Source: Lepisosteus oculatus (lineage: Eukaryota > Chordata > Actinopteri > Semionotiformes > Lepisosteidae). Taken from it: a stretch of 64,000 bases of DNA. The notes under the pieces were generated by a model. That model had not been told where the DNA came from. It searched no databases and saw only the letters and a program-made list of their open reading frames with translations. Shown here in pieces: positions 1-64,000 of this stretch. The first letter of the stretch is position 1, and each line of letters starts with the position of its first letter. The position numbers were made by a program, and so were the translations under genes. Location of the stretch: assembly GCF_040954835.1 (NCBI RefSeq), contig NC_090698.1:4586501-4650500 (forward strand), written 5' to 3'.

Positions 1-175
1 CAAATCCACATTTTAGTCCATCCCTGACAGATCCCAAAATATGAACAATAAACCCAAGTACAGTCCATCTATTGCAAGATCCGTTGACTCTTCTTTGAAG
101 AGTTACCCCTCCCCACAAAAACATAGTTCCCTGCAGTGAAGACATTTTAAGATTTGTCCAGTTCGAAAAAGGTAC

Positions 176-243
176 CTTGTTCAGCTCTTCTATTCGTCTC
201 ACAGAATACGGATTGCTTGAAGAGTTTTCAAAGTAAACATAAT
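176..243 (-). CDS. MTA-family gene, exon 2 (start of BAH domain)
   Basis: Minus-strand exon of 68 nt. It has an acceptor (polypyrimidine then ttgcag, 244-249) and a gtacct donor at 175-170. With the G carried over from exon 1 it reads [17 protein letters not shown] then IEELNK, which is the invariant N-terminus of metastasis-associated proteins MTA1/2/3. These are scaffold subunits of the nuclear NuRD deacetylase/remodelling complex, and this segment opens the BAH domain. The remaining exons (rest of BAH, ELM2, SANT, GATA-type zinc finger) lie beyond the left edge. Val before RR resembles MTA2 more than MTA1/3, but 23 residues cannot decide the paralog. Family identity is near certain; I leave the symbol blank because the paralog is open. 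Confidence 0.95.
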
Positions 244-2015
244 CTGCAAAAAAATAAAAAAGAAGCTGGTTACTGCAATGTATTCTTTCTTTCCTTCCAC
301 TTCACTAAGCCGAAGTAGACAGACCAACAGCTCAACTGAAAGACGGGCAGGTAAAAGTACGAGTATTTATGGATTCGTTCGGAATTCCTGCAGGAAGTCA
401 GCAGGCTGAGCCCTACAGTCGTCGCTGCCTCCAGGTCTGGGCTTGCTTGTCCCGTGACCTGCTGCCACTGGTGTTCCCCCAGGCGGTGCTACACAGCTCT
501 CCGGAGTGCCTCTGCTCTCACAGGGCATTTCCTGTTCCCTGGACAGCGGCCCTGCCAGGCCGGTGCGAGGGAGGGATTTCCCTGCAGGGCAAGCTGGACA
601 CAAGTGTGCAAGCATGTGGCTCAACAAGCTCTCTCTCTCTCTCTCTCTCTTCCAGGTGAGGCAAATAAGACTCTCCGGCTCTTCAGACACCCGACACAGT
701 CAAGATGCTTGATAACCTGTTATTTTCACGTACAGGAGCAGAGAGCAGTAGCACTTCCAGGTTCAAATGGAGCAAAGAGAACTCTTAGATGCTTGAGTCG
801 CATGTGGAAAACTTGAAGAGTGGGAGCGCAGCGCCCTGAAAGAGTTCATCACAGGCAGGGCACAGCAGAGGACTGCACGGGACAGCAGAATCACAGCAGG
901 TCACACATAGTAAGACAAGCAATAAAGCAGGGCAAAACAAAGCAAACTGACAAGATCAGCCAAGTCCAGTTTTTCTCTCGCGCTTTCAGGCAAGCGGCTG
1001 CCCACTGTGATTTTCACGCCAGCGAGGGAAGACTCCATCGGCAGGCACTGCACACTTGTCTTGATCCGCACGGGGAAGCTCTGGGACTCTTGACTGTCGC
1101 CGCGCGACAGCGAGGGCCTGCAGCCCCCCCATGAGCGAACAAACCCGCCGCAGCCCGGAGAGATCTGGCCGCGTGTGCTGTTCTCAGAGGGCCTCCCGAG
1201 ACCCTGCCTCAGACTCGGAGCGTGTGTGCGTGTGGGAGCAGGGGGAGCTGGGGGAGGGGGGCTCCCCCCCCCCCCCCCGCCGCCTGCCCGGCACGTCTGA
1301 GGCACAAGACGCCGAACGCCGGCAGCAGGTCCCACAGCTGGCTGGACCCCGGGCTGAACAGCACTGCTGTGGCGAAGAGGCTTACGTCACCCGCCTGCTC
1401 CATGCATCTGATCTGGAGCACGAGCCCCAGCCTAGCACCTAACTTCTAGGCCTCAAGCATCGAGCTTTTCCTTACAACCTCAGCGGCTAAACTAAAAGGG
1501 TATTTTTCCCGCTTTCCCATTCCGCAGGCATGCTTGTACCTGCCTTTCCTCGGATCCCTGTCTCGCTCTTATGCGCTCTCCTGGCTGTTACAAAGCCCTA
1601 CAGAAGCCCCGGACAGGAGTCACTGCTTTAACGGCTTCAAGGACGACAGAGACCCAGTCTTGAGCACGGTCGTGTTGTGCTCTTCTATGCGTGTTTGTGC
1701 AGTGGCTGTGGTGCTATTGAAGAGCATGAACAGAGCCAGCTGCAGGTCACGAGCAAAAACACATGCAATGGGCAGCCTTTCACCTCCGCCCACTACTGCA
1801 GAAAACCCCAGGGCTGGCGGCTGTGAGCGGGGCGCCAACACCTCGTGTCGTCTTTAAAAGAGGATCAGGAAGGCAGAAACCTAAAGGGACAACTCCGACC
1901 TGAAACAGCTGATCCACAGGGAAACACGTGCATCCCAGAAGCCTTTCCTTTCCTTGCAGGTGCTTTGGGGTCTTTGCATTCTCCCTGCCATGAGCAGATC
2001 AACAGATTAATAATA
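244..2015. other. MTA intron 1, 3' part
   Basis: Intronic sequence with a CT microsatellite at about 629-652 and a poly-C run at about 1265-1279. No exon was recognised. Several short frames are GC-rich shadows without recognisable domains. Confidence 0.7.
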
Positions 2016-2023
2016 ATAAAGGT

Positions 2024-2573
2024 TAATGGCAGCTCACTGGAGCTCAGCAGTATAAGCCTGTCCAGGACCTGGATGGGAGACCTGGGAAAGCTAAGGCTGC
2101 TGCTGGAAGAGGTGTTAGTGGGGCCTGCAGGGGGAGCTCACCCTGCGGTCTGCGTGTGTCCTGTATGGGTCCTGATGCCCCAGTATAGTGACGGGAACAC
2201 TATAATGAAAAAAGGCGCCATCCTTCGGACGAGAAGTAAAACCGAGGTCCTGACACTCTGTGGTCATTAAAATTCCCAGGCATTTCTCAAAAAGAGTAGG
2301 GGTGTTACCCCGGTGTTAAGGCCTAATTTCCCCCTGGCCTTTACAAGTTATTGCCTCCTAATAACCCCCCCTCTCTGAACTGGCTTCATCACTCTGCTCT
2401 CCTCCCACTGAGAGCTGGTGTGTGGGGAGAGGACTGGCGCACTACAGCTGCTGTCACGTCATCCAGGTGGGGCTCCACACTGGTGGAGGAGTGGAGTCCC
2501 CATCACCTATAAAGACCTATGACCGGAGTGTCCAGAAAAAGCGTTAGAAGAGTGTAAAGCCATTATTAATTAT
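2024..2573 (+). repeat. 5S-rRNA-derived SINE (SINE3-like), near full length
   Basis: The head at 2028-2100 matches the internal promoter of 5S rRNA: a SINE-typical lead and then the box-C string GGATGGGAGACC near 2073. A roughly 400-nt body follows, with the phrases 'tctcaaaaagagtaggggtg' and 'gagagctggtgtgtgggga'. The tail (2535-2573) has gagtgtccagaaaa-agcg and an ATT-rich end. At least six further copies or pieces occur in this window on both strands, so it is an abundant family. Polymerase III origin is established for 5S-derived SINEs; the family name is not determined here. Confidence 0.85.
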
Positions 2574-3949
2574 TTTCTAAACTGCTGCCTTTGATCACAG
2601 ACCCTCGACGGAAGTGCGGGAGATATTGTGAGCAAAATGAATTCCTATTATTACTACTACCCGGCAGAGGTCTACCCTCCCCCTCCCCTCTCCTTGCAGG
2701 AGGCGGCCTCATGAAAGAGAACTGTTTCACGCACCTCCAGACACTTCGACGCGCTGAGCAACCGTCACCGAAAGCCTCAAGCCCACGGAGGGCAGAGCCA
2801 GAGACGGAGTGGGGGAGCTCGAGTCCGAGCCGGCGGACAGCGGGACAAGAACCCGCCAGCCTCCGCATACGCCTGCGGCCCGAGGCGGTGAAGCCGCGCC
2901 GCCGCCACAGAACAGAGAGGGGGGGGGAAACAAAACGGGGCCCTCGGAGCCGAAGCCTTTCAGGCCTCCCTTAGAATCCCGTCTCCAGCCTCTCTGAGCC
3001 CCGCTCGTCTCTCTGGTGGTCTCTAAAGGTGGTCCTCGATTGCCAGGAACAATCAAGGCAAGGAGCTACTTGGCAGCTATTCAGCTGCATAGATTAGACA
3101 GGACGCATCATATCACACTGCTATGTACAGCCCAGCGCCTCTTAATCCATTTAAAGGCGCAGAGGATGACCCAACGGGGATCCTGTAAGCAAGTGTTAGT
3201 CTACCGCAGAGCAGACACTGGAACGGGTCAACTTCAGCCAGCGTGATGCACACACCAAGATACAACAACTCGCAACGGAAAAGTCGGGGCGAGAGAGGTG
3301 AAGAAAACGCACTAAATCTACGGAAAAGCACAAACCGCAGCAAGTATACACTTGAAAGGGGGGGAAGAGCTTGTTACTCTTTTTTTTTTTTCCAGTGGGG
3401 GGGGGCATCCAAATGAAACACTATATACTGTCCAATATACCTCTGCTGACCGATGCCCATACTTCAGAAATGCTGGGGTGGAAAAAGCGCTCCAGGTTTT
3501 CATCACATCCTAGCAGGGTGGCTGACACAAATGCCTGACCGCAGAAAATGGAGCAACTACCTAAAAACATGGAATACGGCAGCTTTCCTCAAGACAGAAC
3601 AGGTCCATCCCTATTCTACTGCAACAGTAGAGCTACCGCACAGCAGTGTGATCTCGGAGAGGAGAAGGTAAGCACATCTGGGCCAGCTCAGCCCTCCCTG
3701 GAGGCTCTTAGTGGCACAGGTGGCCCAGTAGGCAGCACTTTTCCCTGTGGACCAGTATGGTGACTAGGGACGCTGTGCTGTAGGAGGTGGGGTCATAAGA
3801 CCAGGGTGCTGACTACTTAGTAAAGAGTCCGTGATGCTGCTCGCAAGAGTAGAACAGGTCACTGCAGTGCCGTCTCCTGCTCTTACTTGTACAGTCGGGC
3901 CTCACCGAAGCTCCCTCTTAATTCAACAGGAAAAGCAGTTCCTCACCCC

Positions 3950-4096
3950 TCCACCTGATCTGTGGGGCGGTTGGGGTGGAACTGGTACGGAGGAGCAGAC
4001 AGGAGCCTACAGCCATTCAGCAGGTCTGCTGCTTTCTGTAAAGCACTTTGGGATCCTCAGAGGACAGGAACACTATGCAGATGCACACAATTAAGC
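3950..4096 (+). repeat. SINE/L2-type 3' tail fragment
   Basis: It contains 'tgtaaagcactttgggatcc' followed by an 'aacactatgcagatgcacac' ending, the typical 3' end of vertebrate L2-mobilised SINEs. A similar tail occurs at 19230-19290. No promoter head is recognisable. Confidence 0.45.
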
Positions 4097-4485
4097 ATTA
4101 ACCGTATGTCCGACACATCCAGAACAGCTACTGCCTCAATAGCTACAGGATAAGGTGTCTTTAAAATCAGTGGTGGATCTTTTGATGGTAAGAATAAAAA
4201 GAATCCCGGAATTAGTGGGGAAGACTTGTCCTAGGGTTCGTGCTTTCCAAAGGACAAGGCTCGGGCTGCCTCATTATCGCCACCCGCGGTGTTACAGCCC
4301 ACAATTTTATTCTACCTTTGTGTGCACAGCTTAGGTGGTCTGGGTTTAAATTTAGTTCCTACTGAGCACTGCTCTTCCTTTCCCCTCATCAGCCAAGCTG
4401 AACAAACAAGTGCACACCGCAGCAGAGAAACAGCGAAGCACTCTTAGGAATGGCCAGGAGGAAGATCCCAGCATCCCCGCCACGC

Positions 4486-4547
4486 ACACGCCCCCGACCC
4501 CGCCCCCGCCCCCGACCCCGACCCCGCCCCCGCCCCCGCCCCCGCCA
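4486..4547. repeat. CCCCGC/CCCCGA low-complexity tandem repeat
   Basis: About ten imperfect hexamers of CCCCGC or CCCCGA. On the minus strand this gives more than four G4-5 tracts separated by single bases, so G-quadruplex formation is plausible, as is an i-motif on the plus strand. It lies in MTA intron 1. Confidence 0.85.
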
Positions 4548-4793
4548 GGTCTGGCTGTCAGTCTGGCTTCAGTATGGGGACAACACACCATCAAGCAGTT
4601 GCCGAGAATAAATGGGGCCGTCTGCTCCACAAACTGGGAGTGGGTGCCGATTTCTGCGAGAGCGCTGGAGAGGTGCATAATTAGCCAGGAGGGCCCTTTG
4701 TTCCGGACGCTGCAGCACCCCAGCGAAACGGGCCGGGCGCCCTCATTTGCTTCCACTGCGGGCAGAGGGATTGACCAGAGCCGCCAGTAACAT

Positions 4794-4998
4794 GGCCTCC
4801 GAACAATCCCCCTCTACACTGGCTTCAGCACTCTGCTCTCCTCCCCGCTGAGAGCTGGTGCGTGGGGAGTGTACTGGTGCATCATCCAGGTGGGGCTGCA
4901 CACTGGGGGTGATGGAGGGGATCCCCATTACCTGTAGAGTGCTCTGAGTGGAGTGTCCAGAAAAGCGCTATGAAAGTGTGAGGAATTATTATTATTAA
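4794..4998 (+). repeat. 5S-derived SINE, 3' half
   Basis: It matches the second half of the element at 2024-2573: the 'ctggcttcagcactctgctc' region, the gagagctggtg phrase, and the tail with 'gtccagaaaagcgctatgaa' and (ATT)n. The 5S-like head is missing, so it is 5'-truncated. Confidence 0.8.
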
Positions 4999-5684
4999 CT
5001 CAGTGGGACAGTGGTATCAACTGCTTTCACCACCACCACCATTAGGAACAACGCTTTTCAATTTCACAGCTGTTAAAATTTAATGGAGGAACGTTCTTCC
5101 ATTAAATCAGTGCCACATTTGTCGATCCTATATTTCTTCTTCAATGTTTTCGAACACTTTATCAGTGCCTATTCTACAGTTACGCAGGATGTCAAATACC
5201 AATTATTCACTTCGAAACAAGCAAGGTGATGCATTTCTGCTTTAATTAGCTCTGGCCCACACCCCAGTCAGGTGCTGGCATACTAACTTCCGAGTTGTGC
5301 ATTGAAATTGTACAACCCCCCCCCCCCCGACACACACAGGGCGAGTTCTGTCAGCGATCGCCTTCGGGTGCTGTACTGCAGTAGATCGCTGACACAAAAG
5401 ATGTTCCACCGAGCACAAAGGAAGGGAAATCAACTCGGAAATCTGGGTCTTTGCAACTTTGCTCAGCATACTAGACGTCTGAGCCTTTATGTTTAAACAA
5501 TGACACAGGGCACTTTGTTCGTCTGGAACATGCGATATTCCTGTAATGCCCAAGAGAGCACTGCTTGAAAAGGCCCTTTTTGTGGCTTGTTCGTGGGAAG
5601 ACAAAACTGAACACGCTCAGGCCTTAGACTAATGGCAAGTTACAGTGATGCAATAGGGCATGAAAGGAAGAATGAGATAAAGAA

Positions 5685-5790
5685 CTACATCCATCCATTT
5701 TCCAAATGCTTCATGGAGCTCAGGGTCACAAGGGAGTCAGAGCCTATGCCAGCAGGCTTGGGGCACACCAGTACATCACAAAAAGAACTG
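5685..5790 (-). repeat. tRNA-derived SINE fragment (body only)
   Basis: 'catccatccattttccaaat' followed by 'gtcagagcctatgccagcag' is the body of the widespread fish SINE that is longer at 11935-12228. The tRNA-like head is absent. Orientation is relative to that head. Confidence 0.5.
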
Positions 5791-6089
5791 CTTGTACCAA
5801 CCCAAATCTACTGCCACATGGTCATAGGTTGCTCTGCAATCTTCCATAGCATAGAAAAGGACGAGAGAAGGACGTGTTACTGCCAGCCAGCTTCAAGACA
5901 CTGAAGTTCCTGATCCCGTCTCCGGCCTGGCTGACCCCCACGTCTCCCCGGGCAAATCGAGAAGTTCATCAGAGGTGTGGCAGGGGGGCAGCTCAGGTGT
6001 CAGGCCCCCCAGCGCGCCCCCCCCCCCCCCTACACGAGCAGACCTTCCACTCCCCACCCTGAAGAACCTCCGAGACACAGCCCCCCGCG

Positions 6090-7570
6090 TGGCCAGGAAA
6101 GGCCTCCCACAGCTCTGGAGGAACTACATGAACACCTAAGCAGACATGAAAAGTCACCCCGAGGGCACATTCATCACAGCGGGGGACTTCCAATGGCGCG
6201 CACCTCGAGAAAATCATGCACAACCCTGGATCAGCATATAAACTGCCCGACACGAGGAACAAACACGGTGGACAACGTTTACACTCCCTTCCAGGATGGC
6301 TACAAAGCCCTCCCCCGACCTCCTTTCGGCAGGAGGTCTCAAGCAGGAGAAGCCTGCAACAGGGACAACCCAGCGCTGGTCAGAGGAATGGGGCTCTATT
6401 AAGTCACTGCTTTGCCACCGCTGACTGGCGGATTTGGCGCGAAGCTGCCTGGAACGACATGAATCTGTACGGGGACTATGCTACTAGCTATATCAGCAAA
6501 CGCATGAAAGACGTTGTCCCCAGGATTACTGTTCGCACATCGCTAAACTACGAGCTAAACTCAGAGCTACAACATCCACCAACACTGGTGACAAGGACAC
6601 GTGCAGAAAATCCAGATCCGATCTCAGAAAAGCCAAGTATACACTACATATACTACAGGGTAAAACTGGAATCACACTATCAGGACGCCCTGGACGCTCA
6701 GAACACGTGGAACGGAACCCACACCATCACAGATCACAAAGCAAAACACAGCAGCACGACAGACCACTTTTCCCCTTGATGAACTAAATTCATTTTATGG
6801 TTCGAAGTCCATAACACGGAATCAGTTAAGGAAATCCCAGTAAACCAGGGGGAACACCCACTGTCTGTCTCCAGAGCCGACGTGTACGGAGTCTTTAAAA
6901 AGACGAATCCACACAAGGCTTCGGCCCCCGACGCTATCCCCGGCCGTGTCCTGAAGGCCTGCGCAGACCAACTAGCGGACATCTTCACGGACATATTTAA
7001 CCTCTCCCTCACTCAATGCACAGTCCCCTCCTGCTTCAAGACAGCCACCATCATCCCGATCCCCAAGACAACCGCAGTCAACTGCCTAAACGACTACTGC
7101 CCCGATGCACTCACAGCCATCATCATGGAATGCTTCCTGCAGCTGCCCAAAGCACACATCACCTCCTTACTGCCTGACAGCTGGGACCCACTGCAACGTG
7201 CATGCTGTCACACGTCCTAGCACATTTTTACAGGCGCACCACTGAAAGCATCCTAACTGGCTGCATCACTGCCCGGTGTGGTGACTCTTCCGCCCGAGAG
7301 TGCAAGGTACTCCAGAGGGTGGAGAAACTGGCTCAAAACACTACCGGCTGCACGCTACCGAACAGAGGATATCTACTCTGTAAGATGCCTCAAGAAGGCT
7401 GGGTCTATCCTCAGGGACCCCAGGCACCGTAACCACAACCTGTTCTCTTGACTACCATCCGGGAAACGGTACCGCAGTATACAGACCAACCTCCTTGAAC
7501 TGACAGGGGGCACCGGCGCCCTCCTGCCTCTTGCGCTCTCAGGACACATACGAAGAGTGCTAAATACCTC
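6090..7570 (+). mobile_element. Degenerate L2/jockey-clade non-LTR retrotransposon
   Basis: Broken frames spell out a LINE ORF2 in order. The end of the endonuclease domain comes first (HINCPTRGTNTVDNVYTPFQ at about 6231-6290, then YKALPRPPFG). An ATADWRIW...YISKRMKDVVP linker lies near 6415-6520. The N-terminal reverse transcriptase follows (KTNPHKASAPDAIPGRVLKA at about 6900-6960, then FKTATIIPIPK and CLNDYCPDALTAIIMECF). The C-terminus (FYRRTTESILTGCITARCGD at about 7226-7285) follows directly after LLPDSWDPLQ, so the catalytic reverse transcriptase core has been deleted. Stops and frameshifts make it inactive. It lies in MTA intron 1. A related C-terminus sits in BLVRB intron 2. Confidence 0.85.
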
Positions 7571-9399
7571 CTGTCCTCGTGTTACTGTCGCACAATCCGT
7601 AACTCGTATTGTAAATTGCAATTGTTTAATTTATTGTATCCTAATGTTGATCTAATCCCTGTAAATTCCCGTCCTTCAACTCTTCTATCCCTCTTAACGA
7701 GCACGCGTTCCCTTCTCCTCCTCCTGCCCCCTCTGCCCACAGCCGAGCCAGTGGGGTCTACAGCCCTTCGCCTCCCGAGACGTAAATAAGGAAACACCAG
7801 CCCCCTGCAGCCGAGGCCTCGGCCTTCACAGCACAACCTCGGCAGCACCAAGGCAAAACCGGACGACTGACAAAACCTTGAAATGGACCGACTGTGCTGC
7901 CAATAACAACCCCAAGCTGGCATACCACAATTTCCAAACTTCTCCCCTGTCCCGCGTGCGAGTCTGAAATGTAGCAGACTGAACCTATTTTCAAGAGGAC
8001 ACCTCAAAGTAGGTAAAAGGCCTTTAGGTTCCTGCTGTTGTAACATGAGCACATACCGTCACCTAACATTCCTGAGCATCACCTTCTGCACTGCGATAGC
8101 TTACCAGTGTCTGGGGTTTTCCCCACAGGAGATCTCCAAGCACGATGGGGCAGCAATCCACTGCTCTCTAATTTTATTAAATGAAAAACAGATAATTGGA
8201 TTTTAGAACCCCCCCCAATAAAAATAAATTTACCTTCCTACTAGCCTACTACGAATGTGCTATTACATTGGCTTGGACAAAATCCACAGCTTTATTCTCT
8301 GTAAGTAACCAGTGAGTATATATATATACAAAAAAAATATTTTCTCCGTCCCACGGATAAGTGTTAAACAAGCCGTGGAGAGGGAACAGAGAGAAGCAGC
8401 CATAAACCGTTCTCTTTAACCTCACAGTAGGCCTCCGGAGATCAGGGTGCTACCTCTACCTGCTCTTCCAAGACACCAGATCGCAGACAGGACCTCACCT
8501 CGTTTCACAGGCCTGTCGAACACCCATTCCTGAATTACAGCCCTGGTTCGGAGCAACATTCTATCCCAATCTATCCCAGACAGGCTTGCGTCTGGCAAAG
8601 CACCGACAACCATTAACTGATTTTGTGGCACAGCAGGAGTTTCCCCGGGCAATTCTGCTGCTTGTGCAGATGTTTACTGGAACGCCTTCACTGCATCTCA
8701 AGCGGCACCGGGTCTGCATTCTTTTTTTTGGAGCGAAACTGTGCAATGGACTTAACGGGATCACAAGTTGAGAAGCATGACTAACAGCTCTTGGCAACTC
8801 TGAGAGACCAGGCAAAAGGTGTGTCACGATTCAGGGTCACGCTGTACCCCCAGTTCCAAGGCATTCCATCTGTCCGCAGTACAGCCCTGCCAGCACGCTG
8901 GCACACTGCAGCCGAATCTCCAACCTGCTCCCGCTGCCTGGCACCCAGCAGGTTCGAACTGCCTCTCCCACACGCAAAGAGTGCAGCGATTGATATGCAT
9001 GTGTGTGTGGGTGTCCGTGGCAAAAACACACAGAAAAGAATTAAAATATTGGGGCGTGATGTATTCAGCGACAGGAAGAGAGCTCACCGCAAGCACAGGA
9101 CGTTTAACATGAACCAACAGAGCAGCCCAGAAACACGAATCTCCTCATTTACCCAGACTGGGAGAAGAGATTTTGGCCAATCCTGAAATAAAATTCCTAT
9201 ACAGGGTATTTAAAAAAAATGCTAGACTTGGTAAAAAACATTTAAGTGGACCAGCTCTTCTGGTAACGTTAATTCATGTCTGCTTGCATACTGCTGCAGA
9301 TAAAGACAGACATTTGTCACTTATATGTATTTTTTTTTTTTTTTACTTTTAACAGGGATGTGCCGAGTTTCGCAGAAACAGCTAGATGCCAACAAAAGC
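7571..9399. other. MTA intron 1 sequence without recognised genes
   Basis: No exon, RNA gene or clear repeat was recognised. There is a poly-C run at 8210, a TA-rich tract near 8316-8328 and a T13-15 run at 9331-9346. Short overlapping frames at 8.8-9.1 kb lack domain similarity. Confidence 0.55.
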
Positions 9400-10510
9400 C
9401 ACCGGAATGCCTTTACCGAGAGCGGACCCCCGTACAAGACTTCACTCTCCATTGCCATATCCGATACCGGCGTTCCCCGCAGCCCAGTTCGGACCCGGTT
9501 CGAACACGCTGGCCTCCTGCCCCAGAGTCCGGCGCGGTTTCTCAGCTCCTCCCGGCCGAGCCTGACGCGCAATTCACGGCTGTCAATCGGCGCTCTGGCA
9601 AGCGGACACGACGCCGTGAAGCCTCGACCTACAACGTCGTCTTGGACTGCACGTCCCGGGAAGAACAACAAAAGGCGCCGGTGACTGTAAGAACTAAACA
9701 ACAACAACAATAATGATGATGATGGGCCACGCTTTAATCCTGCCATTTGTTGGCTACCTCACCACATCAACAGGCCGTAGTCGAGAGGGTCTGAGCAGAA
9801 ACGCACTCGCCGACAGCTGAGCCAACATCACGAACAAACCCCGACAGAAAGTCAAGCTCCGTTCGCCAACTATGTCACGCCGCGTTAAAAAATAAATAAA
9901 AATAAAGTCAACTTCCGCCGCACGAAATACGAAGTGGAAGCAAATGCGAACCACAGAAGAAAACTGCGCCAAACTTTACCCGGCGGCGTGTGAGGGGACA
10001 GCCGGCGTCTCTTTCTGCCAAAAGCGCCGGGCTACTTTTCGGGGTTTTGTGGGAGAAAATACGGGCTGGCCGACGACTGGACCCCCCAAAAAGTCTCCAC
10101 CCCCCAAAAAAAAATGAATTGAAATGATGAAGCTTCCAAACTTACCCACCTCCTACCCTGTACATGTTCGCTGCCATCTTCCACCCCGGCGGTAACAACA
10201 CGCGAACCGGATTACCAGGCGCTACGGCGCGCCGAGATGAGCTGCCCGGCGGGTCTAACGCGATCGGTCCCGACACAGGCCGGACCCCCCTCGCATCGCT
10301 CTCGGCCGCCGCCGGTCCTGGAGAGCCGGGAGAGCCGCGAACGGTTCGATCGGTTGATCAGGTCGGGACTCCGTCCTCCGGCTCGCCGGTCTGTCTGGAG
10401 GAGGAGAAGCGTACGTGTGTCCCGCCGTCGGATCTCGCTGTCTCTCAGCGTGACGTAGACCCAAGCCTCCAGCAGTCCTTAGCCCGTATTAACCATTCTG
10501 GTCCCGGCTG
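9400..10510 (-). promoter_or_regulatory. CpG island around the proximal MTA first exon
   Basis: This stretch is rich in CpG (for example the runs near 9480-9680 and 10180-10450), in contrast to the AT-rich flanks. It contains the proximal MTA start codon at 10177. The likely promoter lies at 10.2-10.5 kb on the minus strand. No TATA box is evident. Overlapping short frames on both strands here have no recognisable protein. Confidence 0.6.
10150..10177 (-). CDS. MTA-family gene, candidate coding exon 1 (proximal copy)
   Basis: Minus-strand ATG at 10177-10175, preceded by GTGGAAG. It encodes MAANMYRVG plus one base, the invariant MTA start. The exon ends in GGAG before a gtgggt donor (10149-10144), giving phase 1, which joins exactly to exon 2 at 243 to make MAANMYRVGDYVYF. 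A stronger-looking gtaagt donor sits 4 nt further on (10145-10140) but would shift the frame. The exon lies inside a CpG island at about 9.4-10.5 kb, so it is a good promoter-linked first exon. A second copy lies at 15419-15446. Which copy is used, or whether both are, cannot be told from sequence. Confidence 0.85.
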
Positions 10511-10999
10511 AGCGTCTTCTACTCCCCTTTGTTTGACCGCGTTTTTAAATACGATGTATAAGGAGGAGGAAAAAAATAACCTTTTTTTTGTAGTTGTTCA
10601 CGGTGATGCAAAACACCAGTCCCCCCCCCCCGCCTTTTGGATGGACAAATTTATATAATTAGATGTATTACATAAATCTATCGCGCTATCTACTATTAGT
10701 TGTCGAAATTATATTTAATAAAACTTGACGCTGGCGTAAAATGACTGCGTTTAAAGAGAGGCGGTGTTGTTTCAAAGTACGTTTTTTTAAGGTGAATACC
10801 GAACGAGGAAATGGATCTGAAATCCTAAGGTTGGCGTACGGGATATAGTGTGAAACTGCACGGTTAGTCCATAGCACGCAGTTAACTTATAGTGCAAAGC
10901 AAAATAAAACTTGTCTTACCCGTGAATAAACCATTTACCAGAAATGTAATAGGAAGTCCCTACAATAACTGGTGTAGTTTGAACACAGGCAGTACAGGC

Positions 11000-11285
11000 A
11001 TGATTTAATTTCGATGCAAGTCAATTTCAGAACCCAACTGCAATTCAATCTGAATCGGAGAGAAAAAGGAAATAATGTCAGAGTCACGGTCAAGGAGTCT
11101 GACATGGAGAATTTGAAATGCAGTAAGAAATCGAGTCACTTGTTTACACAAAGAGCTGTGGGAGTATGGAACATGTAACCCAACCACGCGGTCAAAGACG
11201 ATACATTCACCCCCACCAAGAAAACTGCTAAAAGGAGATCCTGTGAGGAATTAGCCATGATAAAATGAGCTAGACGGGCAGAAAC
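11000..11285 (+). mobile_element. CR1-like LINE 3' fragment
   Basis: A frame around 11143-11172 reads [12 protein letters not shown], the C-terminal signature of CR1-type reverse transcriptase polyproteins ('FTQRVV..WN'). A tail-like 'gaggaattagccatgat' follows. It is degenerate and similar to the better copy at 26715-27275. Confidence 0.5.
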
Positions 11286-11363
11286 AAAATAGATTTCTTG
11301 TGTTTTAAAAAAATATTGTGGATTCTCCTTTGAACACAGCTTTTCATCACATCATTCCATCAC

Positions 11364-11932
11364 CTTAATAATAATCCTTACACATACAGCGCTTTTCTGC
11401 ACACTCCACTCAAAGCATTCTACAGGTCATGAGGATCCCCTCCACCGCCACCAGTGTGCAGCCCCACCTGCATGATGCAACGGCAGCCAGAGTGCACCAG
11501 TACTCTCCCCACACACCAGCTCTCAGTGGGGAGGAGAGCAGTGTAATGAAGCCAATTCAGAGAGGGGGATTATTAGGAGGACACGATTGGTAAAGGCCAG
11601 GGGGAAATTTGGCCAGGACACCGGGGTAACACCCCTACTCTTTTCAAGAAATGCCCAGGGAATTTTAATGATCACTAAGAGTCAGGACCTCTGTTTGACA
11701 TCTCATCCGATGGACAGCGTCTTTTCGACAGTACAGTGTCCCCATCACTGTACTGAGGTATTAGGACCCACACAGACCTCAGGGTGAGTGAGCCTACTGG
11801 TCCCACTAACAGCTCTTCCAGCAGCAGCCTTGGCTTCCCCAGGAGTCTCCCATCCAGGTACTGGCCAGGCTCTCACCTGCTGGGCTCCACTGGGCTGCCA
11901 GCTGTGAGCTGTAGGGTGATACAGCTGCTTAT
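11364..11932 (-). repeat. 5S-derived SINE, near full length, antisense
   Basis: Reverse-orientation copy. The ATT-rich tail is at 11364-11376. The body phrases follow in reverse order, and the 5S head ends near 11910 with the box-C string (read on the minus strand as GGATGGGAGACT) near 11845-11860. It abuts a tRNA-derived SINE at 11935. Confidence 0.85.
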
Positions 11933-11934
11933 TC

Positions 11935-12228
11935 GATACAGAGTTACAGAAAGCCAGAGCCTATCCCAGGAAGCTACGGACTCTGGATACACCCTGGCTA
12001 GGATGCCTGTCTACTACAGGGCACACACAGACTCACACCACGGCCATCTATCCAGAAATAATGAATCTACCTTTCTATCTTTGGACTGTGGGAGGAACCA
12101 GGAGCACAAGGAGGAAACCCCCGCCAACACAGGGAGAACGCGCAAACTCCACACAGACAGCACCACAGGAGCTGAACCCAGGGCCCCAGCGCTGCAAGGC
12201 CGCAAACCTAACCACCGCACCTGAACAC
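11935..12228 (-). repeat. tRNA-derived SINE (V-SINE-like), antisense
   Basis: Read on the minus strand, it starts with a tRNA-like head (gcggtggttagg A-box region, GGGTTCAGCTCC B-box region near 12170-12185). The well-known fish body follows: 'gcgcgttctccctgtgttgg', a 'ctcctggttcctcccacagt' section, and a distal part with 'gagcctatcccagg' on the plus strand. It directly adjoins the 5S-SINE in the same orientation. Confidence 0.75.
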
Positions 12229-15099
12229 CACTTCGGGTTTTCTTGCATTTATTCTATTATTTATTCGATTTGGCTTGAAGTCCAAAGCAAGATCGATTTG
12301 TACAAATCGATACAGCGGGAAATCTTACTAAAACAATTTCAGTGACACTCAAAGGTTCAACGGCAGCACGCTCACCTGAGCCTAGAACAACCTGGCTGTC
12401 CCAGGTCCAGAACCCTAGCCTACATGCATGACGTGTGCCCCGTGTGTAGGAGCTGCTCTGACCAGACCAGCAGAAGGTGCAGACAGCACCTTGCAAGACA
12501 CCATGTTCAAAAAGTAACGAATCAAAGATCATTCAAATCCAGGATCGTAGTAACACAGAAGCACAGAAATCACATCTCCCTCCCCATTCAACCACAGCAT
12601 TTCACACGATGCAAAAAAAACGTTATTAAAAATGAAACTTGCCCTTGTTTGCACAGGCGCCTTACAAAGCAGACAAACTGTACATTAGCCACTTAAGAGT
12701 AATATAGAAATTGAACGCTGGCCTGCATTGAACACAAGGAATAGTACACATGCCCAGAGTCTTCTATATGTGACCAGACACAGAGGTAAAGGCATGAAAT
12801 TTAGCTACAGTTTGTATTCCGAACTCCCTTCTAAAAAAGGCTGGATTAGCACTGTTCTGTGGTTCTGTGCACATAATCTGGCAGCTGCTTTATGAATATA
12901 GACCGATGATGATCCCTGGTATTTGCATTATATAAATGAGCAGGAGAGCACACAGTGGGAGCGCACATCTCAGTGGTCCTGTCTGATACTGCACCCCACT
13001 GACCAGTACACCCATTCATGCCTCATGGCCGATGGTCATCCCCCAGTGGGTCTACATCACCCAAGGGTCCCTGCATGTCTATGTTGTTGTAGGACAGAAA
13101 TCAAAACTGCTCGTGAAGTAACGTAGCACATAAGCACTGGGCAGACCCACCAGAGCTCTCAGCATTTTAAGAAATGACATTAACAAAACTAAAAAAAAGT
13201 TGCTACATGATAAGTCTGTGTGCTCCCCTCCAGTGCAGAAAAAAGAAACAGGGGTAGCGTTGCTTCCCTTGAGCTTTCTATTAGTATGCTGTTCAGACTG
13301 TAACAGTGATGCAAAACCCAGGCAAAAATGAACTGTTAAGCATAATTAAGATGGATTATGTGTAATAAGAATGTAATCTTTTTAACAAAGCGGTACTCTT
13401 TATCTCCCTCTTCACAGGAAAAGATCAGTTTCAAATAACCATAAAAAATTAACAAGAAGTATAAAAATAGATTATTTTAATGCAAAACACACTCCAGTGC
13501 CGCTTTAAAAGTCATGTTTAAAAAAGGGTATTTAAACGTCACAGGTTCTCTCTGAAGAAGAACACCTTTAGGGACTTGTGCCATCCTGTGAATGGTTACC
13601 AGTCAATGGTCTGCACCTGAAGCTCTCCTGCAGACTTGTTCACATAAAAGTAATTAACTACTGGCAAAGTTTAGAACACAGAGAGCAGACTGATTTTTTC
13701 CCCCTTCTCCCATTATTAATTGTAAACTATTTCTGAAGATTTACTATCGGAACAGACTGATCTCGGAAGGACACATCATCGTTTAGGGGGCTCTCTCCGG
13801 CCTCTCTCTCACCTCTGTGAAACCCTGTTCCGACGCGAAGCCCAGCCAGAAAGTGAAATGAGTTTGAAGGGTCTCAGCTTCGCCCCCTGGTGGCCCTCTG
13901 TCCACTCCGCAACATCTCCATTCATTGATTTCGTCGGTTGGGAATGAGGGTCAAGAGTGAAGAGTATAATAATTTGACCCGAGATTCCGGACTCCAACTC
14001 AGACTGAACGCCATTAACCTTCCGTGGCCCAGAATCACCTATCGGATTCTACGCACAGAATGCGTACACCCTCGCTCACACACGTGTGTTATACTGTATG
14101 TGCACACACACACACAAAGTGCATTTATATGGAGTGGTGCGGTGTTATGGAGTGCGATTTCTGAATGCCACCATCAAAAACAATCTACAGATCGCGGGCG
14201 GGCATGCATGCATTTGGTAAAGATTACGTGGAGTAATTCAATGCAGTTTGTGTACTGAAGCAATTCGCTGAGATGCCCAGCACAGCTGCAATTCATTCTT
14301 AACCGTCAAATTCTCAAGCAGCTTCGGGTTTTTTTTTTACAGTATGCTGTCATAATAACAACAATCCCTCCATATTGTCCACTCGTTTCCTGAGCAGCAG
14401 CCTATATTTGTCTTATTCCCCTCCCCTTTTACTATAGACTCCACTTGTCTGTGGGCGACTACGTTTCTATTAAAGTATACCATGCCGCAGACTGTAGTCT
14501 TGCACGGGTAACACCAAGCGAAGCTCTATATCGAGAGCACCACACACACACACAAAAGATACAGCACTCATCATGTATCCAAATGCTTTATGCTGTGTAC
14601 CGGGTCTTAATGTTAGCCTGTATGTTAAGCTCCTGTCTCTCAAGTCTCGCCATTGTCGCCATTAGAATGCCAGTTCGGTGGCCTCGTTTCACCCTTATTT
14701 TTTTGTGATACACGATGGCACAGTCATTATATAACGACAGCAGGAGCGAAGAAGACGGGATTCGTTGTTGTTTTTTTCCCCGTTTGTCTTCTGCACCAAC
14801 AACCCTCCTCGCTGGTGTCCGAGAAGACTATTAACACGGTTTCGGAGGCACGCGTAAAACCCCCCCACAAATATCGGATAATGCCATTTCAAAGCCAGCC
14901 AGCCCACAGCCGCTAATAATAATAATAAAATACAACAACGTGCGTTTGAGCAAAACTTTTGGACAATAGTTCCGTGACAAAATGTGCAGGAACGAGAGGA
15001 AATTCACCTTTCCCAACATTCATTTCTGGATATTTTCCTGTTCTTTAAATAAACATCAGTTATGTAATTGCACCCGATTAATCTTTTCAGCACAGCATC
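12229..15099. other. Sequence between the two MTA first exons
   Basis: No coding exon was recognised. It would be intron 1 of the distal-promoter transcript and upstream flank of the proximal promoter. It contains a strong CTCF-like motif at 13881-13893, CA-rich stretches near 14102-14116 and 14540-14556, and otherwise AT-rich unique-looking sequence. Confidence 0.6.
13879..13900 (-). promoter_or_regulatory. CTCF-like motif
   Basis: The plus strand carries CGCCCCCTGGTGG (13881-13893), the reverse complement of the CTCF core CCACCAGGGGGCG. The motif is therefore on the minus strand. It lies between the two MTA first exons. Confidence 0.55.
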
Positions 15100-15480
15100 A
15101 AGCAGCATTCCAGCCTGAGCGCAGCGGTGATGTATTATAATCCTGCTCACTGTTACACAAATGGCTCCGTCTGAGGAGATGAAAGAGAGGGGGGAAACGA
15201 CTCAATTTATTCGCTCTTATTTATTTTCCTGGCGCTCCGGTATAACGCCGGCGACTCGGCGGCGGTGTATCTGGGAATGTGCGAAGTAGATTTTATTTCC
15301 AATGGCCAAAGTTGGGACGCAAAATATCCTTTAAAAAAAAACATGTTAAACGGATCGCCCGTTTCGTACACCACACCCCTTTACAACCCCCGTGCAGTTT
15401 TGGAACCATCAAACTTACCTCCAACCCTGTACATGTTCGCTGCCATCTTCCACTCCTTAATGGAATAAAAATACGGTTGT
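15100..15480 (-). promoter_or_regulatory. Probable distal MTA promoter region
   Basis: Moderately CpG-rich sequence around the distal MTA first exon, notably 15225-15275. The minus-strand promoter would be expected immediately above 15446. The sequence just upstream (15450-15540) is AT-rich and lacks a strong CpG island, so this promoter looks weaker or more tissue-restricted than the 10-kb one. That is inference from composition only. Confidence 0.35.
15419..15446 (-). CDS. MTA-family gene, candidate coding exon 1 (distal copy)
   Basis: Second minus-strand copy of the MTA first exon. The ATG is at 15446-15444, again preceded by GTGGAAG, and encodes MAANMYRVG plus one base. It is followed directly by an ideal gtaagt donor (15418-15413) in phase 1, compatible with exon 2 at 243. 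Within the 28 coding bases it differs from the 10.15-kb copy at one synonymous site (GTT versus GTA for Val). Similarity ends just outside the exon and donor, so this is not a recent large duplication. Retention of frame, start context and donor argues that it is functional. It would imply an intron 1 of about 15.2 kb. Confidence 0.85.
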
Positions 15481-17934
15481 TGCTGTTGTTATTATTCTCT
15501 TACAAAAACCTCCGAGCTTGAAGACTCCGAACTTCGCTCCTGGCGATTCCGATGTCCAACAGTTCCTATCTTCACCTGCTACAATACGCCCCTCAGCTCG
15601 CTGCACAAAACACAGAACATGATTTTTTACGTTATTTTTTTTACGTGTGTCTCTCTGTCCTACTGTCTTCTTTTTTTTCCTCTCTCTCTGACGTCGGAAC
15701 CATAATCTTCGACAATCTTGAATACTTTAACCCTTTGCGGGCCCGTCCGCATTTACCAACACCCCTCGGCGACTTGCAAATTCTTCCGAAGGAGAATCAT
15801 TTGGCTGGAATAATGCGAGTCTTTGGACGAGAGTTTACGACATCAGAATGAGCTGGCCCAGACAATTTCTTAGTCGCACGGTCGTGTATGTATGTGTGTA
15901 GTCCTGTTTAACAACCTGTCACGTTTTATTTCTTTGAAAAGGAAAAAAAAAACTAAGGAACAAATACACGCAGGTATCGAAAGGCGTATTTAGCACTGGT
16001 TCTAGGAGTTTCATAAAAACAGCTCTCTGTGCGACTCAGCGTAGGCGATTATCAAAGTTGACCACGCTGAATGTGCAACATGGTTGAATCTTGCATTTAA
16101 TCTGCTCTGCCTCGTTTCTTTACATATTGTAATGTACTTTAACAGCACAATCCTTTACTCTGATACCAGTGTGCATAACTTTTCTTTAAACGGCGTATTT
16201 TGTAAACCGCGTTTACTGCGGTATTTCACAGTAAGCACTAAAAGGAAAACTGTACTGTCCCAGATGAGTTTTTTTTCGTATCTATATCTATGCATAACTT
16301 GCAAATGATGGATGAAAGCTGTTCCGCACGCCTGTAAATTCTCAAATCAGTGCTGCTGCTTTTAGAATGATCCATCACGGCACGTTCTCGCATCACGAAC
16401 GAGTCATTTTCCCAACTTACGGAGACAGTATGAGAAGACTGAAAAAAAAAAAACCTGTAAGCTTTGCTTTAGGTATCTGTGTCTATTTTAATGCAACAGT
16501 CCAAAGCATTAAAATACATTTTGAAGTGTGTTTTAGTGGCACAGTGTTGTTTCTTTTTTTTTAAAAGTCGCCCCTATTGTCTCCTGATTTGGTAAGGAGA
16601 GGCCAGAGGCACACAGACGACTTGAGAAATGTTTATCTACTGTAAGGCAAGTGGGTCGTGACCGTTAGAGGCGCACACGGGGTTAATTCGAGTCCCGCAA
16701 ATCGCTCTGACGTCCTTCAATAGGTGAGGTCAGAGCTGGAGACAACACATAAAACATTTTTAAGAGGAAAAAAAAAATCAAGATGTAAATATCCAGTTGT
16801 CACTTTACCACTGACATTTTCCGCCGTCATATTTCCTCCTCTGTCAAAATACTCCGGCGGCACAAAGTTAGCCGGAGTGCACGCTGACAAACATTAAAAT
16901 AAGAGAACAAAAGACATTTGAGATGTGTTACCAAAAGGGAGGTGGGGGGGGGGGAGCGTGGATGAATATGATTAAATTTAAGCGGCGGTTAACTGGTCCT
17001 TTTCTTCATTGGAAGTGGTGTGCTCCTGATCCGTCCGCGCCTATAAGGGAATAAAGTAGTACCATACTGGCACAGAGTCAATATCCATCCGGGTATCAAT
17101 AGAAGATAGCGAGCGAGAAGCCGATCCATTAAAATCTGCATGGTCCCTATTAGAGGGAGGAGCTAAAGACCCTCAGCAAGAAACACACACATACTCACAC
17201 ACATACACACACAATCACACTCTGCCAGGCACGGTTCATTAAAGTCACAGGGGCTTATTAAGAGAACAGACAGCTTGAAGCACTAGCAACTTGTTCATCC
17301 CTTTGTTTTAAGACATAACAGGACAGCTCTGCTCATTTAAAACAGGTTTGAAAAAAATGTGCAGTATTACCCTCTGGTACACCAGCAATCTGTGCTTTAA
17401 CAGTTCAAGAGGAACATATGAAATTGATGGAAGGTATATATCGTATATCTTACAAATTAGATCACAGTTCTTGGGTAGTATTTTTTCATGCCTTCAAATC
17501 ATAAAGACCATACTCTGTACTCTCCTACCTCATTTATCAACAGACAACAGACTGCTGGCATGCAGACTTGTAGGCTTCTATCAGTACCCCTGGTTAAAAC
17601 ACATGTCTTTGTAGAAAGCCTGAAAAAATAAGACACAGCTCTGGAAAGGGACCCTAGAGTAAGACTTGGACAAGTTCTGGTCTCGTCCACAGGCGAAGAG
17701 ATCTGGAAAAGATAACAATTTTAACTTGACAATTTTGATTTTACAATTCAGCACCTTGACATTAGCCCGAAGTGATGGAAACAGCTACTACACAGCACAG
17801 CTACAGTCAAACTGCTTTCCTTTCGGATTTATTCCCCTGCCTGTTTCCATCGCCTGCCCTGTCCAAATGGGTTCAGCAGAGCAACGCCGGACAGGCTAGA
17901 TTGCTTTACAGAGGGGGCATCGCCTGGCTCCTCA
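15480..17934. other. Intergenic sequence upstream of MTA
   Basis: AT-rich, with poly-A and poly-G runs (for example 16946-16957) and a CA-rich stretch at 17184-17218. No gene, RNA or clear mobile element was recognised. Confidence 0.55.
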
Positions 17935-18092
17935 AGGCTGGGGCGTGTTGTAGAATAGACTGTAAGAGTGCCTGGGGAAAACCATTGGAACACTGGCAAG
18001 AACACGCAAACTCCACACAGAAGGGCACCCCTGACTGGAATCAAACCCAGAAGCTTTGAGGCAGCAGTGCCATCTGTTACCGCCCCTGTGAA
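17935..18092 (-). repeat. tRNA-derived SINE fragment (V-SINE-like), antisense
   Basis: It contains 'aacacgcaaactccacacag' followed by aatcaaacccag and 'ggcagcagtgccatctgtta', the reverse complement of the tRNA head plus proximal body of the SINE at 11935-12228. The distal body is missing. Confidence 0.7.
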
Positions 18093-18799
18093 TTCCCCTC
18101 TCATCTTTCCATCCGTTCATGAAAGAGAAAGAGCAGCAAACTTGCTGATAGCGATGCCCGGACTGATCATTTTTTAACTTGTCTTTACACGGGCTAAACT
18201 ATCCAGTCAGCTGCACTTTCACCTTGGATAGGTACGATCATCGGCACTCCCTGGCCTGAACCATAACCTGCCAGTTTTTCTTAAAGCTCTGTTCAGATCC
18301 TTCCATCAAACCGCGATCTTGGGGATTAGTTAGATACAAGTAACCAACCAGCCCTGACCTCTTCTTATTTCTTACCTTGGAAAGTTTAAATACATCACTA
18401 TATCCATTCTGCTGACTTGGCTTCAATCTGATCAGATGGACTGCTCTAACCCAGTAGAGCTACCTTTATTGTTAGTTTTTGTTATCGCTGTCTTGAGCGG
18501 GTGGTCTTTGTCTTTTAAAATAGTAACTAGCTGTACCTACAGTAGCTCCTAGATCTCAGCTGGCTTTCGCTGTACACTGTTCTAATTTGACTCATTCCGG
18601 AGTGCTGTGACAGACAGGATACGTCCCCATGAAGTGTTGCTGTGTCAATCACACTGAGGTACTCTGTAGTTCACTGGAAAAGCTGTTGAATTGAAGTAAC
18701 TGGCTGGGATGATCCTGCTCAATGGTTTCATGTGGCACTCTTTCTTTTTGACTTGTTTTCTCCTCTGTACGTGAAAGCTCAGAGGCATTTATAGAGAGA

Positions 18800-18910
18800 A
18801 TTCTAGGAACAAGTACAGGTTTATTCCCTGCTGAAAAGAGAAGAAAGGAAACACAGTGTTTCAGCTGTGGAGCCTTCTTCAGGTGGGAGAAGGTGTGAGA
18901 AAAGAATTAT
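18800..18910 (-). mobile_element. Penelope-like element remnant with hammerhead-like core
   Basis: On the minus strand this reads ctgaagaaggctccacagct, then gaaacactgtgtttc, then a 'cagcagggaataaacctgta' tail. This arrangement is typical of the terminal repeats of Penelope-like retroelements in fish genomes, as I recall it. CTGAAGA (18882-18876) and GAAA (18862-18859) match the hammerhead ribozyme conserved strings. The GAAACAC/GTGTTTC palindrome could form stem III. Stem I is not convincing, so it is probably an inactive relic. Confidence 0.45.
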
Positions 18911-19019
18911 ATACACAGTAGGTGTTATCTCAAAGGACAGTCTTGGCAAGACTTTGTGATGTTATGAAGCCCAAGTCTGTCTTGAGGGCCGAGTGACCAC
19001 ACCTCTCTTAGTGTGACCC

Positions 19020-19292
19020 TAGGTGTGCTCTACACGCTGGAATAGCTAGTGCCTAACCAGCTAGTCTCACTCCTGCGGCCTTCGTGATCTGCAAGCACTT
19101 TCCTGGCGCTGGTAGACCAGTTTCCTGCCCCACCTCCCCAGTCCATCTGCTGTGAGGGGCGCAGATTCTCTGCCACACGCCAGCCAGGTGGGGGTTGCAC
19201 TGCCCTGGTGGGTGAAATGGGTTCCCTCCTGTAGGCAAAGTGCTTTAGGGACCCTCGGAGACGAAAAGTTCTATACAAATGCAATGAGGTCT
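19020..19292 (+). repeat. Unnamed SINE-like repeat with L2-type tail
   Basis: The end of this stretch reads 'gtaggcaaagtgctttaggg' followed by 'gttctatacaaatgcaatga', a form shared with many vertebrate SINE 3' ends. The 5' part has no clear tRNA or 5S head. No protein is recognised in it. Confidence 0.35.
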
Positions 19293-20744
19293 TATGATGT
19301 TTGAACTACAAGGCAGTGCCAAATGGAAGAGGTCAGGCACTTGAGCCGAGGCAGGAGTAAGGATTCCCTGATAACTCTGAAAGCTCAGAGGTGCCTGGCT
19401 GACAGTCCACACAAGCCTCTGTTGTGCAGTAAGACAAGGCTGTCCTGGTGGGCTCACACCAGCTCGGGGTCTGGGAAAGTTCAAGCTTCCTGTACTTTTG
19501 TCATGCAGCAGCACATTCTCTGCTGTGAAGGTTTGGACCGTGTAGTGGTGATAGGCTCTGCACCTTATAGTAATTTATTGAAGCATGGCTATTTATTGAA
19601 GTAGGGCTTGATCAGACCAACATGTTGTTTTGCAGTCAGACGTTTTGTTATTACAGAACAAAAACACGGAAAACGAAGGATCATACTGGTGTCGTTCCGT
19701 TACTAAAGTAACTGCTACTGGCTAAAATGCCAATCGCTTCCAGGAGTGAGAGAATGGTGATCTGTGGGTGCCTGGAGGTTCGACTGACGACTAGGCTGTG
19801 AATATCGGAGGCAGAGAGCTCTGTGAGGCGCAATCTCTCTTCCAGAACCATCAGGACACATCCCGCATCTGGCCTGACGCGCGGAACTGGCGAGCGCGGA
19901 TGACCAGGATTGAGCTTGGAAAGACTGGAGCTGTGAGACACTTTATATCAATTGATTGATCTGCTTTGTCAATAAGCGTAAATTCAGGACTCCCGCGATT
20001 CCTCCGGGCTTGACTCTTCCTTTCTGTTTTGTGTACGCTGCCAGTGACGCGTAATAAATTAAAGTACGCAGGCTCTGTGGACGGCTCTGATGCCGAATTT
20101 TGCCGACTTTCGAAAAGTCCTTGTATGTGCGAAGAATCTGCATCCTGCAGTGGTATTTGTGGGCGATTTGAATAAAATTACTTAGGCGCCATATTAGGGG
20201 CTCCCTACATACAGATTTCTCTCCCTCAAGCATTAGTAGAGATTTACCCAGACAGTGCGATCTCATGCTATCGAATGAATTCAGGAGTTGTCAGGGCTCG
20301 ACCTGTAACCCGGTGTTACAGCACCACCTCGCGACTGAAACTGCCACACAAACGAAGCTCTTCTCAAAGGGGCCTTTGGAAGACGCCGAAGGCCTGTTCT
20401 ATTTCTTTTATGAAAACCGCGGTTCAGATACCAATTGGAATGCAGTGCCCTTTCTTGTGAAAGAGTTCATAGACATTCCTCATTCGCTGCCGACACAGAC
20501 TTAAAATGGAGCTAGCGCTCAAGAGGTATTCAGCAGCATTGTCTGTCCCTGCTTTCACAGGAGAGCAATCACATTGCTGACGACACGCACATTATATCGG
20601 GATACAATTCAGAAAGGGAGCGACGTGTTCATGTTTAACAAACTGTCTCCTTAACAGGCTTGGTATCAAACTACCTCCAAGGATAAGCTTTGAAGTCAGA
20701 TGTAAAAAAAAACAACTTGCTGGAGCACTGGCCGATTTTTGCTA
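19293..20744. other. Intergenic sequence, nothing recognised
   Basis: Mixed-composition DNA. Several frames of 60-107 codons are present on both strands, but none shows a recognisable domain or splice-site arrangement. Confidence 0.5.
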
Positions 20745-20975
20745 ACGCTGGTGCTGGAAGAGGTATTAGTGGGGCTTGTAGGGGGCGCTCACCGTGTCTG
20801 TGATGGTCCCAATTCCCCAATATAGTGACTGTGACACTATTGTGTAAAAAAGCGCCATCCTTCAGATGAGATGCAAAACCAGGATCCTGCCCTCTTTGTG
20901 TCATTAAAAATCCCAAGGCATTTCTCAAAAAGAGAAGGGGTGCTACCCCAGTGTACTGGCCAAATTTCCCATTTT
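20745..20975 (+). repeat. 5S-derived SINE, central fragment
   Basis: It matches the middle of the 2024-2573 element: 'ggtgctggaagaggtattag', the aaagcgccatccttcaga region, and 'tctcaaaaagagaaggggtg'. The 5S head and 3' tail are missing. Confidence 0.8.
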
Positions 20976-22718
20976 AGAAATTTTGGGGCGACCGGTGACC
21001 ATTTTATTGGTCAGTTTGGAACCCAGAGATGGAGGTGGGCTCACTTCCTTCGTTTCGTTATAACACACCAAGGGCACGTTATAAACCTGGAGCAGAAACT
21101 GAGGCGAAGGTGGAAAGTTTAGGGCTCCTGGAATCTGACACCCAGCTCAGAGAGCAGGACATCACAGGAATCCAGTGCTCTGGGGTTCAGTGGGAGTAAA
21201 TTGGAAAGACTTGGAGGTTATAGGTTCCAGTCCTGGTTGAGGGGGGTGGTTTATTTTCAGTTCACACTGATACGTGAAGAGAGTGCAAGGGTGGGTGGGT
21301 CTTTGCCCTTACCACTGGGAGGTTCCAGGTGGACACGGAGATCAGCTGGAAACAGGACGGTCAGTCCTGGGACAGGATGGGAACAAGGAGACTAAGGAAA
21401 CAGGAGTGACCAGCGAGTAGGTATCATGAGTTTACCTTCTATCAAAAAAGGTTGAAACCGCTGCATCCCAGAGGGGTGGAGATATCGTGGAGCGCAGCGT
21501 CTCGGTGTCACAACAGCAGACAGAAGGCACAGCGACCACACTGGAAAGAGGAGTAAGAAGCATCCTGGTGCAGGACAGGACCCACAGTCACAACAGCAAA
21601 ATCCGTTTCGTCTCTTTTTATTGTTTCATCACCCACTCACGGGTACAAATATAAATAAATGACATACTCGCAGGACACACATCAAAAGCATCCACATTGT
21701 GGAATTGTGAGAAGACTTACAAAACAGATATTAGCAAGAGTTCAAATGGATTGTAAAGCGCGGTACCAGAGCTCCGATTGCAATCCGAATTACAGAGGAC
21801 GTGCAGGGAAAACACCTTAAAGGTGTTTTGTGGCCTTAGAGGGCAGCAGAAGGACAAAACTGATTAACTGTTGGCTCCACTCTTCAGCAACCCTTACTGT
21901 AAATCTGCTGACACAAGTGGTGTACAGAGGCATCTGACAACTCTTCCCAATTACCAATACAATTGCCAATTACCAATACAACCATGCTGTAAAACAGGGA
22001 CCAGCCTAATACGCAACAGGATTGGCTAAAAGGAACACATCAGTAAAAACAGCTAAAGAGAAAGGCTCAATTCCACAAGACATAGTTCAGAGTAGCCCCT
22101 TTCTTTTTCAACCACTTATGCACGATGTGCATGAAGAGCTTCTCCGACGGCTGCTTTTCCGCAGGGTGGATGCCCTTGTAATGGGATTGCATTTCTTTAA
22201 TCGTGTCTTGGGAATGGCGTAAGGCACACGACCAGTCGGAAGTGCCAGTGACATTCTGAAATTCTAGCATTCTGAAACAAACTGGTGACCCATCTGACTG
22301 ATGTTCTTTCTTTATTTGGGGGGCGATGACCAACAAGTGAAATAAAAATTCTGACACCCTGATTTATTCTTATTGCCTGGCAATCAGAGGCCATATTAAG
22401 TTCTTTTGCGTTCAGACACATCAGAGTACGGACACTGTAGCAGGACCGCCTCAGGAATAAGGCTGCAACATGACAAGAGGGCCAGTTCTGGGGGTGGCGC
22501 AATGCTGCAGCTGAAAGCCGAGAAAGGCCTGTGTGATCAGGGCGTGTTTTTAATCGATCAGCCCTTCCTGTGTGGCTGGAATGATCGTTAGCAGCCCAAC
22601 ACTGCCCGCTGCGCCTGGGCCCCTCTCCCCCAGCAGAAAGGCTGGGGCTCGAACCTGGCTCCGGGCCTGCAGCCGGGAACGGAGCAGCGCCATCATTCCT
22701 CTCCGAAGCGGTTAGAGA
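20976..22718. other. Intergenic sequence downstream of YIF1B
   Basis: No gene was recognised. TTTATT strings at about 21616 and 22312 (AATAAA on the minus strand) are possible distal polyadenylation signals for YIF1B, but neither is well supported. Confidence 0.45.
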
Positions 22719-22888
22719 GAGAGAGCGCGGCCTACAGCCGCTGTAATCGCCGGAGAGAGCGCGGCCTACCGCCTCTGTAATCGCCGGAGAGAGGGCGGCC
22801 TACAGCCGCTGTAATCGCCGGAGAGAGGGCGGCCTACAGCCGCTGTAATCGCCGGAGAGAGGGCGGCCTACAGCCGCTGTAATCGCCG
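22719..22888 (+). repeat. 34-bp minisatellite, five units
   Basis: Five tandem units, each exactly 34 bp, with the pattern gagagagggcgg-cctacagccgctg-taatcgccg. The last three units are nearly identical; units one and two have a few substitutions (gcgcgg, cctctg). It is GC-rich with CpG in every unit. It lies about 0.6 kb beyond the YIF1B stop codon. Confidence 0.95.
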
Positions 22889-23474
22889 AACAGCGCACGT
22901 CCTCGCCCACCGTGACTCCACTACAACGAAGGGTTTTTGGTTTATGCCTCCACCGGCGGCTTGCCCTGAATTTTCACTTGTTCAAGTAAGGCGAACGGGA
23001 TAACGCACACAACACCGCCAATTCTGAGTCCGAGCTGGTGATTCGAGTTCACTAAGCGTTTGATTTTAGCAACGGGAGGGGGGAAACCTAATGAAAAGCG
23101 TGGGCAATGTGTTGTGGTGTATGGATGTGCGCCCCGCAATCCCTCCTCTCCCCTGCCTTTCCTGGAGAATACCCACTTATCAGCTGAAAGCGTATGCTAG
23201 CCTTCCTCTTCAAAAGAGCTGACCGAAAAATAACAACACATCAAAAATCTTCCCTACGGGAAGGATGCTCTCCCATGATCTGCGGTAAACATTCACATTC
23301 CGAAATAAAAAATACAAAACAGTCCGTTTGTGCTGAGCAGTGTGCCGGCGCCGCTAGAGATGGTTCTGCAGAATTCCAGGTTGAAGCCGTCCCCGGGTGA
23401 GATGATCAGGAAGTGAGGGGCGCGGCGGCAGCGGCGGGGGCCCCACGGCTTGCCCCCCCGAGCGCGCGGGCACC

Positions 23475-26400
23475 TCATCTGACCAGGTGGTACGTGAGCC
23501 AGTACATGAAGACGGGCTGCAGGCCCGCGATGGCCATGGTCAGGTACATCCGGAGCTGGTTCTTCGCCCCCCTCACCAGCACGCCCTCCGCTGCCGCCTC
23601 CGAAAGGATCTTCAGCCTTAAAGTCTTGATCTGCCGGGGGGAGGGGGATCATGGGAAACTGTCAGCATGTGGGGCAAAACCTCCTGTTGCCACAGTCCAG
23701 GGGCTTATTACATCAAACACCTTCAACATCAAAGCCCTCCATGTGAAATAGCGTGTCTTTTTCCCTTAACTAAGGGTACAAGTCGGGTGAGACAGGCACA
23801 TAGAAGGGAAAATTCAGAGGTTTTACATGCAGAGCATCGAAAGGAACCCATCACTTACAACTGCAACAGGCCCACAAAGTTAACCAGCGATGACCTGTGT
23901 CACATCTGTTCAACGATACAAGTGTCTACTGTGTGTGTAAGCCTCAGGTTAGGAACTTGTGGCCACTGTTGTTCTGCAAAATAGTGCTCTGCACCAGGCT
24001 GAAGGTGGTGTCCTGTGGGATTGTGTCCCATTCTCTCACACACTCTGGACAAGCATGTGACTGATCACTGATCTCTGGCTCCTGCCTGGCAAGCAGTGCA
24101 CAGGAAAACGTCCACATTCTCACTGAGCAGCACAGTTGATCTTCCACAAGCAGCATGGGCACAAGCGTGTTGTCCTGCTGCAAGCTTGTTGTGGGAGGAT
24201 GAGAATGTAATTTCAGTGTAATTTTAAGAAATTATAATAAAAGCCGAAATATCCAAAAAAATCTTTAATTAATTACATTGCTATTTCATAGCCTCTCTGA
24301 GGAATCTTTCTTTTTGGAAATGTAGGGGGAACAAAAACTGGCGCTTTTCAGCATAACAATGAAAGTGAGGTGAGTGCACATGGGTCACCTTGTCTTGGCA
24401 ACGCAACAGGTCCATTTCAGTTTTCCAACATGATGCGGAGGATCACTCAACAAAACTAAAATTAAAAAAAACACAAACTAAAAGCTTACCATGAAGACAA
24501 AGATGGCTATGCAGCACCAAAGCAGCATCAGATAATAACCTGTTCTTCCGAAAAGCAGCCCGGCCACAACTCCTACAATCATTCTGCAGGGACAGGGGTG
24601 AAAACGTGAAGGACAAGTTACACCGAAGAACCTACCCAAGTCAGCACTTTCCAAACTAACGCGGTACCCTTCTCAGCCAGGGCGTGAAAGCAGTTTTTTC
24701 AGGAACATTTTTTGTCTTTGTTCTTCCTTAAGGGTGCTCTAAATTGCTTTTTTTACGGTATGATTCCCTTTTTACGGTATGAAAGTGTAAAAGTAAAATA
24801 GGAAGATGTGGAACATGTCAACACGTTGGAGACATTTTAATCAGGATACTTTACCACCTGCTTTCTCCAGTGCAGGCAGCGAGCTAAAAGCATAAACAGA
24901 GTATAGTAACTACCCTGTAATCTAGCAAATGCACAACTGTAACTCTATAAAAATGCACTGAGCATGTAACACCTATATTCTCTGCATGTAACAATACAGC
25001 TGCATCCTTAAACTTCTGCCTTTTCGCCCAGTGTCTGGATGGTATTCTTTTAAGGAAAGACTTGGGAATGTTTGCACAGCTGTCTTTATCTGATCAGGTC
25101 CCCAAAGCAGTAAACATGGCAAGGAAAGTGTCCTAACTTTTCACTGAGAGTAAACCAACTGTGGTTAATCAGTAAGTCAGCCTTCTTAGAGGATCAGCAC
25201 AGTAGAGGGTAAAAAGATCAGACAGAATAGCGCAGACTGGATTGCATTCTCTTTTTCTATCCCTTCGAACCATGCGCCAGATATTTACAATGCAGTGAGC
25301 ATCTTTACTCAGCTGACTACCTTTAAGCAGCTGAAACATTGTGTTGTTGTAAATATATGGCCATTTCTAGTAACTTTGTTACTATGCTGCACTGCAAAAT
25401 GAAAAAGACCTGTGCCATGTGACACTCGGCATTCCCTGAAAATAGGGGTGCATACTTTTTAGTTTTTATACATTTTGCTTGCTTAGCGAGGTAGTATCTG
25501 GACCAGATGGTTTGATGGAGATCAGTTACTGTTTACTCTCTCCTTACGGTCACGTCTGTTAAGAGTACGGACCACTTCTCAGATAAAAGCTTGGGTTTGA
25601 GCCTGCTCCATTTTAGGCTTGGTGTTTTACCTCCTGTTTCTAATCTATATCCAGGCTCCTCATTTGAATATGCCAGACCAGTGTTTTGCAGACATTCAGC
25701 ACTTTCTGCTAGCATTAGAATTGCCTTACCCCACATACTTGTACCCAGAGAAGGCTATGAGGTCAATGGTGGTGAGGTCAGTGTTGACTGTGACGAGGTA
25801 CAGGCTGAGGAGAGTAGCCAGCACTTCGATGATGAGCCACACCAGGGCTGAGCTGGCCTGCATGCCCAGAATTTCAGGGGAAAACCTACACACCACAGGA
25901 GGAAAGGAGGAGAGGAGCGGTGACCTAGCTTGACTTTGCTCTGATGGGATTGTAAGCTACAGCCTGGATTGCTTCACTGGCAAACCCCCACGTCAACATA
26001 CAGGACCCTGGCAGCAGCTGCACGGCAGCATTTCTGCCAAACCTCGCCATCACACAGGACTAACACTGCCCATTTTTAAACCACACATGCACTTCCTGTG
26101 ATCCATCACTCACCTGCCATGATTGTTGCATCTTACTCTAAACAACACATTGCATACTCCAGTACTGCAATACTGCATACTGCAAGTGGAAAGTTTTCCA
26201 CACTATTTAAGGAACATTTTTGAACAAGCATTAACCCCTGATTTAACAATAATATGATTAAAAAATATCGGGGGTGCTTGAGCCCCCACCCCACAGCACC
26301 CACAGAACACTGCTCCTAGGATTCCGATGAACGACACAATAAGCAACCAATGAATCTGAACTATACAATAAGTAAACCCTTTACAAGCTTTTACAAAACA

Positions 26401-29400
26401 CATCCAGGTAAAGACAGACACCTCAGCCCTTTTTTCAGCAGCTGCAATGGAAGACGCAAGCTGAAGAGAGAGACAGCAGCCGTCTGTTACAAGAGTGCAG
26501 CTCTATATCAGTGCTGTGTGGCGCAGTAACCTTATACAAGCGCAAAGCCTGCCAGCTCACCTGTTCTGAGTCCCCAGAGCCAGCCCTGCCACCAGGATGT
26601 AGGTGATGAATGCCATGGCTGTGGTAACAAACAAGACTGCAGGTTAGGAAAGACACTGGCTGAAGGAACTGTTTGTGTCGACTCATCATGTACATCTTCT
26701 AATGCGGAGAATCAATTCAAAAGGCAAACAAGATGTTGAGTATAGTCAAAAGTGTAGAAACTGAATTAAGGGATGTGATGTTAGGATTGTACCAGGTACT
26801 ATTTAGGCCTCGTTTAAAACACTGTGTACAAATTTGGTCACCACGTTATAGATAAGATCCTGCTGCTCTGAATCACTCCAGAGAAGAGCAACTGGATTCA
26901 TTCTGAGGCTTAAGGGAATGTCCTACACCGACAGGCTGAAGGAACCAAACCTTTTTAGTGTTGAACGGAGATTATTACTAGGGGATCCTATACAAGCTCT
27001 CAAAAATCTAGTAGGTTTCTTCAGAATTGTGTGAGTGAAAGACAAACCTGAGGACACAGGTGAAAAGTAAGTGGAAGTGTATTTAAAACTGAGTACTGGT
27101 GGCACTGCTTTACACAAAGGGCAGTGGGAGTATGCAACAGGCTACCCCCCGTGCTGTTGAAATTGAAACCCCCAGTGTCTTTCAGGAAACTGCTGGATGA
27201 GATCCTTGGATCAATTAACTACTAATTAACTAAAGGGCAAGATGAGCCTAATGGCCTCCTCTCATTTGTAACCTTTCTGAGGTTCCCATCAGTCAGATGC
27301 AAAGGAACTATACTGTTAGTACATGCTGATGCACCAGTCATGTGGTCCTCGCTTCCAGAACAGATGGGGGCTTCTTGTGTCCATTCAGTCTTGTATCCGG
27401 AGCGGAGCTCATCGAGCTGTGGCTGATCTCGCCAGTGTAGCGTTAAGGCAAGGAGCGGCACGGTTTGCCATTCCGACACGGCATTGGGCCCTGGAAAACC
27501 TGTGGCTGGAAGGTTGCCGGTTCAAATCCCGTGGCCGGCAGAGGAATCCTACTTCGTTGGGCCCCTGAGCAAGGCCCTTAACCCCAACTGCTCCAGGGGC
27601 GCCGTACAATGGCTGACCCTGCGCTCTGACCCCCAGCTTCTCTCCCTGTCTGTGTGTCTGTGTCTCCCTGGAGAAAAGCTGGGGTATGCGAAAAGACGCA
27701 TTCCTAATGCAAGAAATTGTATAGGGCTAATAAAGAAACATTATTATTACCAAGCGCAGTCAAAACTCTGATGACGGGCGGCTATGTGCTGGCTGGAGGA
27801 ACCTCAGCCCCCTGCTGGCCCAAGCAGTGCTGTTCTTACCTGGAATGTACAGGTCAGGGGCGTTGATATCGAACCTGGGTGCCACTGGGGTGTCCTGCTG
27901 GTAACTCACCTCCCAGTTCTGCACAGAAAGCCAGGAGAGGATTACAAAAGAGCACTTCAATGTCTCCCATCACATAGGCAAACACGCCAGGGGGGGGACC
28001 ACTGAATTGCCAACGCAGCGGCAATCAGCCCAGGGGAGAGAAACAGCTGCACCCCACTTCAGGCTTCTGACCCTGAGCAGTACATGCTGTACATTCAGCA
28101 ATTAAAAAACCTGTAAGCAAGCCTCAGAATGAGATCAGTCACAGCAATACAGAATCTCTAATCTACTGACACAGAATCGATTCTAAAAGTTTCCCTTTCA
28201 GCATGAACCACTCTGGTAAATCCAGCTGTCTGGAAGCCAGTGTTCTCACATTATTTCTCTCAGAGGTGAATATGGAGTGTTTCTAGTCACTGTGAACTTC
28301 AAGGTCTTGCATCCAAACATGAGCCAGACATCTCCCGCTGTCACTATTCGGCAGTTACAGAGGCGAGGGCTCAGCTGGCCAGATATTTTGTGCATTGCTT
28401 CTGTCTGTTGACAAAAAGCCTTGCTTTGATCCAGAAGCTTATCGGAGTGACCCCTTCTGCTCCTGAACGCCATGATCTGCATGCAGCACTGGGCAACAGT
28501 GCGCGAAACCGGCCGCCACGTGGCCCTGCAGAGCTCAGAACACCTCTGCACAACAGGAGGCTTAAAATCGCTGGGTTACATTCCACGCAAATAATCCAAT
28601 TCCAGTTAAAAGCAAAAATCAATACCTGGTGCATGTAAGGGAAGACCAGCAGGCCGAGCTTCCTGCCCACATAGACCGTGTCCACAGCAAAGTAGTATTT
28701 CAGCTTGGAGATGGGGATGAATCTGTCCAGCTGTGGGGTTCAGAACTGGTCAGTTTGACACCTTGTTGTTTTTGGAATCATGCAGGTTTATAGTCAGGAA
28801 AGTCAAAAGCACACATGCCTCGAACACAGAACTGGAATCCTTAGTGGACTCAGTTAACAAAGCCGGCCAGGCACTGCTGCAGGCCCAGCTGTGACAGCGA
28901 AGGGGCGTCTTCAACAAAAGAAGAGACCTCATCGTTTCTTCCTGTAGCGATGCCGGCCTCGTTAACACTGACCGCTACAGAGGAGCTGTAACGAGCGCAC
29001 AAAGGGCCTTGTCTTCACGCACAACGCGAGCACGCACATATGAGCTGCGAAGGCAAGCAGCAAGCATGCAAACGAAGGCAAAAATTCGTTAAATAGCGGC
29101 TTAAAAACTTAATGACTGTGCAGAACATTTTGCCAACAACGGTCTTGAAAGTTACTCTTCTATTATGAATACAATTATGATGATATTGTAATATAAATTC
29201 AAGAGGATTTTACATTTCGGCGGCAGATGAATGGAGCCCTGATCAATCCATGAAGATACCATTTAGGAGAAAAGGCACTAAAGGAATGCAAAGGGTTATT
29301 ATTCAGACTCCGGCTTCAGATGTCCTTACCCCATGACTAAGGGACTAAGCCTCTACTTACATTTTTGTCCACGATCTGTTTTCCCTGACTGGCCAGACTG

Positions 29401-32400
29401 CTGCCATACGCCATTGCCAGATTGGACATGGGGTCGGAGAGCAGAGCCTGTCCTGGGTAGCCCGCCCCCGCTGCTTCTGAGCCCCTGAAACCCGGGCCCG
29501 CCGCCCTCCTGCCGGTGCTGGTGTCATCGAAGAGCTGGCTGGGTTCGGCCCCGTCCGGCGTCGCGTTCCTCATTCTCGCTTTCTGTTCTGGAAGCGGCAA
29601 AACCCTCGCAGGTCAGAGATCAGAACGCAGAGACGGACGCAGGCCTGCAGCCATGCGAGGAGTGCCTGCAGGCACGCACTCCATACGCTGGCACTGCAGT
29701 GCATTACACACGAGGGCAGCGCGCATCTCTGCTTTTCACATGAACAGGCTGCAGGCCAAGACAGTTACTCTGTGGAAAAAGAGGAATCGCACCCCCTCGC
29801 TAGGCAGAGGTGTTGCAGAGATTGATCTTCTGTTCCAAGTCAACACTGTGCCGTTTCCCCACACTCTTCTACTGGGCCCCAAGCTTTAGGGCTCTGGTAA
29901 ATAACTGGTAGGACTGGTCCCGAGCAGCTGAACTGTTGTTAGTATACTTTGGAGGAAAACTCCTATGAGTCAGAATTCCAAGAGACAAGGTACAAACAGC
30001 TCACCTTAAAAGAGATAAATAGGGAAGTGCATGAAATTAATACTTTATTCGTCTAATGCTCCCAAATAAATGTGCAACTAGGGATGTTTTGTGCATTTAA
30101 ACAATTTCCTACTCAGTCGCCGTCAGGTTATTCTGCTGTGGATTTGCACTCTCACCGAGTGAGCCTGCAGTGGAAAAAGCATTCAGCATTTGATTAGAAT
30201 CGAGCAGCGAAAGCTGGGGTGAGCGAGAAGCATGCCTCGCACATCACTCTGTGTGTTTTTGTTTCCTATTTATCGACCCCAAAAGCCGAGCAACCCTTGA
30301 TTTGTCATCACCTACTCACCTAAGGCAACTTCATCCTAACCTCCTGGAATACGCCGCCTAAATACAGGCGTAATAAATTCACGAAGCCCTTGTGCAAACA
30401 CAGCAGCATAAACATGTCGCTGTAGGCTGTGTCTTGATCTACAGTAGAAGCATTTAAAACTGAAGAGGAATCCCAAACCTACAGGTGACATTTGCTGGGT
30501 TATGCTGATTCATTCGGTGCTGTTGCATCCCAGGAAATTCCAAAGCCAAGGAAAATGCTCCACATCCTCCACACTGCGCCCAGCACAAAAACCCCAGCTT
30601 GTCTCGACCTCAGTGGAACATCACAAGATGTTTTCGCCCAGAATGAATTTCTCTCAAGAATAAAGACTGCATTATTTCATCCGCAGCCAAGATGTCCCTT
30701 GAAGAGGTCACAGGAGCGAGGCAGCAGAGCTGGTGGAGTGGTGCCACAACAACCAGGAGGCCTGACAGGACACAGCCAGCTGGCACTCAGAGCTGAGCAA
30801 GTCACATGAGCCCACGTCTCTGCTGGACTCTTCTCTCCAGGTGCTGGGCCTTTCCACCTCAAGGCACAGTCAGGCATTTCTCTGCTAAACTGGATTTGAC
30901 ACATATTTAAAAGGCACTTTCTCCTTTCCTTAAAACGCAATTCCTGAAACTGCACTCCAGTGTCTCTTATAAAGCTGAATGCTCGTTTTCTGAACCCAGC
31001 TTCTGAACACTGTGGATGTGCAACCCATAAATGTTGCCATATGTGCTGTTAAAATGCACATATTGTCAATAAACCTGTAGGTATTCATTTATGGTAGCTG
31101 TCAGCAGCTTGTCTGTAAACTGTGCACTATACTGTTATACTATATATAACGTCGGCCTGTCTCCTGTAGGGAAACAGTACAGAGCCTCCCCCTCTGGCAT
31201 CTGAATCAAGACTTCACGTGGGAGAAAGAGCCTCCTCTGATCTGAACTAAAAATACCCCCCCCCTTCCTGTTTCTGGAGCGCTAGAAGTCCTTCACCCTT
31301 TCTAAAAGATGCTGTGCTTAGTACCTAGTTCGGTCTGTGCCCAGATTTACTACCACGACAGAAACTAGAGCACATTGACATCAAACCCCTAAAGCCAGTA
31401 TAGTTCTGAAGCATACCACCTTCTAGAAACAAACCCCCCTGCTATATAGAGGGACAACAGAAGCAGGTCTGAAATCCCGTCATAGTTTAGAGGTGAGGCG
31501 AGTGCCCCAGGTTGACAGCTTGTGCTGAATCCTATTCCTGGGACTGAGATCTTGAGCTGGGACCATCCGCAAGAGGCACAGTACCAGACAGAACAGCTAC
31601 ATTCTGCAGGGCCTGATGCAGACACTCACACAGACGACTGATATGTTAAAAAAAAAACTTTGACACATCTATTGAATGCTACAAAAAAAAATCCTTTTTC
31701 AGCCAATTTATCTCCTTGGATTTTCATCTGCGCAGTGCTGCGTTTTAGGACACTGTTCATGCGTCAGACCTCATTCTGACAAAAAACATTTTGGCAGGTC
31801 CCTACACCCTGTCCTGCTTATGAATTAAAACACTGCATGTCAGTGTTCCACAAGGACCAGACTATGAAATATGTGTACAAGACAAGAAGATATTTCAAAC
31901 AAAGCTAAAACTGGCTTTTTCAAGCACTATGGTAGACTTACACAAAGATGAAAAGGAGAACTCTGGATGAGTCAAGACAAAAATTCTAATTGCATTTTCT
32001 CCAGTGGACAAGACTGACTGAAAACTTCACAGCCTGTATTGCCTAACGAAATGTCACGGCTTTGTTCACGGACCATTATTAAATTACAAATATCAAGACT
32101 CCCAGGCTTTAAAAACATGTGCCGAAGAACTAGGGCCATGAACGAACCCTCTGCCCCAACAGCTACAGAAAGCACTGGGCCGGCTGTGGTCTTACTCGGT
32201 ACCCTCCTCACTGGCACTGCGGTTCAAACAGCCTTCTACCGTAGTACTTAAACCGCTGTGCTAGGAATAATGTCAATTGTGCTTTACCCAGGTAAAATGG
32301 GGAAAAACTTCGTTTCCTGCAAAAAAGACGACAGCTGTACACTTGCGTCTTCCGCGTCGCTTAGTTCTTCTCAATTCAAAGAGCTTCTTTCAGCAACACA

Positions 32401-32760
32401 GCGCAGAGGACCGGCATCTCTGACTCCGCTACACTGTGTCGAGATCCTGTTGTACGGTTCCTTCGCTTACACTGGCTACGGACAGTGCGCTGCAGCCTTG
32501 TCTAGCTCAAAAAGACAACTAAAACAGAAGCCCAGATAATCTGGCAGTGACATTTTCTGAAACAGATATATCTTGCGCACATTAGTAAAAACACTAAAAT
32601 ATCCACCATCTTCTCCTTTTTTCAGACATGATATATCCTGTTTGACCCCCCCTTTCATACAATAGGAAAGTGTCACGGAAAAGTGAAAATTAAATACAAA
32701 TAAATCTGACGTACGTAACTTACGCTGTCTGAACCCGCTAGAGGTTGTTGAGTAATCCAT
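23475..32760 (-). CDS. YIF1B: YIF1B, Yip1-interacting factor homolog B (8 coding exons, 303 aa)
   Basis: Membrane protein of the early secretory pathway (ER-Golgi intermediate compartment/Golgi) that partners YIP family proteins and Rab GTPases. Coding exons on the minus strand: 32760-32724, 29587-29361, 28730-28626, 27918-27840, 26618-26561, 25885-25730, 24583-24490 and 23630-23475. All have AG/GT borders and matching phases, for 912 nt including the stop. The N-terminus is [12 protein letters not shown], then QLFDDTS and [16 protein letters not shown] in the cytosolic part. Five hydrophobic spans lie at roughly residues 151-167, 181-205, 218-234, 237-253 and 282-302, ending in TYHLVR. Human YIF1B is 314 aa. 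[17 protein letters not shown] and LRLKIL..AAAEG point to the B paralog, although the short N-terminus resembles YIF1A. Confidence 0.95.
23940..24195 (-). mobile_element. Possible Tc1-type transposase fragment
   Basis: A minus-strand frame reads [18 protein letters not shown], which resembles the 'EWN.IPQ..I..LI.SM' segment near the C-terminus of Tc1-like transposases. The following residues do not match well and no terminal inverted repeats were seen. It lies in the last intron of YIF1B. Support is weak. Confidence 0.3.
26715..27275 (+). mobile_element. CR1-like LINE, 3' end fragment
   Basis: The degenerate plus-strand reading includes a 'TNLVTTL' start, '[20 protein letters not shown]', [20 protein letters not shown] and the ending FQETAG-ILGSIN. 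Together these follow the reverse transcriptase C-terminus of CR1/L2-type LINEs. The 'aatggcctcctctcatttgt' 3' tail follows. Stops are present, so it is inactive. It occupies most of the first half of the YIF1B intron between 26619 and 27839. Confidence 0.75.
27425..27752 (+). repeat. tRNA-derived SINE
   Basis: A B-box GGTTCAAATCC lies at 27519-27529 inside a tRNA-like head. A conserved body follows ('cctgagcaaggcccttaacc', then ctgctccaggggcgccgtac and tgaccctgcgctctgacccc), and then a 3' end 'aataaagaaacattattatt'. The element sits in YIF1B intron sequence and ends about 90 bp from the 27840 splice donor. Confidence 0.85.
27806..27820 (-). promoter_or_regulatory. CTCF-like motif
   Basis: AGCCCCCTGCTGGCC on the plus strand is the reverse complement of a CTCF core (CCAGCAGGGGGCT). 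It lies between a tRNA-derived SINE and a YIF1B exon. Confidence 0.45.
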
Positions 32761-32939
32761 ACTGCGGAGATGAATTGACTGAGATGAAAATAATTAGACC
32801 ACAAAATAATGCAAATACGCGAAATTAAATGGCTTACATTCAACTTTGTACAGTACGATAATAAAAAAAAACCATTCAAATCGGTAAGGCCTGCCTCTTT
32901 AAAATACAATTAGCAGCGCACAACCGAACATGAATGTCT

Positions 32940-33095
32940 GACCAATCAAAGCGTGGTAAATCAGTCCAGCGCGCGATGCACGTAAGGATCCAGCCAATAG
33001 GCAGGCTCCGATGTACCGCCTGAACGGAGACGCCCGACCAATGAAAAGCAGACGCACCGACGCGTCGTGAAGATTGATAGTACAATTCACCAATC
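32940..33095. promoter_or_regulatory. YIF1B promoter with four evenly spaced CCAAT boxes
   Basis: CCAAT pentamers, all on the plus strand (so ATTGG relative to YIF1B), lie at 32942-32946, 32994-32998, 33038-33042 and 33090-33094, spaced 52, 44 and 52 bp. Each is followed by A, C or G as in NF-Y sites. They lie 180-335 bp upstream of the YIF1B start codon in a CpG-enriched stretch. NF-Y arrays of this kind often act in bidirectional or TATA-less promoters; a plus-strand partner transcript is not evident. Confidence 0.6.
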
Positions 33096-33099
33096 ACAC

Positions 33100-34270
33100 G
33101 CCAGTACAGGGCAAAAAAAAAACGATTCTCTAAGGAAGGCAGGATGGCGTATCTGGGAGCATATGAGAGAAACAGTACTGAGAGATCACAGTTGGTCTGA
33201 TTTATTATTAACCCACTGTCTACCAAGACTGTCGAAGCAAGCCACTGCAGTAAAACAATCTGACTGGTTATTATGCAAACATCTGTCTGTTTTCTCCTCA
33301 GTATAACAATTCCAGATTCTAAAGTGTGAATAAAATGCATAACATTTTAAAAAAAATACAAAATGCTTAACACCCAATATGCTCGCTTACATTTGTAATT
33401 CCTCACATTTTCTTCACAGAAACGCATTTATGGTTATTACATATTTTACCAATTAGCTACCAATAGATAATACAAAACCGATATAATGCATCATCGTAAC
33501 ATTTCAAACAGCTGCACTGCGAAATATTTTTTATAGCTAATAAAAGCTGTAGTCTGCACGGAGCACACGTTTACCATTTCAACACAACAACTCTTCAACG
33601 TTTTTTTTCTTCAATAAGATTTAGAAGAAAAATAAGATTAATTTTGCTTACTCACTTTTAATCCTGTCATATACATACCGTCACGTTTATAAAGCTGCTT
33701 CTCCAGATAGACTTATATTTACAAATTGTACCTGGTAGGTACTTTGTCAATTTGAGTGAAAGGATGTGCGGCTATATCGTTTAAAAAATTCGTTGTAAAA
33801 AAAACGTACGTAATTGTTAAACATTAAATTCCATCGGATGGATGTCTGTGTCGACTTTGTGTTGTCATCCTGCTAAAGGTGAATCAGTTTTAGAGGAGTT
33901 CGGAGTTCGACTTTATGACGTCAACCCTGCCAGCACGACCCGGCGTTACCCACGCGAGCAATGAAATCCACTACAACTACACCGAGCAGAGACCAGAAGT
34001 GGGGATTTAAATATGTTTTAATCTTGCTGATTTTTTCCGCCGTGCTTAGCGTCTTTTATAATAAAGAATAGCCCATCTGTTTTGTACTATTTAATTCACA
34101 GTTATTTGTTAAATAGTAACGCTTTGAGGTTCAAATTATTCCTCCCCCCTCCTTGGATAAAAGCGTCGTGCAATAAGAAATCAATCAATAACTATACTTC
34201 AATTCTAAAACAGCAAAGTAGTTATGTTACAATATTTCTTTATTACAGACCCACGAAAAGCTTATACAAC
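33100..34270. other. Intergenic sequence, AT-rich
   Basis: No gene or clear mobile element was recognised between the YIF1B promoter and the tRNA gene. It has multiple poly-A/T runs. CpG is somewhat enriched near 33900-33960. Confidence 0.5.
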
Positions 34271-34274
34271 ACAA

Positions 34275-34347
34275 GCCCGGCTAGCTCAGTCGGTAGAGCA
34301 TGAGACTCTTAATCTCAGGGTCGTGGGTTCGAGCCCCACGTTGGGCG
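34275..34347 (+). tRNA. tRNA-Lys (anticodon CTT)
   Basis: A 73-nt cloverleaf. The acceptor stem GCCCGGC pairs with GTTGGGC with G-T wobbles, and G73 is the discriminator. The D arm holds the A box (TAGCTCAGTCGG). The anticodon loop ACTCTTAATCT shows CTT at the anticodon position. The T arm holds the B box GGTTCGAGCCC. There is no intron and no encoded CCA. A TTTTT Pol III terminator lies at 34355-34359, eight bases downstream. The sequence agrees with the conserved vertebrate cytosolic tRNA-Lys-CTT as I know it, so it is very likely functional. Confidence 0.98.
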
Positions 34348-34354
34348 ATGTTGG

Positions 34355-34359
34355 TTTTT
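34355..34359 (+). terminator. Pol III terminator of tRNA-Lys
   Basis: A run of five T residues 8 nt after the mature 3' end, the canonical RNA polymerase III stop. Confidence 0.85.
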
Positions 34360-34548
34360 ACTAGTCTTTTACGTAAGTAAAATATACTTACTGTATCTTT
34401 TCATTTAAGTAATTCAACATTACTTTAACCATTTAATACCATGTGACCTGTTATTTGCACGAACATATAGTTAAACGTGAAAAGCACCGATTCTTCTAAC
34501 ACAGTGCGAAAACGCGCAATTTATGAAAATAATGATTTCAGAAATTGT

Positions 34549-34562
34549 CCAGTAGGTGGCAG
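34549..34562 (+). promoter_or_regulatory. CTCF-like motif near the tRNA gene
   Basis: CCAGTAGGTGGCAG fits the CTCF core CCASYAGRKGGCRS on the plus strand, about 200 bp downstream of tRNA-Lys. The nearest right-hand CTCF-like motif, at 44298-44311, is on the minus strand. Confidence 0.5.
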
Positions 34563-35329
34563 TAGCTATACAGTATTTAACCCAGATTGTAGTACAGATG
34601 CACATCTTCCACGAGTTTTTTTCTAATTTTACTTCACCCGCATTGGAATATCATTATGCAATGCGTGTTTTAGATGGAAATACAGGACTAACAGTGCATT
34701 CAGAGAGTGCTGTTTTTTAGACCGTAACTATCTAACATTTTAAAACTCGGCGCTGTAACAGATTTAGACGGCTGCTCATCGGAGGCCGTCACTATGCTGA
34801 CAAACCCAAACACACCGGTATCAAGTTACCATAGTGACGCTTAACAAAAACTGTTACTCAATCGATTGTGTTATCTTTTCATGGTCGAATGAGGGCTTTG
34901 GCGTTTAGACCATGGCATTCACTTGGCATAAACAACGGAGAATCAAAATGTACATCTGAAAACGCGCAACGAAACAACCGAACACACGATTGATAAATCT
35001 TCGAAAAAACGCATTATAATTGTAATTTGAAAAAAAAAATCGTGAAATTATATTTTTAACGGTTTTTGGATAGCCACATGGATAATGCATTTATATTCAT
35101 TAAAATAAGCTTCGTAAATCTACGAGAACAGCAAATACCCGGGCTGCTGCAGTGCAATCGATAGAGATACGGGTAATGAGATTTAGTGTCATATTTAATC
35201 ACTACAACCTAAAGGGGTAATAGTTTATGCCCAAACTAAAATTTAGCATGGAAGAGGTTACTTGCAGGCAGCCTGTGGACCACTGTTTTCAATTTTTTAG
35301 ACGATCACCCTGAAATCGACATTCCCTCG

Positions 35330-35520
35330 AGAGGCGTTATAGCCATGTTTCCTGTCCCACCTCCCCCCGCTGTGCGTCACGTGGCGCCGCTCCCCCTCCG
35401 CTTGATGGATGATTGCAGCCTCGGAGCTCGCGGAGTTTCCGATGTCGGCCCCGCCGCGCGCCCGGGTTCCTTCTCTCGACGACACGACGGGAGAACGTGC
35501 CTCTTCTAGCGCGTTGTTTG
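35330..35520. promoter_or_regulatory. Orphan CpG-rich stretch with CACGTG E-box
   Basis: A small CpG island contains TCACGTGGC (the CACGTG core at 35378-35383, a USF/MITF-type E-box) and GC-rich flanks. A 62-codon minus-strand frame overlaps it but has no known similarity. It may be a promoter or enhancer of an unrecognised transcript. No associated exon could be identified. Confidence 0.4.
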
Positions 35521-36166
35521 TTTTTTTTTGCGTTTTAGGCCCTTAAAAGACTACGCGCGACAGAGAAAGCGGTCTGTGCGTTCCTGAATTAGATGTGCAA
35601 TTTTTGAAAAGCAGCATGCAAATTCAAAGGGAGCCTACAGTCCCAATTTCTCAGACCGGCTATTAATTAATTCACGGTCTTGTAAAATTTTACAAATTCC
35701 GAATTGAACACAAAATCGTGAACTTTGTGAAATTATCATATTGTTGCAGATCCCTGTTCTCGCCCCGGGCAAGTGACGTTAGATGGCCCTTCCTGCTCTC
35801 TGTAATCACTCATTTAATGCAATGTAAGAGTTCAGGTTGTGCAGTAGATATTTCACCGCAGAAATATTCCAGCCTGTGTTTGTATTTGTCGGCAAAATGT
35901 CTGGAATCCGACAGCAATATTTCTATTGGATTAAAAGACATGCAGACATGTATTCACAAGCCTGCTCGTTTACAACGCAATAGGGCCACAACACATCACT
36001 GCAATCACTGGCCTCTGAGTCACAGAACATGACACTGTGCATATCTGTGGTTGTGGTTTTACATGGTACTGTGTAAATTTAATTGTGGTTTGTAATGCAT
36101 TTATCAATGCTCTTTCTAACCCCCCCCCCAAAAAAAAAACAAAACAAAAAAAGCATTGCAGTTCCC

Positions 36167-36565
36167 CTTTAATAATAATAATAATAATAATAATAATGCT
36201 TATGCTTAGATAATGCTCAAGGCACTTTACAGGTAATGGGAACTCCCACCAATACCAATATGTAGCCCTACCTGGATGATGCTATGGCAACCCAAGAATG
36301 CTGGTACACCGAGGAGACCATGACTGGTAAAGCCCAGGGAGAAATTTGACCAGAACACCAGTGCCTTTTTTACAGTATGGTGTCCCCATCACCATACCAG
36401 GCCATTAGGACCCACACATGCAACAGGGTGAGAACTCCTGCTGGTCCCATTAACCTCTTCCAGCAGCAACCTTTGCTTTCCCAGGAGATCTCTCGTCAGA
36501 GTACTGGCCAGACTCCTACCTACTTGTCATTTTTGGTTTGCCAGTTGTGATGATACTGCTCCTGG
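36167..36565 (-). repeat. 5S-derived SINE, internally deleted, antisense
   Basis: An (ATA)n tail at 36167-36197 is followed by the antisense body ('tttacaggtaatgggaactc', 'tgtagccctacctggatgat', 'caccataccaggccattagg') and an antisense 5S head around 36480-36540. It is shorter than the 540-570-bp full copies, so an internal part is missing. Confidence 0.75.
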
Positions 36566-36714
36566 CTGTCACCAAATACAGTCTTTGAAATATTTAATAT
36601 CTCAAAAGCTTTGAACGTCACTTACCTGCAATCAAATCTTTGAATTTCTTTTTGGAAGTTATCGATACATGCTTTGCACACCATTCTCAAAAGACCACCA
36701 CTGACACCGAGGCA

Positions 36715-39700
36715 CTAGGTTGATTTGTTTTATTTATAAAAAGTAATTACAAGAGAATTGGACACTTTTTAGTGTTTGCATAGATGGAGCAACTCAATAT
36801 GTACCTGAATGCTTTTGTTGGTGTGGAATTTCTTGCTATTTCATGTGAGCATTCTTCCATCTGCTCAAGAATGCCTGCAGATACGTCTGCCTGCACATTT
36901 AATAAATAAACATTAAATTAAAACATCTTCTTAAGATGCTTAATAATTTTCTTGAATAGAAGAACCAGTTCACTTTTCAAGTCAGACCTGGCTTTCTGTA
37001 AAACACCTTTAGGGAACAGCTGAGAGATGACACTGTTCCAGACACTAGGAGGAGCTCGGCAAATAAGTTATGAGTCCTTCAACTATGTAAACCTGTAGCT
37101 ACTGCACTAGAGTATACAAAGGAGGCATATCATATAAAAACTCACATTCTTTGAAACAAAACATTCACATGATTAAAAGGAAACAAGGCAAAATTGCAGG
37201 TGTATTACTGTAAATCAAAGTTTAAAAAATGAAAAATACTGCACTTATTATTGCCATCCAATGAGCCCAGAAATGCACTTTAAGTGCACCAAGACTTTCA
37301 ATGTCCTCTGTAGAGCAAGGAGCATAAAATATACTTCAGGAAACTGTGCACCCCAGGCTCTATAAAAGGTCAAAAAGGACAGTTTCTAGCCGTTCAACAG
37401 ACAAACGTACTTCTCCAGCAACACTGGTTTCATACACTAATAACACTGATTTCAGAGAACCAGACTGAAATGCTGCGCTTGGACATTGTACTTTAAACAG
37501 CCCAGGCTTAAATACCCCAGCCTTCTTGTACAAACATCATACAGATTGAAAATCAGAAGACCTTTAGACAGCTGGATGAGAAGATACTGAATGACCGTGC
37601 AAGAAAACAATGAACAAGACCAAGTTCTTAGTTCTTGAACATATATGGATAAAAAAAAACTAATGTTCAAATATACTTTGCTCAAACCATAATTTGTACT
37701 GTGATTCAACATAACCAGGCAATGCTTCAACATATATAAACCCCATAAAATGAGTGTAAAACTTGTGTCCGTTTATGAATGTGTCAACACTGAACAGTAA
37801 CTGCCCCGGAACAAAGAAATAAAGTACACTTTTCACTTGAAGGCAGAATGTGCAAATTGTGCCTTTTTGTCATTTTTACAGTCAACTTCTTCCATAAGAA
37901 ACCTAATGAAATACTACAGATTTTAGGGGGAGTCTTTTGGCTACGGGTTAGTGAAAGCTGTTTTGTTGGCCAGGCCAAAGCCTAAGACAATGCACTAATC
38001 AGCTGACGGTACAAAAGGTTAAAAAACTAGGTAAATTTTTGGTGACCTTTAAATTTCTGTGGAAAACTTTCTCACAACCGAACCCCACCTTCACCTGAAG
38101 TGAAGCACACCTGAAAATATTAATGTCAACAGCAGTCAGTGTTTGATTTTAAAACTTGAATTCAGAGGAAGACATTCGTGATCTTAAAGAATAAATATGT
38201 GCTACCAAGTGACCCAATTATAGTGTACGTACAGATCCATGCATTGTCTCAGCCTTAATGATCATTCATTTGGAAAGCCAGGCTTGTAGTTCCCTCATGT
38301 ACAGGTCTTTCATGTACAGAGTGTTTACAACAGCTTTTACACAAGAACAAAAGACCCTGAAGAGAGGTATAGCAGATTTCAGAACTTTTGGTACACTTTT
38401 GCTATTACAAAAAGACAGTAATTCGGAAATTTGAAGATAACATGCACACTTTAAGCTATGTAGTGATAGTGGGCAAAAAAATAAGCAATGCAAAAACTGT
38501 AGGTAACCAAAACCCCTTCTACTTTTTTCCTCAAAGGCTTACAAAATATCTTAATCTATCTACAAATAAATATGGCTTTTTAACCATCAGGTTTTTCTTC
38601 ATTAAATAGTAAAAAAAAAAAGTAATAAAAGCATTGATCTATACAACATTGAGCATTGAAACAGATGTTTCAGTTTCAGATTCTCATACATTACAGGACT
38701 GTGATAAGAGTTAAAGATTACCCCATGGGTCCCTTTTATGAATAAGAGTTAAAAGTGGAAATTTTCCACTACAGTTTAAATTATTGCAAAGGAATATTTC
38801 ACCTCTCTTACAAAGCATTGGCTTGCAATATTTAATTAACTTAGCCTTATTTTACTTCAAAACAGGCAAGGGTTTACCAGTAAAATTGAAGCAAAAATGT
38901 TTTAGAATAAATGAGATAATTTAGACTCTTTACCACAAACGCTTGGACTCTCAAAGGAATACTTTTTAGACTAGTTCATCCTTTTCAATTGTTCTTGTAC
39001 TACACTGTGCAGGGGGAAATGGTTTCATGCAGAAGATGAGGTAGCATTAAGGTAAGTTGTAGATATAACGGAGACATAAAACATTAGAATATTTCTGACT
39101 TCCAGGATGAATGAAATATTTCAGAAACTCACTGAAACAGAAAGGCAGGCTAAATGGGTCTTGAAGGACTGGCACCCTGCCAGCCTAGCCTGATGGGAAA
39201 CCCAGTTAACGGAGGTAGTTGTGATTTCTGCACCAGCCGATGAGAAAGCCGACAGTTCCTTTCGGAGAAGCTGACGTCATTGTAAATCAGTTCCATGTTA
39301 CAGTAAGGCGTTGCTTGTTGAGAGGTCTTCAGTTATTCAGAATGTTAAAAAAACTAATAATAATAATAGCAATAAATATGTTTAAAAAGGATCTTCACAG
39401 AAGACAAGATTTCAATGTCAGTCAACAATCATTTGTCAAACACTTCCCTCACAAGAGGCATAACCTGGCCAGAGAATTAAACTTGAGCTCATTTATGCAG
39501 CTTGGCACAGACACTTCCTTGTCTTTAAGGGTTGAGGACTGGAATCTAGGCTAGATTCAGAATACAGTTTCCTTAAATAGGCAGGCTTACAGTCTGCCAA
39601 TAAAACTCTTCACGAGACAAAATAAACGTGATCCTCGGCACAGGAGCAAGGATCGATTCGGTCAGCCCTTTACCGTGTCGGTGCTGAGCTGCTGTAAAAG

Positions 39701-39922
39701 CCGCACTTATCTTTAAAGGCGCCACAAACTTTCAACACCTCCAAGCCTTCAAAAATGTCCTCTTTAGTCCCTTGTCAGGGAAAGGTTTGAAAGTACACTT
39801 TACCAACTCATCGCTTCTCAAGGCGAGTTGGGGACAAGTCACACACACAAGCCCTGCAAGCACCAGTTTGTAAACCCTTCGCCCAGTTTCCCCACAGGCC
39901 GAGACGGAGAAGACACCGGGGC
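36715..39922 (-). other. Probable long SERTAD3 3' UTR and downstream flank
   Basis: This is an AT-rich stretch of about 3.2 kb that appears free of the repeats found elsewhere and shows no protein-coding exon. The plus strand has TTTATT near 36729-36734, which is AATAAA on the minus strand and could be the polyadenylation signal of SERTAD3. Length and composition suggest a long 3' UTR. The extent is inferred. Confidence 0.4.
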
Positions 39923-40795
39923 TCAGGAGCCCACCAGGATTTCCATGATGTGCTCCAGCTCATTCAGGTCCCGCACGGAGGGGGATGGGGAGAACGCAGA
40001 GGAAGCGGGGGAGCAGGAGGACAGGTACTTGAGGAGTTCGTCCCCGGGCGGCACCGGGAAAGTCCGCCCGCCCAGCGCGCCGGCCTCCCGCTCGTAGACG
40101 GAGGTGTCGATGTCCGGGAAGAGGTCATCCAAGGCGACGTCGGTGAGGTAGCTGGACCTCATGATCTCGAAGCTGCCGAACACCGGCTCGGGGGCCCTGC
40201 AGGCTTCCGGGCCCTCGCCGGGCCTCTCCGCCCGACAGGGCAGGCCGTCCTGCTTGGACCCCCAGTCGCTCGGCAGGTTCTCGATCGAGCTCAGGGGGGC
40301 CCGTTGTTGTTGTTGCTGCTGCTGCTGCTGCTGGGGGCCCGGAGAGGAGCTCCCATCCAGCACCAGGTCCAGATCCCTGAGAAGAGAGGAGATGGCGGAG
40401 GACAGGGAGAAGTCCTCCTCCGCGGACAGGAGCGCCCAGTCGTCGCCGTCCCCGAACCCCGGGCGGTGATTCTCCAGAGACATCCTCGGAGGGGGGGCTT
40501 CCTTGTGAAGGCCGGGCTCTGGCGGGATGGGGGCCGGGACCCGCTGGTCCGGGACGGAGCCCCCGGCGCCGTCCTGCCTGATCTCCTCCTGGATCTGCCG
40601 CAGGGTGTTGGCGATGAGCACGGAGCGGCGCAGGCTGGGCTCCGCCAGCGCCTGCCCGCGGCGGAACTTGTCCAGCGAGATGTCGAGCACCGACTGGCGC
40701 TGGGCCGCGTACAGGCTGCTGCCCTTCTCCGCGCGGGCCCCCGCGGGCAGCTCGCCGTCGGCCGGGAGCTTGCGCTTCTGCCCCTTCACCTCCAT
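39923..40795 (-). CDS. SERTAD3: SERTAD3-like SERTA-domain transcriptional coregulator (290 aa)
   Basis: SERTA-domain proteins are nuclear regulators that interact with E2F/DP, RPA or p300 partners. The single coding exon encodes a basic start with QKRKL (residues 6-10). The SERTA domain spans about residues 31-75 (RQSVLDISLDKF, EPSLRRSVLIANTLRQIQEE). An acidic EEDFSLSSAISSLLRDLD motif follows, then a Q10 tract, LDDLFPDIDTSVYE, and a C-terminal NELEHIMEILVGS. The order and motifs match human SERTAD3 (about 196 aa) best, but this protein is about 90 aa longer through low-complexity linkers. An acceptor (tctcccgcag) lies 7 nt upstream of the ATG, so an upstream non-coding exon is expected. BLVRB as upstream neighbour matches human SERTAD3-BLVRB order. 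SERTAD1 or an unduplicated SERTAD1/3 ancestor is possible. Confidence 0.88.
   Translation of the reverse strand: MEVKGQKRKLPADGELPAGARAEKGSSLYAAQRQSVLDISLDKFRRGQALAEPSLRRSVLIANTLRQIQEEIRQDGAGGSVPDQRVPAPIPPEPGLHKEAPPPRMSLENHRPGFGDGDDWALLSAEEDFSLSSAISSLLRDLDLVLDGSSSPGPQQQQQQQQQQRAPLSSIENLPSDWGSKQDGLPCRAERPGEGPEACRAPEPVFGSFEIMRSSYLTDVALDDLFPDIDTSVYEREAGALGGRTFPVPPGDELLKYLSSCSPASSAFSPSPSVRDLNELEHIMEILVGS
40302..40331 (-). repeat. CAG/CAA tract encoding polyglutamine in SERTAD3
   Basis: On the minus strand, six CAG codons are followed by four CAA codons, encoding Q10 between PGP and RAPL. It is in frame in the SERTAD3 linker. The plus-strand GTT/GCT shadow produces spurious Leu/Cys-rich frames. 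Confidence 0.95.
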
Positions 40796-40879
40796 CCTCC
40801 GCCTGCGGGAGACACGAAACAGACCGTCAGAGAGCGCCCGCGTCCCAGCAGGTCCCCCCGCCTCTCCTCCCAGGGACTA

Positions 40880-41130
40880 CCCAAGTGACCTTCCCAAGTC
40901 ACCAGCAATGACCCTCTTCGTCCCGTGACCGGCACCCCCACGCAGTCACCCCCCCCACAGGTCACCAGCATGACCCCTATGACCCCCTTCTCCTGGTGAC
41001 TGGTGCCCGCCCCCCGCCCCCCTCCAGCGGTGACCCCTCAGGCACTGGCACAGCTACCCCCCAGGTCACCAGCGTGACTCAGTCATGACCCCCCACCCCC
41101 AGGGACCAACATCTCTCAGTGGTGACCTCC
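40880..41130. repeat. Degenerate tandem repeat based on 'ggtcaccagcatgac'
   Basis: Imperfect units with 'aggtcaccagcgtgac' or 'ggtgactggtgcc' and poly-C spacers recur through the proximal SERTAD3 intron. Unit length is irregular. Confidence 0.5.
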
Positions 41131-42579
41131 CAGGAAATGGTGCACCCCCCTCCTCACACAGGGTGGCAGTAAGTCCAGGTGCACAGCTCCCACCGCTCCC
41201 CAGTGCCAGACAGAGGTGGACCCCGAGGGGAAGACCAGGCGCTTTCCTTCCTAACTCACAGGTGGATTCAACACCATCCGCAGCCGTCCCCGGAGCACGC
41301 CGCGCCTCCGCCAGACCCTTCCTTAACCACGGCGGCACACAGACCAGAGACAGGGGGGAAGGGCATTCAGCACCAAGAATAGGAGGCACTTTTTACACAC
41401 CACCCACGCCATGTTCTCCGTGGGCTTCTCTCAACTACATCACTGGCTTAATCGACCACGGGCTGGTGGGGCTGTGGGCCGAACAGCCTCCTCTCTTTTC
41501 TCACTGTTCCTCACGACACGGGGGGGGAATCTGTGCGTGAGAAAGTTATACCCTAGAGGAAACACAAAGTAGAAAGAAACCCTGGTAGTAGCCCAAGTAG
41601 CCAACCCTGGTCCCAGAGACCTGCAATCCCCGCCTTTCCAGTCCCCCTCAAACCCATCCGTTTGTAAAGCATGCACTTTGACAAACTGCAAAAATTAATG
41701 TTAAATAAAAGCATCCAGACAACAGAATCTGGTAGCCAGCCCATAACCGCCAGCATGAAGCGCAACATGAAAAAAAAAATCGAAGTCACGTCCTAGCACG
41801 TATATTAAAAACTGGGTTTACCTGAATCTAATATGGGATCAGAACTCTCAACAATTCATAAATGCGGGTCTGATGTCCAGCTGCAGAAGCTGGATCCCAA
41901 CAGGGCTCAGCCGGCAAGCCCAGCTCTCTCTCGCTGCAGAGCCACACTACAGCGCGGCAGTTACCCGAAACCGCCTGAACCCATCCGGTGGCGCTGTCGA
42001 GCGCACTGCCGGGGGGCACCAGCGCAGGGACGTGCAGAAGCGAGGATGCCGAAAGGATGCCACGGATGTTACATGGCTTCACAGTACAAACCGATTACTG
42101 CGGACGGGGGCGGCCTGGCGTCGAAATATCCTACCTAGACTTAGCCGAAACCCCCCCCAAAAAATCGAAATGAAACCCGCAAAAACAAAAACGAGCGAAC
42201 TACTGCTATTTTTTTCACTTCGTAAAAGTGGGGAAGGTGGGGGAGGGGTGGTGGTAGCCGATCGCCCAAATGTAATTTTCCGCCAGTAAAGATCTTAAAG
42301 AAAGATTAAAGGCGTTTTTTTTCCATTAAAAGATCTTTAAACTGTTTCTCCGGTAATGAGGCCTCGGCCCGAGGACGTACTGCTTCAATCCACGGACGTA
42401 CCGCAGAGACCAGGCAAGCACTGGTTAACTCCAGCAGCGCAAACAACTCAGGCGCCTGGACTCTCACCGCCACCGTTTCCTCGGGTGAACTCAAGTAAAG
42501 CAGCGAAACTCAACCCCCGGACAGTTTAAACGAGGCTGTTAACGGAGAAGAAAAAGTGAAACCGACCGACAGTACTCAC

Positions 42580-42830
42580 CGGTATCGCCGTCTGCCCTCC
42601 CCTCCAAACTCACAACTCAGTCCGCACTTAAAATAGGGGTCCAGCATCTAAATAAAAATCACCGCTGCGCCTCGGAAAACGCGCGAGCTCCAAATACAGT
42701 GTCTGCTTTGAAGCAATACAGGCAGGTAAGCTGGTTACAGGACGAGGTAAATTAACGAGCCCTCTACTTACTCCCTCCTAGAAAATTACTGCACAACTAG
42801 CCGCTCCTACTTCCCGCCTGCTAATTCAAG
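42580..42830 (-). other. SERTAD3: Predicted non-coding first exon of SERTAD3
   Basis: A strong minus-strand donor (ataccg then gtgagt) has its first intron base at 42579. It pairs with the acceptor 7 nt before the SERTAD3 ATG, giving an intron of about 1.8 kb. The 5' boundary is not visible; the upper limit is set by the NRF1/ZNF143 promoter motifs at 42848-42897. A single 5' UTR exon is usual in this family. Confidence 0.6.
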
Positions 42831-42847
42831 TCCGACGCGAACCGCAG

Positions 42848-42911
42848 TGCGCAGGCGCACGACTACACCCCGTCCATGGCATTGTGGGATATGGAGTTTA
42901 AAGATGGCGGC
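42848..42911. promoter_or_regulatory. NRF1 + ZNF143 + YY1 motif cluster, SERTAD3 promoter
   Basis: TGCGCAGGCGCA at 42848-42859 is a near-palindromic NRF1 site. 'gcattgtgggatatggagt' at 42879-42897 is the reverse complement of a ZNF143/THAP11 SBS element (ACTCCATATCCCACAATGC). AAAGATGGCGGCC at about 42899-42911 is a YY1 site. All three fall within about 65 bp, just upstream of the predicted minus-strand first exon. Confidence 0.65.
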
Positions 42912-43318
42912 CTCTTTCAAAACGCGTTCCTGTTTAGTTCAGAACGGGCTTTTCCGTCATTTTCAGATGGCGGATCCATGCTGCTCAAAGGGCACTTCAA
43001 ATGAAACTTTCACCACTGTTAGAAGTGAGCTTTTGCTGTATTCTGCGGGATGTAAATGCAGAAATTATCCGATTCAGCCTCAAAGCAGGGGTTCCCCAGT
43101 CTACAGACCGAAAACATTTTGCACCAGGGGTTGTTTTCACTCATTTGAAAAGTGGAATCTTGTACCTTATAAGAGTTAAAACTGGGAAGGGCGCTTTTCT
43201 GTTACAGAATAACTTTTCTGTGACTGCGTTAAATTAAACCTTTGTCTAAAGTTTTATCAAAATGTTGTTTCCATGTTACTCATGTCGAAATGCACGACCG
43301 AACACTTCTAAAAAAAAA

Positions 43319-43343
43319 CTCCAAGTCCCAGAGCGCATTGCGA
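43319..43343 (+). promoter_or_regulatory. Second ZNF143/THAP11 SBS-like element
   Basis: It starts with ACTCCAAGTCCCAGAGCGC and continues with ATTGCG, closely following the extended SBS consensus (ACTACAA.TCCCAGAATGC then a GCG-ending extension). It is about 430 bp from the first SBS and in the opposite orientation. The associated promoter is unknown. Confidence 0.55.
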
Positions 43344-45059
43344 CGCAAAGGGAATGTGTCGGCGATCCATGTTAACCATGCGTTTTTTTAAATCTAAGGT
43401 CAAATTAAAATATAGTCTGAAAAAATGGGAATTATTTTCCCATAAACACGCTTATTGTCCTTTTACGTTTTCACTGGGTCTTTTCCTTGCATGGCATCAT
43501 ACCAATATCCTTAAAAATGTTTTTTTACAATTGAGTCCTGAACTTATAAATAAAAACACGACTCGCATCACTCGAATTAATACACGAAGGCAATACATTA
43601 AAGATCAATTATAGTGTTGGAGTATTTTAGAATACGACTGCATCGTGACATTTATACAGAGAGGCACAAAATCAATTTAAGTCCCACTAACCACTGCACA
43701 AAGTAATATTTCTCGGAATAGACTGTTAAAAGTCAACCGTTGCACGTACAGACCGATAACATAATACACTAAGGTTTAAAAAAAGAGAATTAAACTAAAA
43801 CATAACCATCCGCTTTTAAGAATTGTTGCCGTACGCGTAAATTTCGTTGAGCATTTTACAGGAAACATTTTGTGTGATGTTAATGTTCAAAAACACAACC
43901 CCGCACCCGCTCCCACCTCCAAGTCCTTTAGCTCACCGATTTTTTTTATCGTTACTTTTTGATAGTTAAGACGGCGCCTAATGCAGCGACTGCGATAGCG
44001 TCTTCGTCTTTTAGCCCATCAACGTCCAGTAAAAAAAAATCCGACAACGCAAAGATGGGACTGAAATTTACCTGCTTCGCTCTCGTTTTTCCAGGCTTTC
44101 GTTTTCTCCTCAAATCCCCGACATCCACAGATTTTCTTCCCCCTCACCTGGAGAGTTAGGGAATACTACTGCCACTTTCCTCGCCTCGAAATCTCGAATC
44201 TTCCCCCTCTGCCCATCGCTCCAGTTAATGTCTGCAGATCCGGGACAGTTTTTCCCAGTTTCTCCGACAGGGCCAGCACCCCCCCACAAGAAGCAGGCCG
44301 CCCTCTACTGGCTTGGACCGACTGTTAAACCGCCTCGGCCTGGTCCGGATTGGACGAGACGGGTGTCGGTTTAAATGAAATCGCCCCCACCTCCGCGTGT
44401 GCCCTTCGGTTTCGCAGTCCCGGCTCCGGAGACAAATGGCAAAGGTTGTAGAGCCCCGGGTAAATGGTCCAGCCCGATACCGGAGACTTGGAGCTCGCTG
44501 GGTGGTATTCAAAATCGAGCCAGCCGGACAAAGCGGTGTGCGAGACTGGTAGGGAGATCGGCCGTTTGAAGGCGACGGCGGCCAGCCCCGCACGCATCCC
44601 TTTTCTTATTAAAACAAAAGTTGTCGGTTTTGTCTTACTTGAGTCCGATTTTTTTGTAAATACTCAACGGTGTATGTAATGCACTTAAAAGAGCCGTGGG
44701 ATGGATGTACGGCCATCAAACCCCGAAACAAAACGCGCCGGCACGACCGCGGACCGACGCTTTCAGACGCTATTGCACTTTCCGGGCAAGACCCCTCTCC
44801 CCTGCGCTGTTGTCGTCCCTTGACTCCTGGTTCACACGTGAGGGCTTATCGATCTATAACCCGAGACCCCCTGGTGCGGCTGTGGACTGTCCGACTGGAC
44901 TTTGTCCACCCCTAACAATGGCGAGTTACACATGTGTGAACGGGTCGGTGGCGACACGGTCCGTCTTTATGAAACCCCTTTATGAAAGGACGAACCGACC
45001 CAAAACGGGGTATATTTGGTGGGAGGGGGTGGGAAAAAAAGACACACCCGCCTGAACTT
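43344..45059. other. Intergenic sequence between SERTAD3 promoter and BLVRB 3' end
   Basis: AT-rich to about 43.9 kb, then CpG-rich around 44.2-44.95 kb. No exon was recognised, although the CpG content suggests a regulatory element. A CTCF-like motif lies at 44298-44311. Confidence 0.5.
44298..44311 (-). promoter_or_regulatory. CTCF-like motif
   Basis: CCGCCCTCTACTGG on the plus strand is the reverse complement of CCAGTAGAGGGCGG, an exact fit to CCASYAGRGGGCRS. It is oriented towards the plus-strand motif at 34549, with SERTAD3 between them. Confidence 0.6.
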
Positions 45060-45066
45060 GAGATGT

Positions 45067-45072
45067 TTTATT
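45067..45072 (-). terminator. BLVRB polyadenylation signal
   Basis: AATAAA on the minus strand (TTTATT on plus), 588 nt after the BLVRB stop codon. It is followed on the minus strand by a GT-rich stretch (ggcgggtgtgtc) suitable as a downstream element. Confidence 0.75.
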
Positions 45073-45659
45073 AGAAGAAATCTTCAGAGGAGTTCGAAGC
45101 AATCCAGTCTGAAGCAGTAAAGGCAAGGCACTCACTGGCAACAACAGGTATCTGAGCATTGCATTGTCGGTGACTCCTCTGCAACCTGGCGCATACAGGC
45201 ACCGGAGGTGCAGCTTTTTAACGTTCGCTGAAAAGGTGAAACGGGCCCTCAAACCACAGTAAAAAGGACAGGTTTTTTTTTGGGGGGGAGCAAAAGCCAT
45301 TGCACCAGCCAAGCCTAAAACACTGCCCCCAGTGGACATTAAGGGTTCTTTCATGCCAGGGGGTGGGCGCTGCTCTTTCCAGCGAGGGCAGCTGGAGCAA
45401 GTCCGCGTTTCACCCACCTAACATGCCATCAGCCTGCGCCCAAGCAGCACCACCCCCACCAGTGTGCCACTCCTGCCCACCGCTGTCACCAGGCTGCAGA
45501 GGGCGTCCTCACACTGTGAGCATTTTGCCAGTCTTCTAAGGCAGCAGTGTCTAAAGCTTGCAGCAGGTTGCAGGGGCTTAGTGACCACAGCTCAGCACAT
45601 GTTGATGTTGTCGAGTTTAACCCCTCCCCCGGCCCACCCTCACCCCCACCCTGCGCCGG

Positions 45660-48600
45660 TTAGCTGTACTCTCCGCAGAGCCCCACGGTCTTCCTGTCCC
45701 AGTCCGTCGTGGACAGGCAGTGGACGAAGAAGTGGCCCAGGTCGTATTTGGAGATGACCTTCCCCTTCAGCATGTTCTCCGTCACGGTGTACCTTTCGGT
45801 CAAGGGGTGGTTATCTGCAGAAACAAAGGCAGGACACTTCCTGGCTCTGACCTTTACAGTGGGCCTTCTGCTTCGACCGGTATTAAACAGAAAGCCCAGG
45901 CTGTGCACAGATGCCTTTTTTTCCCACCAGCTCCTCTTTTTAAAAACAAACCTCCCTGCCTGGTTTCAAAGCATGTAATGTAGTCCTGCTCAATTCTGAA
46001 GTAGCACCTCAATCTGTAGGTCTTGGATTGGTGTATGGATTGAATATGTATGGTAACTCTTGCATGTGCACTGTTTGGGTTTTTTTTTTATCTAGGCTAG
46101 GCACATTCCACTCAACCTTGTTGACATGGCACAAAGTTAATCTGGACATGAATAAGCACCCCTTGCTGTCCCATATCTTCCTCCTCCTGCTCGCTGCACA
46201 AACTCCCCTGACACCCAAATGATCCAGAAGCTGGGCTAGTTACCAACTAAGGGAGCTAAAATAATAAACTGCTGGTATAGACACTGTGGGGAAAGTCATT
46301 TTTACGCCAAGTTCTTAAGTTTTCTGCATAAGGAATGTCTGTCTGTTTTCTTCCACAATCACGATGGATCCATTTTCTGCAGGACAAAAATTGACTTTTA
46401 GCTGCGTGGCTGCATATAGAGAAATGTCTCACAGTGACTCAGCTAGGCTGGATTGATACATGTGAGGGACCAGAGTGACTGTGCAGGTTTAGTTCACTAT
46501 GAGAGACACATTTCTGAGAATTTCGCCATCTTGAACACATGCTGATCCAAGTAACGAGACAACTAAGATCTATGAGGAACAGTGAGATTTTCCATTTTGC
46601 AGTGGAAAACATCAGCATAGCAGAGGCTTTGAGGAAACTGAATAGCAACAACATGCATCAGGGGTCTTGTTGCCTTCCAAGAACACCCCCCAGATCTGAA
46701 AAAGACTCTTGGCAAAGGAGGAAACCAGCCAAGAAGTAGGCCGAGAGAAAATCACCCGCAATGTGTGGAGGCATTACTGCCACGTAGTCCAGCCCCGACT
46801 CCTTCAGAAGCCTGTGCATGCGGTCATGGTCCTCGGTGATGGGCACCAAAGGAGGGGGCACCCTGCCGCGATCCCCAAGAAGGAAGGCTGTTGTAGGAAG
46901 AGGGCACATTAGGTTCACCAACAACCCCCCCCACTTTCCCCTTTTGATTTTTGGAGAGACCAAGCGAATTGCTGAAGGCAACACGGGAAGAGGAACTGCA
47001 AAGCTCTTTTTTACATTTAGGGGTTAGAAAGAACCAGCAGACGAGCCGAAATTTCCAGGTCCGTGCAGTTCCCTTGTTCTGTGATGGAGAACAAGGCACC
47101 AGCTTCCAGTGAGGTGAAGCAGCCCCATTACATTGTAACCAAACAGGCTTCTGAATACATCTTTTAATCCAATAGAAGTACTGCTCTCGAGTTTGAGACC
47201 GTTTTACAGACAAATACTGCTTACTTGTTAAATCTGCATGTAGATCAGGTTGGAACATTTCTGCGGTGAAATGTCTGCTGCACAACCTGTGCATATTCAC
47301 TCATACAATACATCACATTAGTCATTATGAAGACTAGTGAGCAGGAAGGGCTGCTTCATGTTGCAATTTGCACGAACTCTCGCTCTTGCCCGTGACGAGA
47401 CTTACAGTACTTTCACCAAGTTCACAATTTTGTGTGCACTTCAAAATTGGTAACATTTTTCTCAAACAGCCTAAATTCATTGATATTTTATTTAGCGAGG
47501 TTTGAAGAACTGGCCTGAGAAATTGGGAATGCATTTCCCTTTAACGGAACAAAATCACTATACAAGTTAGGATCAGAAGTTGTTTTTGTCAGTGTAAGCA
47601 GGGAGACCAGGATTAAAATGGATTTCACCATGTCCATCAACTGAAACGGGAGGCCCTGGTCTTCAGAAGTCACAAGAAATATACTGTAGTTGTGTCCAGG
47701 ATTTAACGATGATTGAGAATCATTCTGGGTCACTGCCTTAGAGGGCTCTATAGCTTGCATACAAAACCTGAGGCTCAGCCTTTGTGAGCCCTCAGCTTTG
47801 TAGATCCCAGCCACATTGCCAGGAGCTTGCCAGAAACAGTGCTAATTGTTCCCCCAGTTGGACTTCTGCACCCTGGGCAGAAACATCAGCCTTCATTTGA
47901 GCATCTGCAAAAGGCACACCGCACGATGCTCCAGACCAAGCCAGCAGATGCTGTTGTGTTTGTGCATGCTCTGTTTTATGGTTGGGGTTGTGCATCACCT
48001 TAGTCATGGTTGAAAGTTAATAAGTTTAACTTTGACATCAATGTTCCATTTTTGACCATCAATGTTTCCATTTTTGAAAGATGGAAATGTCTTGATTTTC
48101 CCGAGTATAATTTTTCCTTGGTTTTGAAGAAGCACATTAATAGGTTTTGTGCGGGAGTCACATTGTTGCAGTCCATTAACCACAGCTGAGCTATGTACCA
48201 CTGTGACTCTGGTATGGATTTTGCCTAAATGTACTGCATAGGGTTCTCAACATCAAAAGCAAATACTTTCAAATCTGATTATGTCTGCTAAAGACTGATG
48301 TTCTCTAAGAAGGATGGCCATGGTACTTTAAACACTTTTTGCAGTACACCAAGGCAAAGCAGGTGGGGCTGCACATTGGTGGTGGAGGGGAGTCCCCATT
48401 ACCTGTAAAGCGCTTTGAGTGGAGTGTCCAGAAAAGCGCTATATAAGTGTAAGCAATTATTATTATTATTAAAGATGTCCAGTCCTACCTGACATGCATG
48501 CAACAACCTTTTGAATTCCACGGGCTTTCATAACTTCCAGAATGTTCTTGGTTCCTTCTGACATCATGGTGGTGGGGCCTGTTAAAATTCAGGAGGCAGT

Positions 48601-51600
48601 TCAAGGCGCGTACACCCACAAGCCTACACAAAGGATCCACGGATTCACTTTTGTCCGCCAACCTGGGATTTCTAGTACTTGTACTCCCTCTTGTGGTCAC
48701 CATTGGGAATTGCAGTCACTATTTCAAGGAGCTGTGATCGGTTACTCATTCAGGTACATTGAAGTTCAAGTTTATTGTCATTATACTCATATACAGGTAC
48801 ATGGTATAACGAAATGCTATTTAGCTAGCTCTCGGACGATAAGTAGTACAAAGAAAAAAAACAATACAATTGTATAATAAAAGAAAGAGACAACAGGCAG
48901 TGTGCAAAAAACAACAACAGGTAACAGGTATAATGTGCAAAAACATGCATCAACAGAATGAAATAAAGGGATAGAAATTATGGGGAGTGAGCTTCTTGAC
49001 ATGTGAGGTAGAGGTAGATTTCAATGTGTGAGTTTTTGGTAAGAAAGAAGGCACTGTGAGGTTCAGATCATGGGTGAGAGGTGAGAGAGGCTGGGAGTTT
49101 AATAGTTTGATAGTGCGGGGGTAAAAACTGTCTCTGAGTCTGGTAGTCCGGGCCCGAATGCTCCAGTACCGTTTTGTAGATGGTAGAGAGTCATACAGTC
49201 TGTAGCTGGGGTGTGTGGGGTCTTTGATGATGCTTAGAGCTTTCCTCAAGCACCGTCTGTCATAAATGTCCTGTATAGATGGGAGGGCAGCCCCAGTGAT
49301 GGACTGGGCAGTTTTCACCACCCGCTGTAGGGCTTTGCGGTCAGCAGCACTGCAGTTGCCATACCACACTGTGATCCAGCCTGTCAGTGTGCTTTCTGTA
49401 GTGCATCTGTAAAAGGTAGTGAGGATCTGGGGACATATCTTAGCCTTCTTCACCGTCTTAGGAAGTACAGGCACTTTACTGAAGTTTATACTGTTTAAAA
49501 TAAATGTTAAGTGAAGTGTATTTCTGGGGAAAGGGTTTAAGGTTAGATCATTTAAAATCCAACTTCAAATAATCTTACAAGCAAAATGCCATTTTAAACC
49601 TTCGATCTTTAGCTCCAAAAGCTCCAAAGGCGCAGAAGACATCAGGTAACCCCTGGGGTTTCACCAGTGGGCTCCCAGCGCTCAGACTCACTCAGGTCGT
49701 TTCCGGTGCCCAGGATGATGATGGCGGCGTCCTGCCCCTCCAGCGTCTTCTTCACGTCCTCCTTGTTCAGGACGTCGCCCACCACCACCCTAGAGGCCTT
49801 GTGGTCCGGGGGCAGACGGGAGGGGTCTCGCACCAGCACCGTCACATTGTAGCCTGCGGACACAGCGCGCGGTTTGACCGCGGTCAGCACCTTCTGAAAT
49901 AAACACCTGCTGCTGGACACCGCCTTGCTCTTCATCAGCACAGCCACAACTCAGAAGGAAGGCTACCGCGTGCGGCGCCTTTCATGCAGTTTGTGGCTGC
50001 TCAAAACCGCCATTGGTTTGAAAATCCCGCGCATTTTCTGCACTAAGAGAGCCCGTTTGAAGAGACACAAGCACAAGGCAGGTGGGGTTTATGACTCCTG
50101 TAGTTCCAGAGCGCTGCAGATCAGGGCCGGAGCACAGAGCCGTTAAGGACTCGTATTGCCAGGAAGCGGGGTAGTTCCAGAGCTCTGCTCCAGAGACAAT
50201 CGAGCTGTTCGAGTGCATGTGCACAGAATCAGCCAGCCAGTCACTCAGCTCATGCTCTCCCGTCACGAGCTGAGTGTTACCCCTCAGGCACAAGGGAGGG
50301 AGCCCTAACATTTAACAGGCTAATAAACTAAGGTCCAGCTCCTGTCGGGGAGCAAATTCTTTTTTTTTTTTAAACCAACTTCCTCAAAACGAACAGACCC
50401 GCCCTTCACTTTGTTTAAACAAGATCTAGATTGTATCATGTTTTAGGGGGCAGTGTGCATCTTCTTTCCCCAATAAAGTATACTTTTACCGACAGTGTAA
50501 GCCGAAAAGGTTCATCTAAATCCCTCAAACTCATCTTGAATAGTCGAGGTTGCTCACCTGTTTTACTTTTAGAAAGTCCACAGCGAGCATGGGCCTTTTG
50601 TTCTGATGGCACCCCAACAGCTTTCACTCCCGTTTTAAATAACTAGGTCATTCGTTACTGGACAATTCGTCATTGACGCTGACCTTTCCACGAGAAGGTG
50701 TTTGTACAGATTAGCGACAGTGCAGCGTTCGTGAGGCTCAGACGGCCGGACGAGAGGTAAATATATGCGCGGCTCATACAAGCAAAGCTGCTGTTCGCAC
50801 TTGTTTCAGTTACGTGGGTAAAACGGTCACATGTCGCCCTTCTCCATAGCAATGGAGAAGCGCTCTCCCAAGAGGCGCAAGGACGGCACCGTTACCATAC
50901 TGTAGCGCCCGAGTGTGCACAGAGAACGGAGCTCAAAGTGAATCGAGCCCAACCCATCTGTTCCAGAAGGATAAGGGAACTATCTGGACACCTCGTGACT
51001 TATCTCCCTTGCAGCAGGCGATCTGCAACCGTGACTCAGCCGAAAATCAGCACCTGGTCTGCCAGCATTACACGACTGTTTTTAAAGGATCTTCGCTCCG
51101 TCTTAAAGGAAGCAACATAAGTGCATGAAACAAGCCTACTACACTAATACCAAGTATTTTTTAAAAGTTTTTCCTTTATTAGTCAAGGCGATTTCTGTAT
51201 CACGGGCTGTATGCGAAACAGATAACTGATTAATGAAGTTCACTAATAAATTTAACGCATCAAAAAATTCGTCTAATACGAGACGGCGGAATAATCGCTT
51301 GCTTGTTAAATAGAACAAACAGATTTCAACGACTGAATTAATATAATTTTAATGTCAGTAGCATTGACCTTAATAGCATTCCATTATTTTACTAAAAAAG
51401 CCCCCTTTGGCATCGTTAATGGATTGTTTAGAAATTCCGCGGAGACAGCTGACGTGATGGTTAGATCAGTCAAGATGGACAAGACAGCTTTCAAAAACAA
51501 GCAACGCACTAAAGTCTCTAAATGTTTTACCTTACCGAGTCTTAACGATACCAAAAAAAAAAGGTAAATAGTGCCCTTGATTTAATAAGTATACCAAACT

Positions 51601-51824
51601 TCGCAGCTGCCTAATTCGTCAAGCAGCTGCAACTTGTAGATGGGCAGCCCATGTCCGCGTTCGGGGCTGCGGAGGTAAGATTAAATCAGCTCGCGATCCA
51701 CGGCCGTGGCCTCGAGTTTCACACGGTTTAGACTCCTACCTGCGCCGACAGCCTGGGGCAGGGTCACCAGGCCGGTCATTCCCGTGGCGCCGAATAACGC
51801 GACGTTCTTTATCGTCCCAGCCAT
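45660..51824 (-). CDS. BLVRB: BLVRB, biliverdin IX-beta / NADPH-flavin reductase (5 exons, 207 aa)
   Basis: Cytosolic NADPH-dependent reductase of flavins and of non-alpha biliverdin isomers. Minus-strand exons: 51824-51740, 49853-49692, 48578-48489, 46887-46756 and 45814-45660. Every junction has AG/GT and correct phase; the total is 624 nt including TAA, giving 207 aa against 206 in human. Rossmann motif GATGMTG lies at residues 12-18. [12 protein letters not shown] carries the arginine expected to contact the NADPH phosphate. [19 protein letters not shown] spans the exon 2/3 join. ACMSAFLL includes the conserved active-site serine. [15 protein letters not shown] follows, then [15 protein letters not shown]. 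All expected motifs are intact. It lies upstream of SERTAD3 in the same orientation, as in human 19q13. Intron 2 carries a LINE tail and a short SINE lies in intron 3. Confidence 0.97.
48357..48474 (+). repeat. 5S-derived SINE, 3' tail fragment
   Basis: It contains 'caggtggggctgcacattgg', 'cattacctgtaaagcgcttt' and 'gtccagaaaagcgctatata' and ends in (ATT)n. It is severely 5'-truncated. It lies in BLVRB intron 3, 15 bp from the exon 3 donor at 48488. Confidence 0.85.
48757..49490 (-). mobile_element. L2/jockey-clade LINE, 5'-truncated, in BLVRB intron 2
   Basis: The minus-strand frame at 48950-49474 encodes the intact C-terminal part of ORF2 ([20 protein letters not shown], then [35 protein letters not shown] and [20 protein letters not shown]). 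A roughly 200-bp 3' UTR ends in 'gacaataaacttgaacttca', typical of this clade. It is antisense to no gene; it lies in the same orientation as BLVRB. The long open frame suggests a younger insertion than the 6-7.5-kb relative. Confidence 0.9.
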
Positions 51825-52100
51825 GACGCCTGGAGAGCAGTAGCAGTGAGCTACAGCCACACGCTCAGTGTCACAAAGCTCGGCTTGGAAAGCGAAACCC
51901 GGTCTGTTAGAGGCGATAAGGAGGGTCCGCCCCCCACGCCGAGCGCTCACTTCCGCGACGAACTCCTCCCAGGATTAAAATCTACATTCCGGGCCATTGC
52001 GTATTGACAGCCCGGCTGAGCCATAAAAGACTACACCAAGTGCAAAGGTCTCACAATCGTCACGAAACTGTGGATTCGGCACTTTTTTCAAAAGCTCTTG
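51825..52100 (-). promoter_or_regulatory. BLVRB: BLVRB promoter region
   Basis: CpG-containing sequence immediately upstream of the BLVRB start codon, with GC-rich stretches at 51925-51975 and no TATA box at the expected distance. The boundary is inferred. Confidence 0.45.
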
Positions 52101-52732
52101 CGTCATTTAACTTTTGAGGGAACGCGCTTTAAAGACGCCGGGCTTTAAAATTAAAGGGGGACGCGTTCCTTTTTTCGAGTTTCAGACAGTGGCACTCATG
52201 ATAAAGTTGATGGCTCTTGGAGCAAACCGTTCAGTTAAATATTACCTCAGCTCAGTGGGAATCAGCAGCCAACCTACCAGTGCTCTGACATACCAAGCGT
52301 CAAGTTTATTAAGCCAGAAGCCCAGAAACAGAGCGGTGACCAGTCACCGACCAACGTTTTCCGGATGAAACACTGAATGTAAGCCCTCGGAAACTAGTCT
52401 TTTGGCCTGATAACCTGTCTTGAAACATTTGTAACCTCAGTTTGTCTGCACAAAAAGGGAGATCACGTTTAGAAGTCCACTCATGAATTCTGCTCCCTAG
52501 TGGAAAGTCTTTACCTGCCCTCCACGTTCAGCAATGAACCTTGTGCAATACAGGAGGGAGAATACCCCACTTCTACAGTATACAGCCGTCACGTCCAGTG
52601 CCTTTTACCTCTGGATGTGCTTCCTTAACCCTGGAGGAATCCAGAAATGTGTTAACCTGGTGGAGTGCTCCACACCAACACCATTGGCTGTTTTTATTAA
52701 ATAACTATATTTCTGCTAGCTAGTATATACAG

Positions 52733-53240
52733 TTATAATAATAATAATAATATTCATTGCTTACACTTATATAGCACTTTTCTGGACACTCCATGTTACC
52801 ACCAGTGTGCAGCCCCACCTGGATGATGCAACAGCAGCCATAGTGCACCAGAAAGCTCCCCACACACCAGCTATTAGTGGGAGGAGAGCAGAGTAGTGAA
52901 GCCAATTCATATTGGCTTATTAGATTATTAGAAGGGCCAATGGGAAATTTGGCCAGGACACCAGGGTTACACCCCTACTCTTTTCGAGAAACATCCTGGG
53001 ATGACACACATCTCATCCAAAGGACAGCACATCTTTACAGTATCATGTCCCTGTCACTATACTGGGGCATTAGGACCCACATGGACCACAGGGAGACTGC
53101 CCCCTGCTGGCCCTACTAACACCTCTTCCAGCAGCAACCTTAGTTTTTCCCAGGAGGTCTCCCATCCAGGTACTGACCAGGCTCACACCTGCTGAGCTCC
53201 AGTGGGTTGCCAGTTGTGAGTGGCAGAGTACTCCATGGCT
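52733..53240 (-). repeat. 5S-derived SINE, near full length, antisense
   Basis: The (ATA)n tail is at 52736-52751. The antisense body follows ('cactccatgttaccaccagt', 'ggccaggacaccagggttac'), and then the antisense 5S head with ggtctcccatcc at about 53156-53167. Its central part carries a perfect CTCF-like core at 53097-53110. Confidence 0.85.
53097..53110 (-). promoter_or_regulatory. CTCF-like motif inside a 5S-derived SINE
   Basis: CTGCCCCCTGCTGG is the reverse complement of CCAGCAGGGGGCAG, an exact CTCF core. It sits in the SINE body segment that reads 'gcagggggagctca' or 'tagggggcgctca' in other copies, so the family carries a near-CTCF site. Confidence 0.5.
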
Positions 53241-53596
53241 GCTGGCTTTGTAAGAATCCGCAGTTTTCTTGAGGTTCTCTCTGAATGAAAGGTAACTCAA
53301 TCTAGAGAATCCTCCCCAAGATTTGTGTTTGGTAATTTACTAGTAACAAACCCTGTACTTACATTACAAACAGCCAACTTACGAACCCTCCTGATAAATT
53401 GAGAGCCTTTTTTACAATGTCTACCCCCTAAAGAGTGAGCAATTACCAGCCACAGTCCTATTTCAAGGAGAAGGTGCCTCTTCTGTGAGTCATCAGGATT
53501 GGTACTGTTGGCCATATCTGTTATTTACTCAGCCAATAGGAGACACACCTGATGGCTTTGATGAAACGTGCTGTCACCACTGGTAAGTCCTTAAAC

Positions 53597-53661
53597 ATGT
53601 TATGTTATGTTATGTTATGTTATGTTATGTTATGTTATGTTATGTTATGTTATGTTATGTT
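53597..53661 (+). repeat. (ATGTT)13 microsatellite
   Basis: Thirteen perfect pentanucleotide units. A LINE 3' tail follows immediately at 53663. Confidence 0.97.
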
Positions 53662-53662
53662 A

Positions 53663-53803
53663 TTGCTATTGTGTTACTATCTATTGTCTTATCTTCTGTC
53701 CTATTTATATACTGCACCTGAGTGACTAATGAGAAACACTTTTCATTATACTATGCACCTGTGTAAGTTTAATGACAATAAAGTTTAATTGAATTGAAAC
53801 AAT
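53663..53803 (+). mobile_element. LINE 3' UTR tail
   Basis: 'gagaaacacttttcattata' and 'agtttaatgacaataaagtt' with an aattgaattgaa end. This is the 3' terminus form of the L2-type LINE family also seen at 48757-49490. No coding portion remains; the pentamer satellite lies at the truncation point. Confidence 0.65.
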
Positions 53804-53809
53804 CCTTGT

Positions 53810-54850
53810 TCTGGTTAAGCATGATCGATCCTCGCAATTTAGTTGACTGAGCTGGTGGGGGGGGTAAGAGCTCAGGAATATAAATTTGTGAGAGAGATCT
53901 ATTCTTGTAATTATATTACATTTAGAAGGGGGGAAAAGTACATTGATGAGTCAGTGAGGGGTTGAGATTCTGTCTTTAATAATAATAAGTCATTCATGTA
54001 GTTCCAGTCATTTGGTAACGGTACTGGCTACTGTGTAATATAATGTGTTGCTCATTTGACAAATGATTCTACGAGTACTTTAATTAAAGTTCCTTGTGGA
54101 CAAATGAAGTTCTTCTATAAGTCTATGTCAAGTAAGGACAGGCATGTGGGGGTCGTTACTATATGGAACAGTACATTACTGAGCACGTCTCCGGAATGTT
54201 TCAATTTCTGTTCCAACCAAACACTTGGACCTCAAATTGAGCGAAACCCTTGGTTTTCAGTTTATAAACCAACCGAATCCATACAGGTCACCCTTAAATC
54301 ATTGGTTTGCAAAGACACGAAAGAAGTGAGTTTTGGTCCGCCTTGTATGCTTTGTCACTCCTGTTGAGCAATAGTTTAAAATGCAATATGATTTGATTTA
54401 CAGCACTCAGGTGACTTGGTTAGAATTAAGTGCTGAGAAAAGAAATCTGATTTCCCTGCACAAGTTCCAGAAACAACTAGAAGTGTCTTTTTGACATTCT
54501 TCTGATTGTTTTATGAATCAAGGTTAGACTTTAACCTCTAGGTTCTATTAAACCAGTTTAGACAATGTACAGTAGGTGCTTTCTTCATTCTGATCAGTAA
54601 TTTCCACTCATTGACACAGATTATAAGGCATACAGTGCTTAAAACGGAAGCTATGTGGTCAATGTTTACTGGGAGCTCTTAAATCACATCCACAACCACA
54701 AGCATATCTATATGGTCTACATCAAGAATGGCAGATATAGTTCTCAAGGGTCTGAGCACACTACAATTTCCATTCTGTGTCTAAATTTGCAAAATCAGGG
54801 CACTGCCAGCTCACCGATCGCTAATTATTTCTGTACAGTTTAGGTCCCAC
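53810..54850. other. Intergenic sequence, nothing recognised
   Basis: AT-rich. Frames of up to about 100 codons are present (for example 54056-54367 on the plus strand), without domain similarity or supported splice sites. Confidence 0.5.
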
Positions 54851-54852
54851 TA

Positions 54853-54989
54853 CTGTAGATCAGTGTTGGGCAGATCCAGTCTTCATGGGCCAGAAATACT
54901 ATTTTTTTCCGGATCACTTCCTAATTGAGAGCCCTGTGAAGCCAAGAGGAACCTGGCGCATGTTGGATCTGCCCAACACTGATCTACAG
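54853..54989. mobile_element. 137-bp palindromic MITE-like element
   Basis: 26-bp perfect inverted repeats at 54853-54878 and 54964-54989 (core cagtgttgggcagatcca) flank an 85-bp centre. The inner text 'gcagatccagtcttcatggg' recalls 'gtcctcgagggccag' hAT-type fish MITEs. Reading the element as starting at GATCAGTG, both sides have TA, which would suit a TA target duplication. Class assignment is uncertain. Confidence 0.75.
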
Positions 54990-55700
54990 GAGTTTATAGA
55001 ACTTTAAAGAGGTAATTAAGAATCAGTGATCTGGCTGTGCTCAAGCAGTGCTGTGCAGTGTCATGGAGTCAGTTGTCTGGTATTTGAATAGCAGGGTTCT
55101 ACAGTACGATGGATCATTTCTAGATTACACACCAAGTAATCCCAATACCTCGTTACTTCAGTGTCTGGTATTTATTCCAGCTCACATGGCTTTTCATATA
55201 TATTCTGGTTTAAATTCGTAAAGATATTCTGATCAATACTTTTCTATCCTCATTTATGAAAAGTGCACCTAAAACTGTATGGAACAGGTTCTTTGAAGCG
55301 TCTGCTTGCGTGATTTGCTAGCTTAGAAAGCAATACTCATTTACACATTGAGACGGTATTACAGTAGTTTGCTAATTCGGTGTCTGTTCTTCAATGTAGG
55401 TAACTGCAATTAACACGGATAATGCAATACAATGCTAGCTGTTGAACGGGGAGGCTTAAGAGTATTTTATAGTAAGTCGCTTCTTAAGGCTTTTTTTTGT
55501 GAATGAACTAAAGTGTTCATGTTCGCGGTTGGATTTTTAAAAACGTTTAATTCGACGTATCCAATATTGAAACGCATAGCGTGTTTTCTATCACAGCATG
55601 CGAGAGAACATCAGAGGCAGGGCTACTGATGAAAAGACATTATGTGTGTTGATAAGAAAATCAATTCAGTCCCGCAGGAATAAAAAAAAAGGTGTTTTCA
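54990..55700. other. Intergenic sequence, nothing recognised
   Basis: AT-rich, unique-looking DNA without supported features. Confidence 0.5.
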
Positions 55701-58260
55701 CCTATTCCGTAAGGACGAGTCGCTGACGTTTAACTGTCGCTGCCAGGTCCTTGTCCCGCTTACATGCGGAGCGATGAAAGACAGAAAATGGTAGCTACTT
55801 GGGAATACATTCAGTGCCTCCAGCTGAGGGATTTTTTTTTTGTAGAGGCGACAGCGGTGGGGGAGGTGAAATGACTGATTTTATTTGATCCTGTGCTTGT
55901 ACAAAGCGCGTCTTGCGGGAGCGCACATCACCGACAAGCGGAACAGTCGCTGCTTGATAGCAGTACCACAATTGCATTCTGCCGCCGAGACAGGTAAAAC
56001 CCCGGTAGCAAAATATTCCTCTGACGGCGACTGACAGGCCGGCCCACAGAACTCGGCAGGTTTCTGAATTCTGTGCCGTCCCAGCGCTGCGCACGCCGAG
56101 AAAAGAAAAAAAGCGCTAAGCTCGGCGTCTTCAGCCCAGTTGGGAAGAGCTCTTTATGGAAAAACGAGAAGAGTCTTTTGGCAATGTGTGCACGCACCCT
56201 ACCCTGCACGCATACGCGTGCATAGCTCACACCTGTGAAGGCGGCTCGTCTCCTTTGATTCACGTACAGTATCTCGCGGCCGCTCCACCGCGCACTCCCG
56301 AATCCAAGTCTCCCCCTCCGTGAGGCGCCGCTTTGAGCGAACCAAAGCGGTCTGAAATAGACGTGGCTGGCTGCTCCTTCCTTCTCTCCCTCTCTCTCTC
56401 TCTCGGAGACGGGATGCTTGCCACAGATGCCGTGTCGCTCGTAGCGTCGTTTAAAGCACAGGGAGCGTGTGTGCGCTTCGCACAGGTCGATTGAGCACGC
56501 CGGCTGGGAATTCTGTCACGCATTAAACAAGGGTATTGAGTCGTGGGGGGGAGAGGTACACAGGCTTCTTTGCAGTCCACATCGCGGCTTCGCCTGTGTG
56601 TTTATGGTTCCGTGTTTTTCTGTATATTGCCATTGGTGGCGAGCCTGACAGCCGAAAGCCGGGCTCAGGATGCTGCCGGGAGGAAGCGGCAGCAGGCTCA
56701 ACCCGTGAATCCGACTTCTTCGCTCGCTGATATAGATTACACGAGTGGCGGCTTGCGGGACCTCGGCCGGGGATTTGGAGAACGGAGGTAAGCTCGGCTC
56801 CAGCCTGCATGACTATCGGAGGACTCCTCGGCCAAATGGCACTGAAGCTGCAAAGTGTGGCAGTACCCGGGGTGTGTGTTTCAGTGTGTGGGGAATGCAG
56901 CCACCGGCCTGCTCGGTACTACTGCAGTCATTTCGGTCTGTCCCCCGTCTCCCTCTCGTCACTCTGCCGTAAGCCGTGCCGTCTCCCGCAACCGGTTTTT
57001 GTACGCCGCGGCTAATGATATTGCTGAATCAATGTAAAAGGCTATGTTTTTTTAGTCAAATGAGGATATCGAATTTGAAAGCAGGCCTGTCATTAAATCC
57101 TCTCTCAGAAAAAAAAAAAAAGCTCATTTGGTTGCGGTGCGTTCGGTCTCGTCTCATAACAATAGGTATCGCAAATATCCAATTCCTGGATGTTTCAAGG
57201 GGTGATGGGCATATTGTCGTTGTCTGTAAATAATCCCGTAGCAGCTTGTCTTTTACCCCGCTTGTCAAATTAGAATGAAAAGGAGATGTCCAGCCTACAC
57301 GCCGATATAAACCGAGATCCGTGAATCAGATACACCGGTACGCGTTTGCAGTGCTTTGACACAGCTGATCTTAACCTTAGCGACAACCCCAGCACGTCTT
57401 TGTCCCCAAGGTCTAGTGTAATCGTTGCACAGCTGGAACGACAGTCCTATGACCGGGAAATACATGAATTGTCTTATGCGCACGTTAAGGTGATATCTAG
57501 CAAGCAAGTGGTTTCATTTAGCAGCAGAACTGCGGCTCATGCTATTTTGTATAGCAGCGCACGGTATCATTGCTCCTGTAGTAATGCGGGTTACAATAAT
57601 CATTGGACGTAGGGGCTGAGCCGGAGGCCGGCTGGGGAGGGTGGAGGGAGCCGGTAGGGTGACTCATTAAACTTCCATCAAGGGAACTGGGGTTCGCCCT
57701 GGAATCCGCGTTTCCGGTGCTCCCGCCGCGCTAAGGTGAAAGTCAAGACAATGGCAATGACACGAGCCGGCCCCGTGCTGTGGGTGCGCACTTGTAAACA
57801 TTCAGAAAGGCGTGTGCACTAGTTGTTTTTTTCAATTCCTCATTGCCGATGAGGAAGAGGTCGTCGCTGATTTATGTTTGCATCTAGGGAAGGGAGCTAT
57901 GTGTGCAATCTATGCTCCGGTTTATTTGGGCCCACCACAGGCGAGAATTTGTGTTTATATACCTAAGGGTACTGACACACACACCCCACACTCTGACTCG
58001 GATACTGACACACTAGGCGTTTTCCCCATTTTAAGGACGCGTGTCTCTAACCGCCAGAAATCGGTTCAGAAATCGCCTATTAAATTCCCTTTCCAAAGAC
58101 CACATCTGATGTTTCCCACAAACCCGACAGGCTGATCACGCATAAATGTGAAACCCGGGGAACCCGTGAAAGTGCCCTGTGCCTCGATGCCTAATCCGCC
58201 TGAATACCGCCGATTCGGCCGAGACCGTCAGCATTAACGATGGCATCGTCCGACATCCTG
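55700..58260 (+). promoter_or_regulatory. CpG island, probable promoter of a plus-strand gene
   Basis: CpG-rich from about 55.7 to 58.2 kb, with a (CT)n tract at about 56385-56405. A good plus-strand splice donor (GAACGGAG then gtaagc) follows 56788, so an untranslated first exon may end there. In human 19q13 the gene divergent from BLVRB is SPTBN4. No spectrin coding exon was found in the window, so this assignment rests on synteny only. Confidence 0.5.
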
Positions 58261-61027
58261 CGCGGTCCGTAGTCCTGAAGAGACAGGGGGCTGGGAAACT
58301 AGCGCAGTGTAGAGTACTTTAATAGAACTCTTATTTACACAGGTTATGAGCAGCACGTGTTTTGATCAGAATTCATCATTTTTCTTCGGCTTCCCGTTTT
58401 ACTCACTGGTTCTAGTACTGAATTATGAGGAGGTTCCGTTATCTGTAGTTGCCTACTTTTTAAAACAACAGCACACTGCGGGTTAAACGGGGACAATTTC
58501 ATTTTGAACCCAGAAGTTAGAAGAACAGCCTTGTTTTTATGAACTAAGAATGCTCATTTAGCAAAGCCTCCCGTAAACTAACAAAAAAACATCATTTTAC
58601 CATTGATATTTAATCTTTTTAGCATACTTGGTATGATTCTGATAATAAAATACCGGTAAACGGAAGTGTAACAGACATGAAACTAAAAGATCCCACTGAC
58701 GGCTCGATATTGGATTCCAAAGAATAGCTGAGTTCAAGTTTTCTGCTCTGGAGAGGACACGTTTGCTATGCAAACTGAGGGACGGTGCTTGAGTGTATAT
58801 CTCGCCCACCAGCTACTGTCATTATCTCATTAGAGCCGATCTGGTCTCTGGAGGATCTGGGCACACAGCTAATGACTCCTCTGCTAGTCTAAGGGTTACA
58901 ACTGAGAAAACAAGGAAAGTTGGGGTGTCTCAACGCCTTCAAGGGCAAACATGCATATCACTTACTTTTAAAGCATAAAAATCCTAACATTCCCTGTTTT
59001 TATCCCAGTGAATAACAGGATCCCATGTCAGCCATTTATAAGAACCTTAACTGCTGTTTTTAGCAGGCCATGTCGTATCCTGATGTACTAACTCCACATT
59101 AAAAGAGATGGGAGATAAAGCCTGCAGGTCTACTCCAAATGTTTTATTTTCACATTTCTTAAGCCTTTACAAACAGGAAAAAAAAATCCATTATTACATA
59201 AACTCCTCAAAATGCTGGAATTTTGCGCTCAGAACATTGAGTTATATTCAGCCTAGCAGTGTCCAGCCTTGCACTGATTGACAGTGATGCTCTATGAGCG
59301 TCAAACATAAGAGTGAGTGTTGTTTAGCGTTTGCTTAACTGCAGACAGTTTAGCAACGACCATAACAACACGCAACAATATCTGGAAAATGTGCTCAGTA
59401 GCAGCAGTGCATGTCCTACAAGAAACTGTCTTGTAGGCTCCCTGTGGTCTTGAATTGAGGAGAAGAAGAGGGGTCCCGGATCAGTAGCTCAAAGGGCATT
59501 TCCAAAGTAAACCCAAAGGACGGATATGAGGCAGATGTCCCAAGTAAAATCTAGGAGGTACAGGACTTCTTTGCAAACGGGACTGTGGAAGATTAGGACT
59601 AGCTACTGAGGCACTCTGTGGAAGACTTGTTCAAGCAGTGGCTGGGTGAAATTAATTAGGATCCAGCAAACAAGAGCTATGGCCTCCTCTCATTTGTAAC
59701 TGGTCTTATTTTCTAAGGGGCAGTAATGACTAGGGATGCAATAATAGTCACGCTGGCAGCAGTAGTGTCAGTCATACCAGTTGCAGAATCATTATTTGCA
59801 GCTCTTGTAACATTTTCCTAGCTCTCTGGACTCCGGAGGGTGGTGTTTGCATGTGTATTCAAAGCATGAGACAATGCTAAGGTATATACCACGCAAGTGA
59901 GCTGTCTGTGGCTGCTTGGTTTCATTAAAAACACATGAAGCAATATTAGACGTCTCTTTAGGTGCTTCTGTCGAAGGCTGTGAAGCGGTCAGAGCTAATT
60001 AACATTCGCATATCCCATTATAGTCAGATGGGCGTATAGAGCGATCTGTCAAATAAAAAAAACCATATCCTGAGCTCTTTTTAAAGTCGGAGCGAGGAGA
60101 GTTGAAGAGCTTTATATTAATGTGCTGTGACATCTGTTCTTCCTCAGGTCTATTCTGGTGTTTGTACTCATAGTGCTACACTGACTAATATCCTACAGCA
60201 GAGAACAGGACATAATGCTTCTGCTGAAAGGCCAGATTTGGTCTATTAATGGGAACGGGCTCCTGCCTTAAACTAGAGTTTCATTTTACCCAGCACCATG
60301 GACTAATGATGCCACAGAGGTTCCCACAATGCCACACACAGGGTAGTAGAGTGCAGCCATTAGGCACATGTACGTCAGAATCAAGTGCCTTGAAAATAAA
60401 ATGAAAGATGTGTTTTGGCATGAAGACTTTCTTGTCCCTGTGTCATATTATTTCTCTTTCCATTTGAGATGTATCTAACTCAATAGGCATCTTTGTTTGG
60501 GATGTGGGACGAGCTCTTTGGTAAAATAAAAGGTGCTTCCAACAAGACTCATCTCCCATAAGACTAAACATTCACACCACTTGCAACAGCCTTAAGGCTT
60601 TAAAACGTTAACAGTATGAGCAGCAGTTTTACTCAACTGCTTTTAGTAATCCAGCCATTCAAATCCTGGCTTGAATGCAGGGATGCATGAAGGTTGCTTT
60701 AGAAAAAGAAGATACTGGAAAGGAAAAGGTTTCACACATGCAGGTCTGTAAAAAGTTCAGAAGATGATGTGGCCATTGGACACAGACACCCTAAAAATGG
60801 GTTAAATGAGACACAGTGCTCAAACAGCACTAATATGTGTTAAAAGCAAGAAGCAACAATGTGATTATATATTTTACCACCAACATGTTGAACTCAGGCA
60901 GGTCAATATACGATATATGTTGACATCTACGACATTGATGAATACATGCATGTTGAGCAGCATAGTGATGTGGATGTTTCACAGACCTTTGATTCTTGTG
61001 TTCAATTCCAGTACCCTTCTGTTTAGA
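58261..61027. other. Sequence right of the CpG island, possibly an intron
   Basis: No exon was recognised. A short 'atggcctcctctcatttgta' string at about 59680-59700 is a CR1-like LINE tail relic. The rest is AT-rich and unremarkable. Confidence 0.5.
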
Positions 61028-61143
61028 CTCGAGTATGCATGTTCTCTTGTGTGCTTAGGTGGGATTTCTCTGGGTGCTCTAGTTTCCTCTGACAGTCCAC
61101 AGACATGCTTTTCACATGAACTACCTCCCAGCCCCGGTGTGGG
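61028..61143 (+). repeat. tRNA-SINE body (V-SINE-like), 5' portion split by LTR
   Basis: 'gtatgcatgttctcttgtgt', 'ggtgctctagtttcctctga' and 'cagtccacagacatgctttt' match the SINE body. The element continues after the LTR at 61603 with 'catggactggcatcacggcc'. Confidence 0.75.
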
Positions 61144-61602
61144 TGTCACGGACACTTTATCAGGACCCTCTGCAGAAGGCAGAATCCGGAAGGGAGTGCG
61201 ACAAACACAGGGAAAGAAGACTAGGAACAGGCCTGGCAGACAAACAGGGGGGCGTGTCGATGGTGAACTGGTGCTCGGGGGGGGTGACCAAGGCAAACAA
61301 GTCCAATGGAGTCCAAAGGGGAAATCTGGGGCGAAGTCAAGAGTCCAAAACTGGGAAATCCAGACGAGCCCCGGACTCAGCTGGGTCAAGACACCAATAG
61401 GAGGCCTCTGCCCTCAAGCCGTGGGCGTAGGCAGACCTGATGGTAGCTGGGCCTCCGGGCGCCCGTCTTCCAATGCTGAGCTGGGAGTAGGGAGAGCGCC
61501 CGGCTTAATTAAGGAGGGGCAGGACTGGGGGCAGGTGCACATGATCAAGTAAAATGTGAAAGAGCTGGAGGGCCCTTAAGAGGAGGGATCACAATCGTGA
61601 CA
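61144..61602. mobile_element. Solo LTR, Ty3/gypsy-type (459 bp)
   Basis: It begins TGTCACG and ends CGTGACA, a 7-bp inverted terminus with TG..CA. It is flanked by a perfect 5-bp target duplication GTGGG (61139-61143 and 61603-61607). No internal region or second LTR is present, so it is a recombination-derived solo LTR. It interrupts an older SINE. A 248-codon frame through it is spurious. The gypsy class is inferred from the TGTCACG terminus and the 5-bp duplication. Confidence 0.88.
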
Positions 61603-61700
61603 GTGGGTGTGTCATGTCATGGACTGGCATCACGGCCAGGGTGTTGTCCCACTGTGTGTCCCATGGTCCTCTGGGTCATAGTAACCCTCTCAGGATAAAG
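61603..61700 (+). repeat. tRNA-SINE body, 3' portion after LTR
   Basis: It starts with the duplicated GTGGG and continues 'catggactggcatcacggcc', then agggtgttgtcccactgtgt and 'ctctcaggataaagtgggtc', the distal body of the SINE interrupted at 61143. Confidence 0.7.
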
Positions 61701-64000
61701 TGGGTCTTGCAATAGATGGTTTATTCATATTTACCTTCCCGAGAAATTCTACTGAGGCTGCTAAAATAACAAATTCTAATTTGACAATCTGGCTGCATTT
61801 TCTATTGCAAAAGGTTTTCCAGTCCTTTTTTTTTCCTCGAGGTTTGGTTTCTGTTTTCACATCTGGAAGTATTTACCAGCCTACCTGAAGCACCAAGCAC
61901 AGCTATAAGAATCTCTGATAAGAAGTGGCACCCGCCCAGCACCATTATTGTCAATGAAAACATTGTCTAGATCTCCAGCGATGCTTTGCGAAGGACTGTC
62001 TGTTCAAAGGTCCCGTTAAGACCCGTGTAATTGGCACAGACCATGACAGCAGTTTACAGAACAAGTTCTGGTTCTTCTTGTCAGCGGCAGAAATGGACAT
62101 TAGCCAGTCAGAGCAACCAATCTGAATTTCCAAGAGCTAGATCATCTCCATGCCAGCGAAGCCTGCAGCATGCAGCGATCGCTCCCAACAAGTTGATTAA
62201 GGAGGACTGCTCTAAATAATGAATGCTGAGTAAAAGCAACACCCCCCCTGCTGCAAAGGCTGATCTGAAGTATCTTGATCCAAGAGTCACCTTCCGCGAT
62301 CTTCCTCGTGACTTGGATGGATTGTAATATCTCTCAATAATCCCGTTGGCTTCCTGGAAGACTGTGGGACATGCACTGAGAACAAGGGGAAAGGTTTCAG
62401 CAGGTCATGGTCTGTCTGCTGGAGGTGGGAATATGATTAACTCTGTGCAGCCGCCCATAAACAGAAAGAGCCAGGCTGTGCCTTTACATCCCGGTGACAA
62501 ATACCATTTGCTGTCCCCCAAGTACATGTGTGATGGCCTCTGGTCGCTATGATATTGCCACCTCGGCAACGGTGCAGACTTGCAAGATTTTCCCATGGTG
62601 TAAAATTTCGGAAATACCTGCTTGCAAATGGATGTGTTTCTGCCTCCGAGTGCGTAAAGATATTAAAATATGACACTACTGAAGTGGGATTGATTTATCG
62701 TGCCAGTGAACTAGAGCACTGTGCAGACATTGAAGCGTAATGCTGAAACAGGTTAAAGAGATTGTCAGTGGCAACACAAGGAGAAAGACACACATCCCCA
62801 AAGTAGCACTGGTCCTAACAGCTCCTAACTGTAGACAAAGCCGATTCTTCCAAGTCTCTTGGTACAATCAACGCAATTCAGTACAGTATATTTTGATAAA
62901 ATGGCTAAGGTCAAAAAAGCAGAGCAGCATGTGCTCTTTCGCAGGCTGCAGAAACATTCTGGTGTGCAGCAGGATATAATGACTGAGTTTATTGGGGTAT
63001 TGTTTCCTATCACTAAATTACTCTATTTACTAAATTAAGACTGCAGCAGAATTACAGCATGACTATTACGACACAACCATTCAAGAGTACAGCCCCATCT
63101 CCGCTATGATTTATATAGCACGCACAGAAGACACAAACGCACTCTGTTCTAACAGGGCTCCAGTGTGTGAGGGCTAACTCTTACCGTATTTGTCCAATGC
63201 AGACTGGCTGTCTTATTGTGTATGTGTATTCCTGTGTAACACAGAGATGCAAAAGGACAAAGTAAAACCAATTTAAGAGGCGCTCCAAGGCTGTGCTTAA
63301 GAGACAGTGATTTATGAAGGTTCCCTAGCGAAAAGAGTAAACGCAGCCAAAGACCAATAATCAAAGTCTACTATACAGTATATGTCTGTCTACCATATAG
63401 TGTCTGTGTGGACAGGTTTCAGTTCTGGGGTGGGAGAGAGTAGAGCCAATGATACAAACTACATGCAGGAAAGATGCTGAGTGTGAAGTCAGAACTTTGA
63501 TTCCTTCTGCTCTTTAAACAATCATTTTCACATTGACCCTGATTTACTGCTTACAGGCTGCTAGCAAAACTAATCTCGTAAGGAGCTGTGTTTTGAAACT
63601 AAAAATAGAGCAGCATATACTTTACTAGCCTTTGCAAATACAGACTGTGTAAAAATACAGATCAAAGGAGCTGATAGGACACCTTACAAAGTATTTTTCT
63701 TCAAAAGCAGACAATGTAACATTTTTCCTTCTCGAGATTCACTTGATCTGACAGTGATACCATTTTCAGGTTAGTTTCAGGATGGTGAGTAGCTAAGCCA
63801 CTCTACTTTTGCTAACTTTAACATTTTTTGAAGATACAGAGTGCCTAATAATGTCTGCAGCTAAAGATGTGTAATATATTATTTCATATTTCATTATAAG
63901 TGCTGTAAATACCTATATAATAGGAGGAAAAAAAAGTAATTTCCATCTTGTGTGCAGGACTCGATCTCTCATCTGTTACTGTACAGCCACCCAGGCTGTT
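61701..64000. other. Right-end sequence, nothing recognised
   Basis: AT-rich DNA with only short frames. No spectrin-like or other recognisable exon, tRNA or clear mobile element was found up to the window edge. Confidence 0.5.

Follow-up and report, generated by a model that had tools for sequence, protein, structure and literature searches.

The analyzed window, a 64,000-nucleotide stretch of the Lepisosteus oculatus genome (contig NC_090698.1), carries on its minus strand the beginning of an MTA gene in which two copies of the first coding exon precede a single exon 2 (Table 1). The introns leading to exon 2 would be 9906 bp (from copy 1) and 15175 bp (from copy 2) long. On the far side of the copies from exon 2 there is a YIF1 gene. 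Exon 2 starts at position 243, directly after TTTTTTTGCAG, and conceptual splicing joins both copies to it in frame, yielding the same 32-residue product, which matches residues 1-32 of MTA1 in PDB entry 7ao8 with an E value of 1.4e-14. Its N-terminal sequence, at the BAH region, is that of the MTA (metastasis-associated) family, whose members have ELM2, SANT, and zinc-finger domains further along the protein. The gene continues past the window as exons 3-6, which match MTA1 at 74-87%. The sole coding difference between the copies is a GTA codon in copy 1 against GTT in copy 2. The coordinates, the MAANMYRVG peptide, the GTGGAAG leader, the phase-1 GT, and the single synonymous base of the original prediction were all reproduced in the sequence, as were the identical in-frame reading from either copy and the identification as an MTA gene. 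In its sequence layout, a duplicate exon 1 fitting a common exon 2 in frame, the locus resembles the PGM1-type alternative first exons.

Table 1. Features of the MTA locus, in positions of the window
Feature	Position	Strand	Description
MTA exon 2	176..243	-	acceptor common to both exon-1 copies
CpG-rich island, copy 1	9051..11250	.	o/e >= 0.95, 600-bp windows; exon o/e 1.25, GC 0.59
Copy 1 tandem donors	10140..10149	-	GAG/GTGGGT in frame; 4 nt on TGG/GTAAGT, frameshift, stop in exon 2
First coding exon, copy 1	10150..10177	-	MAANMYRVG + G; copy nearer exon 2
Copy 1 leader	10178..10187	-	GGGGTGGAAG; 9/10 bases common with copy 2 leader
CpG-rich island, copy 2	14401..16550	.	o/e >= 0.95; exon o/e 1.16, GC 0.44
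Copy 2 donor	15411..15418	-	GAG/GTAAGTTT, 8/9 to consensus
First coding exon, copy 2	15419..15446	-	5269 bp upstream of copy 1; one synonymous difference
Copy 2 leader	15447..15456	-	GGAGTGGAAG; weak acceptor-like ATTAAG ends at -9

The similarity between the copies begins at position -10 and continues into the intron for 13 bases in copy 1 and 9 in copy 2; it is aligned over 51 positions with a score of 76. This alignment places a 4-nt insertion in the copy 1 intron relative to copy 2; compared without gaps, only 6 of the first 12 intron bases are identical. The flanks, predicted to be unrelated, indeed show no excess over shuffled sequences beyond the shared block (the upstream score was reached by 20 and the downstream score by 125 of the 200 shuffles). 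A 7-mer blastn comparison of the two surrounding CpG-rich islands gave next matches with E values of 0.26 and worse. Within the window, GAAGATGGC is found only at the two exon-1 copies. A chance match is ruled out by the runner-up among ungapped matches to copy 1 on both strands of the window, which has 9 mismatches of 28, and by a 34-nt pattern that, with up to 3 mismatches, matched the 1.2-Gb genome only at copy 1 and copy 2. The reversed control pattern had no match genome-wide, and searches of viral and prokaryote collections for stray matches returned 0 and 0. A dispersed repeat is likewise ruled out by there being only two genomic places at this threshold, and a retrocopy can be rejected because the shared block runs on into the intron.

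A duplication on the kilobase or whole-gene scale is contradicted by the unshared flanks and by the lack of a second exon 2 in the window. That exon 1 alone survives from a tandem duplication of the entire gene is therefore highly improbable, even though the two copies keep the same strand and order: the best other match to exon 2 in the window has 33 mismatches of 68, and the other tblastn matches of MTA1 residues 1-181 there have E values of 0.71 or worse.

The prediction of one GT donor per copy was correct for copy 2; copy 1 bears two of them, 4 nt apart, the second owing to the 4-nt insertion. Joined to exon 2, this +4 donor reads MAANMYRVGGGLCLL-stop. The U1 duplex energies calculated from the sequences of the two donors are similar (-11.6 and -10.3). 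With a rival +4 donor in copy 1, the two units need not match in output. The copy 1 sequence GTGGGT, with its donors 4 nt apart and a stop in the next exon from the second one, resembles in sequence the GYNNGY tandem donors (PMC4267661), although here they occur on only one of two candidate alternative first exons. A next-exon stop from the second donor is reported for 72% of the strongly regulated GYNNGY cases (PMC4267661).

A genome search for MTA exons with the first 181 residues of MTA1 listed 20 matches (20 candidates scored), all of them on contigs C3 (the gene in the window), C8, C17, and C18, five on each. The pattern search for exon 1 gave five matches genome-wide, two in the C3 gene and one in each of the other three, so that the former is the only one of the four MTA genes found to have two. 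All 10 listed HELP/EML matches (23 candidates scored) map to these four contigs as well; on C17 and C18 they neighbour the MTA gene, but on C3 they are 3 Mb from it and on C8 at least 9 Mb. Given that the EML genes share the four MTA chromosomes, the C3 gene is probably, judging by its sequence and location, a fourth MTA (2R) ohnolog. Mammals have three MTA genes. Three MTA orthologues are reported from the BLAST searches of a zebrafish NuRD study (PMC4038851). A search of mainly open-access literature turned up neither a described MTA4 nor any account of a duplicated first exon in an MTA gene.

The two exon-1 copies are located in separate CpG-rich islands at all 16 window and threshold settings, and the DNA between the islands has CpG o/e ratios of mostly 0.2-0.6. 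The o/e values for the 600-bp windows centred on copy 1 and copy 2 (Table 1) compare with 0.62 for the whole window and are reached by 2.1% and 5.0% of windows, respectively. With 600-bp windows and a threshold of 0.95, the midpoints of the exons are 12 and 44 bp off the island centres, figures that vary with the setting. Since the islands occupy 21-44% of the window, depending on the setting, location in an island is not rare in itself. Nor does every MTA first exon come with an island: the one on C18 is inside an island, the one on C17 is not. The start codon of the neighbouring BLVRB-like gene (position 51824, assigned by eye) is also within an island. The islands may serve other transcripts. 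Their separation is the best sign of two promoters and suggests each of them as a candidate promoter.

Both copies have a start context similar to TISU, the element bound by YY1, scored against the consensus SAASATGGCGGC. Transcription from a TISU element begins at most ~30 nt ahead of the ATG, leaving a very short 5'UTR. The sequence at copy 1, GAAGATGGCAGC, agrees with it at 11 of 12 positions, as does that at copy 2, with the single mismatch inside the core in each case; the other three exon 1s reach 9, 9, and 10. The published element has a AAGATGGC start context, with the ATG inside a YY1-bound promoter element (PMC2518114). The MTA copies differ from it in their core mismatch, which falls into the block described as necessary for transcription in that 2008 paper (PMC2518114), and their likeness to it is one of sequence. 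Among eight core-promoter motifs tried in the 400 nt upstream of each copy, one CRE-like site (-251) was detected for copy 2 and none for copy 1. The same segments contain 2 (copy 1) and 5 (copy 2) upstream ATGs, every one of which is closed by a stop ahead of the start codon.

Copy 2 could conceivably be an internal coding exon preceded by a more distal, non-coding one. The MTA3-like gene on C17 may be built that way, since a clearer CCAG acceptor with 0.8 pyrimidines ends there at -10 of the exon. In copy 2, the ATTAAG with a 0.73 pyrimidine tract adjoins the start of the similarity. AAG is a poor acceptor, the CAG at -36 lacks a pyrimidine tract (0.2), and copy 2 is near the middle of its own island, all of which makes this arrangement rather unlikely.

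The copies in the C3 gene are the closest of all exon-1 pairs, differing in one codon and one leader base, with a score of 76 against 32-62 for the other nine pairs, in which 2-5 of 9 codons differ and 1-7 of 10 leader bases are common. MTA exon 1 DNA varies among the paralogues, and so function does not dictate this near-identity. Because the other pairs are less alike, the duplication probably postdates the split of the four MTA paralogues, unless the C3 gene is specially constrained, and the copied piece was most likely short, about 50 bp or little more. A young copy would also appear intact without being used. At 4-10% divergence, the probability that 23 constrained sites stay intact by chance is 0.39-0.09, which makes the preserved reading frame a weak argument for selection. 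One of the copies could be a passive by-product, a templated copy of ~50 bp of exon 1 in or beside another CpG-rich element that is rarely or never used. The closeness of the pair, the blank flanks, and the 9-39% chance of intactness are all consistent with such an origin. However, what was copied coincides almost exactly with a functional unit (leader, exon, and donor), and each copy lies close to the centre of a separate CpG island, an outcome rarely expected from random landing. A by-product appears improbable.

A somewhat stronger alternative, still held as doubtful, concerns age: promoter and exon 1 might have been duplicated together long ago, with flanks that diverged beyond recognition and a start module held by DNA-level selection on a YY1/TISU-type element, the start context, and the donor. 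It agrees with the two-promoter reading on function, and the probabilities of the two overlap. Both islands are promoter-sized, the similarity stops where the functional elements stop, and among the five exons the two C3 copies come closest to TISU. Leaders can retain some resemblance, as seen in the C17-C8 pair, with 7 of 10 leader bases in common and a score of 62. If the protein alone were constrained, the probability of no more than one different codon among seven, at saturation and with codons used equally, would be ~0.003, so an ancient origin needs constraint on the DNA itself. In the other nine pairs, however, silent and leader sites drift, and such constraint would have to be peculiar to the C3 gene.

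The explanation that we favour, and consider reasonably probable from the sequence, is that in the C3 MTA gene a single protein is served by two alternative promoter/first-exon units. The original prediction of two promoters making the same protein agrees with the interchangeable frames and the separate islands; it is revised here in that the outputs may be unequal, through the rival donor of copy 1. Each copy would have its own promoter, and both would be spliced to the common exon 2 to give the same protein start. The module kept at both sites comprises the leader, the ATG in its YY1/TISU-like context, nine codons, and the donor. The upstream copy 2, with one strong donor, and the downstream copy 1, with a GC-richer island and a tandem donor, could differ in the cells that use them or in their levels of use. 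The output of copy 1 could be tuned further, as use of the +4 donor would lead to the stop in exon 2 and probably to mRNA decay. The complete scenario, in which a start module of ~50 bp was copied over a distance of 5.3 kb inside a fourth MTA gene, one additional to the mammalian three, giving two CpG-island promoters with an identical protein and one frameshift donor, and hence a promoter gained by exon-sized copying, is put forward only tentatively.

The published precedent of PGM1 similarly combines a duplicated exon 1 with two alternative promoters and common exons from exon 2 on. The PGM1 copies are over 420 Myr old and encode segments of ~51% identity in two isoforms; the MTA copies are nearly identical in DNA and encode identical peptides, which leaves no protein difference to be selected. 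Within the MTA family, human MTA3 has two promoter-specific transcripts whose use differs in gastric cancer cells; the accessible part of that report does not describe them as starting with duplicate copies of a coding exon (PMC7836456). In gar, the pattern search gave a single exon 1 for the MTA3-like gene and two for the C3 gene. A review of MTA3 lists at least seven splice variants, with a duplicate exon 1 absent from the description in its accessible part (PMC12827195).

With both copies in use, selection could not be targeting the protein, and the locus would provide a clean natural test of selection on expression control. It would also show a route to a second promoter in a gene whose first coding exon is tiny. 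A fourth MTA gene, if true, would be relevant to how the NuRD complex is composed in non-mammalian species.

On contig C3, which holds the window, the two minus-strand copies of the first coding exon of an MTA gene were found, 28 nt each, where the original prediction had placed them. They differ by a single base (GTA/GTT), are both preceded by GTGGAAG, and both join exon 2 in frame, giving the same 32-residue MTA N-terminus (match to 7ao8, E = 1.4e-14). The closest other ungapped match in the window (C3:4586501-4650500) has 9 mismatches, and in the 1.2-Gb genome a 34-nt exon-1 pattern with up to 3 mismatches matched only these two copies (reversed control, 0). A degenerate 26-mer for the exon-1 peptide MAANMYRVG had 5 genome matches (control, 0): C3 carries two of them, and each contig with an MTA paralogue (C8, C17, and C18) carries a single one; a looser scan of 80 kb of C17, 90 kb of C18, and 124 kb of C3, leaving out C8, revealed nothing further above 5 of 9 residues. 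A reverse-transcriptase-like fragment (window 6783-7217, plus strand), by eye of the LINE type, lies in the intron that separates copy 1 from exon 2.

Features of the MTA locus and its neighborhood (window coordinates unless marked C3)
Feature	Position	Strand	Remarks
MTA exon 1, copy 1	10177-10150	-	
MTA exon 1, copy 2	15446-15419	-	
MTA exon 2	243-176	-	preceded by TTTTTTTGCAG; common to both copies
MTA exons 3-6	C3:4584352 to 4579355	-	past exon 2, outside window
YIF1-family exons	25729-29612	-	Pfam YIF1: 25729-25956 over cut-off, 29340-29612 below cut-off
tRNA gene	34275-34347	+	Rfam 65.1 bits; inside CpG-rich 32.3-36.0 kb
SERTA-domain gene (SERTAD-like)	39926-40876	-	open over 317 codons
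Biliverdin reductase B-like exons	46661-51974	-	49645-49950 matches 1hdo, E 1.5e-18; 46661-47023 weak match, below cut-off; ATG exon at 51824 assigned by eye, Pfam match 0

A tblastn search with residues 1 to 181 of MTA1 returned at least 20 matches, five exons each on C3, C8, C17, and C18. Identity to human MTA1 over 142 hand-chosen conserved residues is 134 for C8, 126 for C3, 122 for C17, and 114 for C18; from these counts we call the C8 gene MTA1, and by characteristic signatures we take the C17 and C18 genes to be MTA3 and MTA2, respectively. All 10 of 10 HELP-domain (EML) matches fall on these four contigs; their distance to the MTA gene is 0.14 Mb on C17, 0.02 Mb on C18, 3 Mb on C3, and at least 9 Mb on C8. 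Human MTA1, MTA2, and MTA3 are located on 14q, 11q, and 2p, whereas the YIF1-like, SERTA-domain, and BLVRB-like neighbors on C3 have their human counterparts on 19q13. Together with the EML genes, this makes the C3 gene probably a fourth MTA ohnolog from the two early vertebrate genome duplications. This MTA4-like gene (window 1-15446, minus strand; C3:4579355-4601946) is nearest to MTA1 and lies in a YIF1/SERTA/BLVRB-like neighborhood. A literature search of partial coverage found no paper with mta4 alongside “metastasis-associated” and MTA1.

Each copy was predicted to have one GT donor; an in-frame donor is indeed present at both, but copy 1, because of a 4-nt insertion, has two (GAG/GTGGGTAAGT). 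The first keeps the frame, and the second, 4 nt downstream, yields MAANMYRVGGGLCLL and a stop in exon 2. With U1, these donors form duplexes of -11.6 and -10.3 kcal/mol, compared with -10.7 at the copy 2 donor and -5.6 at the exon 2 donor; the four have 6, 7, 8, and 6 matches, respectively, to the nine-base donor consensus, so that neither donor of copy 1 is clearly favored. GYNNGY donors frequently bring in stops, according to a paper whose title speaks of more noise and less regulation (PMC4267661).

Local alignment of the copies spans 51 positions; it starts at -10 and reaches into the intron by 13 bases in copy 1 and by 9 in copy 2, the insertion lying within this block. The flanks, expected to be unrelated, show no alignment beyond the block, but the similarity itself runs past the exon into leader and intron. 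Without gaps, 6 of the first 12 intron bases agree, no better than among the paralogues (3 to 8). In the C3 pair, 9 of 10 leader bases (those just 5' of the ATG) are identical and 1 of 9 codons differs (local alignment score, 76). The remaining nine pairs among the five exon 1s share 1 to 7 leader bases, the best being C17-C8 with 7, and differ in 2 to 5 codons (scores, 32 to 62). Since these are less alike, silent and leader sites of MTA exon 1 do drift on the time scale of the paralogues; the two C3 copies are either younger than that or under gene-specific constraint. If the pair is young, copied flanks should still align, yet none do, which would make the copied piece a short one; a short, younger copying event is, in our judgment, moderately favored over an ancient one. 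The less favored ancient duplication would need a DNA-level element holding the start module, for which the candidate is a TISU/YY1-like start, GAAGATGGCAGC, matched at 11 of 12 consensus positions in both C3 copies versus 9, 9, and 10 in the paralogues. However, the mismatch falls in the part needed for transcription according to the TISU paper (PMC2518114). A plus-strand TISU-like AAAGATGGCGGC at window 42900, within the CpG-rich 41.75-45.15 kb, might be the start of an unrecognized gene.

Against a window average CpG observed/expected ratio (o/e) of 0.62, centered 600-bp windows gave 1.25 (GC 0.59) at copy 1 and 1.16 (GC 0.44) at copy 2, values reached by 2.1% and 5.0% of windows, respectively; between the copies, the ratio is 0.2-0.6 across most of 11.2-13.8 kb. 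Two separate CpG-rich islands hold the copies at 16 of 16 window/threshold settings. Because 21-44% of the window, by setting, falls within islands of this kind, this location is only suggestive of promoters; the near-central position of both copies in their islands, which depends on the setting, is more telling. Another island holds the BLVRB-like ATG, and C18 exon 1 is also inside one. C8 exon 1 has an o/e of 0.78 in the surrounding 451 bases, and C17 exon 1 is outside any island (0.69 within 300 bp; region, 0.40). The latter, the MTA3-like first coding exon (C17:14769179, minus strand), has no island of its own but one 3.6-6 kb upstream, and an acceptor-like CCAG ends 10 nt before its ATG; it may thus be the second exon of its gene, the first being non-coding.

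The two copies most likely represent alternative promoter/first-exon units producing the same protein. For this reading, the island at each copy carries more weight than the intact frame, which is weak evidence because 23 constrained sites would stay unchanged at 4-10% divergence with a chance of 0.39-0.09. In a possible variant, copy 2 would be entered from an upstream non-coding exon, as the acceptor-like ATTAAG before it suggests; the C17 gene, with CCAG at -10, may be alike. These readings overlap, so that their odds do not total one. The literature searched, with partial coverage, yielded no account of a duplicated MTA exon 1. Human MTA3 has two promoter-specific transcripts (PMC7836456); in contrast, the C3 copies encode identical peptides.
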